Part shown: positions 1 to 43,544 of the stretch, piece after piece
Layout: each line of letters opens with the position of its first letter
How positions within the stretch are numbered: the stretch's first letter is position 1
IMG/VR virus record: IMGVR_UViG_3300046501_000208
Coordinates: 1-43,544 of that record
Origin: a virus
Strand: one strand, 5' to 3'
Length of the DNA stretch: 43,544 nucleotides
Notes under the pieces: generated by a model
Told to the model about the DNA's origin: nothing
The model's database searches: none
What the model saw: only the letters and a program-made list of their open reading frames with translations
Program-made: the position numbers and the translations under genes

Positions 1-868
1 CCTTGGTGCCTGCGGTGATGTACAGACCGGCTTCGACAGTATTGCGGTCGCCCAGCGGAAAGCCGATACCGGCGTTCGCGCCGATCAGGCAGCCTTCGCC
101 GACGCTGATCACGATGTTGCCGCCGCCTGACAGGGTGCCCATGGTCGAGCAGCCGCCGCCCAGGTCAGAACCCTTGCCGACGAACACGCCAGCCGATACA
201 CGGCCTTCGATCATGCCCGGGCCTTCGGTGCCGCCGTTGAAGTTGACGAAACCTTCGTGCATCACGGTGGTGCCTTCGCCGATGTAAGCGCCCAGACGTA
301 CGCGAGAGGTATCGGCAATACGCACGCCAGCCGGTACTACGTAGTCGGTCATTTTCGGGAATTTGTCGACCGAGAAGACTTCCAGCAGCTCGCCTTTGAG
401 GCGCGCTTCCAGTTGACGCTGGGCCAGTTCGCCCAGGTCGATCGCGCCCTGGCTGGTCCACGCCACGTTCGGCAGCAGCGGGAACACACCCGCCAGGCTC
501 AGGCCGTGCGGCTTGACCAGACGATGGGACAGCAGGTGCAGCTTGAGATAGGCCTCAGGCGTAGAGGTCAATGCAGCGTCTTCGGCCAACACAGTGGCGA
601 CCAGCGGCTTGTGGCTCTCGGCCAGACGGGTCAGCAGGGCGGCCTGTGCAGCGTCGACCGACTTCAACGCTTCTGCCAGTTTCGAGGCCAGATCGGTATT
701 GAAGGCGATGGCCTGATTGCCCCCGGTATAACCCAGGATCGGCGCGACGGCGGCGACGATTTCAGCGCAGGGGTTGAGCAATGGCAGGGCGTAGAAAACT
801 TCCAGCCAGGTGCCTTGACGGTTTTGAGTGCCGACGCCGAAGGCCAGGCTGAACAGGGAAGTGGACAT
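1..868 (-). CDS. dapD: Tetrahydrodipicolinate N-succinyltransferase (partial)
   Basis: Cytoplasmic enzyme of lysine/diaminopimelate synthesis that succinylates tetrahydrodipicolinate using succinyl-CoA. The minus-strand reading frame starts at ATG 868 (MSTSLFSLAFGVGTQNRQG) and runs open for 289 codons off the left edge; the Pseudomonas enzyme is about 344 residues, so the C-terminus is missing. The visible part contains the left-handed beta-helix region with Gly-rich hexapeptide repeats (GAYIGEGTTVMHEGFVNFNG, then GNIVISVGEGCLIGANAGIG). It lies 35 bp downstream of the ArsC-like gene in the same direction, so the two may share a transcript. This is host chromosome outside the prophage. Confidence 0.95.
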   Translation of the reverse strand, partial: MSTSLFSLAFGVGTQNRQGTWLEVFYALPLLNPCAEIVAAVAPILGYTGGNQAIAFNTDLASKLAEALKSVDAAQAALLTRLAESHKPLVATVLAEDAALTSTPEAYLKLHLLSHRLVKPHGLSLAGVFPLLPNVAWTSQGAIDLGELAQRQLEARLKGELLEVFSVDKFPKMTDYVVPAGVRIADTSRVRLGAYIGEGTTVMHEGFVNFNGGTEGPGMIEGRVSAGVFVGKGSDLGGGCSTMGTLSGGGNIVISVGEGCLIGANAGIGFPLGDRNTVEAGLYITAGTK

Positions 869-903
869 GCTAATACCTCTTTAACTTTAAATGGCTATCT
901 CAA

Positions 904-1251
904 TCAGGCGATAGCCGCTGCGTACAGTTCGGGTTTGAAGCCAATCAGGGTTTTGCCGCCAAGATCCAGCACGGGGCGCTTGATCATCGACGGTTGGGCG
1001 AGCATCAGTTCGATTGCCTTGTCCTGGTCGAGGTCGGCTTTCTGCGCCTCGTCCAGCTTGCGAAAGGTCGTGCCGGCGCGATTCAACACTGTCTGCCAGC
1101 CGTGCTCGTTGCACCACTGGGTCAGGTGTTCGCGGTCGATGCCCTGGGTTTTATAGTCGTGGAAATCGTAGCTCGCCGGTTTTTCATCGAGCCAGGTGCG
1201 AGCCTTTTTCATGGTGTCGCACGCCTTGATACCGTAAAGGGTGTAAGTCAT
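904..1251 (-). CDS. ArsC/Spx-family reductase (YffB-like), 5' end rebuilt by prophage
   Basis: A 115-residue ArsC/Spx/YffB-family thioredoxin-fold protein, beginning MTYTLYGIKACDTMKKAR. Cys sits in the family position of the first strand-loop, and the conserved MIKRPVLDLGGKTLIGF segment near the C-terminus is present. True arsenate reductase activity is not shown; the YffB-type subgroup is functionally unclear. The left attachment core (1220-1230) lies in codons 8-11, so the first codons come from the phage. The original host start is stranded at 42918 and encodes MADKKLHLYGIKA. Both versions read LYGIKA with different synonymous codons. The sequence upstream of ATG 1251 has no clear Shine-Dalgarno; the frame is open further upstream to GTG 1338 inside int. 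Transcription probably comes from the int side or from an unseen promoter. Confidence 0.85.
   Translation of the reverse strand: MTYTLYGIKACDTMKKARTWLDEKPASYDFHDYKTQGIDREHLTQWCNEHGWQTVLNRAGTTFRKLDEAQKADLDQDKAIELMLAQPSMIKRPVLDLGGKTLIGFKPELYAAAIA
1220..1230. other. attL core (candidate)
   Basis: CACGCCTTGAT is identical to 42878-42888. The similarity extends imperfectly: GTGTC before the core and CCGTA after it are shared, with single mismatches directly flanking the core. In each junction the mismatches sort into a host-like and a phage-like side. The core is within codons 8-11 of the ArsC-like gene, immediately before its Cys codon. The exact crossover is inferred from the repeat and the gene break. 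Confidence 0.75.
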
Positions 1252-1274
1252 TGATTTAAATGGGCTGAGCGGGT

Positions 1275-1307
1275 TCCCCCAAAACTCCCCCAATATTCCT
1301 CCAAAAC
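1275..1307. repeat. Three tandem 11-bp repeats, putative integrase arm sites (P arm)
   Basis: Three contiguous 11-bp units read TCCCCCAAAAC, TCCCCCAATAT and TCCTCCAAAAC. They lie between the int stop codon and the att core. Related units occur beside the right att core at 42734-42832. A period of one helical turn and a position flanking the core on the phage side fit arm-type binding sites for the N-terminal domain of a lambda-type integrase. Function is inferred. Confidence 0.6.
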
Positions 1308-1319
1308 AGGTGCGCGGGA

Positions 1320-2423
1320 TTATGCGACATCGATCCACTCGGCGCCACGACTGTCACGGTACATGTCGGTCATTCTCGCCGACCGGTGTCCGAGCAGCAT
1401 CTGTGGATCTCGGCCTTCCGCCGCGTGCAGCCTCGCCGCAAGTGAGCGCATCTCGTGAAATGTGGGAGGCGTCTTGCCCAGATCCAACCCGAGCCGTTCG
1501 GCCGCTCTCTTCCGAGCGGCGGAAAACTCTTTGCTGATTGTGTCGAGCATGATCGGCGAGCCAGCCTTTGCCCTACTGATGGTGCGCGGATGATGCACCA
1601 GGTGTTGTGACAATACGCGGTCACGGCACTGCTTGATCACTGCCCCGAGCTCCAGCCCCAAGCACTCAAGGCGTAGTTCGGTGCTGATCCTGAGCCGTGC
1701 CTTTGTCTTCGACTGGATCACGTGCAGATATCCGTCGTGCTCGTCCTTGAATACCATGCTTGCGATGTCCTCCCGCCGCTGACCAGTCAGCACTGCAAGC
1801 TCCATGGCCCGTTTCAGCCATGGCTGTTTCGCGTCCTTGTATATTTCCTTCCACAAATCCAGCGTCAACCGCTCGCGCTTGATCGTCACCCTGGCGGCTT
1901 TCGTTACCTCGACTGGGTTGACATCCGTCCAGCCCGCCGCCATGGCCTCCATGAAAACGTCCCTCAGGAGCGACCGAAGCGCCCGGGCCATCTGGGCCTT
2001 TCCTTCTTTCGCCAGCGCTCCGAGGTAACTCGCCAGCGCCATCGTCGTGATGTCTCTGATATCAATCTTGCCGAACTCAGACTCCAGTCGATTGAGCCGG
2101 ATCAGCACGTTTCTAACACTTGACGCCGCCAGCCCCCTCTCCCTGTAAATCGTCCGGTATTCCTTAATCCATTCGGCAAATGGGCGGGCATCCGGTCGTT
2201 TGGTATCGATTATCCTTTCGACAAGCGTCGGGCGAACACTATCGGCGAAGTTCGCCGCCATTGCCTCACGTATCGCGGCCTCTTTATCTTTGCCGAGTCC
2301 GAAACACCGCCCACTGACTGGGTCACGGTATGTGAAATACGTAACCCCGCTTCGGCTGTCCTTTTTCTTGTAGAGGTTGGGCGGTAGGTCTTTTGATCCA
2401 GGGTTACGCGGCCTTGGTGCCAT
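1320..2423 (-). CDS. int: Lambda-type tyrosine integrase
   Basis: A 367-residue site-specific recombinase that would integrate and excise the prophage at the adjacent att core. The N-terminus resembles the lambda Int arm-binding domain (DLPPNLYKK, then FGLGKDKEAAIREAMAAN). A SAM-like core-binding domain spans about residues 80-175, followed by the catalytic domain. The visible active-site set is R216 (TGQRRED), K239 (QSKTKARL), H323 and R326 (FHEMRSLAARL), H346 (LLGHRS) and Y355 (MYRDSRGAEW). The tail is close to lambda Int. The start overlaps the xis end by 20 nt. It is the outermost phage gene, immediately inside attL. Confidence 0.95.
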   Translation of the reverse strand: MAPRPRNPGSKDLPPNLYKKKDSRSGVTYFTYRDPVSGRCFGLGKDKEAAIREAMAANFADSVRPTLVERIIDTKRPDARPFAEWIKEYRTIYRERGLAASSVRNVLIRLNRLESEFGKIDIRDITTMALASYLGALAKEGKAQMARALRSLLRDVFMEAMAAGWTDVNPVEVTKAARVTIKRERLTLDLWKEIYKDAKQPWLKRAMELAVLTGQRREDIASMVFKDEHDGYLHVIQSKTKARLRISTELRLECLGLELGAVIKQCRDRVLSQHLVHHPRTISRAKAGSPIMLDTISKEFSAARKRAAERLGLDLGKTPPTFHEMRSLAARLHAAEGRDPQMLLGHRSARMTDMYRDSRGAEWIDVA

Positions 2424-2646
2424 AGCGTGCGTTCTCTATCCGGCTGATAAGGCTACCGCCCGCGATACGCATGGTCGGCTTTTCGGGTTCGCTGTAGTGG
2501 GCGTCAGCTTCCACATAGTAGCTGCGCCCGTGCTTTACCGGTGCTGGCGCGATGCGGCCCTCGCGAGCCCACTTGCGCAGCGTGTCCCGGCTGGGCGGGG
2601 TCTTGAACTGGTCAGTCGCCCATTCCTCAAGCGTCATCTTTGCCAT
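2404..2646 (-). CDS. xis: Excisionase, lambda Xis-like
   Basis: An 80-residue basic DNA-binding protein expected to bend attachment-site DNA and direct Int toward excision. It resembles lambda Xis: LEEWATDQFKTPPSRDTLRK, WAREGRIAPAPVKHGRSYYV and a C-terminal GGSLISRIENARYG. The ATG at 2646 was chosen because AAGGAGGT lies 6 nt upstream; the frame is open to 2772 but has no better start. Its 3' end overlaps int, so the two should be co-translated, as in lambda. Confidence 0.9.
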   Translation of the reverse strand: MAKMTLEEWATDQFKTPPSRDTLRKWAREGRIAPAPVKHGRSYYVEADAHYSEPEKPTMRIAGGSLISRIENARYGTKAA

Positions 2647-2683
2647 GGTGGCTACCTCCTTCCGGGGTCTATGCGGGGTTGAG

Positions 2684-3334
2684 TCATTCGTCGTCGTCTT
2701 CACAGCGCTGGCGGCCAGTGACTTCGTAGGCAAAGTCTTCCCAGCGACGGCGCTCCGTTCCGTCCATGCCATTCCAGTTGGGTGCTACGTCAGATGACGT
2801 GACACTTCCCCCTTTGAAAACCATCGTTCCGCAGTTGCTGCCAATGTCTTCGTCGGCGAATACCACGATGATCTCCGCCTCAGGGTGTTTGGCCGAAAGG
2901 GCCTTGTAGACAGGTTCTGGACAGGACCATGCAGTCTCAAACTCAAGAATTTCCGAATCGTCCCAAGGCGCCTGGTTGCACGCGTTCCACTTCGTCCCCC
3001 ACTGATCGCGGGCGAAGTCGAGGCTGTGGAAATATCCGATTTGCCGTTTATTACGCAGCATCTGAACGAACTGCTCAAACTGCTCATCATTGAGCTTGAG
3101 AGCGCTTGTCCCTTGCCGGTTGGATTGCTGTAGCGAGGCGATAAGCGGGTGGCTGTCCAGTGGCTGCTGCGTGATCACTTCTGCACACTGCTCGGCGGCG
3201 CTATCGATACCGCCCCAAGGGAAGGTGCCGGTGAATTGGATCAGCATGTTGAAGTCGATCCGGCCTTCGGCGTTGATCAGCGAATTCAGCACCTCTTTAG
3301 GGGCGCTGACTTTGTTGGTTACCCAATTTGGCAT
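2684..3334 (-). CDS. Api92/YubB-like ferredoxin-fold protein (DUF1281 type)
   Basis: A 216-residue protein of the Api92/YubB-like group carried by phages and plasmids. It starts MPNWVTNKV and contains the family-type signature DQWGTKWNA followed by an acidic, aromatic segment (LEFETAWSCPEPVYKALSAK). The biochemical role is unknown. ATG 3334 is preceded by GGGAGAA and begins at the family's usual N-terminus; the in-frame extension to 3451 is low-complexity and rejected. It lies in the leftward early region, where nonessential accessory genes are expected. Confidence 0.75.
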   Translation of the reverse strand: MPNWVTNKVSAPKEVLNSLINAEGRIDFNMLIQFTGTFPWGGIDSAAEQCAEVITQQPLDSHPLIASLQQSNRQGTSALKLNDEQFEQFVQMLRNKRQIGYFHSLDFARDQWGTKWNACNQAPWDDSEILEFETAWSCPEPVYKALSAKHPEAEIIVVFADEDIGSNCGTMVFKGGSVTSSDVAPNWNGMDGTERRRWEDFAYEVTGRQRCEDDDE

Positions 3335-3392
3335 AGCAATAGTTCTCCCGCCCGCCGTACACCGGCAGGCATGTGGATAGATGGGGAAGGGG

Positions 3393-3677
3393 TTAGGCGT
3401 CCTTGAACGGGACGACGTTTTCAAGCTCGCGGCGAACGCCGCCGGATTCACGGAATGCTTTCCACTCTGCGTGGTGGGCCGGGCAGTAATCGATATCTAT
3501 GCCGACCTTGGCTGAGTGATAGCCACAGATCGAGCGGTCGCAGGTTTTGCCGTCGCCTACTGGGTAATCGCAGAGATTTATTCCCACGTCGCCACATTCG
3601 GCGCAGTGCGGTCCGAGCTGGCCGCACATGACGCCGATCTTGCGCCGGTCTTTGTCGTAGATGGCGTAGCAGGTCAT
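3393..3677 (-). CDS. Small Cys/His-rich phage protein, likely zinc-binding
   Basis: A 94-residue protein with many Cys and His residues: CGQLGPHCAECGDVGINLCD, CDRSICGYHS and DYCPAHHAEW. This suggests one or two structural zinc sites. No family function is recognised. ATG 3677 overlaps the stop of the upstream gene as ATGA, which favours this start over ATG 3689 four codons upstream. It belongs to the leftward accessory operon and is probably translationally coupled. Confidence 0.75.
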   Translation of the reverse strand: MTCYAIYDKDRRKIGVMCGQLGPHCAECGDVGINLCDYPVGDGKTCDRSICGYHSAKVGIDIDYCPAHHAEWKAFRESGGVRRELENVVPFKDA

Positions 3678-4204
3678 GACGCCACCCATGGGGTTAGCTG
3701 CGTGTCATATCCAAGCATCAGGGGATGCTGCGGCTGACCTGATTTGGTCGTGCCGAAGTGCAGGACCGGCTTTCCACTGTCAGTGAGCAGGGCAAGCATC
3801 TCCGCAAAACAGTACCTGACGCCTTTTGCAACCTTGATGGTGTTGCCCCAGCAAGGAACCAGCACATCGGCCTCATCAATTATCCGGCGGATGTGTGCCA
3901 AGTTGATCTGGTGGTTAGAAGGGGTCGGCAGCCCATTTACGTAAGTTCGAAGATCGTTCGAAAATCCAATATCGCGCGGGTCCGTCGCGCGGTAGCAAAA
4001 GACATTTCCGACGATGAACCTATGACCGCCATTGCGGACTGTGAAGCCTCGCCACTTGCGAACGGTGGCGTCATCCAGTGTGGCGTCGGCGGTGGATGGG
4101 TTGATGCCGAAGTAGGCAAACACTTTGCTTCCTTCAAATGGCAGGCCGCAGTCACGGTCAAGTCGGTAGCGGTAGAGACCGCACTCACTGATTATCGCGG
4201 ACAC
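3674..4204 (-). CDS. DUF1643-type phage protein
   Basis: A 176-residue protein resembling the DUF1643 family: FAYFGINPSTADATLDDATV, RKWRGFTVRNGG, then a conserved segment on access to a value and CWGNTIKVAKGV. DUF1643 proteins are common in phages and near DNA-modification genes, but no activity is established. GTG 4204 is favoured because GAGGAGC lies 6 nt upstream; ATG 4222 has no ribosome site, and the frame extends open to 4348. The 3' end overlaps the next gene by 4 nt. Confidence 0.75.
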   Translation of the reverse strand: MSAIISECGLYRYRLDRDCGLPFEGSKVFAYFGINPSTADATLDDATVRKWRGFTVRNGGHRFIVGNVFCYRATDPRDIGFSNDLRTYVNGLPTPSNHQINLAHIRRIIDEADVLVPCWGNTIKVAKGVRYCFAEMLALLTDSGKPVLHFGTTKSGQPQHPLMLGYDTQLTPWVAS

Positions 4205-4268
4205 GATTGCTCCTCGCCGCATACGCAGCAGGCAATAGGGATAGGGTGGAGCCGAACGGGCGGCGGGG

Positions 4269-5120
4269 TTACTGCGAGGTGGCGGGGTGCGTTGCGTTCC
4301 ACTGCTCGAAGGCTTCCTGCGTCGTGGCCGCAGTGATCGTCTCGTCACAGGTGTGACAGAAGGCCTTGCCCTGGCATGCTCCGACGTCGCGGTGACCCTG
4401 CTTGCACGGGTTCATATGCCAGTCTGCATCGGCGATATCAGCGTCAGTCGGATATTCTGGCCGGGCTGGCGGGTAGGCATCTGCCGTCATCGCCTGGTCA
4501 ATGGCCGCACGCAGGTTCTCGTTGTAGTTCTCGCCGATCACCCGCTCATGCGGCTTATCCATCCAGTGCCCGATGATCTCGACGCTGGTGCTGTGGTCGC
4601 CGGTGTCTGCAATCGGGCTGCTGTGATGGCGCACGTCCCAGTAGTTCACCTCGATGGAGTCGAGCCGCGCCTTATCCTGCTCCAAATCATCGATGCGCTG
4701 ATCCGCCACGTTCAAGCGCTGCTGGAGTGCGGCGATCTCGGCCTGCTGGCGAATCATGTGCGTGCGGTGATCTTCCTGCCGGATTAAGGCAACCGGCTGG
4801 ATGTATTCGTGCTCAGCTGCACCATGCCTCCGGTAGTAGTGTTTGAGGCTCAGCTTGCTGAACTGATCACCCATGACGTCGCCTTCATAGAAGTGGCCGA
4901 CAACCGCCGGGTCTACATTGGCGGCCGGTAATGGCGCGGACGCGAGCATGGCGGCCCAGCACAGCTTTGCACGGAACGCCGCTTGTTGGCAGCCGCTCAT
5001 ATCTTGGTAATGCTCCCAGACTTCCTCATCGGTGAAGCCCTCGTCTGGAACCGATTCGAATCCGTTTATGACCATGTTCTCGGTCGGCTCGACCGGAACC
5101 AATTTCCATTCCTGGCTCAT
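4269..5120 (-). CDS. Phage early-region protein with coiled coil and C-terminal Cys/His motif
   Basis: A 283-residue protein of unknown function. The N-terminus MSQEWKLVPVEPTENMV is a motif common in early-region proteins of lambdoid phages. Residues about 115-160 form a charged heptad-rich helix (RQQAEIAALQQRLNVADQRI). The C-terminus has a Cys/His cluster (NPCKQGHRDVGACQGKAF, then CHTCDETITA) that could bind a metal. It overlaps the upstream gene by ATGA at 5117-5120. Confidence 0.7.
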   Translation of the reverse strand: MSQEWKLVPVEPTENMVINGFESVPDEGFTDEEVWEHYQDMSGCQQAAFRAKLCWAAMLASAPLPAANVDPAVVGHFYEGDVMGDQFSKLSLKHYYRRHGAAEHEYIQPVALIRQEDHRTHMIRQQAEIAALQQRLNVADQRIDDLEQDKARLDSIEVNYWDVRHHSSPIADTGDHSTSVEIIGHWMDKPHERVIGENYNENLRAAIDQAMTADAYPPARPEYPTDADIADADWHMNPCKQGHRDVGACQGKAFCHTCDETITAATTQEAFEQWNATHPATSQ

Positions 5121-5350
5121 CGCCGTTGCTCCACATCAGTGGTGATTGCCTGAACTACCAGTGGGCCGAGTAAGCGAATATTCAGCTTGTCGTCTCTGAA
5201 TGCTCGATTGATTCGCCCTTCGGCTGCCTCAAGTGCCTGGCTGTAAACCTGATCGAGCTTGCAATCAGGTCCCCATGATCCGAGGTTCGTCAGCTCAATG
5301 GTCAGCGTGACCTTTGCGCCCGTTGTCGTTCGTACGACTGGCTTTCTCAT
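5117..5350 (-). CDS. Hypothetical phage protein (77 aa)
   Basis: A 77-residue protein with no recognised family. It starts MRKPVVRTTTGAKVTLTIEL and has an alternating hydrophobic pattern suggesting a small alpha/beta fold; there is no membrane segment. It is linked by 4-nt overlaps to the genes on both sides (5347-5350 and 5117-5120), which is the main reason to accept it as real. Confidence 0.65.
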   Translation of the reverse strand: MRKPVVRTTTGAKVTLTIELTNLGSWGPDCKLDQVYSQALEAAEGRINRAFRDDKLNIRLLGPLVVQAITTDVEQRR

Positions 5351-5553
5351 AACCCCTCCTGCGGATACGTGCCCACTTCGCCCTGGTCGGCGGCGTTGGC
5401 GATTTCATTGATCTGGCGCGCAAACTCTCGCGCTTGCTTGGGCGTGATGGTTGAGATGGGTAGGCGGTGAAGGCTGATCGCTGTACCGCCTTCCGCAAGC
5501 TGGTGGATCGTCGCCTTGATAGTGTGGCGCGCTGCTGGCGCTGGAGCGTTCAT
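5347..5553 (-). CDS. Hypothetical phage protein (68 aa)
   Basis: A 68-residue protein with no recognised family. It has a central beta-like stretch (HTIKATIHQLAEGGTAISLH) and a helical tail (TPKQAREFARQINEIANAAD). It is joined to its neighbours by ATGA overlaps at both ends, so it is probably part of one translationally coupled chain from 6137 to 4269. Confidence 0.65.
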   Translation of the reverse strand: MNAPAPAARHTIKATIHQLAEGGTAISLHRLPISTITPKQAREFARQINEIANAADQGEVGTYPQEGL

Positions 5554-6137
5554 TGCTCTTCACCGGTGTAGATGCGCCAATTAACCTTCTTACCCTTCAC
5601 CAGAAAGCCCCAGTCCCCTTGCCAGCGACTGGTGATGAAGAGAGTCCAGACTCCGCCGTCGCTGACTGAGTCGATACGGTGGTACTCGAGGTGGCGAAGT
5701 TGCGCGGTGTCGCCCTCGGCCCGCTTGATCCATTCACAAGCGTCGCGGGTGATCCACTCAACGAACCTGGGATCTGGGTTTGAAACAAAGCCGGACTGCA
5801 TAGCCCGCTTCCACTCCTCGCTCGCCTGCCGCTGCTCGACGTACGATCCGCGCAAGATCACGGTGCGGGCGTTCCAGGGATGATCATGCAAGTCCCGGTC
5901 GGCGTCGGGTCGCTTGATGTGGTGAATCCGAATAGACCACGGGAACCACACTAGCTTCCCTTTGTGAGTCACGCGGTCGTACGGGTTGAACAGCCACCAG
6001 CGGCCCATGTACATCTCGGTGCCATCGGCGGACATGATGTGCTGGTAAGGCGTGTGTTGGGCGCGGGCAATCAACCAGTCGGCAACCGCAGGGCGCGCCA
6101 GCAGCTTGGCAAGCAGGCGCCAGATCAGATCTTTCAT
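5550..6137 (-). CDS. Phage protein with cupin-like features
   Basis: A 195-residue protein of unknown function. The core has DLHDHPWNARTVILRGSYVE followed later by LRHLEYHRIDSVSDGGVWTL. The paired His-containing segments in a predicted beta-rich context resemble a cupin fold; this is inference. ATG 6137 is used with AGGGA upstream; the extension to TTG 6158 would run through the palindromes at 6150-6195 and is less likely. It is the first gene downstream of the methyltransferase and the twin palindromes. Confidence 0.65.
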   Translation of the reverse strand: MKDLIWRLLAKLLARPAVADWLIARAQHTPYQHIMSADGTEMYMGRWWLFNPYDRVTHKGKLVWFPWSIRIHHIKRPDADRDLHDHPWNARTVILRGSYVEQRQASEEWKRAMQSGFVSNPDPRFVEWITRDACEWIKRAEGDTAQLRHLEYHRIDSVSDGGVWTLFITSRWQGDWGFLVKGKKVNWRIYTGEEQ

Positions 6138-6149
6138 TTGAGTGTCCCT

Positions 6150-6195
6150 GTAACCCAATCAGGTTACTTTTCGAGATGTAACCTATTGAGGTTAC
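6150..6195. repeat. Two 18-bp palindromes GTAACC-N6-GGTTAC
   Basis: Perfect inverted repeats occur at 6150-6167 and 6178-6195, each GTAACC, six bases, GGTTAC. Their centres are 28 bp apart. They fill the space between the methyltransferase stop (6207) and the next gene start (6137). A dimeric regulator site or a transcript-processing structure is possible; no T-run follows, so a terminator is unlikely. Confidence 0.6.
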
Positions 6196-6206
6196 TTTGG
6201 GGTTGG

Positions 6207-8312
6207 TCAGGCGGCGACGGCCTGGCGTTGAGTTGCGCGCCATGGGTCGTTGGCGCGGGCGAGGGCGGCCATCGGCGGCGGGCTTACGCTGTTGCCGCAC
6301 ATGTGGACCTGCTCGGTCTTGGTGAACGGCTTGCCGTCGGCGCCGTGCGTGATGATGTAGTCCAGGGGGAAGCCCTGCGCTCGGTACAGCTCGGCCGGTT
6401 GCAGCATCCGCAGCCGGATATCCACGATCACGTAGGGGGTGCCCTTGACCATGACGGTGACCAGGCCAAGCCGATCCTTGGTCGTGATCGTTGGCGCCGG
6501 CTGATCGCACGAGCTCATGTTCTCGGTGCCGTAATAGCTGATCAGGAACGCAGCAACCCTCAGCGCGCCTTCTTCATGCTCGGGCGAAAGCTCAAAGCTG
6601 ACCAGCGAACTCTTTCCGCCACCACCGGCGGTGATCGTCGGCGACGGGTCGGTCAGTGCCTGGCCAACGCTGGCGCCGAACTGACGCTCCATGAAAGCAG
6701 TCATCAGGCCGTGATGGGTGCCGCCAGCGCTCACAGTGTGCAGTGGCTCATCCGCTGCCCGGGCGTCACAGTTGCCGCGCAGGTGCAGGAGACTCGCCGT
6801 CACCAGTTGCTGCTGACTGCCGGTATTCGTCACCGTGGTCATCGGGTCGTTGAGGCTTTTCGCGTCGGTGGTGTTGAAGCCGCCATTCATTTGCGCCATG
6901 AACGCGGTGGCGATGCCCATGGCGTGGGCGGCGCCAGCTGGGCGCTGGTAGTTTCCTCCGCTGGTGATGGTCGGAAGCGGTTCGTCCAGCGCTTTGCCTT
7001 CGTCGTTGAACCGGAACTTGACCAGGTGCGCCGAAGCGATTGAATGTCCGCCGCTGGCGGTAACAGTGCCCAGTGGGTCGGCGGCGGATTTACTGCCGTC
7101 CCCCCAGCGCTGAACACCGCCTGGCTTCCCTTCGCCGTGGGCCGCCGTGACCATCACCGGGCTGATCAAGGTGAGTTCACCGCGGTTGGCGCAGGTCACG
7201 GTCGGCAGAGGTTCGAGTGGATCGTTGATGCGGTCGCTGCCCTGGTGCGTTGCTGGCGCGATCACAGGGCTGACGACAGAGAACGAACCGCCTTTCGGGT
7301 AGGACGTCACTGTGCGCAGCGGCTCATTCATGGATTGCACCGCCTCGGTCGACCAGTTCGCGATCGGCACGATAAAGGGGGTAGGGTTGTCGATAACGAA
7401 CTTCTTCATGCCTTTGGCGATGCGGCGCTTGGTGGCGTCCGCCAATTCATCCTTCCGGCCGAAAATGCTTTTGCCCAAGTCGCTGAAGTCGATGCACTCG
7501 GCAGCGGTGCGGTATTTCTGCTGACCTTTCGCGGGCTTCTTGGCGTGTGTCGGCTCTGGCCACACAATCGGCTGACCGTCGCAACGGGCGATCATAAATA
7601 GACGCTCCCGGCTGGTCGGCGCGCCAAAGTCGCAGGCCTTGATAACACGCCACTCGACGGCGTAGCCCATGCCTTCCAATAGCTGTACGAACCGGCGCCA
7701 GGTGGTGCCGCGGCGCTTCGGATCAGGTACAAGAAACTGCTGTCCTACCGGGACAACCTCGCCAGGTGCAGCAACAACCTTCTCGATGACTTCCTTCCCC
7801 TTGGCGTTCAGCACGGTCACAAGCTTGATGGCCCGGCCGGTTTCCTTGTCGCGCTTGGCGACCAGCGGACCCCATTGAAGGATCTGCTTTACGTTCTCCA
7901 GGCTGATGACGCGCGGCTTCTTCTTGCCGCCCCACTTGAGGCCAATCCACGACAGGTTGCGGATCTCGCGCTTGCGCGGCTGACCGCCGGCTGCCTGGCT
8001 GTGATGGGTGCAGTCCGGGGACATGTGGAACCATCCAACCGCCTTACCTCCGCATTCCATATCCGGGTCACCTTCGAACACATCGGTCGTGAAGTGCTTG
8101 GCGCCCGGGTGGTTGACGGTGTGCATACTAATCGCTTTGGCGCTGTGGTTCTTCGCCACGCTGACTTTGCGGCCGAGGCCCATTTCCAGCCCGGTCCCGG
8201 CGCCGCCACCACCGCAGAAGAAGTCCACGACGATCTCATCGTCTTGCGGGTCGAAGCCAAGGCCGTACTGCGTTTTGAAATCGAAGGAGTGTTTTTTCTG
8301 GTGTGCGGACAT
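6207..8312 (-). CDS. DNA cytosine-C5 methyltransferase with expanded repeat region
   Basis: A 701-residue Dcm-type enzyme that would methylate cytosine C5 in DNA, probably protecting phage DNA from host restriction. Motif I is VDFFCGGGGAGTGLEMG (residues 29-45). The catalytic motif is SPDCTHHSQAAGG with C101, a variant common in phage enzymes. ENV is at residues 139-141 and TSRERLF near 233-239. The C-terminal motifs are LQPAELYRAQGFP (637-649) and MCGNSVSPP (671-679). The target-recognition region is unusually long and carries eight copies of an acidic-P-x-x-T-[VI]-[TS] motif at about residues 329, 365, 411, 443, 488, 521, 554 and 603. No cognate restriction enzyme is adjacent. ATG 8312 follows AGGAT. 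Confidence 0.9.
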   Translation of the reverse strand: MSAHQKKHSFDFKTQYGLGFDPQDDEIVVDFFCGGGGAGTGLEMGLGRKVSVAKNHSAKAISMHTVNHPGAKHFTTDVFEGDPDMECGGKAVGWFHMSPDCTHHSQAAGGQPRKREIRNLSWIGLKWGGKKKPRVISLENVKQILQWGPLVAKRDKETGRAIKLVTVLNAKGKEVIEKVVAAPGEVVPVGQQFLVPDPKRRGTTWRRFVQLLEGMGYAVEWRVIKACDFGAPTSRERLFMIARCDGQPIVWPEPTHAKKPAKGQQKYRTAAECIDFSDLGKSIFGRKDELADATKRRIAKGMKKFVIDNPTPFIVPIANWSTEAVQSMNEPLRTVTSYPKGGSFSVVSPVIAPATHQGSDRINDPLEPLPTVTCANRGELTLISPVMVTAAHGEGKPGGVQRWGDGSKSAADPLGTVTASGGHSIASAHLVKFRFNDEGKALDEPLPTITSGGNYQRPAGAAHAMGIATAFMAQMNGGFNTTDAKSLNDPMTTVTNTGSQQQLVTASLLHLRGNCDARAADEPLHTVSAGGTHHGLMTAFMERQFGASVGQALTDPSPTITAGGGGKSSLVSFELSPEHEEGALRVAAFLISYYGTENMSSCDQPAPTITTKDRLGLVTVMVKGTPYVIVDIRLRMLQPAELYRAQGFPLDYIITHGADGKPFTKTEQVHMCGNSVSPPPMAALARANDPWRATQRQAVAA

Positions 8313-8363
8313 AGAGGATCCTCGCCGGTTATATTGGCGTTTCCGATTGAGAGGGAATTCGAA

Positions 8364-8717
8364 ATGGGGCAGCTATTGAACGACATCATTTCAACGTCGG
8401 TCGGCGGTGCAGCTGGTGGCGCGGTGGCCGGACTGGTTCTGTACGGCGTGCAGCAGTTGCACGTAAAAATAAAAGACGGTCACGACACCAAGCGGGTGAT
8501 GTCTTGGATGCGTGAAAATGCTGGCAAAGACAGTCGAATGCCCTACCGAACCACCCGGGCTATTGCGAGCCACACGAATCTAACGATGGACCGGGTTAGG
8601 TACCTATGTAGCCACTGTCCAGAAATTCACATGTCTCGCGGTGTCAGCGAAGACTTGTGGACGTTGAACAAGGATCTTGAAGACTTCCGTGAAAGCATGG
8701 GCCAGATGAAGACTTGA
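8364..8717 (+). CDS. Small membrane-anchored protein with winged-helix-like tail
   Basis: A 117-residue protein transcribed divergently from the methyltransferase. ATG 8364 has GAGGGA upstream. The N-terminus has a Gly/Ala-rich hydrophobic segment (GGAAGGAVAGLVLYGVQQL, about residues 14-32). The C-terminal part (RTTRAIASHTNLTMDRVRYL, then SEDLWTL) looks like a small winged helix. It reads against the surrounding operon together with the next gene, so it may be part of an acquired cargo unit. The function is unknown. Confidence 0.7.
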   Translation: MGQLLNDIISTSVGGAAGGAVAGLVLYGVQQLHVKIKDGHDTKRVMSWMRENAGKDSRMPYRTTRAIASHTNLTMDRVRYLCSHCPEIHMSRGVSEDLWTLNKDLEDFRESMGQMKT

Positions 8718-8796
8718 GCATTTCAGGGGGAAGGTTCGGTGGCGAATACGTTGTCATTTGGGTTATTAAGCACTCTTGGAATAGAGGACATGCTCA

Positions 8797-9633
8797 ATGA
8801 AGTCAGCTTGTGAAAATACTGCGCGATATCGTAGGAGAACGCTTATCGGATGGGTCGTAGTACTTCTACTCGCGGTGCTATTCGTGCTGTTCACCTGCTG
8901 GGTGCTAGACAAGCTATTCATATTCGACTTTCCCCCGTCCCCTATGCTGACGCTCAGACAGCTCCCTAAGGACGGCGAAGCTGAGTTTTTTGGGGGACTC
9001 CTCAACTCAGCTATCTCAGCGCTCGCTTTCACCGGTCTGCTGATCACAATCTTCCTTCAGCGGTTGGAATCTCGTTCCAACCAAGCGAAGCATGAAGCGG
9101 TAATGCGGGATCAGCGTTTTTTCCAGCTTTTAACCCTAGCCAAAGACGCGACCGCCTCTATTTCCCGCGAAGGCGAGATAGGTCGGACGGTCATTGATAA
9201 GGGATGGAAAAACCTTTGCGATGGGCTGCCTGAGCACTCTGATCTAAGCGGATACGACCGTCTCTTTAACGTTGTGAAAGAGCTATATTCCGATTGGCGT
9301 GACGAAAATTGGAGATACTTTGGCAACTACTTTGAATGTCTGTTTGTGATCCTAGATAGGCACGTGTTCAGGGAAAAATCGCTACCCGATCGTATGTTCT
9401 TCTTCGATGTGTTTCGCTCTCAGCTGGGGGAGGCAGAGAGGAACATCATGCTGTATGAAATGCTGGCAAAACCTCACTGGGCTGAAGAGCTTAACCAACT
9501 CGATTCGCTGGGCATGTGGCGAGGAATTGCTCATAAATTGTCCGACAAAAGGCCACACTTGATAGAGCAGGCGCAAAACTTCAAGCGTCTACAGGATCTG
9601 TTGAAAGCAGTTCCTCCTAGAAGTGATTGCTGA
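8797..9633 (+). CDS. Putative phage abortive infection protein (AbiC-like)
   Basis: A 278-residue protein with two N-terminal membrane segments, about residues 16-40 (LIGWVVVLLLAVLFVLFTCW) and 68-88 (NSAISALAFTGLLITIFLQR), then a cytoplasmic domain. The order FFQLLTLAKD, YFGNYFECLFVILDR and FRSQLGEAERNIMLYEML matches the layout of the putAbiC family, linked to phage exclusion; this is a family-level inference. ATG 8797 lies 9 nt after GAGG. The gene is more AT-rich than its neighbours and opposite in orientation to the leftward operon, typical of a moron. Its last 17 nt overlap the convergent gene at 9617. Confidence 0.65.
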   Translation: MKSACENTARYRRRTLIGWVVVLLLAVLFVLFTCWVLDKLFIFDFPPSPMLTLRQLPKDGEAEFFGGLLNSAISALAFTGLLITIFLQRLESRSNQAKHEAVMRDQRFFQLLTLAKDATASISREGEIGRTVIDKGWKNLCDGLPEHSDLSGYDRLFNVVKELYSDWRDENWRYFGNYFECLFVILDRHVFREKSLPDRMFFFDVFRSQLGEAERNIMLYEMLAKPHWAEELNQLDSLGMWRGIAHKLSDKRPHLIEQAQNFKRLQDLLKAVPPRSDC

Positions 9634-9844
9634 CCGGCCGAATGCTGCGCGCGATACCGGGTGTCTTGGTGATCGCGCCTTTCTTGATCATTGCGGTAAT
9701 GCGGTCTGAGATCGCATTACCGTTCACGCTCGCGGCTTTCGCCATCTCGGCAACTGTCGGCGAGTAGCCGTTCTTCTTACGGTAATCCGCTATGAAGGCC
9801 AGCGTTTCGGCCTGCACCGGGGTCAGTTCATTCTTCGTCTGCAT
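9617..9844 (-). CDS. Stand-alone LexA-type DNA-binding domain protein
   Basis: A 75-residue winged-helix protein aligned by eye with the LexA N-terminal domain: LTPVQAETLAFIADYRKKNG, then YSPTVAEMAKAASVNGNAIS and a C-terminal GIARSIRPV. It lacks the S24 protease/dimerisation domain entirely, so it cannot self-cleave like LexA. It may act as a small regulator, possibly at LexA-like sites such as those at 12372 and 42496; that link is speculative. Its start overlaps the upstream gene by 17 nt. Confidence 0.75.
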   Translation of the reverse strand: MQTKNELTPVQAETLAFIADYRKKNGYSPTVAEMAKAASVNGNAISDRITAMIKKGAITKTPGIARSIRPVSNHF

Positions 9845-10157
9845 CTGGATCTACCTGGGCCATACCTGCGGCTTTCAACCGTCGCGCTAGTTTGGGAGTG
9901 ATTACGAAAGCTGATGTATCAGGCTTTCGAAGTCGCCGAGACTGCTCTTCGTGCGGCATCGACAGAAACGACAGCGCCAGATCTTGCCACAGTTCCTGCA
10001 GCTGGCTGTACCCATGGTCTGCCATAGCTGTGGTGAGTCCTGAGCGCACGCCGATAGGCATGTCAACCTTCAGAGTTTCGATTGCCAGCTTGGCTTTTTC
10101 GGCATTCTGCCGCTCGCGGTACGCCGCTGAGTGCTTCGCGGCTGCTGTCTTTTCCAT
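9828..10157 (-). CDS. Hypothetical phage protein (109 aa)
   Basis: A 109-residue basic, mostly helical protein. The N-terminus is Ala/Lys-rich with the stretch AAYRERQNAEKAKLAIETLK, followed by VDMPIGVRSGLTTAMADHGY and an acidic end. No firm family is recognised; a small DNA-binding protein is possible from the charge pattern. ATG 10157 is the only good start. It sits between two HTH-type genes in the leftward operon. Confidence 0.65.
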   Translation of the reverse strand: MEKTAAAKHSAAYRERQNAEKAKLAIETLKVDMPIGVRSGLTTAMADHGYSQLQELWQDLALSFLSMPHEEQSRRLRKPDTSAFVITPKLARRLKAAGMAQVDPDADEE

Positions 10158-10180
10158 GGGATGCCTCTTTGATCTGCTGC

Positions 10181-10208
10181 GCCGGCAAGTCCAGCCAGGC
10201 TTGCCGGC
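10181..10208. repeat. Intergenic hairpin
   Basis: GCCGGCAAG (10181-10189) pairs perfectly with CTTGCCGGC (10200-10208), leaving a 10-nt loop; one more C-G pair extends it outward. It lies in the gap between the genes ending at 10242 and starting at 10157. There is no T-run on either side, so it is more likely an RNA-stability or processing element than a terminator. Confidence 0.5.
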
Positions 10209-10241
10209 GGCGCTGGTGCACGCGGTTGTTTATTTTGCGCA

Positions 10242-10556
10242 TTAGGTAGGTTCGGCCAAGGCGATGCCGTGCTCTTTGGCTACGCGCCGGACGGTGCGGC
10301 TGTCGATGCCGATTGCGGTGGCGATCGCTGACGCCGTGTTGCCTGCTGCTGCCAGCTCACGAACCCGAGGCTCGTGCCTGTCGCGCTTTGCCTTGAGGTT
10401 CTTCGGGTGGTTGCCGATCGCGGTGAACGGTATCTCTCCGCTCACGCCTGCCGGTACATCCTGAACACGCTTGCCGGTGGCCAGGTAGTGCTCAATCTGG
10501 GCGCTGAGGCTGGCGATGATCTGTTGCCGGGGATCAGCCTGCGGAGCGAAGTTCAT
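10242..10556 (-). CDS. Phage protein with C-terminal HTH
   Basis: A 104-residue protein. The C-terminal half has a resolvase/Mor-type helix-turn-helix look (RVRELAAAGNTASAIATAIG, then IDSRTVRRVAKEHGI), a motif seen in small phage DNA-binding proteins. The N-terminal half is helical (DPRQQIIASLSAQIEHYL). ATG 10556 overlaps the upstream stop by 4 nt. A regulatory role is plausible but unproven. Confidence 0.7.
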   Translation of the reverse strand: MNFAPQADPRQQIIASLSAQIEHYLATGKRVQDVPAGVSGEIPFTAIGNHPKNLKAKRDRHEPRVRELAAAGNTASAIATAIGIDSRTVRRVAKEHGIALAEPT

Positions 10557-10840
10557 TGACGCACCTCGCTGGACAGGCTGACTGTCACACCGGCGGCGCT
10601 GTCTTCCAGCTTCTGTGCGTAAGCAACAGCCCGGGCGAAGTCGAAGCGAAATCCGCGCACCTTGTCGGTGGTGCGATCCACGATGTGGAAAGCGTGTTTC
10701 CCTTTGGCAACCACCTGGAAGCGCACGGGCTGGGCTGGCTGTTCCTTTCCAATCATGGCGTAGAACTCCGCGGTGGCGAGATGAGTGCGGGCGCGCATGG
10801 CGTTCAGGCCATCCACGCGCTGCTGAATGATGGGGTGCAT
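10553..10840 (-). CDS. Hypothetical phage protein (95 aa)
   Basis: A 95-residue protein starting MHPIIQQRVDGLNAMRARTH. The middle has a beta-rich segment (FQVVAKGKHAFHIVDRTTDK) followed by FARAVAYAQKLED. No family is recognised. It overlaps the downstream HTH gene by ATGA. It is the most upstream gene of the block running from 10840 to int, about 100 bp downstream of the terminator at 10940. Confidence 0.6.
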   Translation of the reverse strand: MHPIIQQRVDGLNAMRARTHLATAEFYAMIGKEQPAQPVRFQVVAKGKHAFHIVDRTTDKVRGFRFDFARAVAYAQKLEDSAAGVTVSLSSEVRQ

Positions 10841-10939
10841 GTCCTTTCCTCAGATGGTTGCGTGTACTCGTCAGCGCTCTGACCGCCTGCTATTTGCCGT
10901 TTGGCGCAGGGGAGAGCGCTGGCGGGTAAACGCCGGGTG

Positions 10940-10970
10940 AAAAAAAGCCCCGCCAAGACAGGGCTTTTCG
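10940..10970 (-). terminator. Rho-independent terminator (leftward)
   Basis: On the minus strand AGCCC pairs with GGGCT around a 10-nt loop, followed by a run of seven T. It ends the transcript coming from 11402 or from PL unless antitermination acts. The genes further left would then depend on readthrough, which fits the boxA-like leader at 11954. Confidence 0.7.
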
Positions 10971-11225
10971 TTGATGCAGGTTCACAACGCCTCCGTACGT
11001 GAACCGATTCGCCTGGCGCTGCGTGAGGCAGTAGGCCGGGTTCGATGTCGTTTACATGGCTGCAAATCCTCTTTCCGGAGTGATGTTGGGAAGTTGTTGC
11101 CCCGCTTTTTATGACGCGAGTATTGCGGGGCGCACCCGTCGCACGGGTGGAGCAGGTGGCCGGCGTATGGCCGGGTGTTCGTCCGCATCCCGCTGCCCAC
11201 TCGCTGAATGGGCAGAAGTGATGCT
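10971..11225 (-). other. Hairpin-rich intergenic stretch, possible structured RNA
   Basis: About 255 bp between the 58-aa gene and the terminator. It contains inverted repeats GGTTCAC/GTGAACC (10979-10985 with 10999-11005), GCCCCGC/GCGGGGC (near 11099 and 11125), ACCCG/CGGGT (near 11134), CCGGC/GCCGG (11160-11174) and CTGCCCA/TGGGCAG (11193-11199 with 11209-11215). A weak minus-strand frame (10982-11188) has no ribosome site. A terminator directly follows. The stretch is better explained as a structured transcript 3' region than as a gene, but this is inference. Confidence 0.4.
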
Positions 11226-11402
11226 TTACATGTCGTACGGAGGCTTTTCGCCGATGCGCTTCAGCTTTTCCTGCTGGAAGACTTCGGCGTAATCGAAAGC
11301 CTTTGCTGCCACCTGGTCAGCAGGTGTCGTGCCGCCGATCAGCAGTCCGACGAATGCTGCAGTAGCAAGAGTTTCGATATCATCATGTTCGTTGCGGGTC
11401 AT
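11226..11402 (-). CDS. Small phage protein (58 aa)
   Basis: A 58-residue reading frame with a good ribosome site (TGAGGAA, 6 nt before ATG 11402). It begins MTRNEHDDIETLATAAFVG and ends EKPPYDM. It is acidic at the N-terminus and has a short hydrophobic stretch (AAFVGLLIGG). No family is recognised. It lies downstream of the 103-aa gene in the first segment of the PL transcript, before the terminator at 10940. Confidence 0.6.
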   Translation of the reverse strand: MTRNEHDDIETLATAAFVGLLIGGTTPADQVAAKAFDYAEVFQQEKLKRIGEKPPYDM

Positions 11403-11462
11403 GGGCGTTCCTCAGGTTGGGGATTTCCCAATGCAGCCTGGTAACAAGCCGCATGAGCGAAA

Positions 11463-11774
11463 TCAGATGAACGCCGTCAGCGTCTTGGAGCCGTCCGGAT
11501 TCACCGTAGTCAGGTGCATAACTGGAGAACTGTGCGAGCGGCGGCCTTGGCTGATGACTTGATTCGCTTGGTTGAAGCGTTCGTTGAAGCTGCCCTCGCC
11601 ATCAGGGAGGTGAGTGCTACATACCAGGCTGGAGCAGTCCTCACCGTTAGGTCCCTCGCCGTCGTGAGCGATATCGAAGCTGGCGATCATTGCGATGCCA
11701 TGTGCCTTGGTGATCGCGATGATTTGGAGCATCAGCGGGCTGATCTGGCAGTCGTAGATTTCTTCTTTGTTCAC
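11463..11774 (-). CDS. First gene of the PL transcript, unknown function (103 aa)
   Basis: A 103-residue protein starting at GTG 11774, with GGAGGTGACACC directly upstream. The sequence shows an Ile/Met-rich core (QISPLMLQIIAITKAHGIAM) and an acidic segment (DIAHDGEGPNGEDCSSLVC). It holds the position of lambda N but lacks an obvious Arg-rich N-terminus, so an N function is not supported. The frame continues open upstream to 11816, but the GTG has by far the best ribosome site. Confidence 0.7.
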   Translation of the reverse strand: MNKEEIYDCQISPLMLQIIAITKAHGIAMIASFDIAHDGEGPNGEDCSSLVCSTHLPDGEGSFNERFNQANQVISQGRRSHSSPVMHLTTVNPDGSKTLTAFI

Positions 11775-11860
11775 GGTGTCACCTCCGGTTGATTTCCCGT
11801 CTGGCCCTGTCTCCAAGGCCAGCCAGTGAAATCTGTTTTGGTATTACTTCAGCAAACGGG

Positions 11861-11881
11861 CCTGCCGACATGTCGAGCAGG
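11861..11881. repeat. 21-bp near-perfect palindrome in PL leader
   Basis: CCTGCCGACATGTCGAGCAGG is symmetric except for one position pair, which becomes a wobble pair in minus-strand RNA. It therefore could fold as a long stem or serve as a dimeric operator. It lies about 120-140 nt into the leader. Confidence 0.5.
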
Positions 11882-11953
11882 GGAGCAAGCTGTATTGCGT
11901 ACTGTTCCCTGAACTCAATTGCCGTTCGGCGTCAGGGTATGTCTTCTGGTTTT

Positions 11954-11962
11954 TAAAGAGCG
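11954..11962 (-). promoter_or_regulatory. boxA-like antitermination motif
   Basis: The minus strand reads CGCTCTTTA, identical to the consensus boxA recognised by NusB/NusE in lambdoid and rRNA antitermination. It is about 40-45 nt downstream of the predicted PL start. A following stem (CCCTGA/TCAGGG, roughly 25-55 nt further) could be the boxB counterpart, but no standard boxB loop is seen. Confidence 0.5.
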
Positions 11963-12006
11963 GCGGGGCGCCGCCCCTTCGCCGTGTTGTCGCTGGCGAT
12001 GGGGAA

Positions 12007-12035
12007 ACTATACGAATCCTCATAATTCCGGTCAA
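12007..12035 (-). promoter_or_regulatory. Candidate PL promoter
   Basis: On the minus strand TTGACC (12035-12030) and TATAGT (12012-12007) are separated by exactly 17 bp, a near-consensus sigma-70 promoter. Operator-like 14-mers overlap the -10 (12010-12023) and abut the -35 (12035-12048). It would drive the leftward early operon. Confidence 0.7.
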
Positions 12036-12048
12036 TACGTTTTTGCAT
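12010..12048 (-). promoter_or_regulatory. OL operator-like repeats
   Basis: Two 14-bp copies read on the minus strand: ATGAGGATTCGTAT (12010-12023) and ATGCAAAAACGTAT (12035-12048), with centres 25 bp apart. They match the motif found three times between cI and cro (13804-13878). The site at 12010 covers the PL -10 just as the one at 13843 covers the PR -10. Confidence 0.55.
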
Positions 12049-12064
12049 AAAAGTTCTTCGGCGA

Positions 12065-12090
12065 CAAAAAAAGCCCGCGCATGGCGGGCA
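12065..12090 (-). terminator. Rho-independent terminator (leftward)
   Basis: GCCCGC and GCGGGC form the stem (12073-12078 with 12084-12089), followed on the minus strand by seven T. It ends the transcript of the SOS-box gene at 12107-12358 just before PL, isolating the two units. Confidence 0.75.
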
Positions 12091-12106
12091 AAGAGGGATT
12101 CGAATT

Positions 12107-12358
12107 TCAGTCTTCTTTCGGTACGGTCCAGAAGACCTGCACATGACCGTCGTCACGGTGAGCGATGGTCACATTGTCATTCTCGGCAATCTCGTCCAGC
12201 AGCTGATCCCAATCCTCAGGCCTGTCCGTAGGTAATCGCTCCAGCAGCGCAGCCCTGGCCTTTTGCGCTTTGGGAGAATTGATGATCGCCTGGACGCGCA
12301 TGCCGAGCATGCCGTAAGTGGTCTGAGCTGCTGGTGGAATCGAGTTTGCCTTTGCCAT
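12107..12358 (-). CDS. DUF1654-type Pseudomonas phage protein, SOS-box controlled
   Basis: An 83-residue protein resembling the DUF1654 family of Pseudomonas and its phages: TTYGMLGMRVQAIINSPKAQ, then LPTDRPEDWDQLLDEIAEND and HVQVFWTVPKED at the end. The function is unknown. ATG 12358 has GGAGGT 5 nt upstream. A near-consensus LexA box (12372-12391) sits directly before the ribosome site and a terminator directly follows, so it is a single-gene unit likely induced by DNA damage. Confidence 0.75.
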   Translation of the reverse strand: MAKANSIPPAAQTTYGMLGMRVQAIINSPKAQKARAALLERLPTDRPEDWDQLLDEIAENDNVTIAHRDDGHVQVFWTVPKED

Positions 12359-12371
12359 GTGTACCTCCGTT

Positions 12372-12391
12372 TACTGTATGTGCATACAGTA
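12372..12391. promoter_or_regulatory. LexA (SOS) box
   Basis: TACTGTATGTGCATACAGTA matches the 20-bp gamma-proteobacterial SOS consensus (TACTGT, eight bases, ACAGTA) and is almost palindromic. It lies 14 bp upstream of the start codon of the DUF1654-like gene, where bound LexA would block transcription. Confidence 0.8.
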
Positions 12392-12454
12392 TTTCACAGT
12401 AGGAAATTTCGCAATACGGATGGAGTACAAATGTGCTCTTTTGGATCTCAGGCA

Positions 12455-12480
12455 CAAAAAAGCCCGCGGTTGGCGGGCTC
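12455..12480 (-). terminator. Terminator of the cI operon
   Basis: AGCCCGC (12461-12467) pairs with GCGGGCT (12473-12479) over a 5-nt loop and is followed on the minus strand by a T-run. It is downstream of the genes at 13794-12501, marking the end of the repressor transcript. Confidence 0.75.
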
Positions 12481-12500
12481 TCAGTGGCGAAGATATCTTG

Positions 12501-12866
12501 CTAGGGATGGATAAACTTCGCAGCGCTGAACGTCAATCCCGCGAGCACCACAGAGATCTGTACAAAGCGCCATGTGGCATCGCCGATCGTCTTATGCATG
12601 TCGGTTGAAATAGAACCGCGGAGCGCCTCAAGGTCGGCTTTCGTGGCCATAGACTTTTCAACGGAGTCGAGTTTGGTTTCGACTCGTGCAAGGCGCTCTT
12701 TGATGTCTGGCAGGGCTTTCTCAAGCACCTCAACTCTCTTTTCCAACGCAGTGTCCTCAGGGGGGCCGCCACCGCCACTGCGGCGGCCTTCGGCGATCTT
12801 ATCACCTTCTGCCTTCATATCTGCGAGTTGCCGACGCAAGAACGTGAGGTCAATGTTGTCACTCAT
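12501..12866 (-). CDS. Coiled-coil protein with C-terminal membrane anchor, cI operon
   Basis: A 121-residue protein. The N-terminus (MSDNIDLTFLRRQLADMKAE) leads to a Gly/Pro linker, then a long heptad-rich helix (EKRVEVLEKALPDIKERLAR, VETKLDSVEKSMATKADLEA). It ends with one membrane segment (FVQISVVLAGLTFSAAKFI). It is the last gene of the operon headed by cI, so it should be expressed in the lysogen. That position is the one of lambda rexB, which suggests but does not prove a superinfection-exclusion role. The start overlaps the upstream gene by 8 nt. Confidence 0.7.
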   Translation of the reverse strand: MSDNIDLTFLRRQLADMKAEGDKIAEGRRSGGGGPPEDTALEKRVEVLEKALPDIKERLARVETKLDSVEKSMATKADLEALRGSISTDMHKTIGDATWRFVQISVVLAGLTFSAAKFIHP

Positions 12867-13128
12867 TCTGGAATCCCGATTTACTGCCGACTGAATCAGC
12901 CAGCCTGTCGAACTCGGCGATCATTTTCTCGACGCTTAGCGCTGCTTTCTCGGCTTCGGCACGGGTGTTGTCGCTGACATTAGGGTCTGACTTGATGGCG
13001 TTTGTCAGCTCCATCAATGCCCTTGTCTGGTGCAACGAGACGGTGAGCAGGGTTCCAAAATTCCTGCTCACTATGTCGCCGAGCGCATCGCTACCACCCT
13101 TTCCCTTGCCTTCATCGTCCTGGCTCAT
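12859..13128 (-). CDS. Small helical protein of the cI operon (89 aa)
   Basis: An 89-residue protein starting MSQDDEGKGKGGSDALGDIV, with helical segments (TLLTVSLHQTRALMELTNAI, RAEAEKAALSVEKMIAEFDR). No family is recognised. Start 13128 has GGAGTGAG upstream and lies 12 nt after the cI stop. Co-transcription with cI and the membrane-anchored gene downstream makes it a candidate lysogenic-conversion gene. Confidence 0.65.
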   Translation of the reverse strand: MSQDDEGKGKGGSDALGDIVSRNFGTLLTVSLHQTRALMELTNAIKSDPNVSDNTRAEAEKAALSVEKMIAEFDRLADSVGSKSGFQNE

Positions 13129-13140
13129 AGCTCACTCCTT

Positions 13141-13794
13141 TTAGATTCTTCCGAGAACTTTACTTGGGCCGAGAATGGCGCCGACGTAATGAATGGTCTG
13201 AATTTGCGTCCACGGGATCGTCACGCGTTCGTAGGCCGAGTTGATCGACATCAGGCTCACGCCCTCATCGTTCTGAAACAGCAGCTCCTTGACCATGCTC
13301 TGCTCATCAACTGTCGTGACCATCACGTATTCGCCTGGCACGAGCCTGTGGTTTGGCTCGCACACAGCAACCCAGCCACTCCGGATCGCTGGTGCCATCG
13401 AGTCGCCGCGCAGCAGTAAAGCGTAAGCATCAGTGTCGCGGGACCAAGTCTCAACCCAGCCTCCAGCGTCCTCAAGGCCAACCCAATGGCCGTCCGGGCC
13501 CATCTGTGCAGTGCCCATGATGTCGATCCTTCGAGCGGCGGTAGTTATTGGAGGGCCAGGCTCGACGTTCCCTTCCAAAACTACACCCTGGCTGTCTCCG
13601 CCAAACATCAGCCATGTAGGTGACGTGCGCAGCACGCGGGCTATTTTCTCAATAGTTGGCTTGCGCGGACTTGAACTTTCTCCTGAGAGAATGCGGTTGA
13701 TGGTTGGCTGCGGCACCCCTGAGCGACGGCCCAGCTCGCTTTCGTTCAGATCATGCTCGACCATCTTGGCGCGCAACCTTGTCGCCACATCCAT
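13141..13794 (-). CDS. cI: CI-type prophage repressor (HTH plus S24 peptidase)
   Basis: A 217-residue repressor. The N-terminal XRE-type helix-turn-helix spans about residues 5-65 (LNESELGRRSGVPQPTINRI). A LexA/CI-like S24 domain follows (LLLRGDSMAPAIRSGWVAVC, catalytic Ser in GDSM, then a Lys in TVDEQSMVKELLF). RecA-stimulated self-cleavage would trigger induction. ATG 13794 begins at the natural HTH N-terminus; the frame stays open upstream through the operator region and is not used. It faces cro divergently and heads a three-gene transcript ending at 12455. Confidence 0.92.
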   Translation of the reverse strand: MDVATRLRAKMVEHDLNESELGRRSGVPQPTINRILSGESSSPRKPTIEKIARVLRTSPTWLMFGGDSQGVVLEGNVEPGPPITTAARRIDIMGTAQMGPDGHWVGLEDAGGWVETWSRDTDAYALLLRGDSMAPAIRSGWVAVCEPNHRLVPGEYVMVTTVDEQSMVKELLFQNDEGVSLMSINSAYERVTIPWTQIQTIHYVGAILGPSKVLGRI

Positions 13795-13803
13795 AAAACC
13801 ACC

Positions 13804-13878
13804 ATGCGTACACGTATAGCCGAGATTGTATTGCCTCGAGCTATCCGTTTTCGTATGATCTGTTATGCAAATACTCAT
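13804..13878. promoter_or_regulatory. OR operator-like repeats between cI and cro
   Basis: Three 14-bp copies: ATGCGTACACGTAT (13804-13817), ATCCGTTTTCGTAT (13843-13856) and ATGCAAATACTCAT (13865-13878). The second overlaps the PR -10 box. The shared pattern ATNC, variable centre, C..AT is roughly symmetric and recurs twice at PL. The number and placement mirror lambda operators. Confidence 0.55.
13831..13859 (+). promoter_or_regulatory. Candidate PR promoter
   Basis: TTGCCT (13831-13836) and TATGAT (13854-13859) are separated by 17 bp. The start site would be near 13866, about 25 nt before the cro ATG. The operator-like copy at 13843-13856 covers the spacer and -10, as expected for repressor control. 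Confidence 0.7.
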
Positions 13879-13890
13879 AGAGGTCGATCC

Positions 13891-14073
13891 ATGACAGTTC
13901 AAGAAATGTTGAATCGCCTTTTTCAGCTTGGACTGTCGCAGGCAGATATCGCTGAAAAATGTGACTCCACCCAGCCCACGATTTCCCGTGCGGCAAATGG
14001 CGCGCAGGTTCGATACGAGCTTGGAAAGGCGATCGAAGAGCTTTATCACGCCGCTACTACGCAGGCTGCGTGA
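13891..14073 (+). CDS. cro: Cro-like HTH regulator
   Basis: A 60-residue protein, little more than one helix-turn-helix: LFQLGLSQADIAEKCDSTQP, then TISRAANGAQVRYELGKAI. It is the first gene from PR, divergent from cI, the place and size of Cro. It should repress cI and early promoters through the shared operators. ATG 13891 has AGAGGT upstream. Confidence 0.85.
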   Translation: MTVQEMLNRLFQLGLSQADIAEKCDSTQPTISRAANGAQVRYELGKAIEELYHAATTQAA

Positions 14074-14151
14074 TAGCGAAGTTGGTTTGACAGAAACATT
14101 TTGCAACGCGTGATGGCGCGCAGCCACATAAACAAATTTGAGGTTTTAGGG

Positions 14152-14577
14152 ATGCAGGAATTTCTGAAGGCATGCCACGCGGTTGTTCACGACGCCGACA
14201 CTAAGAATCTCGCAACTCTCATGGGGATGCCCTCGATCAGCTTGCTCCAGCGCGCGAACGCTGAGTACGACAACGCTTGGTTCAACGTGAAGCACCTTTA
14301 CGCGCTGATGCTGCACACCGATGACATGCGCCCGCTTGAAGCATTGGCTGGCGAATTCGGCTACGTCGTCACGAAAACCGTTGCACCGGCTGCCATCGAT
14401 GTTCATCAGGCGCTCGGACGAGTCGCATTGGAATTCGCCGAGTTGACCGTCGAGACGCATAACGCCATGAGCGACGGTCGGGTGGATCAAGTCGAGCGCG
14501 CTCGAATCATGAAAGAGATCGCGCACGTCAAGGCAGCAATTGCCCAGTACGAAGCGTCGGTGAAGGTCGTCGCCTGA
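14152..14577 (+). CDS. CII-family regulator (CP76 type)
   Basis: A 141-residue protein resembling phage regulatory protein CII of the CP76 type: FLKACHAVVHDADTKNLATL, then NAEYDNAWFNVKHLYALMLH and a helical C-terminal half. It probably takes part in the lysis-lysogeny choice. ATG 14152 with GAGG upstream is preferred over the frame opening at 14101. It follows cro directly in the PR transcript. Confidence 0.75.
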   Translation: MQEFLKACHAVVHDADTKNLATLMGMPSISLLQRANAEYDNAWFNVKHLYALMLHTDDMRPLEALAGEFGYVVTKTVAPAAIDVHQALGRVALEFAELTVETHNAMSDGRVDQVERARIMKEIAHVKAAIAQYEASVKVVA

Positions 14578-14588
14578 ATCGCAGGCAA

Positions 14589-14620
14589 TAAAAAAGCCGG
14601 TGGCTAGACCGGCTTCTTCA
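14589..14620. terminator. Hairpin terminator after the CII-like gene
   Basis: AAGCCGG (14594-14600) pairs with CCGGCTT (14609-14615) over an 8-nt loop. The T-run is strong on the minus strand (six T) but weak on the plus strand (CTTCTTC). Forward it may act as a partial tR1-like attenuator between the regulators and the replication genes; leftward it would stop antisense transcripts. Confidence 0.5.
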
Positions 14621-14642
14621 ACAACACTTGTGAGGTCCGATT

Positions 14643-15383
14643 ATGCACACCACGACCACCCAGAGCAATAGCCCTCCTAATACGTCAGTTTTCATCGTTC
14701 AACCAGACCTGTCGCGTCAGGTGATGTCGTCGCGCGAGATCGCCGACCTGACAGGTAAGGCGCACAAGCACGTTCTCGTAGACATCCGCTCGATGCTGGC
14801 CGAGCTCGAAATTGACTCAGCCGAGTTTTCGGCCCAGTACAAGGACGGCACCGGCCGCAGCCTTCCATGCTTCAACCTTGATCGCGAACTGACCGACACG
14901 CTGTTGACCGGCTACAGCGCCAAGATGCGACTGGCTGTCGTGCGCCGCTGGCGAGAGCTGGAAGAGCAGGCCGCACCGCGCATCCCCGCGAACTACGCCG
15001 AGGCCCTGCAACTGGCCGCCGACCAAGCCCGAGAGAACAGCCGGTTGCTCGGCGTGATAGAGCTTCAGGCACCGAAGGTAGCCGCCATTAAGCGCCTGGC
15101 CGCCGCCGAGGGCGCGATCTGTATCACAGATGCCGCCAAACAGCTCGGCATGCCACCGCACAAGCTCTTCGACTGGATGGAGCAGAACCGCTGGATATTC
15201 CGTCGTGGCGGGTCTAAGCGCTGGATCGCGATGCAGCCTCGCATTCAGTCGGGCTATCTCAAACACAAGGTGACCGCGCTCAAGCCCGACATCGAAACCG
15301 GTATCGAGCGTGCTGCGATGCAGCCACTGGTAACTCCCAAGGGTCTGACCCGCCTTGCTGAAGTCTTCCAGGAGCGCGCGTGA
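14643..15383 (+). CDS. Rha-family/KilAC antirepressor-like protein
   Basis: A 246-residue two-domain protein. The N-terminal Rha-type domain spans about residues 20-105 (VMSSREIADLTGKAHKHVLV, FNLDRELTDTLLTGYSAKMR). The C-terminal KilAC-type antirepressor domain (about 120-220) includes ICITDAAKQLGMPPHKLFDW and WIFRRGGSKRW. Such proteins modulate phage regulation and can counter a repressor; the exact partner is unknown. ATG 14643 follows GAGGTC. It is the first gene of the replication block. Confidence 0.85.
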   Translation: MHTTTTQSNSPPNTSVFIVQPDLSRQVMSSREIADLTGKAHKHVLVDIRSMLAELEIDSAEFSAQYKDGTGRSLPCFNLDRELTDTLLTGYSAKMRLAVVRRWRELEEQAAPRIPANYAEALQLAADQARENSRLLGVIELQAPKVAAIKRLAAAEGAICITDAAKQLGMPPHKLFDWMEQNRWIFRRGGSKRWIAMQPRIQSGYLKHKVTALKPDIETGIERAAMQPLVTPKGLTRLAEVFQERA

Positions 15384-16126
15384 TGGCTGGCGATTGGATC
15401 AAGTTCGAACTCACCACCCTGGACAAGCCTGAGGTTTGCCAGATCGCAGACGCGGCGAATATCGACCCAGACGCAGCTGTTGGCAAGCTGATGCGCGTGT
15501 GGGGCTGGTTCGACCAACAGACGGAAAAAGGTAACGCTCCGAGCGTTAGTAAAAAGTTACTCGACCGCATGGTTGGCGTTACCGGTTTCTGCGATCACAT
15601 GAAATCGGTCGGTTGGATGGCAGAGGCTGATGGTGTGATAAGCCTGCCTCATTTCGAACGACACAACGGCAAGACCGCTAAAAACAGGCTTCTCACGGCC
15701 AAGCGCGTTGCTAATCACAAATCTGCTAACGCAAAAGGTAACGCTGCAACCGTTAGCGATGCGTTACCTAAAGAAGATGTAGAGAAGAATAAAGAACCTC
15801 TCTCTGCGCGTGATGCGAAAGATCCTCGCATGCCCAGCGAGATGACCCTCACATGGACGCCGGACCCAAAAATTCTGAAGACCTATGCGCTGCATCAGAG
15901 CGTAGCCATCGACCTGTTCACGGACAACGTCCTCAAGGCTTTCACCGGGCATTACGAACCAAAGGGGCAGGTCAACACCGAAGCCGAATGGGTGAGCATG
16001 CTAGTGAAGTGGGTCCGCAACGACCTGAACCGCGCTTCCAACGTCAAGCCATTCGCCCCCCGCCAGTCGACCCAAGATTTCAACGACGACGACACCGACT
16101 GGAATGATCTGGGGGTGAGCCAATGA
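15383..16126 (+). CDS. Replication initiation protein, O-like N-terminus with DnaT-like domain
   Basis: A 247-residue protein with an N-terminal winged-helix replication domain (MAGDWIKFELTTLDKPEVCQ, AVGKLMRVWGWFDQQ), a Lys/Asn-rich linker, and a DnaT-like ssDNA-binding domain at about 150-215 (LTWTPDPKILKTYALHQS, TEAEWVSMLVKWVRNDLNRA). It likely binds the phage origin and helps load helicase with the P-like protein. ATG 15383 (GGAG upstream) overlaps the previous stop as TGATG. An origin inside the gene, as in lambda O, is possible: GGTAACGCT and GTAACGCTG recur near 15530-15750. Confidence 0.85.
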   Translation: MAGDWIKFELTTLDKPEVCQIADAANIDPDAAVGKLMRVWGWFDQQTEKGNAPSVSKKLLDRMVGVTGFCDHMKSVGWMAEADGVISLPHFERHNGKTAKNRLLTAKRVANHKSANAKGNAATVSDALPKEDVEKNKEPLSARDAKDPRMPSEMTLTWTPDPKILKTYALHQSVAIDLFTDNVLKAFTGHYEPKGQVNTEAEWVSMLVKWVRNDLNRASNVKPFAPRQSTQDFNDDDTDWNDLGVSQ

Positions 16127-16815
16127 ACAGCGTTGCCACCGTTACCTCTGGGTTGTGGGCCAAGGTTCAGTCGGGCCAGTACATCGCGAAGGATGAGGCG
16201 CTTCCTGCAGACGTTCAGGCAGAGCTCAACCGGGAAACCGCCGTGGTGATCAACGGCCTATTCCGCCAGTTGCGAGCCATCTTCCCGGCGTGGAAGCAGG
16301 CTTGGCCGGACATGGCGTCGTACAAGGCCGCGAAGAAGGAGTGGCTGCAAGCGTTTCTCGAAGCGGGGCTGCGCAGCCTGGATCAGCTGAAGTTCGGCCT
16401 GATGGGCGCTCGCCAGTCCGGGAAGGACTTTATTCCTGCTCCTGGTGTTTTCATCGCCTGGTGCACGCCGACTGCTGAAATGCTTGGCCTGCCAACACTT
16501 GAGGCTGCCCATCGCGAGGCTTGCCGCAATGCCCATCCGTGCATGGCGGGGCAGGGGAAGTGGAGTCATGACGCTGTCTGGCACACCGCGAAAGAGTGCG
16601 GGTTCGAGAACCTCAACAAGCTTCAGGCGCCGCTCAGCCTAAAGCTGTTCGAGCGCAACTACGCGATCACAGTGCGCAGGCTGATTGAAGGCCTGCCGCT
16701 GAAGAAGATGCCCTTGGCTTTGCCTGATGAGGTTGCTGCCCGCCGCACACCGGAAGTTGGTAACAGCGCGCTGGCCAAGATTCGCGCCATGCGTGCGGGT
16801 GGCCGCCATGCGTAA
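16123..16815 (+). CDS. Replication protein P-like helicase loader
   Basis: A 230-residue protein of the lambda P family: VVINGLFRQLRAIFPAWKQA, KKEWLQAFLEAGLRSLDQLK and FIPAPGVFIAWCTP. In lambda, P captures host DnaB and delivers it to the O-bound origin. It overlaps the O-like gene by ATGA (16123-16126), the standard pairing. Confidence 0.9.
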   Translation: MNSVATVTSGLWAKVQSGQYIAKDEALPADVQAELNRETAVVINGLFRQLRAIFPAWKQAWPDMASYKAAKKEWLQAFLEAGLRSLDQLKFGLMGARQSGKDFIPAPGVFIAWCTPTAEMLGLPTLEAAHREACRNAHPCMAGQGKWSHDAVWHTAKECGFENLNKLQAPLSLKLFERNYAITVRRLIEGLPLKKMPLALPDEVAARRTPEVGNSALAKIRAMRAGGRHA

Positions 16816-17008
16816 CCCGATGCTGGAGCCACCAGCCGTCAGCACCTACCAGTTCGCCGTGTACAGCGGTGCATACAAGTACGACCTCACCTCACAGCCT
16901 GAGCAACCCCGAGCGCTCTTCGCCGACCGCGCGATGGCAACCAACTATGCCGCAAGCCTCTGGCCGAACACATTCGAAATCGTAGACCTCTGGGAGCCTT
17001 ACCCATGA
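16808..17008 (+). CDS. Hypothetical phage protein (66 aa)
   Basis: A 66-residue protein starting MRNPMLEPPAVSTYQFAVYS with many aromatic residues and an acidic C-terminus (FEIVDLWEPYP). No family is recognised. ATG 16808 overlaps the end of the P-like gene by 8 nt; its own stop overlaps the next small gene as ATGA. Confidence 0.6.
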   Translation: MRNPMLEPPAVSTYQFAVYSGAYKYDLTSQPEQPRALFADRAMATNYAASLWPNTFEIVDLWEPYP

Positions 17009-17118
17009 AGACCCTGCTTGCGCTGATCGTCGTTGCCCGTTGCACCTGCTCGCTGATGCAGTGCGCGTATTCCAACCAGGTGGCCCCTGTTGAATATCAG
17101 TTCGGGGGCGGCCTGTGA
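17005..17118 (+). CDS. Very small hydrophobic/Cys-rich protein (37 aa)
   Basis: A 37-residue frame with a signal-like N-terminus (MKTLLALIVVARCTCSLMQC) and a short polar tail. ATGA overlap with the gene before and GTGA overlap with the VRR-NUC gene after argue that it is translated. It could be a small membrane or exported peptide; the function is unknown. Confidence 0.5.
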   Translation: MKTLLALIVVARCTCSLMQCAYSNQVAPVEYQFGGGL

Positions 17119-17543
17119 TTGCGGCGCAACCGAAGTTGTTCAAGAAGCGCACCCGGGCCAAGCCGGTCGACCGCGAGGGCATGGAGCAGGCTGCACTGTT
17201 GCGGGAGCTGAAGCTGCGCCTGCCAGCCGTCGAAGCGCTGATCTACCACGTTCCCAATGGTGGCCAGCGGCACAAGCTGGTGGCGATCAAGCTGAAAGAG
17301 CAGGGCGTGAAAGCGGGCGTTCCTGATCTGGTGCTGCCCATGGCCCGCGGCGGCTATTTCGGCCTGTATCTGGAATTCAAGGCCACGGTGCCGAACGACG
17401 CTGCCGTCTCGGCCAGCCAGCACGCATGGATTCGCCAGCTCAACGAGCAGGGTTATCTCGCGATCGTGTGCCGCGGCCACTTCGATGCCATGGAGCAGAT
17501 CCGCGCGTACCTTCTGCTCCCTCCTACAGTGGTGGCTGCATGA
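17115..17543 (+). CDS. VRR-NUC domain nuclease
   Basis: A 142-residue protein with the VRR-NUC restriction-fold layout: EGMEQAALLRELKLRLPAVE (conserved early Glu), then KAGVPDLVLPMARGGYFGLY and LEFKAT (PD-(D/E)xK core), followed by AWIRQLNEQGYLAIVCRG. It resembles structure-specific nucleases thought to resolve branched DNA, filling the NinG/RusA niche. GTG 17115 overlaps the preceding stop; the stop overlaps the recombinase start as ATGA. Confidence 0.85.
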   Translation: MIAAQPKLFKKRTRAKPVDREGMEQAALLRELKLRLPAVEALIYHVPNGGQRHKLVAIKLKEQGVKAGVPDLVLPMARGGYFGLYLEFKATVPNDAAVSASQHAWIRQLNEQGYLAIVCRGHFDAMEQIRAYLLLPPTVVAA

Positions 17544-18826
17544 CGACGGCAGCCGTGAAAATCACCGAGGCCGAGATCAAGCGCCAGGCCGCCGGCGAAG
17601 TCCGAGACCTGCGTGATTATGAGCACCGCGGGCTGTACCTGCGCTTCGCCAAAGCGCGTACCCGGGCGTCTTGGTTTCTGGTTGTACGGGGCGAGTGGAA
17701 TCGGATCGGCAGCTATCCGGACTTGTCCGTGAAACAGGTCGTCGCGGCGCTCCCTGACATCCGTCTGCGCTTGGACGCAGGTGCGAGCACGAACCTGTCC
17801 AAATGGCTGACCGCTGGCGAGCTGCTGGAGTGGTACGGCGAGCGGATGGCGCGTGATCGCAGCCTTTCCGATAAGCGTAAGGACACCGCCGCATCCGCGA
17901 TCAAGTGCCACCTGATCCCGCGCCTTGGCGCTGCACCGTTGGCCGATATCGACAAGGCATTCCTTGATCGTGAGCTGATGTGGCCGCTGCAAGAGACGCT
18001 GTCCATTGATTACGTACGGCTGGTCTTCCAGCTGCTGGCGCTGGCCTTCCGGCAGGCCCACAAGCTCGGGCTGATCGTGAGCAATCCGCTGTCCGCGATC
18101 AAGTTCAGCGACTTCTCGAAAGCCAAGGTCACCGTCAAGCCGTCGCGGTTGCGGGGCGTACACATCGAGGAGCTGCTGAGCCTGCTGCTGCGTGACATGT
18201 TCCCCTTGATGAATGACGCCATGCTGGCGCTGATGATGCTCTGCCATGGCACCCGGATCGGCGAAACCCGTCAGGTGCGCTGGGACCACGTCAGCTTGGC
18301 GGAACGGGTGTGGTTCCTCCCGGCAGCAGACACGAAGACCCGCGTCGAGCATTACCTGCCACTGACCGATCAGGTCCGGCACCTGCTGATGCGTTACCGC
18401 GAAGTGCAGATGGCTCGCGGGTATCACGGGCCATTCCTGTTCCCTGGGCGTCGAGGCAAGTCGCTGAGCGAGAGCCAGGCCAGTGCCGTGTTCACCAGGC
18501 TGGGGAAGGGCGAGTGGACCAGTCACGATCTGCGCAAGCTCGCCCGAACCGGCTGGGCAGATATCGGCATTGACCATCTGATCGGCGAGCTGCTGATCAA
18601 CCACGCCATGGGCCACAACGTGAAGGTGTACATCCAGTCGGACGTCATGGCCCGCAAGCGTGACGCGCTGGAGAAGTGGCACGGGTATCTAGACGGCAAG
18701 GGCCTAAGCATCATTCTTGGATTGACCGGCTTTAGATCTGGGGATTCCGATAAACCGCTACAGGCCACGGCGCATAAGGGCTGCGACCCCATTCACGAAT
18801 CAACCATAGGCGAGGTTTCAAAATGA
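17540..18826 (+). CDS. Second tyrosine recombinase, in the replication region
   Basis: A 428-residue P4-integrase-like recombinase distinct from the attL int gene. The N-terminal part resembles the P4-type arm-binding domain (YEHRGLYLRFAKARTRASWF). The catalytic set appears intact: R239 (HGTRIGETRQ), K266 (ADTKTRVE), H329 and R332 (SHDLRKLART), H355 (LLINHAMGHN) and Y364 (VYIQSD). It is locked in the early operon by ATGA overlaps on both sides rather than next to an att site, which suggests a role in replication or resolution, not integration. This is inference; no matching att site was found. Confidence 0.85.
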   Translation: MTTAAVKITEAEIKRQAAGEVRDLRDYEHRGLYLRFAKARTRASWFLVVRGEWNRIGSYPDLSVKQVVAALPDIRLRLDAGASTNLSKWLTAGELLEWYGERMARDRSLSDKRKDTAASAIKCHLIPRLGAAPLADIDKAFLDRELMWPLQETLSIDYVRLVFQLLALAFRQAHKLGLIVSNPLSAIKFSDFSKAKVTVKPSRLRGVHIEELLSLLLRDMFPLMNDAMLALMMLCHGTRIGETRQVRWDHVSLAERVWFLPAADTKTRVEHYLPLTDQVRHLLMRYREVQMARGYHGPFLFPGRRGKSLSESQASAVFTRLGKGEWTSHDLRKLARTGWADIGIDHLIGELLINHAMGHNVKVYIQSDVMARKRDALEKWHGYLDGKGLSIILGLTGFRSGDSDKPLQATAHKGCDPIHESTIGEVSK

Positions 18827-19035
18827 GAAATTACCACGCTGTTGCCTGCTTGGCCTGCTCCGCAATCGGAGATGTTGGAGGCAATTCGGCCAGCTTCAAA
18901 AACTCATTCACCGAGCTGAAGGTTTGTGGTCGCTGCGGGAGTCGGTCCGGATGGCGCGACACCGTCGTGGTTTGGGTGCCCGCTTGGAAGTGGCTCAACC
19001 CTCTGACCTGGGGACGCGGCGAGTGGATCGAGTGA
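18823..19035 (+). CDS. Small zinc-ribbon-like protein (70 aa)
   Basis: A 70-residue protein with two Cys pairs (ACLACSAIG and VCGRCGSRSG), the layout of a zinc ribbon, then a Trp-rich tail (WVPAWKWLNPLTWGRGEWIE). Starts at ATG 18823 overlapping the recombinase stop; its own stop overlaps the next gene. The function is unknown; it lies in the nin-like region. Confidence 0.65.
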   Translation: MRNYHAVACLACSAIGDVGGNSASFKNSFTELKVCGRCGSRSGWRDTVVVWVPAWKWLNPLTWGRGEWIE

Positions 19036-19355
19036 ACGGTATGAAGAAGAACCATGGTCCTGCCTTCCGCAAGGAGCTGAAGCCGCTGATGGAGTGCGCT
19101 GTTTGCCGTGGAACTGGCGTCACCAGTGGTGTATTTCACCAGCTTGATTGCACCAACTGCCATGGGTCCGGTTGGGTCTGCCAAGCGACTGGCGATGCCT
19201 TGCCCCTCGAAGACCTGGTGCCACAGCTGAACATGAAGCTGCGCAACATGGCCGCCGAATTGAACCGTGCTCGCCATGCCCAAGGCGGCGCGCACGAGCA
19301 GTACGAACAGAACAACCGCCGGGGCGCCGGTGGCACGAATTGGACGGGGGATTGA
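19032..19355 (+). CDS. DnaJ-type Cys-rich zinc-binding protein
   Basis: About 107 residues. Two CxxCxGxG repeats (CAVCRGTG and CTNCHGSG) match the DnaJ cysteine-rich domain; there is no J domain. The C-terminal half is helical (LNMKLRNMAAELNRARHAQG). GTG 19032 overlaps the previous stop as GTGA; ATG 19041, three codons in, is an alternative. Similar small proteins occur next to the Q position in lambdoid phages, with unknown role. Confidence 0.65.
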   Translation: MNGMKKNHGPAFRKELKPLMECAVCRGTGVTSGVFHQLDCTNCHGSGWVCQATGDALPLEDLVPQLNMKLRNMAAELNRARHAQGGAHEQYEQNNRRGAGGTNWTGD

Positions 19356-19358
19356 TCG

Positions 19359-19922
19359 ATGGGCATCTATAAAGACGTGATGGGGACTTTGGTCCGGGTG
19401 CTGGCCGCTGACAACATCGATAACAGCACGAAACAGTCATGGCAAAAGCTGATCGACGCCGACGCGCGCCAAGGCGGTACCGGGAGCACCATTTCGGTCC
19501 GCGACAAGTTCGACTATGACTGCTGCCTGTATGCGTTGCTGCATCGCGAGCTGGATCAAGCTCACTGGGATGTTCTGGTGGCCAGGTACTCGACGCACAA
19601 GGCCAACAAAGTCGCTTCAATCGGCAGGCTCGTGTCGCGCATGAGCTCGCCTGCGCCCCAGTTGTTCATCTATAAGGCGCTCACGGCTTGGGCTATCCCA
19701 AAGCTCAAAGGCGTGCAGACCGGTAAGCGCTCCACCGACATGATCGTGCTGCCCACCGAGTTCTACGACATGAACACCTGGGATCCGGCTGGTTCGCCTG
19801 AACGGACTCGTCGCAACTGGCGCACCGGCATTCATAAGCGCTTGGAAGCGCTAGAGGAAGCTGCCGTCATCCATGCCACAGAGATATTCGACGCGGAACA
19901 AATATTCGTGGACGCCGCTTGA
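19359..19922 (+). CDS. Q-position protein, candidate late antiterminator
   Basis: A 187-residue, mostly helical, basic protein (ISVRDKFDYDCCLYALLHRE, YSTHKANKVASIGRLVSRMS, PERTRRNWRTGIHKRLEALE). It shows no recognisable Q signature to me. The position is right: last early gene, followed by an 80-bp gap and a strong terminator (20006), then holin. That is the lambda Q-PR'-tR'-lysis order. The call therefore rests mainly on context. ATG 19359. Confidence 0.5.
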   Translation: MGIYKDVMGTLVRVLAADNIDNSTKQSWQKLIDADARQGGTGSTISVRDKFDYDCCLYALLHRELDQAHWDVLVARYSTHKANKVASIGRLVSRMSSPAPQLFIYKALTAWAIPKLKGVQTGKRSTDMIVLPTEFYDMNTWDPAGSPERTRRNWRTGIHKRLEALEEAAVIHATEIFDAEQIFVDAA

Positions 19923-20005
19923 CCGTGATGGCCGTTTGGCCGTAAATTTCACCCATCATGTCGATCTTGCGTGCGGTGATACGCGACGACAAACAGAACA
20001 TACGA

Positions 20006-20032
20006 AACCCGGCCCTCGCGCCGGGTTTTTTC
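20006..20032 (+). terminator. tR'-like terminator before the lysis genes
   Basis: AACCCGGC (20006-20013) pairs with GCCGGGTT (20020-20027) over a 6-nt loop, followed by a T-run. Placed between the Q-position gene and holin, it would hold late transcription until an antiterminator is made. No clear late promoter was identified in 19923-20005. Confidence 0.75.
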
Positions 20033-20064
20033 GTTTCCAGCTCCCGTAAAGGGAGGACATTCGG

Positions 20065-20391
20065 ATGCCGACGATGCCCGAAAAGACGCCTGAATTCTGG
20101 GCAGCACTCTGGCTGGCCTTGAGCAATCCACTATGGCAGGGCGCGATCATGGCCTTCGCAATCTCCCTTCTTCGCATCATCTGGGACGCCAAGGAAATCA
20201 GCGTTCGCCGCACCTTGGCTGAATCATTGATCTGTGGCGGCCTGAGCCTATCGGCCAGCACGCTGATTGACTGGATGGGTTGGCCGCCGAGCCTGTCTGT
20301 TGCAGCTGGAGGCACCATTGGTTTCATCGGAGTCACAGCAATCCGTGAGCTGATTATCAGGTTCCTCGGTCGCAAGGCGGATTCGATATGA
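20065..20391 (+). CDS. Holin (phage lambda family-like)
   Basis: A 108-residue protein with three hydrophobic segments: about 22-40 (NPLWQGAIMAFAISLLRII), 55-73 (LICGGLSLSASTLIDWMGW) and 77-98 (LSVAAGGTIGFIGVTAIREL). Size and topology fit a holin that permeabilises the inner membrane. It is the first late gene after the tR'-like terminator and is followed by spanins. ATG 20065 has GGGAGG upstream. Confidence 0.8.
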   Translation: MPTMPEKTPEFWAALWLALSNPLWQGAIMAFAISLLRIIWDAKEISVRRTLAESLICGGLSLSASTLIDWMGWPPSLSVAAGGTIGFIGVTAIRELIIRFLGRKADSI

Positions 20392-20774
20392 AGGCTTTCG
20401 CAGCAGCATTGATCATCTTGCTTATCGGGGTGTTGCTGGTGGGAATCCAGCAATACCGAGTTGTGGCGTTGCGGGCCGAGGTTGCTGTCGAGACGAAGGC
20501 CAAGACCGACGCCCTTGACGCGAACAAGGAAAGCCAAGCCACGATCACCACGCTGCGAGCGGAAGCCGCTCGCAATGCTGCCTATCAGGCGGACCTGAGC
20601 AACCGGCTCAAGGCAAGCGAACAGAAAGCCCTGAAGGCGAGGAAAGACTTTGAAGACCTCAAGCGTAAGAGCCCGGCTGTTCGTAAGTGGGCTGATCAGC
20701 CTCTGCCTGACGGCCTGCGCGGCAAGCCAGCCAGCTCCGGTAAAGACAACAGCGGTAAGGCTCGAACCCCCTGA
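20388..20774 (+). CDS. Rz-like i-spanin
   Basis: A 128-residue inner-membrane spanin: one N-terminal membrane anchor (FAAALIILLIGVLLVGIQQY), then a periplasmic coiled coil (about 30-100). With the nested Rz1 it would fuse inner and outer membranes at lysis. The start overlaps the holin stop by ATGA. Confidence 0.8.
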   Translation: MKAFAAALIILLIGVLLVGIQQYRVVALRAEVAVETKAKTDALDANKESQATITTLRAEAARNAAYQADLSNRLKASEQKALKARKDFEDLKRKSPAVRKWADQPLPDGLRGKPASSGKDNSGKARTP

Positions 20775-20922
20775 ACTGGTCCCATGTGAGCGCATCAGCG
20801 AAAGTGACGAAGACGTCGCACTGAACGGCGACCTTTGGGCGTTGAAGGATCGGGCAGTGAACCTGCTCGATACCTGCGCAGATCAGGTAGACGCCCAAAT
20901 CCTGAGAAGCAAATCAAAGTGA
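20650..20922 (+). CDS. Rz1-like o-spanin lipoprotein, nested in Rz
   Basis: A 90-residue protein read in another frame across the Rz 3' end. A signal peptide ends in the lipobox LTAC (LFVSGLISLCLTACAASQPA); the mature part is Pro-containing and acidic. TTG 20650 is the likely start because AGGAAAGACT directly precedes it; no ATG or GTG precedes the signal peptide. The overlap of about 125 nt with Rz is typical of embedded Rz/Rz1 pairs. Confidence 0.75.
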   Translation: MKTSSVRARLFVSGLISLCLTACAASQPAPVKTTAVRLEPPELVPCERISESDEDVALNGDLWALKDRAVNLLDTCADQVDAQILRSKSK

Positions 20923-20929
20923 GCAAGCG

Positions 20930-21178
20930 ATGAAGCTGATCCTGAAGCAGATCCCCTCGCGGATCGACGTAACCGCGCTCAGCGACGAGCCAGGCCTGAC
21001 AGTGCCTGGACCGCCAGATGCGCATGCTCTCTTTGCTCTGTTCACCGAAGCGGGAGACATGCTGCCCTGCCAGGTCAGCACAGCTTTGTGCAGCGAGGCT
21101 GGAGGCGCCATGCCACGGCTCACTGTGACGTTCAATGTCGATGGCAGAGACATGGTGGTTGAGGGCCATGCCCTGTAG
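20930..21178 (+). CDS. Hypothetical phage protein (82 aa)
   Basis: An 82-residue protein starting MKLILKQIPSRIDVTALSDE, with an end typical of a small beta-rich fold (LTVTFNVDGRDMVVEGHAL). No family is recognised. It lies between the spanins and the HNH gene. ATG 20930 has GAGCAAGCG upstream. Confidence 0.6.
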   Translation: MKLILKQIPSRIDVTALSDEPGLTVPGPPDAHALFALFTEAGDMLPCQVSTALCSEAGGAMPRLTVTFNVDGRDMVVEGHAL

Positions 21179-21219
21179 CGCATGCGCTGCCAGGCGCGAA
21201 CGAATGAAGAGGTGGATGA

Positions 21220-21411
21220 ATGTTAGTTACGAACGAGCACGCGACCTCCTTGTTGGAAAGGGTAGTGGCAGCACAGGAAGCCCAGGCCAAGGCGACGCAG
21301 TTGATAGCGGATCGGCTCGACTTGTTGATACAGGCGATGGCCGAAGAGAACGTGGCTGAAGATCCAGATGCTCAGCCTCTCAGATACATGGACGGGTCAC
21401 CGTGCCGTTGA
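21220..21411 (+). CDS. Small helical phage protein (63 aa)
   Basis: A 63-residue protein: one long helix (LLERVVAAQEAQAKATQLIA, DRLDLLIQAMAEE) and a short polar tail. ATG 21220 has AGAGGTGG upstream. It overlaps the HNH gene start by 10 nt. No family function is recognised. Confidence 0.6.
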   Translation: MLVTNEHATSLLERVVAAQEAQAKATQLIADRLDLLIQAMAEENVAEDPDAQPLRYMDGSPCR

Positions 21412-21776
21412 GACCACAGAAGCCGTGCAATGCCCAGGGCTGCAACGTGCTCACCCGTAACCCTCGGTACTGCGATGCGCACGCGCATCTTCTTAAGAGT
21501 GCAGCGCGTGCCAAGCCTCGCGAGAGCAGCACCAAACGTCACTACAATTACAAGTGGCAGCAGGCTCGGGCCGGCTGGCTGGTCAAGCATCCGCTGTGTA
21601 TTCACTGCGAGCAGCGCGGTCGAGTCACCGAGGCCAGCGATGTCGACCACATCATTCCTCACAAAGGTGACATGACCCTGTTCTGGGACCGCGGCAACTG
21701 GCAAAGCCTGTGCGGTCCGTGCCACTCGGCCAAGACAGCCGCCGAGGATGGTGGATTCGGCAACGCGCGGCGCTGA
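21402..21776 (+). CDS. HNH endonuclease (packaging-associated)
   Basis: A 124-residue HNH nuclease. Two CxxC knuckles flank the motif (LCIHCEQRG and LCGPCHSAK), with the core SDVDHIIPHKGD, NWQSLCGPCH. In HK97-type phages an HNH protein beside the terminase is needed for specific cos cleavage; the location right before the terminase genes fits that role. GTG 21402 is used, giving MPLRPQKPC. Confidence 0.88.
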   Translation: MPLRPQKPCNAQGCNVLTRNPRYCDAHAHLLKSAARAKPRESSTKRHYNYKWQQARAGWLVKHPLCIHCEQRGRVTEASDVDHIIPHKGDMTLFWDRGNWQSLCGPCHSAKTAAEDGGFGNARR

Positions 21777-21936
21777 AATCCAAAAAAACCTCGAAAAAAC
21801 AGAAAAAATGCTTGAAATGAGACGAATTCTCGTTTCAGGGGTGGGGGAGGGTCAAAAGTCCAGGGCCTTTGGCTTCTAGACCGCGCCCTCAGCCTTTCTT
21901 ACACACCCGCGAAATTAAAAATCCAGGAGTTGCGCG
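21777..21936. other. Candidate cos region between HNH and terS
   Basis: A 160-bp noncoding stretch. It holds an A-rich tract, a 12-bp hairpin (21811-21839, loop CGAAT), a G-rich run (GGGGTGGGGGAGGGTC) and the segment CTTCTAGACCGCGCCC. Placement between an HNH gene and a P27-type small terminase is where HK97-like phages have cos. The nick positions cannot be read from sequence alone. Confidence 0.5.
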
Positions 21937-22422
21937 ATGGGAGGCACCGCCACGGTCGCCGGCCGTGGTCGCAAACCCAAGCCAACGGCCAAGAAACAGC
22001 TGGCCGGTAACCCTGGCAAGCGGGCGCTGAACACCGCCGAGCCCCAGTTTTCGAAGATCACACAGATCGACCCGCCCGAGTGGTTCAGCGAACGGGCGGC
22101 CACGATGTGGAACATGATTGTTCCCGAGCTGCTGCGCGAGAACGTCGTCGCTATCACCGACCTGCATAACGTCGAAGCCTTCTGCAGCGCCTATGACAAC
22201 TGGCGCATGGCGCAGGAATCAATACGCGAGCACGGCATTATCGTGACGGGCGCAACCGGTGGCCCGATGAAGAACCCCGCGCTAACGGCGGCGAATGAAA
22301 CGATGCGGCAGATGGTTACTTTCGGCTCGATGCTCGGCCTTGACCCTGCGAGTCGCACGCGCCTGATCGGTGGCAACAAGGAGAAAGAAACCAACGAATT
22401 CGCCAAGTTACTGAGCTCATAA
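21937..22422 (+). CDS. terS: Terminase small subunit, P27 family
   Basis: A 161-residue DNA-recognition subunit. The N-terminus GRGRKPKPTAKKQLAGNPGK and the later AFCSAYDNWRMAQESIREHG and MLGLDPASRTRL are typical P27-type features. ATG 21937 has AGGAG upstream. It directly abuts terL. Confidence 0.92.
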   Translation: MGGTATVAGRGRKPKPTAKKQLAGNPGKRALNTAEPQFSKITQIDPPEWFSERAATMWNMIVPELLRENVVAITDLHNVEAFCSAYDNWRMAQESIREHGIIVTGATGGPMKNPALTAANETMRQMVTFGSMLGLDPASRTRLIGGNKEKETNEFAKLLSS

Positions 22423-24150
22423 ATGACCAAAGCCCTGCATCCCAACGTCGATAAGGCGATGGCGTGGGGTAGGTCTGTGCTCCGTGGGAAGGTACCGGCT
22501 TGCCGTTATATCCACCAGGCAATCCAGCGTCACTTCGACGATCTGGCGGCCAGCCGCAAGCGTGGTTACCGGTTCAAGTTCGACCCGGCCAAGGCGGAGA
22601 AAAAGCTGAAGCTTATCCAGCTTCTGCCCCACACCAAGGGCGAATGGGCATTCAAGCGTCAGTTGATCAGCCTGGAACCCTGGCAGCTTTTCGGAATGGC
22701 TGTCACGTTCGGCTGGGTTAAGAAGAAGGGCGGGCACCGGCGGTTTCGCGAGAGCTACTGGGAGGTGCCGCGCAAGAACGGCAAGTCGGTGATCGCCGCC
22801 GGCGTCGGCATCAGCATGTTCGTGGCCGACGGCGAGTTCGGCGCCGAGGTGTACTCGGGCGCCACCACTGAAAAGCAGGCCTGGGAGGTTTTCCGGCCGG
22901 CCAAGCTGATGGTCGCCAAGTCGCCGATGCTGGTCCAGGCGGCAGGAATCGAGGTCAACGCCTCGAATATGAACATCCCCTCCGACTTCAGCCGCTTCGA
23001 GCCGCTGATCGGTGATCCTGGGGACGGTGCATCGCCTAGCTGCGCGATCGTGGACGAATACCACGAGCACCGCACATCGGCCCAATACGACACCATGCTC
23101 ACCGGTATGGGCGCCCGCCGGCAGCCGCTGATGTTCATCATCACGACCGCGGGCGCGGATATCGAAGGTCCGTGCTACGACAAGCGTCGCCAGGTCATCG
23201 AGATGCTCGAGGGCACGGTGCCCGACGACGAGTTATTTGGCTTCATCTGGACGCTCGACGAAGGTGACGACTGGACCGACCCGAAGATGCTGGCCAAGGC
23301 CAACCCAAACCACGGGGTGTCGGTGTTCCAGGAGTATCTGGAGAGCCAGCAGGCCCGGGCAATTCGGTCGGCACGCTTCACCAACACGTTCAAAACCAAA
23401 CACCTGAACCTCTGGGTTAGCGCAAAATCCGGCTTCTTCAACATGGAAGACTGGAAAGCCTGCGAAGACACCACGCTTACGCTCGAGCAGTTTGAGGGGC
23501 AAGAGTGGATTGCGGGCTTCGACCTAGCGCGCAAGTTGGATATGAACTCGCGAGCGCGGATTTTCTGGAGGGTCATCGACGGCAAGACCCATTACTACAG
23601 CGTGGCTCCTAAGTTCTGGGTGCCGTATGACACCGCCTACAACACCGACAACAAGCGCATGTCGGAGCGGTTCCAGGCTTGGATCAACTCCGGACATCTG
23701 GAGGTTACCGACGGCGCCGAGATCGATTACCGGGAAATCCTTGAAGATACCAAGGAGGCTAACCATCAGGCGCCGCTTCGCGAATCACCCATTGACCCTC
23801 ACGGAGCTACGGGCTTGAGCCATGACCTCGATGACGAGGGTTTCAACCCGATCACCATCACGCAGAACTACACGAACATGTCGGACCCCATGAAAGAGCT
23901 CGAGGCGGCAGTAACCGCCGGCCGGTTCCACCATGACGGCAATCCGATCATGACTTGGTGTATCGGAAACGTGATCGGCAAGAACCTGCCGGGCAATGAC
24001 GATGTCGTGCGCCCGATCAAGCAGGGCGAAGACAACAAGATCGACGGCGCGGTCGCAACGATCATGGCGGTAGGCCGGATCCTGATCTTGGTCAACGACA
24101 GCAGCGGCAACATTAGCGACTTCTTCTCAAAACCAATCATCGTTGGATAA
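22423..24150 (+). CDS. terL: Terminase large subunit, HK97 type
   Basis: A 575-residue packaging motor. The Walker A-like motif is PRKNGKS (116-122) and Walker B is CAIVDEYH (about 207-214). The nuclease domain begins near [15 protein letters not shown] and continues to the C-terminal acidic residues around [12 protein letters not shown]. Length and motif order match Terminase_1. It couples ATP hydrolysis to DNA translocation and cuts the concatemer. The start codon immediately follows the terS stop. Confidence 0.95.
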
Positions 24151-24161
24151 CTGGACTGACC

Positions 24162-24326
24162 ATGAATACAGGCCTGCTCGTATTTCTTCTGGCGGCCATG
24201 GCTGGCCTGTGCCTGCTCGTTGGCGGCGTATTCGTTCTGTCCGGTCTGGGCTGGGCACTAGTGGCTGGCGGCGCTGCTTTCTTGGTCGCTGCGGGCTTCG
24301 TTCGCAAGGGGCTTACCGGTGAGTAA
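24162..24326 (+). CDS. Small two-helix membrane protein (54 aa)
   Basis: A 54-residue hydrophobic protein starting MNTGLLVFLLAAMAGLCLLV, with a second membrane segment (GWALVAGGAAFLVAAGF) and a short basic tail. It sits between terL and portal, where several HK97-like phages carry a small membrane protein of unknown role, and overlaps the portal start by 8 nt. ATG 24162 has a weak ribosome site. Confidence 0.6.
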   Translation: MNTGLLVFLLAAMAGLCLLVGGVFVLSGLGWALVAGGAAFLVAAGFVRKGLTGE

Positions 24327-25656
24327 ACCTCTCAAGGCTGTCCTACAGCAGGCGCTGTTCAAGTCGGCTGAACCCGGGCTTATGAAGTCGTCGCTGGCCG
24401 GATGGGTTGGGCGCCGAATCGGTCTGGGTGATTCCTCATTCTGGAACAGCTTCTACGGGACCGACTCCGCATCCGGAAAGACGGTTAGCCAGCAAACGGC
24501 GCTGCAGCTCTCCACTGTCTGGGCGTGCGTCCGCCTGATTGCGGAGACACTGGCCACGCTACCTATCGCGCTGTACGAGGACCAGAACGGTGTGCCCGTC
24601 GTCGCCTCGACTCACCCTGTGCACCGCGTGATTAGCATGCAGCCGAACGCTGACCAGACTCCTGTGGAGTTCTGGGAATGCGTGGTTGCAAGCTTGCTGC
24701 TCAGCGGCAACAGCTTCAACGAACCACACCTTGTGGGTCGCGATGTTTCGTCGTTGGAATTCATACTGCCGCAGAGCGTGTCGCCGCCGAAGCGACTCAG
24801 CAATGGCGCTATCGAATACCGTTTCATCGATAGCCTGGGCAAGCCTCATACCCTGCTCGACGAGCAAATGATGCACACCCGCGGCTTTGGTACTGACCCG
24901 CTTTATGGACTCAGTCCATTGTCGATGGGGCGTAACGTCTTCGGCGCCGCGATGGCGGCCGATGAGTCTGCCAGCAAGATGTTCGCGAACGGTATGAAGC
25001 TGGGCGGCGTGCTTTCTACCGACCAGATCCTGAACAAACAGCAGCGTGAAGACATCCGCGAGGACATGGCCGCCAAGTTCGCCGGCGCCGTCAACACCGG
25101 GAAGACCATGGTGCTGGAAGCGGGCATGAAGTATCAGCAGGTGTCGATGACGCCTGAAGATGCTCAGATGCTGCAGACCCGAGCGTTCAACGTCGAGGAA
25201 ATCTGTCGATGGTTCCGTGTGCCGCCTTGGATGGTTGGTCACACATCCAACAGCACTAGCTGGGGCACCGGGATGGAGCAGCAGATGCTGGGCTTTCTCA
25301 GCTTTACCTTGCTGCCTTGGATGAAACGCATCGAGCAGAGCATCAACCGTCGCCTACTGCGGCCTGATGAGCGTCGCCGGTTTTACGCCAAGTTCAACCC
25401 GGAAGGCCTGCTACGCGCCGACAGTGCCGCTCGCGCAGCGTTTTACAGCTCGATGACACAGAACGGTATCTACACCCGTGACGATTGCCGGATTAAAGAG
25501 AACCTGGCGCCCATGGGCGGTAACGCCGCGAAGCTCACCGTCCAGTCCAACATGCTGCCGATCGACAAGCTCGGTGCCGACGGCGGTGATGCGATCAAGG
25601 CTCGGTCGGCGCTGCTCGACTGGCTCAACGACAAGCCGAAAGGTAATTCAGAATGA
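24319..25656 (+). CDS. Portal protein, HK97 gp3 family
   Basis: A 445-residue portal forming the DNA entry ring at one capsid vertex. Family features include VSQQTALQLSTVWACVRLIA near the N-terminus, LLLSGNSFNEPH, and EEICRWFRVPPWMVGHTSNS followed by TSWGTGMEQQMLGF. GTG 24319 (MSKPLKAVL) was chosen by its overlap with the preceding gene. The stop overlaps the protease start by 4 nt. Confidence 0.95.
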   Translation: MSKPLKAVLQQALFKSAEPGLMKSSLAGWVGRRIGLGDSSFWNSFYGTDSASGKTVSQQTALQLSTVWACVRLIAETLATLPIALYEDQNGVPVVASTHPVHRVISMQPNADQTPVEFWECVVASLLLSGNSFNEPHLVGRDVSSLEFILPQSVSPPKRLSNGAIEYRFIDSLGKPHTLLDEQMMHTRGFGTDPLYGLSPLSMGRNVFGAAMAADESASKMFANGMKLGGVLSTDQILNKQQREDIREDMAAKFAGAVNTGKTMVLEAGMKYQQVSMTPEDAQMLQTRAFNVEEICRWFRVPPWMVGHTSNSTSWGTGMEQQMLGFLSFTLLPWMKRIEQSINRRLLRPDERRRFYAKFNPEGLLRADSAARAAFYSSMTQNGIYTRDDCRIKENLAPMGGNAAKLTVQSNMLPIDKLGADGGDAIKARSALLDWLNDKPKGNSE

Positions 25657-26354
25657 AGCGCAAAGACCAATCGGTGGCGGTGAAATACCGCTCATTCGAC
25701 TATGACGTAAAGGCTGTCGGCGAAGACGGCCTTTTTTCTGGGTACGGTTCCGTGTTCGGGGTCGTCGACAGCTACAACGAGGTTGTCGCGCCAGGCGCGT
25801 TCCTGGAGTCAATCGCGGATGCCAAGGCGAAGTCACGCACCTTTCCGGTTCTTTGGCAGCACCGTACCGGCGAGCCGATCGGTAGCTGGGATATTGAGAG
25901 TCTGAAAGAGGACGACCGCGGTCTTTTCGGCTCCGGCCAGCTCTGGCTCGAAGATGCGCCGTATGCCCGAATCGCTAACCGAGGAATGCAGTCTCGCTCG
26001 ATCACCGGACTCTCCATCGGCTACTACGTGCGCGAGTCCAGTTTCGATGAGAAGACCCGGATTCGCACGCTGACCAAGCTGGACCTGGTCGAGATTTCCA
26101 TTGTCACCGTGCCGGCTAACGATGAGGCCCGCACCGACACCATCAAGTCGAAGCTGGCCCACGGCGGCCTGCCTTCGCTCCCTGAATTTGAGTTGCTCCT
26201 GCGCGAGGCAGGCTTCTCGAAAACTCAGTCTGCGGTGATTGCCAACCGTGGATTGAAGCATTTGCTCCGGAGTGAGTCCGAGGGCGACCTGGCAGAAATC
26301 GAAATTGTCGAGGCGTTGAAAGCGCGCCCGGCACTGTCTCTCCCCTCATTTTAA
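25653..26354 (+). CDS. Prohead protease, HK97 family
   Basis: A 233-residue serine protease (U35/S78 type) that cleaves the capsid delta domain during maturation. The catalytic His is in LWQHRTGEPIG and Ser in ITGLSIGYYV. The usual start motif FSGYGSVFGVVDS is present. Portal-protease-capsid order is canonical. Confidence 0.93.
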   Translation: MKRKDQSVAVKYRSFDYDVKAVGEDGLFSGYGSVFGVVDSYNEVVAPGAFLESIADAKAKSRTFPVLWQHRTGEPIGSWDIESLKEDDRGLFGSGQLWLEDAPYARIANRGMQSRSITGLSIGYYVRESSFDEKTRIRTLTKLDLVEISIVTVPANDEARTDTIKSKLAHGGLPSLPEFELLLREAGFSKTQSAVIANRGLKHLLRSESEGDLAEIEIVEALKARPALSLPSF

Positions 26355-26363
26355 GGATTCATC

Positions 26364-27617
26364 ATGCATAACGTCATGAGCAACGGCGCGCGCGCCGAAA
26401 GCCGCCAGATGCAGCGTAAAGAGCACGCTGGCGACAAGATCGAGCTGAAAGCGGTCAACGACCTGCTCGACCAGCGCGATCAGGAAATCAAGGCATTTGC
26501 CGAGAAGGCCAGCAAGGAAATCAAAGAGCACGGTACCATCCTGGCGGACACCAAAACCGTTTTGGACGGTCTGGTGAAAGATGGTCTGGGTCTGCAAGAT
26601 CGCCTGCAGGACATCGAGCAGAAAATGGCGCGCCGCTTCGCTGCCAACGATCCTGCCGAGCAAAAGTCCGCTGGCGAAGAGCTGTCGGAGTCCGAGGACT
26701 TCCAAGCCCTGCAAACACGTGGTCGCGGTATTGCCCGTATCGGTCGTAAGGCGGTTACCAACATCACCAGCTCCACCACCGGCACCGGTGGTGTCGGCGT
26801 AGGCATCCAGCCTACCCGTGTTCCTGGCATCGTTGCCGGGCCAGATCGCGAGTTCACGATCCGCGACCTGATCATGCCCGGCCGCACCGCGTCGAACGCA
26901 ATCGAGTTCGTTCAGGAGAGCGGTTTCCAGAACATGGCGGCGGTGCAGGCGACTGAAGGCGCGGCTAAGGCTCAGTCCGACATCTCGTTCGCACTGAAGA
27001 CGACCAACGTTGTCACCATTGCTCACTGGTTCCGGGCATCCAAGCAGGTGCTGTCGGACATCCCGCTGCTGCAGAGCTACATCAACGGCCGTGCGATCTA
27101 CGGCCTGAAGTACAAGGAAGAAGAGCAGATCCTTGCTGGCAACGGCGTAGGCGGCAACCTGCTCGGCCTCATACCTCAAGCCACCGCGTTCAACAACGCT
27201 CTGCGCAAGGCTGGCGACACCAAGATCGACACTCTGCGCCGAGCCATCCTGCAGGTACGTATCGCTGAATACCGTGCCTCGGCCATCGCGCTGAACCCGG
27301 TCGACTGGGCGGATATCGAGCTGACCAAGGACGCTAACGGCTCCTACATCTGGGTAAACGTCCAGGAAGGCGGCGCTCAGCGCCTGTGGAAGCTGCCGGT
27401 TGTGGACAGCAACGCTGTTCCAGAAGGTGAATTCCTCGTCGGCGCGATGAATATCGCCGCCCAGGTGTTCGACCGCGAAGACGCTGCTGTCGAGGTTTCG
27501 ACCGAAGACGGTGACAACTTCCGCACCAACATGGTGACCATTCGTGCGGAAGAGCGCCTGGCGCTCGCTGTTTACCGCGAAGAGTCCTTCGTCCACGGTG
27601 AATTTGACGCGGCTTAA
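26364..27617 (+). CDS. Major capsid protein, HK97 gp5 family
   Basis: A 417-residue precursor. About the first 100 residues are a charged coiled-coil delta domain acting as internal scaffold (NDLLDQRDQEIKAFAEKASK). The HK97 fold follows (FTIRDLIMPGRTASNAIEFV, AHWFRASKQVLSDIPLLQSY, ILAGNGVGGNLLGLIPQA). Cleavage by the preceding protease is expected. ATG 26364 follows AAGGA. Confidence 0.95.
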   Translation: MHNVMSNGARAESRQMQRKEHAGDKIELKAVNDLLDQRDQEIKAFAEKASKEIKEHGTILADTKTVLDGLVKDGLGLQDRLQDIEQKMARRFAANDPAEQKSAGEELSESEDFQALQTRGRGIARIGRKAVTNITSSTTGTGGVGVGIQPTRVPGIVAGPDREFTIRDLIMPGRTASNAIEFVQESGFQNMAAVQATEGAAKAQSDISFALKTTNVVTIAHWFRASKQVLSDIPLLQSYINGRAIYGLKYKEEEQILAGNGVGGNLLGLIPQATAFNNALRKAGDTKIDTLRRAILQVRIAEYRASAIALNPVDWADIELTKDANGSYIWVNVQEGGAQRLWKLPVVDSNAVPEGEFLVGAMNIAAQVFDREDAAVEVSTEDGDNFRTNMVTIRAEERLALAVYREESFVHGEFDAA

Positions 27618-27667
27618 GTCGTCATCACCAAACTGGAGCGCGCTCAGGCAACTGGGCGCGAACACCG

Positions 27668-27910
27668 ATGCCAGAAATTACCGTTAAGGCCATCAAGAGC
27701 TTCAGCGCCGATGGCTTGAAAACCGACGTGTCCTACGTCAAGCGCGGGTCAGAATTCCCGGTCGACGAATCTGTCGCGCGCGACCTCCTGCGTTCCGGGC
27801 TCATCGAGAATTACGGCGTGAAAAACGCAGAGAAACCTGAAAACAAAAAGGCGCCAGAACCAGCCAACAAATCCGCGCCGAAACCGTCAACCAAACAGGC
27901 AGACAAATAA
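27668..27910 (+). CDS. Hypothetical protein downstream of capsid (80 aa)
   Basis: An 80-residue protein: a compact N-terminal part (ITVKAIKSFSADGLKTDVSY, then DESVARDLLRSGLIENYG) and a disordered Lys/Pro-rich tail (PENKKAPEPANKSAPKP). It lies between capsid and connector genes, so a minor head or assembly role is likely but unproven. Confidence 0.7.
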   Translation: MPEITVKAIKSFSADGLKTDVSYVKRGSEFPVDESVARDLLRSGLIENYGVKNAEKPENKKAPEPANKSAPKPSTKQADK

Positions 27911-27912
27911 CC

Positions 27913-28389
27913 ATGAGCGTGATCGCCATCGAACTGGCCATGGCCCACCTGCTGGCTGAGCCTGAGGATCAAGAGTTGATCCAGGCACAGCTGGACGCGG
28001 CCGAGGAAGCGGCAATGCGCTTCTTGAACCGCCGGTTCTTTGCCGATCAAGCAGCAGTTGATTCAGCCAGGGCAGACACCAACCAGCGGATACGCGATGC
28101 GCGCGGTGTCTACGGCATTGCAATTTCCGAGGCTGATTTGCCAGAGAATGCGGATATACGCTGCAAGCTTCGGGAAAACGCCAGAAACGTGCTGGTGGAA
28201 ACCTACGAGATCATCGACATGGACGAGCGCGGAATGGTGATCAACGCCGCTATCACAGCGGCTTGTCTGCTGAAGCTCGGCCACCTGTTCGCCAATCGCG
28301 AAGAAGTTGTCACGGGAACCATCGCTACCGAGTTGCCGCTCTCTTCGAAGTCTCTTTTGATGCCTTACCGCATCAAGATGGGTGTTTGA
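27913..28389 (+). CDS. Head-tail connector, gp6-like
   Basis: A 158-residue mostly helical protein like HK97 gp6 adaptors: LDAAEEAAMRFLNRRFF near the N-terminus and INAAITAACLLKLGHLFANR, ending SKSLLMPYRIKMGV. It would ring the portal and accept the stopper protein. Its stop overlaps the next start as TGATG. Confidence 0.85.
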   Translation: MSVIAIELAMAHLLAEPEDQELIQAQLDAAEEAAMRFLNRRFFADQAAVDSARADTNQRIRDARGVYGIAISEADLPENADIRCKLRENARNVLVETYEIIDMDERGMVINAAITAACLLKLGHLFANREEVVTGTIATELPLSSKSLLMPYRIKMGV

Positions 28390-28727
28390 TGCTGGCCGGT
28401 AAGCTGCGGCACCGCATTGATTTCCAGACGCTGGGCGAGGTGCAGGATCCGGACAGCGGCGAGATGGTGCCAGGATGGGCGACGATCTGGGCCAAGGTGC
28501 CAGCCTCGGTGACGCCACTCAGCGCTCGCGATTTGATCGCCGCGCAGGCAGCACAATCAGAAGCCTCGGCGCGTATCGTGATTCGATACCGTGCCGGTGT
28601 TTTGCCCACCATGCGCATTATCCATCGCGGTGAGGCCTACGACATCAAAGGACCGGCCTTGCCTGATCCTGACTCTGGCCTGGAATACCTCACCATCCTG
28701 GTGGCGAAAGGAGTTAACGATGGCTGA
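28389..28727 (+). CDS. Head closure protein
   Basis: A 112-residue beta-barrel stopper typical of SPP1 gp16/HK97 gp7-type proteins: MLAGKLRHRIDFQTLGEVQD, WATIWAKVPASVTPLSARDL, and RIIHRGEAYDIKGP. It closes the head after packaging. ATG 28389. Confidence 0.88.
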   Translation: MLAGKLRHRIDFQTLGEVQDPDSGEMVPGWATIWAKVPASVTPLSARDLIAAQAAQSEASARIVIRYRAGVLPTMRIIHRGEAYDIKGPALPDPDSGLEYLTILVAKGVNDG

Positions 28728-29220
28728 CGGCATCGAGTTCAAGCTCGAGGGAATCGACTCGTTGGTTTCCAAGCTTGAGGCGATCAGCTACGACGCCAAG
28801 CGCAAGGGCGGCCGCTCCGCACTTCGCAAGGCAGCTCAAGTTGTCGCGGATGCCGCCAAGCAAAACGCCAATCGGATCGACGACCCGGAAACAGCCGCCG
28901 CTATCTACAAGAACATTGCGCTTCGATGGAACGGGAGACTGTTCAAAACCAGTGGCAACCTCGGGTTCCGAGTTGGCGTGCTCGGCGGTGCTCGGATTCC
29001 GAAATCGAAGCCGAAAGGGGAAGATTCTGGATACCCTGGCGGTGATACCCGTTACTGGGCATTTGTTGAGTTCGGCACGTCGCACTCGGCAGCAAAGCCA
29101 TTCATGCGTAATGCGCTGGCAGACAACATCAGCCTCGCGACGAACACGTTCATCACTGAATACGAAAAAGCCATCGACCGAGCAATCAAGCGAGCGGCCA
29201 AGAAAGGAACGACAGCGTGA
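28720..29220 (+). CDS. HK97 gp10-like tail-terminator-region protein
   Basis: A 166-residue protein of the HK97 gp10 family, acting at the neck/tail junction. It has an N-terminal helix-rich part (SLVSKLEAISYDAKRKGGRS) and the motif YWAFVEFGTSHSAAKPFMRN. ATG 28720 has AAAGGAG 6 nt upstream and overlaps the previous gene by 8 nt. Confidence 0.88.
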   Translation: MADGIEFKLEGIDSLVSKLEAISYDAKRKGGRSALRKAAQVVADAAKQNANRIDDPETAAAIYKNIALRWNGRLFKTSGNLGFRVGVLGGARIPKSKPKGEDSGYPGGDTRYWAFVEFGTSHSAAKPFMRNALADNISLATNTFITEYEKAIDRAIKRAAKKGTTA

Positions 29221-29585
29221 ACTCAGCACCTATCTTCGCCGTATGCGCTGCTGATGCTGGCGTGACTGCGCTACTTGGCCTGTCCCCGACCAGGCTTTAC
29301 CCCTTCGGCGAAGCGCCTGAGGGCGTTGCCAAGCCATATGCCGTCTGGCAATTGGTGACGGGCAGCCCTGATAACTACCTCGCCGGTCGCCCGGACATCG
29401 ACGGATACACGCTGCAGGTTGATGTTTACGGCGCCACGGCCGCATCGGCCCGCGCAGTAACGGCCGCGATCAGCGCCGCCATAGAGTTGAAAGCCTACGT
29501 GGCCCGCTGGGGCGGCGAGAGCAAAGACACCGAAACAAAGCTCTACCGGTCCAGCTTCGATATCGACTGGCTCGTACCCCGATAG
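29217..29585 (+). CDS. Tail completion protein (DUF3168, gp17-like)
   Basis: A 122-residue protein of the DUF3168/tail terminator type: [20 protein letters not shown] followed by [20 protein letters not shown]. It would cap the tail tube. GTG 29217 overlaps the previous stop as GTGA. Confidence 0.85.
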
Positions 29586-29590
29586 CCAAA

Positions 29591-29611
29591 CCCAAACCCA
29601 AACCCCGGCCC
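29591..29611 (-). repeat. Potential G-quadruplex on the minus strand
   Basis: The plus strand has four C-runs with short spacers (CCC, CCC, CCCC, CCC, separated by AAA, AAA and GG), so the minus strand has four G-runs of three or more within 21 bases. It lies just before the short terminator at 29609. Folding has not been tested. Confidence 0.5.
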
Positions 29612-29630
29612 GCCATGTGCGGGTTTTTTT
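29609..29630 (+). terminator. Weak intrinsic terminator before the tail tube gene
   Basis: CCCGC (29609-29613) pairs with GCGGG (29619-29623), followed by seven T. The stem is short, so this may be an attenuator that antiterminated late transcripts pass. It separates head-completion genes from the tail tube gene. Confidence 0.6.
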
Positions 29631-29653
29631 ATGCCCGACATTTGGAGATCACC

Positions 29654-30385
29654 ATGTCGATTCTGTCCCAAGGAACCCAGATTTACGCCCTGGTGCCGAC
29701 AGCTGCCAACCCGGCGGTTTTCGAAATTCTCGAAATCGAGTGCGCCACCGCTTTCAGTCCGGGCGGCAACCCTGCTGATCAGATCGAGGTCACCTGCCTC
29801 AGTGATAAGGTTCGTCACTATATGCGTGGCCTCCGCACCCCTGGCCAGGCTTCGCTCACCCTCAATGCTGATTCGAGAAATGCCTCGCATGTGCGGCTGC
29901 ATCAGCTTTCCGAAGATGACTCCATCGAAAGCATTCGCTGGGCCGTCGGCTGGTCTGACGGGTTGGGCATCGCTCCTACGGTTGGAAGCGATGGCGCCGT
30001 GGCTGCCCTCAGCCTGACCACGGGCGGAACGGGCTACACCTCTGCACCAACTGTTGCGCTCACGGGCGGTGGTGGTACCGGCGCGACGGCAATCGCGATT
30101 ATCTCTGGCGGCGCTGTGACCGGATTCAATATCACCAGCCCGGGCACCGGATATACGTCGCCGCCATCCGTTGCGCTCACCGGCGGTGCTGGTAGTGGCG
30201 CAGTTGCAGCTGCCGTGCTGGGCGATAGCGACGACTTCGTTCTGCCAAATACGCGCACCTGGTTCATCTTCGACGGCTACGTGTCTGACTTTCCGTTCGA
30301 CTTCGCCGCCAACGCAGCTGTTACCACTGCGGCAACTATCCAGCGTTCTGGTGGCTCGGCTTGGATTCCTAAGGTGGCCGCGTAA
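29654..30385 (+). CDS. Major tail tube protein with inserted Gly-rich repeat domain
   Basis: A 243-residue tail tube protein. The tube-like fold is seen at both ends ([40 protein letters not shown]; then [20 protein letters not shown]). Between about 115 and 190 two tandem repeats of about 40 residues are inserted, each around GYTSxPxVALTGG. The repeats may be a surface decoration of the tail shaft. ATG 29654 follows TGGAGATCACC. Confidence 0.85.
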
Positions 30386-30732
30386 TGGATTTGAGTCTCG
30401 ACAACCTCAAGAAATCTAAGGCGTTCACCGCACGCCCGGTGGAAAAGACAATCGAGTGGAACAAGGATGGAGAATTGCTCAAGTTCACCACCTTTGTCCG
30501 GCCGCTTTCTTACCAGACCGCAGTAGGCGACATTGCTGCTCATCGTGGCGCCGATCCGCTGGCATCAAGAATTGCATCGAGCATCTGTAACGCTGAAGGC
30601 CAAGCCGTCTTCACAGTGGCCGATATCACCGGCGAAGCTGATCCAGAGAAAGGTGCACTTGACCCGGATCTTACAAACCTCCTTCTCATCGCCATAGGCG
30701 AAGTGCAAAACGTGGGAAAGACGAAGGCCTGA
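30385..30732 (+). CDS. Tail assembly chaperone gpG-like
   Basis: A 115-residue chaperone for tape-measure protein, equivalent to lambda gpG by position, size and the frameshift near its end. It includes KKSKAFTARPVEKTIEWNKD and PLASRIASSICNAEG. ATG 30385 overlaps the previous stop (TAATG). Confidence 0.85.
   Translation: MDLSLDNLKKSKAFTARPVEKTIEWNKDGELLKFTTFVRPLSYQTAVGDIAAHRGADPLASRIASSICNAEGQAVFTVADITGEADPEKGALDPDLTNLLLIAIGEVQNVGKTKA
30714..30720 (+). promoter_or_regulatory. Programmed -1 frameshift site GGGAAAG
   Basis: GGGAAAG is set in the gpG frame as G GGA AAG, four codons before its stop. Slipping back one base to GGG AAA continues into the downstream frame to 31022. This is the same heptamer and phase as in the lambda G-T gene pair. 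Confidence 0.85.
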
Positions 30733-31022
30733 CTGACATCGATGAGTTGTGGTGCGAGCTCGTGATGAATGGCATCGGGGGCCGCACCATCGCCGAGGCG
30801 CAGGCCAATCTGACTTATCCTGAGTTCATGACCTGGTGCAAATTTCGGGGCAAGCGTGGATCCCTCAACCAAGGGATGCGAGTTGAGGCTGCAGTTGCCA
30901 GGCTCGCAGCTTTCTACGCTAACTGCAGGTCGGGCAAAAAGGCGTTCAGCATCGAAGATTTTGCGCCGCATATGGATGAGCCGGTTTTGACCTTGGAGCA
31001 TGCGATGGCGACTTGGGCTTGA
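30720..31022 (+). CDS. T-domain of the gpGT frameshift product
   Basis: A 100-residue extension made only after the -1 shift at 30714-30720; the fusion gpGT would be about 212 residues. The frame reads through DEGLTDIDELWCELVMNGIG, then TYPEFMTWCKFRGKRGSLNQ. There is no good separate start or ribosome site. In lambda the T part recruits the tail tube protein during assembly. The position just upstream of the tape measure supports the call. Confidence 0.8.
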   Translation, partial: DEGLTDIDELWCELVMNGIGGRTIAEAQANLTYPEFMTWCKFRGKRGSLNQGMRVEAAVARLAAFYANCRSGKKAFSIEDFAPHMDEPVLTLEHAMATWA

Positions 31023-31058
31023 CGCTGTTAAATTGCCGTTTTCTTGGGAGGGAATCTG

Positions 31059-31250
31059 ATGAAACCGGTAGTAACCGAGCAAACGTCAAAGAAGTACAAA
31101 GGCCGCATGCTCCTTGGTGGCATAGGATGCTGCATCGGCGTAGTGATGGTCATCGGATCTGAAAACCCCTTGCCGGGTCTGGCGGTCGTGATTGTGGGTA
31201 TTGCTTTATACGCGTCGGGCCGGTTTTCGGCTTGGTGGAATCACGGCTGA
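31059..31250 (+). CDS. Small membrane protein, moron-like (63 aa)
   Basis: A 63-residue protein with two membrane segments (MLLGGIGCCIGVVMVIG and LPGLAVVIVGIALYASG). ATG 31059 has a strong GGGAGGG upstream. It is bracketed by the T frame and a strong terminator and has its own good ribosome site, so it looks like an inserted accessory gene. A role in exclusion at the membrane is possible but unproven. Confidence 0.65.
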   Translation: MKPVVTEQTSKKYKGRMLLGGIGCCIGVVMVIGSENPLPGLAVVIVGIALYASGRFSAWWNHG

Positions 31251-31263
31251 TAGTAATTTTTGT

Positions 31264-31288
31264 AAAGCCCGCTTCGGCGGGTTTTTTT
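31264..31288 (+). terminator. Intrinsic terminator before the tape measure gene
   Basis: CCCGC-TTCG-GCGGG with flanking A/T pairs and a run of seven T. The UUCG tetraloop makes it stable. It closes the small membrane-protein unit. Confidence 0.75.
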
Positions 31289-31304
31289 ATGCCTGGAGAA
31301 AAAC

Positions 31305-33866
31305 ATGGCCGGATCCCTTGGCACCCTAACGCTGGATCTTATCGCCAAAATCGGCGGATACACCGGCCCCCTAGACAAGGCGAGTCAGGAAACCAAGAAG
31401 CGCAACGCTGAGATGGCGAAGTCTTTCGATAATCTGGCGAAAGGCATCGGCACCGCCATCGGCAGTATCCCGGCGATACTTACCGGACTAGTTGTTTCGT
31501 CGGCGAGCACCGCCAAGGAGATTGCAAATCTATCCGCGCTGGCCGGACTTGGTACAACCGAGTTTCAGAAGTTCGCAGCTGGGGCACGTAGTGTTGGCGT
31601 AGACCAAGACAAGCTGGCCGATATCTTCAAAGACACCAACGACAAGCTGGGCGATTTCATCAATACCGGCGGTGGCGCGCTCAAAGACTTCTTTACCAAT
31701 ATTGCGCCCATGGTGGGCGTGACTGCTGATCAGTTCAAAAAACTGAACAGCAAAGACGCACTCGCGTTGTATGTCACAAGCCTCGAAAAGGCGAATGTCA
31801 GCCAGTCCGAGATGACCTTCTACATGGAGGCCATCGCGAACGACTCCACGGCGCTAGTTCCGCTGCTTCGTGACAACGCCAAAGGCTTCGACGAACTCGG
31901 TAATTCAGCGGAAGCGGCCGGCATCGTCATGAGCGAAGGCACGATCGCTGCTGCCAAGCAATTCGGCTTGGAAATGCAGGGTCTTGGTCAGTACGTGAAG
32001 TCCGCTCAGGTGGCTCTTGCGGCGGAGTTTCTGCCGGTTTTGCTTCAATTCAGCAAAGACGTGAATCAGTCCGCAAAAGACTCGGGCGGCTTGTCGAAAG
32101 TGGTGAAAGGGCTTGGTGACGACTTGGTCACCACTGCAGCGTTCATTGTCAACGCTGGAGACGGTATTGCACGGGTCTTCGACATTGTAGCCAACGTCAT
32201 CGTCGGTTCTTTCGCGGAGGCTTCAGCGCGAATCAGCAATTTGTCTTCCCAGGCCAACACAGCGCTAGGTGCTTTAACTTTCGGGGAAACATCGAAAGCT
32301 TTCAAAGCTAACGCAGCTGAGTTTGCGAGCGATGCGCAGATTCAGTTTGGTGTAGCCGCCGAGGCTGCTGCCAAAATCAAGAACGATCTGGAAACGCCGT
32401 TGGCCGGCGATCGCTTTAAGGAATATGTGGCAAATGCAAAAAAGGCTGCTGCTGAGATTGCGCAGAGCAACCAAGCCATTACTCCAGGAACGGGTAGTGG
32501 AGTAGATCCCGCCGCGATTGCCGCGAAGGCGGCGGCTGAAAAAAAATCAGCAAGCGAAGCGGCTGCAGCAGCGAAGAAAATTCAGGACACATTCAAGTCA
32601 ACCGAAACGGATTACGAACGCCAGATCGAACTGATCAACACCACTAGCGATAAACGTAAGGATGCGACAGAAATCGCGAAGCTGCAGTTCGAGATTGAGT
32701 CCGGGAAGTTGGTGGGGATCAACGCCGAGCAGCAGAAGAGGCTTGAGGGGCTGGCTGCCGAACTTGACGTCAAGCTTAAGCTCAAGAAGGCCAATGAAGA
32801 CGCAGCCAAGCTGGCAGCCTTCGATGCTTCTCTCAAAGACAGCAATCAAACCGTCAAGGAAGGGTTTGAAATTGATATCGCCGGCAGTGGCTCCGGTGAC
32901 AAGCTCAAAGATCGTCTGAAAGCCGATCTTGCCATCCGCCAAGACTTCGATAAGCAACAGGCCGACCTGCAAAAGCAGTACAACGGCGGCGACATCAGCC
33001 AGGAGATGTACGACAGCGAGACGGAAATGCTGCAGGAGGCTCTCGCCGAGCGGATGGTGCTGCAGCAGGACTATTACAACCAGATCGACGAGGCTCAATC
33101 GAACTGGATTGATGGTGTGTCCAGCGCCTGGGAAAATTACAGAGACACAGCCACCAACTTTCAGCAGCAAGCTGCGGACGCGACAACCAGCATTCTGGAT
33201 GGCACCACCAATACCGTCGCCGACAACATCGAAAGCTTGGTCAAGGGACAGGAGAGTATCGGGGACTTCGTCAGCAATATAGCCGCTGGCATGGCGAACG
33301 CCACGATCCAGGCTCTCTCGCAGATGGCTGCTCAATGGATCGTCTACAAGGGCGTTCAACTGGTTCTCGGGCAAACCGGCTCCGCTGCTGCTGTCGCACA
33401 GGCAGCAATCACCGGGCCAGCGATCGCCGCGGCATATGCACCCGCCGCAGCCCTTGCCAGCCTGGCGTCTTTCGGTACCAACTCGGTGCCAGCTATTGCC
33501 GGTATCACTGCGACGACAACCGCCGCTGAGTCTGCAGCTTTGCTGGGTATGGCGCATGACGGTATCGATTCAGTGCCCCAGACCGGTACTTGGCTGTTGC
33601 AGAAGGGAGAGCGCGTAACAACGGCCGAAACGAGTGCAAAGCTCGATAAGACGCTAGAGCAGGTTCGCTCAGACAGAGCTGCAGGCTCGTCAAGTCCTAC
33701 CGTCAACCTCATTGAAGATGCCTCTCGCGCTGGCCAGCAACGCACCCGCTTGAGTGATGACCAGCTCACCCAAGTCATTGATGTGTTCGTTTCCAATATT
33801 TACGAAGAAGGGAAGGCTCATGACGCTATGAATCGTAAGTATGGTTTGAGAGGGGTCGGCACATGA
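31305..33866 (+). CDS. Tape measure protein
   Basis: An 853-residue tail-length ruler. The N-terminus (GTLTLDLIAKIGGYTGPLDK, ASQETKKRNAEMAKSFDNLA) is typical of lambda-type tape measures. A long Ala/Lys-rich coiled coil fills the middle. A lambda-type C-terminal domain follows (NIESLVKGQESIGDFVSNIA, ATIQALSQMAAQWIVYKG), with a membrane-active-looking Ala-rich stretch. ATG 31305 has TGGAG upstream. Overlaps the next gene by ATGA. Confidence 0.92.
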   Translation: MAGSLGTLTLDLIAKIGGYTGPLDKASQETKKRNAEMAKSFDNLAKGIGTAIGSIPAILTGLVVSSASTAKEIANLSALAGLGTTEFQKFAAGARSVGVDQDKLADIFKDTNDKLGDFINTGGGALKDFFTNIAPMVGVTADQFKKLNSKDALALYVTSLEKANVSQSEMTFYMEAIANDSTALVPLLRDNAKGFDELGNSAEAAGIVMSEGTIAAAKQFGLEMQGLGQYVKSAQVALAAEFLPVLLQFSKDVNQSAKDSGGLSKVVKGLGDDLVTTAAFIVNAGDGIARVFDIVANVIVGSFAEASARISNLSSQANTALGALTFGETSKAFKANAAEFASDAQIQFGVAAEAAAKIKNDLETPLAGDRFKEYVANAKKAAAEIAQSNQAITPGTGSGVDPAAIAAKAAAEKKSASEAAAAAKKIQDTFKSTETDYERQIELINTTSDKRKDATEIAKLQFEIESGKLVGINAEQQKRLEGLAAELDVKLKLKKANEDAAKLAAFDASLKDSNQTVKEGFEIDIAGSGSGDKLKDRLKADLAIRQDFDKQQADLQKQYNGGDISQEMYDSETEMLQEALAERMVLQQDYYNQIDEAQSNWIDGVSSAWENYRDTATNFQQQAADATTSILDGTTNTVADNIESLVKGQESIGDFVSNIAAGMANATIQALSQMAAQWIVYKGVQLVLGQTGSAAAVAQAAITGPAIAAAYAPAAALASLASFGTNSVPAIAGITATTTAAESAALLGMAHDGIDSVPQTGTWLLQKGERVTTAETSAKLDKTLEQVRSDRAAGSSSPTVNLIEDASRAGQQRTRLSDDQLTQVIDVFVSNIYEEGKAHDAMNRKYGLRGVGT

Positions 33867-34312
33867 TCGCTTACCCGGCGGAACTCCCTGTTGCGCTTCG
33901 TGAAAATTATGGTTTTGAACAGACCAACAACATCGCACGCACACAGATGGCGTCTGGACGCGCGCGCCAGAGGATTGAATTCAAGAACGCCCCGACGATG
34001 GTGCAGTTGGCGTGGATCTGTTCAAGCGCGCAGGCATCAATCTTCGAATACTGGGCCTCGCAAATGGTCGGCGCTGGTTGGTTCACGATCCCTTTGAAAA
34101 CTCCGCTGGGACTCGATCCAGCTGAGGTCCGATTTACGGACGTGCCGGCCGGACCGGTCTTGATCGGCGTCGACCACTGGAAATTTACCGCGGCGTGCGA
34201 ACTCCGCAAGCGGCCGCTGTTGCCTCCTGGGTGGGTCGAATTCTTGCCGGGCTTCGTAGCACACAGCGACATCTTCGACTTGGCAATTAACCGGGAGTGG
34301 CCTAAGCCATGA
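33863..34312 (+). CDS. Minor tail protein (149 aa)
   Basis: A 149-residue protein starting MIAYPAELPVALRENYGFEQ, with ARTQMASGRARQRIEFKNAP and many aromatic residues. By position after the tape measure it corresponds to lambda gpM/L-type baseplate components, but I cannot place it in a named family. It has ATGA overlaps on both sides. Confidence 0.7.
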   Translation: MIAYPAELPVALRENYGFEQTNNIARTQMASGRARQRIEFKNAPTMVQLAWICSSAQASIFEYWASQMVGAGWFTIPLKTPLGLDPAEVRFTDVPAGPVLIGVDHWKFTAACELRKRPLLPPGWVEFLPGFVAHSDIFDLAINREWPKP

Positions 34313-36579
34313 CGACGTTCAATACTGGCAACCCAATCCCAAGCGCTGCGCCTCAGGACCTATTCGACAATGCGCAGAGTTTCGATGACGGTATGCACGG
34401 ACAAGGGGACACGTTTAAGGATCGATTCGGGCGTGATCGTTACACCTGGCATCGCTTCGAGACGATGACGCAGGGGGCTTTGGATCAAATTAATCCAACG
34501 GTGGCTGCAGCCAAGGCGGCGGTGACTGCAGCCAAGGACGCAGGTGTGTTAGATATCGGTCGGTCTGTTGCGGCCGTTGATACTGCTGAGGCTGCCGCCA
34601 AGGCTGACATGCTGCAAACGGCATCAGAACTGGGTGATGACCTTAATAACAAGCGGTATGCAACTTATGCGGAAATGGTCGCTGATCCTCAGGCGCGTGA
34701 TGCTGTTGTAGGTGTGGTCGATGCCGATGCAAACAGCCTGCTGAACGGTTGGTATTCTTGGGACGCTACCGCTTCTGTATGGGAACGCTTTGCTGATCAG
34801 CCAGCCAGCGGGAAAGCCCTCGACTCGGTTGGTGCTCGAACCTCTATCCTGGAAGCATCAGCAGTGCGAGCAGATAAACTAAACGACGCGCATTTCGCCT
34901 TTTCTATCGCAGATGACGTTGGCCAAGTCGCCTTCGGGATCTTGGAAGACGGATCTGTTTACGCCGGTGGCATTTCGGCCGATATCGAAGAGCTGCAAGA
35001 CAGCACGGTCAAAACCACTACGTTTGAAGACACCACCAACTACGTGTGGGGTATCACCGACAGACTGGGCCGAGTAGCGCTCGGCGTGACGCCCGATGGC
35101 GCTGTTGTGGCCAACACTGTTCCAGAGAGCGTAAGTGCGGTATCGACCTACGTCACTCGTAGCCCATTGGTTTCTGGCTTGACCGTTTTGCTGGCATCGA
35201 GCGCTCTTGTCTACGGCGGGCAGTCGAATCCGCTGGCCAACGTAACTGCCGCAGCGGCTACCAGCGTTACTGAGTCGGTAACGGATTACCCGTTGACCTA
35301 CATCGTCCCGGTGTCAATGCCGATTACCGAGTTCTTGAAGGTAGACGCAGCCCAGTGGCTCGGGTACTCCAGCGTAAGCATCACCTCCGTCGTGAACCAG
35401 GCGACAGGGCTGCCGCTGGTAGCAGGAGTTGATTATGCCTATACCGAGAACGGTAAGCTGGTCCGTATGGCTGCAGGTTCCGCTCTCACCGTTACTGTGA
35501 ACTTCATTGGGTTCAAAGAGCGTTATGACCTGATCGTCTACAACCTCAACACCCGAGGCGTGGTTATCCGTCAGGGTGTAGAGCGTCGAATCACTGCGCA
35601 TGAAGATGCCTACCGAGCCAAACCTTTGGCTGGTGACATTCCACTTTATAGTCTCTACGTGGTCGGTTCTGTCATCAAAGATATCATCGACGTGAGTGAT
35701 TGGCGTGGGACCCGTCACCGATCCAGCAACGGCGAGCAGGCTGCTCTTATTGAGCAAAACCGGTATCGCTTGCGTCGTTTCCTGACCAAGCTCAACCGCG
35801 GTGATGGCGTTATCGTCACCGGCTACGGAGACAGCAACACTGCCTTGGGCGGGTCGCGCGGCGATGATTCCGCATACGTGGCCAACCGGCCGGACGTGGA
35901 TACTTTGTCATTTCAGGGTGACTACCTGATGTCGACCTTCGAAGCCGATTTCCGCGCTGCTTATCTCGCATCCGTTGGCCAGGTTACCGTAAAGGGCCAA
36001 GTTCGCAATAAGACATCCCCTAACTGGGGTGTGATTGACAAGATCACCAAAGGCTATGGGTATACCTTCGTTGCGGATCGCGTTCCCGTCATTCAGGAGG
36101 TGGTTTATCTAAATCAGGGGATAGCGACTACAACTGCTGGTAACACTGCACAAGGTGGCACTACCCCTGCGAGGTTGGCGGCGATGATCAATCCAGTTGG
36201 TTATCGGACGCCTGACCTGGTGATCATCGCCTTCGGCATGAACGATAGAGCAGACATCAATTACGTCAGTAACATTGAACAGATCGCCACTGCGGTGCTG
36301 GCTGCAGGGGCAGACGCCATTGTTGTAGGTCCCCACCTTACCAATACCTTCAGCGCCTCGTTCAACCAGGAAACGTGGCATCTGATTCATCGTCGTCTGA
36401 TGGAGTGCGCTGACAGGCTCGGAATTGCGTTCTTCCCTTCCGAGCTTTTTTACGCTGGGAAGAACCGCGGCTATCTGGGGATCAGTGACTACTCCCTGAC
36501 CCGTGCCAATTTCGCCAACCACCCAGGCCCGTATGAGTACCGAATGCTCGGCGAGGCGCTGGCCAACTCTTTCCTCTGA
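34309..36579 (+). CDS. Tail appendage with SGNH-hydrolase-like domain
   Basis: A 756-residue receptor-facing protein. The N-terminus (YNTGNP-like: FNTGNPIPSAAPQDLFDNAQ, then RFGRDRYTWHRFE) is a virion-attachment module seen in Pseudomonas tail fibres and spikes. From about residue 500 an SGNH/GDSL-type domain is visible: GDSNT with Ser509, FGMND (642-646) and NHPG with His738. The usual acidic residue three before the His is replaced by Phe735. Such domains can deacetylate surface polysaccharide; activity here is uncertain. It sits between minor tail genes, overlapping 33863-34312 by 4 nt. Confidence 0.8.
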   Translation: MTTFNTGNPIPSAAPQDLFDNAQSFDDGMHGQGDTFKDRFGRDRYTWHRFETMTQGALDQINPTVAAAKAAVTAAKDAGVLDIGRSVAAVDTAEAAAKADMLQTASELGDDLNNKRYATYAEMVADPQARDAVVGVVDADANSLLNGWYSWDATASVWERFADQPASGKALDSVGARTSILEASAVRADKLNDAHFAFSIADDVGQVAFGILEDGSVYAGGISADIEELQDSTVKTTTFEDTTNYVWGITDRLGRVALGVTPDGAVVANTVPESVSAVSTYVTRSPLVSGLTVLLASSALVYGGQSNPLANVTAAAATSVTESVTDYPLTYIVPVSMPITEFLKVDAAQWLGYSSVSITSVVNQATGLPLVAGVDYAYTENGKLVRMAAGSALTVTVNFIGFKERYDLIVYNLNTRGVVIRQGVERRITAHEDAYRAKPLAGDIPLYSLYVVGSVIKDIIDVSDWRGTRHRSSNGEQAALIEQNRYRLRRFLTKLNRGDGVIVTGYGDSNTALGGSRGDDSAYVANRPDVDTLSFQGDYLMSTFEADFRAAYLASVGQVTVKGQVRNKTSPNWGVIDKITKGYGYTFVADRVPVIQEVVYLNQGIATTTAGNTAQGGTTPARLAAMINPVGYRTPDLVIIAFGMNDRADINYVSNIEQIATAVLAAGADAIVVGPHLTNTFSASFNQETWHLIHRRLMECADRLGIAFFPSELFYAGKNRGYLGISDYSLTRANFANHPGPYEYRMLGEALANSFL

Positions 36580-36586
36580 GGTTTCT

Positions 36587-37357
36587 ATGATCTACGGCCA
36601 ATCCATCAAGCTTGAAGGCGTAAGTTTTTCTAACTCGGCGCTGCCGGTCCTTCGTGATTTCAAGACCCTGATCGCCGAGCACCCTCATTGCATTGGGGCT
36701 TGGCGCATGGACGGTGCCGATCCAATGTCGCTGGATCTTGACGGCGGCATTCAGTCTTTCGGCAACTGGAAGAGCGATGGTTTGCCGCTGGTGTTGGCTG
36801 GCGGCCAGCCGGCAAAGTTGGTCGACAATCTGCAGGGCGGCGGCAAGGTTGCCCGCATGGCAGCAGCTTGCGCGTATCAATTGAATGGCTATGCCTGGGA
36901 TATTGCCAAGAGTTACACCATGGTCGCTGTCTACAAGCCGGATAGTTACAACGCTCTGGGGAATGTCTGCGGCGATATCAACCAAACTGACATGACCAAA
37001 ACAGCCGCGATTTTCAGCCGAAAAAACGGCACTGTTCCCGCCATCGCCATGTTTGAGGCCAACAACACCCTGTATCAGAACGTCACCAACGAAGGTGTTT
37101 TTGTCGCCGCAATGGCGCGGCATGACGCCACAGCGAAGGTGAATTACCTGGTTGGCGTAGGTATCGGATCGACGTCCGCGGCATCATCAGGCGCCGCTGC
37201 AGCTGGAACGCAATCTTTCAAAGTTTCTGATCAAGTCATCTACCCCTTCTTGGGAATGGTCGACTTCGTAGCATTGTTTGATATTAACACCGCTACAGAC
37301 ACCGCATTGCAGAGCGCGCTGGCTGATTACATGGCGATACGAGCCAGGGCCGCATAA
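36587..37357 (+). CDS. Second tail appendage protein
   Basis: A 256-residue protein of unknown function, starting MIYGQSIKLEGVSFSNSALP. The segments LIAEHPHCIGAWRMDGADPM and ARHDATAKVNYLVGVGIGST, with a later LGMVDFVALFDINTATD, suggest a concanavalin-like beta-sandwich; that is tentative. It directly follows the SGNH protein and is closed by a short terminator, so the two may form one exchangeable host-range cassette. ATG 36587 follows GAGG. Confidence 0.65.
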   Translation: MIYGQSIKLEGVSFSNSALPVLRDFKTLIAEHPHCIGAWRMDGADPMSLDLDGGIQSFGNWKSDGLPLVLAGGQPAKLVDNLQGGGKVARMAAACAYQLNGYAWDIAKSYTMVAVYKPDSYNALGNVCGDINQTDMTKTAAIFSRKNGTVPAIAMFEANNTLYQNVTNEGVFVAAMARHDATAKVNYLVGVGIGSTSAASSGAAAAGTQSFKVSDQVIYPFLGMVDFVALFDINTATDTALQSALADYMAIRARAA

Positions 37358-37375
37358 CCCACTACTTGCTGCAGC

Positions 37376-37400
37376 AAACCCGCCTTGAGCGGTTTTTTTT
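37376..37400 (+). terminator. Weak terminator after the appendage genes
   Basis: CCGC (37380-37383) pairs with GCGG (37389-37392), extended by A/T pairs around a mismatch, followed by eight T. The stem is short, so efficiency is uncertain. Confidence 0.5.
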
Positions 37401-37453
37401 CGCCTGCAAAACGCTGCGTCCCAAACGGCGCAGCACTTGCGTGAGGTGCATCC

Positions 37454-37942
37454 ATGGCAACCCTTGCCGAAATCAACGCCAGCGCCGGTCCCGATGTGAT
37501 CATCCGCACATTGGAAATCACATCGGCCGCTTGGCCAGATCCGATCCTCATCTGCAATGGGTTTGACGATCAGACATGCATCACAGAGGACGGGCGCACG
37601 CTGACTTTTACCGCTGTGAATGTCGATATCGAGCTTGCCAGCAAGAACAACAAAGGAAACCAGACGCTGGCTTTCGCGCTGGATAACACCACCGGAGAGG
37701 TATCCCTGAAGTCTGACCAGGCCATTGACGCAGGGGCGAGGGTGACTGTGATTTATCGCGACTTTCTCGACAGCAACCAATCGGCGCCGGCTGCGCGTCC
37801 ATATCGACTTACCCTGCTCTCTGGAACGATAAAAGGCGCGATCGCTCAGCTGCAGTGCGGATACTTCAACATGATTTCAGTAGCTTGGCCTCGGCGTCTT
37901 TACACCGCGAATGAGTACCCGGGGTTGAGGTATATCGCATGA
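37454..37942 (+). CDS. Minor tail protein (DUF1833)
   Basis: A 162-residue protein of the DUF1833 group: ITEDGRTLTFTAVNVDIELA and KGNQTLAFALDNTTGEVS, ending YTANEYPGLRY. It occupies the lambda gpL-like position before the NlpC/P60 gene. ATG 37454 has GAGGTG upstream; the stop overlaps the next start by ATGA. Confidence 0.8.
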   Translation: MATLAEINASAGPDVIIRTLEITSAAWPDPILICNGFDDQTCITEDGRTLTFTAVNVDIELASKNNKGNQTLAFALDNTTGEVSLKSDQAIDAGARVTVIYRDFLDSNQSAPAARPYRLTLLSGTIKGAIAQLQCGYFNMISVAWPRRLYTANEYPGLRYIA

Positions 37943-38337
37943 GTTGGATCAACTGGTACCTGGAGCACGCCGTTTACGTTGATGGTGGGCGAGGCCCAAC
38001 TGAGTTTGACTGCTGGGGACTTACCCGCCACGTGCGCGCAGAGCACTTGGGTCAGCGTCTTCTCCCTTCCTATGGTGATCTCAGGAACACCGATCCCCGC
38101 CAATTCACCCGCGCATATCGGACGGAGGCCGCGATTATGGGTGAGTGCAGTGCCGAGCACGGGTCTATCGCTGCCGTTTTGGTGGGCACAATTTGCACTC
38201 ACGTTGGGCTGGTCATCGCAACTGACGGCCAGTTACGGATCCTTGAAATCAATCCACAGCGCGGCGCACGTTTTATCGCTTTGCATTCATGGCAGCGCGA
38301 TCACGTGCGTGTGACCTATCACAGAGATTTGCCATGA
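37939..38337 (+). CDS. NlpC/P60-type tail peptidase
   Basis: A 132-residue protein of the lambda gpK kind. The catalytic Cys is in GPTEFDCWGLTRHV and the His in CTHVGLVI. It likely cleaves peptidoglycan peptides during DNA entry or tail assembly. It overlaps both neighbours by 4 nt. Confidence 0.88.
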   Translation: MSWINWYLEHAVYVDGGRGPTEFDCWGLTRHVRAEHLGQRLLPSYGDLRNTDPRQFTRAYRTEAAIMGECSAEHGSIAAVLVGTICTHVGLVIATDGQLRILEINPQRGARFIALHSWQRDHVRVTYHRDLP

Positions 38338-41300
38338 TCCACGTCTATGCCAGTCGTTTGCATCCGGACAAAGAGACCTACCAAACCAGCACCGCACAGT
38401 CACTGCTGTCATGGCTTCACCAGAATGGAATCAGCCCCGAGACCCGCCTCGACATGTTGCCTATGTCGCTTTACCTGAACGGCGATCGTTTGGTGCCAAG
38501 CCAGTGGAGTAAAACTGTTTTCCGCCCGGATGATCTGGTCGAGATTTATCGGGAGCCTAAAGGCACGGACCCATTCAGCATCACTTTTGCTTTGATATTC
38601 GGAGCAGCGGCGGTGCTGAAGGCTCTCACGCCAAAGATTCCAACTGTGGGCGGCAACTCTCGGGATCAGGGCGACCCGCTTAACGAGGCGAACGCGAAAG
38701 GCAACTCTGTAAAGTTGAATGATGTCATTCCTGAGCTAGCAGGCTTCAACCCTGAGCGCTTTCCCGATTATGCAGCGCCTCCGAGGCGGTACTTCGCTGG
38801 CCCATATGAGCAGCGGATCGAGATGAACCTGGTAGTGGGTCGTGGGCGCTACCAAATCGCACCAAGCAAAGTGAAGGTGGGCGCTACGCCGATGCTTGCT
38901 CTCGGAGATGATGCCCGGTTCCACATATATGAGCCGGGTCAGGACATGTCCGGGGATCCGGCGCATCTCTATTGGTACACAGCCAACGAAGTAGGGGCCA
39001 GTTCAAACGGGTCTGCGGGCCTGGAATTGACCGCGACAACTGCTCTCACTCCATCGGCAAATGCGTCGGCTTACCAGTTCGCCGGTAACGCGATCAGCAT
39101 CCCCGCTGGCGTGGGGGCGTTTCCTGCAGATTGGGATGCTGGAATCGTGCTGAAGGTGCAGGCGCCCTATGTTTACAGCGTGATTGACGGCGGGCTGGAC
39201 CGGGACATTGTCCGGGGGCCGCTGTGGATGCTGAGCCCGGTTCCTGGGATGCGGATTGAAGTAGCTGGCGCGAACGCAGGCGTTTATGTGGTTAACAGCT
39301 ACAGGCCTTATGTGCCGGCGATACCGGCTACACCAGGTACGCCTTCGACGCTGACCGGGTCAGCAGCGCCTGCCCGGTATGACTTCAACACGACGTCGCT
39401 CACGTTTACGCTTTCTCGATCAGGAACCGCTTACCCCGTCACCCTCAATACTGCTACGACCAATCTGGACGGCCTCATCACCGCGCTAAATACCAAGTTG
39501 TCAGAGACCCCCTTTGCTGCCATATCGAGTGGCGGACGCGTTCGGTTCGTAGAGCAGTCTCCATACAATGGGCAGGCCATAAGCGCGAGCGGGGCATCCA
39601 CGATTATTGGGTCGGCACCTGTCGGCACTATCGGCACAGCAACCACCAGCGGAGCACCTGAGCAGCCTGCCGAAATGACGCTCAGCTACGATAGCGGCGC
39701 CCCGGTAACTGGCTTGGCGCTCGGGGAGGGACTCGCCACTATTGGTCCACGCGGCTTGCGCTATCGGATCCTCGGGTTTAGCGCATCTCTGATGACTGTT
39801 GAGCGGCTTACTGCCGGTGGGGACGTCGATTCCAGCTGGCCGGGTTTTGACAACATGCAAACCGTAAACGGGGCAATAAATCTGGACCCATCGAACCTGG
39901 AGGGCGGCTATCGCGGACCGTTCCCGGCCTGTCCAGAGGGCGAGTTGATAACCGCCATTGAGTTCGACGTCATGTACCCGTCCGGTTTGATCTTCCTGGG
40001 GGCCAAAGGCGAACGCTGGCCGCTGGAGGGGTACACCCAGTTCGAATACCGGGACATGAACGGCCCGGGAGCATGGGTATCCGCTGAATTCTCCCAAAGC
40101 GCAGCAACACTTGATGCCGTTGGGTACACACACCGCATTGATTTGCCTTACCCCATGCGCCCAGAGTGCCGCCATAAAAAGTTGTTGGTGAATCAGGGAG
40201 GCAATCGTGACACTGAATATTTCGACAAGGTGATGTGGCTGACACTCAAAGGGCTGATGCAAGGATCATCGCGCACCAGCTTTCCCGGAGTGACCATGCT
40301 CACAGCGGATATCCGCGGAGGTGACCGAATTTCATCGCAGACTGAAAACAAGGTATCGGTCGAATGCACCAGAATCCTCCCGGTCCTGCGCAATGGTGTA
40401 TGGCAGCCGGAGCAACCCACCCGAGAAATTTCCGCGTGGATTGGACACGTAGCCCGAGACGTCGGCTATTCCGATACGCAAGACATCGATATCGCGGAGC
40501 TTGAGCGCTTGGAAAGCACTTACTGGACACCTCGAGGTGATGCTTACGACAAGATCATAGACAGCCCTGACACCGTTAAAGGCAGCATGATCGAGGCTCT
40601 AAACGCCGGCTTCGCAGAGCTGTCCATTGACCGCGGCGTACTTGTACCGGTTCGCGACGGTCCCCGAGGTTCCGCGTTCGATGCCGTCTACAACCCTCAG
40701 GTCATGACAGATGATCTGGAACTGAGTTTCAACGGCCCGGATCTGCCAGACGAGTACGATGGGGTAGATGTTGAATACTACGACCATCGAACCAGACAGA
40801 ACGAGGTTGTCCCTTGCCGTTTGCCAGGGGATGCCGGTTCGCGGATTTCGAAGCTCAAGCTGGAGGGAGTCACAGAGCGCAATCGTGTTTGGCGCTGGGG
40901 AATGCGCGAGCGGCGGAAACTTCAGTACAGACGGAAATCCTTTACTTTCAATACTGAGTTGGATGCTCTAAATAGCGGGTATGGCGACTACGTCGCGCTC
41001 GGTGTAAGCGTGTCCGGGTATGGCCAGAGCGCTGAAGTCAACGCCTATGCCACCCTTGGCGATGGCTCCCGGCTGATAGGTTCAACCGAGCCGCTCGATT
41101 GGTCTCTGCCGGGTACATATAAGGTCGTGCTTCGGCGCAGGGATGGTTCGGCCTCCGGACCATACGTGGCAACGTTTGTCAGTGAGTACCAGTTCACCAT
41201 CCCTACTCTGGATTTCGAGCCGGATATGACTGGTGAAACCGAGCCGCCCATCATCCAGTTCGGGCACGAAAGCAGATGGTGTCACCCTGCGCTAATTACT

Positions 41301-41396
41301 AGCGTCAAGCCGCGGGGTACCAAAGCCTGCGCGGTTGAGGCAGAAATCTACGATGAGAGGGTGTATGCCGACGACAATAATTTTGCCCCGGCTTAA
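38334..41396 (+). CDS. Tail tip host-specificity protein, TipJ family
   Basis: A 1020-residue central tail-tip protein. It starts MIHVYASRLHPDKETYQTST with a short membrane-like stretch (FALIFGAAAVLKAL), includes the fold-typical GPYEQRIEMNLVVGRGRYQI, and TREISAWIGHVARDVGYSDT, and ends DDNNFAPA. This is the equivalent of lambda gpJ and contacts the receptor or adds to its binding. The Thr/Ser/Ala-rich region around 335-440 looks like an inserted module. ATG 38334 overlaps the previous stop; the extension to 38289 is rejected. Confidence 0.9.
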   Translation: MIHVYASRLHPDKETYQTSTAQSLLSWLHQNGISPETRLDMLPMSLYLNGDRLVPSQWSKTVFRPDDLVEIYREPKGTDPFSITFALIFGAAAVLKALTPKIPTVGGNSRDQGDPLNEANAKGNSVKLNDVIPELAGFNPERFPDYAAPPRRYFAGPYEQRIEMNLVVGRGRYQIAPSKVKVGATPMLALGDDARFHIYEPGQDMSGDPAHLYWYTANEVGASSNGSAGLELTATTALTPSANASAYQFAGNAISIPAGVGAFPADWDAGIVLKVQAPYVYSVIDGGLDRDIVRGPLWMLSPVPGMRIEVAGANAGVYVVNSYRPYVPAIPATPGTPSTLTGSAAPARYDFNTTSLTFTLSRSGTAYPVTLNTATTNLDGLITALNTKLSETPFAAISSGGRVRFVEQSPYNGQAISASGASTIIGSAPVGTIGTATTSGAPEQPAEMTLSYDSGAPVTGLALGEGLATIGPRGLRYRILGFSASLMTVERLTAGGDVDSSWPGFDNMQTVNGAINLDPSNLEGGYRGPFPACPEGELITAIEFDVMYPSGLIFLGAKGERWPLEGYTQFEYRDMNGPGAWVSAEFSQSAATLDAVGYTHRIDLPYPMRPECRHKKLLVNQGGNRDTEYFDKVMWLTLKGLMQGSSRTSFPGVTMLTADIRGGDRISSQTENKVSVECTRILPVLRNGVWQPEQPTREISAWIGHVARDVGYSDTQDIDIAELERLESTYWTPRGDAYDKIIDSPDTVKGSMIEALNAGFAELSIDRGVLVPVRDGPRGSAFDAVYNPQVMTDDLELSFNGPDLPDEYDGVDVEYYDHRTRQNEVVPCRLPGDAGSRISKLKLEGVTERNRVWRWGMRERRKLQYRRKSFTFNTELDALNSGYGDYVALGVSVSGYGQSAEVNAYATLGDGSRLIGSTEPLDWSLPGTYKVVLRRRDGSASGPYVATFVSEYQFTIPTLDFEPDMTGETEPPIIQFGHESRWCHPALITSVKPRGTKACAVEAEIYDERVYADDNNFAPA

Positions 41397-41411
41397 CCCC
41401 AAAGTCTTCAC

Positions 41412-41436
41412 AGCCCGCCTCGCGCGGGCTTTTTTT
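41412..41436 (+). terminator. Intrinsic terminator after the tail tip gene
   Basis: AGCCCGC (41412-41418) pairs with GCGGGCT (41424-41430) over a 5-nt loop, then a T-run. It lies between the tail tip and the endolysin gene. Confidence 0.75.
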
Positions 41437-41451
41437 CGCCTGGAGTAAACG

Positions 41452-41877
41452 ATGGACGTGACCGAGAAAGATCGCGATATTTTGGCGCGTACGCTTTGGG
41501 GCGAAGCGCGTGGGGAAGGATTGGCCGGCATGGTTGCCGTGGCCTGGTCGATCCGCAACCGGGTCGAGGATGGAAAGGCGAGATCGTGGTGGGGCGAGGG
41601 CTATGCCGGCGTCTGTCAGAAGCCATACCAGTTCAGCTGCTGGAACAAGGGCGATCCGAACCAACCGTTTCTGTCGGGCGCACGGCAGATTCCGTTCAGA
41701 GAGTTGGCCCAGTGCCGCGTGGCTGCTGACCTGGTGATTGACGGAAAGGTGCCTGACCCAACGAGCGGCGCGACTCACTACTACGCTACATCAATGCCGG
41801 CGGCGCCAAAATGGACGGTTGGCGCCAAGAAAACTTTGACTCTCGGCCATCACATCTTCTTCGCCGACGTGCCCTGA
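41452..41877 (+). CDS. SleB-like cell wall hydrolase (endolysin)
   Basis: A 141-residue muralytic enzyme of the SleB/Hydrolase_2 type: LARTLWGEARGEGLAGMVAV with the likely catalytic Glu, then VAWSIRNRVEDG, and SGATHYYATSMPAAPKW. It would degrade peptidoglycan at lysis. No signal peptide is visible, so export would rely on the holin. It is about 20 kb from the holin and spanins, an unusual split. ATG 41452 follows TGGAG. Confidence 0.85.
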   Translation: MDVTEKDRDILARTLWGEARGEGLAGMVAVAWSIRNRVEDGKARSWWGEGYAGVCQKPYQFSCWNKGDPNQPFLSGARQIPFRELAQCRVAADLVIDGKVPDPTSGATHYYATSMPAAPKWTVGAKKTLTLGHHIFFADVP

Positions 41878-41884
41878 GTCAACA

Positions 41885-42127
41885 TCAGTTATGCAGCTGA
41901 CTGAGCCTTGCTTGAACGGCGTCGTCGAAGATCATGTAAAGCGCTTCGATATCGGCTGGCCGTAGACGCTTGGCTGTTTCGAGGCCCAGTATGAACGCTA
42001 TCTGCATCTCGCCCTCGCGCTCTATCGCTTGACGATCACTCGCGGCGTTAAGCGCGCGAACGAGGTCATCAATGTCCCCTTGGAGGGATTTTGGTAGTCG
42101 AAGCGCATCGATGCGTTCTTGCGGCAT
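41885..42127 (-). CDS. Hypothetical protein in SOS-box operon (80 aa)
   Basis: An 80-residue helical protein: RIDALRLPKSLQGDIDDLVR, then EREGEMQIAFILGLETAKRL and ADIEALYMIFDDAVQARL. No family function is recognised. It is the downstream member of a two-gene minus-strand unit headed by a LexA box at 42496, and it converges with the endolysin gene (8 bp between stops). Confidence 0.65.
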   Translation of the reverse strand: MPQERIDALRLPKSLQGDIDDLVRALNAASDRQAIEREGEMQIAFILGLETAKRLRPADIEALYMIFDDAVQARLSQLHN

Positions 42128-42130
42128 TGA

Positions 42131-42481
42131 TCAATCCTGATGTTGATGAGAAGTTGCCGAACCATGACCCCGGTCCACCTTGTGCAGCTCTTCTAGCTGT
42201 TTTCGACAGCGCTCAAGCCCAGCGACCCGGTTGCCTAGCAATGAATTCTCCACGTAGCAGTCAGACAGGCGCTTTTGTGATTGCCTGAGCTCGGAGCGCA
42301 GCCTATCACGCTCGATTGTCACCTCGGCATTCAGGTCGATCAGTTTGGCAACGTTCCTCCGATAGCGGCTGACCTCCCTCTGGAGCAGATGGCATTCCTC
42401 AATGAGCAGACGTGATTGCTGCTCGAGCATTTCTTCGCGGGTGAATTCATCGGGCCATTCGGCCTGTTGGCTGGCTTCCAT
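42131..42481 (-). CDS. Coiled-coil protein in SOS-box operon (116 aa)
   Basis: A 116-residue protein dominated by a long charged coiled coil (LEQQSRLLIEECHLLQREVS, VTIERDRLRSELRQSQKRLS). ATG 42481 (MEASQQAEWPDEF) is favoured over the open frame to 42718. A near-consensus LexA box lies at 42496-42515, 14 bp upstream of the start. The function is unknown; expression would rise on DNA damage. Confidence 0.65.
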   Translation of the reverse strand: MEASQQAEWPDEFTREEMLEQQSRLLIEECHLLQREVSRYRRNVAKLIDLNAEVTIERDRLRSELRQSQKRLSDCYVENSLLGNRVAGLERCRKQLEELHKVDRGHGSATSHQHQD

Positions 42482-42495
42482 TTGGTAAACTCTAA

Positions 42496-42515
42496 TACTG
42501 TTTGGATATACAGTA
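42496..42515. promoter_or_regulatory. LexA (SOS) box at the right end
   Basis: TACTGTTTGGATATACAGTA keeps both SOS half-sites (TACTGT and ACAGTA) with the eight-base spacing. It sits 14 bp before the minus-strand gene starting at 42481, the same distance as the box at 12372 from its gene. Confidence 0.75.
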
Positions 42516-42855
42516 ATAGAGAATGTCAGTGGAAAGCCACCCACGGTGACGAGCTGCAGGGATTGGATTGTGATTCGGTAGGCAGAACGCCCGGGAAGGG
42601 GTGGTAAATCTCGTACCACTTTTTGTACCAATCGATGGGGAAAGCAGGGGCAAACAGTGCCTTTCGGGAGCGCCAGATGCCCATTAAAGGCGCATCCGGC
42701 ACACACCAGCAAATCCACACATCGTTAATTTTCGCCGCCAAAATCTCCCCCAAAATGAGACCACAAGAGTCTTATTTTATTGGCGTGGTAAGCCGGGAGT
42801 TTTGAGAGGCTTTTGAGGGGTGTTTTGAATCTATGCTACTGACACAAAAGGATTT
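42516..42855. other. Noncoding right end of the prophage (P' arm)
   Basis: About 340 bp with no supported gene. A short minus-strand frame (42526-42684) starting MGIWRSRKALFAPAFPIDWY has no ribosome site and is only a weak candidate. The part next to attR carries the 11-bp repeat units listed separately. Confidence 0.5.
42734..42832. repeat. 11-bp repeats at the right end, putative P'-arm integrase sites
   Basis: Direct copies GCCGCCAAAAT (42734-42744) and TCCCCCAAAAT (42746-42756) match the left-end units. Inverted copies GTTTTGAGAGG (42799-42809), CTTTTGAGGGG (42810-42820) and GTTTTGAATCT (42822-42832) follow at about helical spacing. The set beside both att cores supports arm-type sites. 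Confidence 0.55.
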
Positions 42856-42918
42856 TTAGCAAAAGCGTAGTGTGTCCCACGCCTTGATCCCGTACAGGTG
42901 CAACTTTTTATCTGCCAT
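42856..42918 (-). pseudogene. Stranded 5' remnant of the ArsC-like gene
   Basis: From ATG 42918 the minus strand reads MADKKLHLYGIKAWDTLRFC and stops. The first 13 residues are the original host N-terminus, and the rest is phage sequence past the crossover, where the Cys codon TGC is TGG. A good ribosome site (AGGGGGC) precedes the ATG. It would encode only a 20-residue peptide. Confidence 0.75.
42878..42888. other. attR core (candidate)
   Basis: CACGCCTTGAT, identical to 1220-1230. The base after the core (C here, A at attL) and before it (C here, G at attL) differ as expected for phage and host sides. Inferred attB is GTGTCG, core, CCCGTA; inferred attP is GTGTCC, core, ACCGTA. Confidence 0.75.
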
Positions 42919-43150
42919 GAGCTTGCCCCCTTTTGGAGATGCTTGGAAAAACGGTGACGGATTATGCCACGTACAAACTGCTAGGGCGCGGCCTGCCGAT
43001 GCTTTGTCAGTCTTTGCAGGTGTTTCGCGTCGGGTAAGACCTATGTATTACCACGAGGCGATAGCTTAAACCGCTAATATGGCACTTCGACGCTGCGCCC
43101 GGGTCTGCTCCAGGTGTCAGTCACACGTCGCTCGCTCGGGGAAATACGCA
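42919..43150. other. Host intergenic region
   Basis: A 232-bp gap between the divergent ArsC-like remnant and the antiporter gene. It should hold promoters for both; the original ArsC-like (and perhaps dapD) promoter would be here, now cut off from them by the prophage. I see no clear RNA gene or repeat. Confidence 0.5.
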
Positions 43151-43544
43151 ATGCAGACAGCCTATACCGTCCTTATCTTGTTGACGCTGGTAGGTGTCTC
43201 GCGTTTGCTGGCCCGGCTGATCCCGTTACCGCTGCCCCTGGTACAGATCGCCGCTGGCGCCTTGCTCGCATGGCCAACTCTGGGGCTTCATGTGGCGCTG
43301 GACCCGGAGCTGTTTCTCTTCCTGTTTTTGCCTCCTTTGCTGTTCTCCGATGGCTGGCGCATGCCCAAACGCGACCTCTGGCGTTATCGCGGGCCGATCC
43401 TGACCATGGCAGTGGGGCTGGTGATCTTCACGGTCATCGGCGCGGGTTATTTCATCCACTGGTTGCTGCCCTCCATCCCTTTGCCCGTAGCCTTCGCCCT
43501 CGCGGCGGTTCTTTCTCCTACGGACGCCGTGGCTGTTTCAGCTA
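43151..43544 (+). CDS. CPA1-type Na+/H+ antiporter (partial)
   Basis: An inner-membrane cation/proton antiporter; only the first 131 codons are in the window. It begins MQTAYTVLILLTLVGVSRLL, with several membrane segments, and shows CPA1 features FLPPLLFSDGW and LSPTDAVAVS. ATG 43151 follows GGGGAAATACGCA. It is host chromosome beyond attR. Confidence 0.85.
   Translation, partial: MQTAYTVLILLTLVGVSRLLARLIPLPLPLVQIAAGALLAWPTLGLHVALDPELFLFLFLPPLLFSDGWRMPKRDLWRYRGPILTMAVGLVIFTVIGAGYFIHWLLPSIPLPVAFALAAVLSPTDAVAVSA

Follow-up and report, generated by a model that had tools for sequence, protein, structure and literature searches.

In phage lambda, attB is intergenic, and attP runs from the core through the IHF site H' and three adjacent arm sites (P'1-3) to the integrase gene. 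Insertion at the 5' end of a coding gene is known from other elements. Islands and prophages at dusA insert there and bring the gene a new promoter and a new N-terminus (PMC4482086); the element-supplied promoter of IMEVchUSA3 was shown by a lacZ fusion (PMC8409611), and the ICE SXT integrates at the 5' end of prfC (cited in PMC8409611). The closest described system is pp3/LESphi3 of Pseudomonas aeruginosa, in which both the phenomenon and the site analysed here are already described (PMC5367828). There, the 26-bp att sequence of pp3 (CAGGCTTTGATGCCGTAGAGAACGTA) lies on the LYGIKA codons of yffB, the integrase gene adjoins yffB and reads toward it, excision at the yffB site and re-integration are integrase dependent, the authors predicted the same -10 with and without the prophage, and integration leaves the amino-acid sequence as it was; the accessible part of that account does not mention that the -10 overlaps the integrase stop codon or that an IHF consensus overlaps the start codon. 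In this report, we describe a prophage that, judged by its integrase, site and -10, belongs to the same yffB-specific integration module; what is new is a genus-wide set of 48 yffB phage junctions and 77 uninfected genomes, with controls. The best explanation of our data, with a probability of about 0.85, is that the phage arm repairs yffB with a substitute promoter, leader, start codon and N-terminus.

Attachment sites and the rebuilt yffB gene

The window (the whole stretch of DNA that was analysed, 43,544 nt) holds a prophage between stretches of host DNA, dapD (NCBIfam DapD; 2-868, minus strand) lying on the left and a Na+/H+ antiporter gene (43151-43544, plus strand) on the right. Its layout is lambda-like and looks complete, with a CI-type repressor, a CII-like regulator, terminase, portal, head, tape measure, tail and endolysin genes (blocks at 13141-14127, minus strand, and 22423-41877, plus strand), and the prophage may therefore be active. 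The early left region also encodes a 701-aa C-5 cytosine DNA methylase (6207-8312, minus strand); pp3 carries a cytosine methyltransferase too. Reading toward attL is a lambda-type tyrosine integrase gene (367 aa; 1320-2423, minus strand; Pfam Arm-DNA-bind_1 and Phage_integrase), the start of which is overlapped by an excisionase gene (2404-2646, minus strand; Pfam Exc, 110 bits). The integrase is 70.8% identical to that of LESphi3 over 367 aa and falls in the same tree as the other yffB-specific integrases. The gene of a second tyrosine recombinase (466 aa; 17426-18826, plus strand; PHROG integrase, Pfam Phage_integrase) follows a lambda-P-like replication gene in the early region, distant from both att sites; this recombinase is less likely to be the enzyme of the yffB att site, given its distance of 16 kb from attL and the fact that an integrase of the 1320-2423 type adjoins yffB in 48 phages.

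The attL and attR repeats (1214-1240 and 42872-42898) are identical at 24 of 27 positions and share an 11-bp core, CACGCCTTGAT, at 1220-1230 and 42878-42888; no tRNA gene was found in the 43,544-nt window, and tRNA-linked integration was rejected for this reason. In the rebuilt gene (904-1251, minus strand; 115 aa), which is phage DNA from the ATG to the core and host DNA from the core onward, the core forms codons 8-11 (I8, K9, A10 and C11), directly ahead of the active-site Cys codon and reaching into it. This Cys codon is completed by host DNA; Trp stands there in attR of the window and in nine related-phage attP sequences. The left junction reads MTYTLYGIKACDT, the rebuilt gene starting with MTYTLYGIKACDTM, and the orphaned native 5' end at attR (42856-42918, minus strand) reads MADKKLHLYGIKAWDTLRFC, with a stop soon past the core. 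When the flanks were joined at the core, they matched uninfected Pseudomonas sp. Bc-h without gaps at 99.3% over 1,886 bp, and at 350 of 350 positions across the joined junction; yffB of Bc-h encodes MADKKLHLYGIKACDTM, and its genome has no match to the window integrase. Thus, the positions of attB and of the junctions are exact and do not reflect chance, the long ungapped match ruling out a chance repeat as the source of the att similarity. The original prediction had placed the integration at codons 8-11 of an ArsC/Spx-like gene whose 5' end is rebuilt by the phage, and att sites, frame and empty site all agree with it.

The product of the rebuilt gene is an ArsC-family reductase. It scored 129.2 bits against NCBIfam NF008107 ('ArsC family reductase'; cut-off, 121), also matched Pfam ArsC, passed the cut-off of a broad Spx/MgsR/ArsC-related subfamily model and has YffB, the P. 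aeruginosa homologue, as its nearest solved structure (1RW1; E=4e-65), with scores far under the cut-offs of the Spx and arsenate-reductase models proper.

Related junctions and the proposed -10 at the integrase stop

With the integrase as query, we searched viral contigs, phage records and two genome draws, one at genus level (16 of 399 positive) and one at family level (18 of 398 positive), some genomes being common to both. The 68 distinct and sufficiently long junctions gathered include 48 in yffB (39 attL or integrated and 9 free attP), and 77 genomes with yffB made up the uninfected comparison set. Among 29 loci first pooled as having another target, nine proved to be free attP of yffB phages and nine had genes between the integrase and the att region; after their removal, only 11 were clean other-target controls. 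These 11 loci (L109 of genome G002 among them) have integrases of the same group and the same arm repeats beside other targets and form a retargeting series; in L126 and L127 the integrases read into response-regulator-like DCNMPVMNGYD sequence. In the nine integrase-separated prophages, several of the inserted genes are antisense to int, and the position is a possible cargo slot; the yffB att region lies 2.3 kb further on in L098 and 0.6 kb further on in L221, and the next gene in L105 and L203 resembles another integrase start.

A heptamer, GCATAAT, lies at 1319-1325 (minus strand) and is made up of the last Ala codon of the integrase, its TAA stop and the next base, T; we propose it as the -10 of the rebuilt yffB. 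The -10 of native yffB, now stranded at attR (42961-42967, minus strand), is the same heptamer, and the same -10 sequence is found upstream of yffB with and without the prophage. The original prediction had overlooked this phage copy of the host -10. GCATAAT is present in 47 of the 48 yffB phage junctions and in 75 of the 77 uninfected yffB genes, in which it lies 60-87 nt 5' of the LYG codon despite differing upstream neighbours, and the phage copy stands at the same distance from LYG. It occurs in none of the 11 loci where the same arm repeats precede another gene, which represent only 3-4 independent lineages, and in one of the nine that have genes between integrase and att region, the eight without it being scattered across the tree. 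In the integrase phylogeny built with IQ-TREE, yffB adjacency and GCATAAT agreed in 8-9 of 10 independent pairs and disagreed in none (sign test on the 10 pairs, p about 0.004-0.008); the integrase-separated class alone gave agreement in 6-7 of 8 independent pairs. Insertions beside the integrase could have altered the stop context mechanically.

The heptamer might be conserved for the C-terminal DVA of the integrase, or for recombination, rather than as a promoter, and C-termini of (D/E)VA are indeed found in nearly all relatives. However, relatives that do not adjoin yffB keep the same C-terminal residues with other codons and stops (GCT, GCC or GCG; TGA or TAG), and the 7-mer is therefore not accounted for by its coding role; in addition, the T that follows the stop is conserved although it codes for nothing, and 75 of the 77 uninfected yffB genes carry the same 7-mer at the same distance. 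We regard such conservation as very improbable and favour a role of GCATAAT as the -10 of yffB. The window copy is without the TG of an extended -10 (TCGCATAAT), while 69 of the 77 hosts have TGGCATAAT, and inspection by eye upstream of the window GCATAAT found no convincing -35. In two lysogens, L238 (G079) and L240 (G588), native yffB has no GCATAAT nearby, and the prophage of G079 supplies one; in these cases the phage may give yffB a promoter of its own where the gene was read from upstream genes.

Start codon, IHF consensus and the exchanged N-terminus

The phage-supplied ATG (1249-1251, minus strand) is contained in a match to the IHF consensus, AATCAATGACTTA (1244-1256, minus strand), which we propose as the H' site; it is the only exact match to WATCAANNNNTTR in the window, where 0.47 were expected. 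Three tandem arm-type repeats (TTTTGGGGGA, TATTGGGGGA and TTTTGGAGGA; 1275-1306, minus strand), 11 bp apart, are the proposed P' arm sites, and the same repeats are also found beside other-target integrases. On the attR side, arm-type-like repeats at 42745-42821 (TTTTGGGGGAG on the minus strand, TTTTGAGAGGC and TTTTGAGGGGT on the plus strand) may form the P arm. The IHF consensus is exact in 36 of the 48 yffB phages and in 7 of the 11 other-target phages with arm repeats, as against 0.26% in shuffled sequence. Between the -10 and the core, the consensus matches to arm sites and to IHF succeed one another in the order that a lambda-like arm would have.

An ATG in frame with LYG is present in all 48 yffB-specific phages, although the distance from the integrase stop to LYG (79-83 nt) differs among them by non-multiples of three. 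The phage N-termini fall into three lengths, namely the MTYT type (18 phages), the MPNEIKHLQ type (22) and the METPCKIKHLH type (8). In the window lysogen, MADKKLH-LYGIKAC is replaced by MTYT-LYGIKAC, and 18 of 20 genomes with both junctions have at attL a phage N-terminus unlike the native one at attR, with start codons set by visual inspection of frame and context. It is in this respect that the window host and these 18 lysogens depart from pp3, with its unchanged amino-acid sequence (PMC5367828). The original prediction had taken MTYTLYG for the phage start and MADKKLHLYG for the host start. An MTYT or MAYT start is in fact native in other uninfected Pseudomonas (eight loci, for example), which counts weakly against it; the near relative Bc-h has only MADKKLH, and this empty site rules out MTYTLYG as the native start of the window host.

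Tyrosine recombinases require identity between the two cores, and the phage match might accordingly be att DNA only, with LYGIKA copied as core, the read-on into yffB a by-product and no selection for expression. The residues before LYG are of the kind this would predict. In the 22 MPNE-type phages, codon positions 1, 2 and 3 vary alike without third-position bias, and the invariant columns follow the IHF consensus, including a Leu codon that is always TTA; one of nine columns at fixed IHF positions is variable, compared with 9 of 15 elsewhere (Fisher p about 0.03, kinship ignored). However, neither GCATAAT nor the in-frame ATG is part of the core, integrases without yffB beside them have lost GCATAAT whereas arm repeats and IHF consensus stay at other targets, and the frame is open in all 48 junctions. 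We therefore hold it quite unlikely that the match is att DNA only and retain repair of yffB by the phage arm. The LYGIKA codons of the 48 phages are variable at six of six third positions and at one of 12 first and second positions, a pattern that fits either protein-level selection or host synonymous changes copied through the core. The original prediction, that the phage copy is selected as protein and not as att DNA, thus stands in part: the third-position variation in LYGIKA and the ATG in 48 of 48 phages speak for it, and the residues before LYG, which follow the IHF consensus, speak against it. Taken together, frame and LYGIKA appear to be kept as protein, and the tail before LYG is probably DNA-driven for the most part, since it shows no third-position bias and its invariant columns follow the IHF consensus.

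Translation of the rebuilt gene bears on a further possibility, that lysogeny switches the regulation of YffB, with lower, higher or altered expression, and is not a neutral repair. This is compatible with repair of yffB by the phage arm, and both can be true. The leader is different, and the window ATG has no Shine-Dalgarno sequence whereas the native start has GGGGG upstream, so yffB expression may drop upon lysogeny; at dusA, expression fell after integration (PMC8409611). Against a switch, 18 of the 24 uninfected genomes with a short start are also without a ribosome site, and the frame is kept in 48 of 48 phages; we consider it unlikely. Contrary to the original prediction, a missing ribosome site does not mark the rebuilt gene as odd: of the phages and uninfected genomes with the short MTYT-type start, no more than 5 of 18 and 6 of 24, respectively, have a Shine-Dalgarno-like sequence. 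The MPNE- and METP-type phages have such a sequence, built from the arm repeat. In the window, the yffB frame continues without a stop from the ATG back into the integrase gene (1255-1338, minus strand, with GTG at 1338). A TTG preceded by GGAGGA lies in this frame 42 nt upstream of the ATG and offers an alternative start, from which a longer YffB would be possible. The stretch upstream of the ATG has no stop codon in 16 of the 18 short-type phages; an upstream stop in that frame in 21 of the 22 MPNE-type phages indicates that the TTG start is not a general feature.

The integrase-proximal arm and its target gene

The tyrosine integrase of this lambda-type temperate prophage would recognise the codons of the yffB active-site loop (LYGIKAC), and insertion severs the gene from its native promoter and N-terminus. 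If the phage arm repairs yffB, the int-proximal arm would then take over: the -10 would be the GCATAAT at the integrase stop, the leader would consist of the arm-site repeats, and an ATG within the IHF site would open a short new N-terminus in frame with the host codons before the catalytic Cys. Lysogeny would exchange promoter, leader and first residues and keep YffB at full length, and excision would restore native yffB. The sequences themselves establish the junctions, the empty site, the frame and the match of the -10 with its link to the target; we infer that integrase and IHF would bind at the proposed sites, that the promoter would fire and that the rebuilt protein would work.

Like the dusA elements, the window phage inserts at the 5' end of a gene and has a start in frame with it, and the predicted -10 would be the counterpart of the promoter of dusA- and SXT-type elements. 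The differences are the target gene in both cases and the type of element, IMEVchUSA3 being mobilizable and not a phage (PMC8409611) and SXT being conjugative. The view that integration within a coding gene is less common than at tRNA genes is fair, yet pp3, the dusA elements and SXT are direct precedents. The proposed order of core, H', P'1-3 and integrase in the window would match that of lambda, and the integrase has the lambda arm-binding domain. A difference is that lambda attB is intergenic, whereas the proposed P' arm here doubles as the 5' region of a gene. A search of the open-access literature found nothing relevant on overlaps of an IHF site with a start codon or of an integrase stop with a -10.

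Our data suggest that the phage repair DNA also serves as binding sites for recombination proteins, the arm carrying an apparent expression cassette for the target gene, one that overlaps the recombination sites. We lean toward the joint reading that the int-proximal attP arm is under dual selection, for recombination and for host-gene expression, and swaps YffB N-termini genus-wide. Such an arm would hold the integrase stop as a -10 hexamer, its arm sites would be the leader and, in the longer types, the Shine-Dalgarno sequence, and the start codon and opening codons of a host enzyme would lie within the IHF site. The system is ordinary in kind, and its overlapping design is unusually clear. 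It provides a genus-wide, well-controlled case of a phage that attaches within a conserved host gene and preserves that gene, in which seven bases at the integrase stop track the target gene and not the integrase, and a testable case of overlapping constraints between recombination sites and gene expression, in which lysogeny repeatedly replaces the N-terminus of a conserved enzyme.
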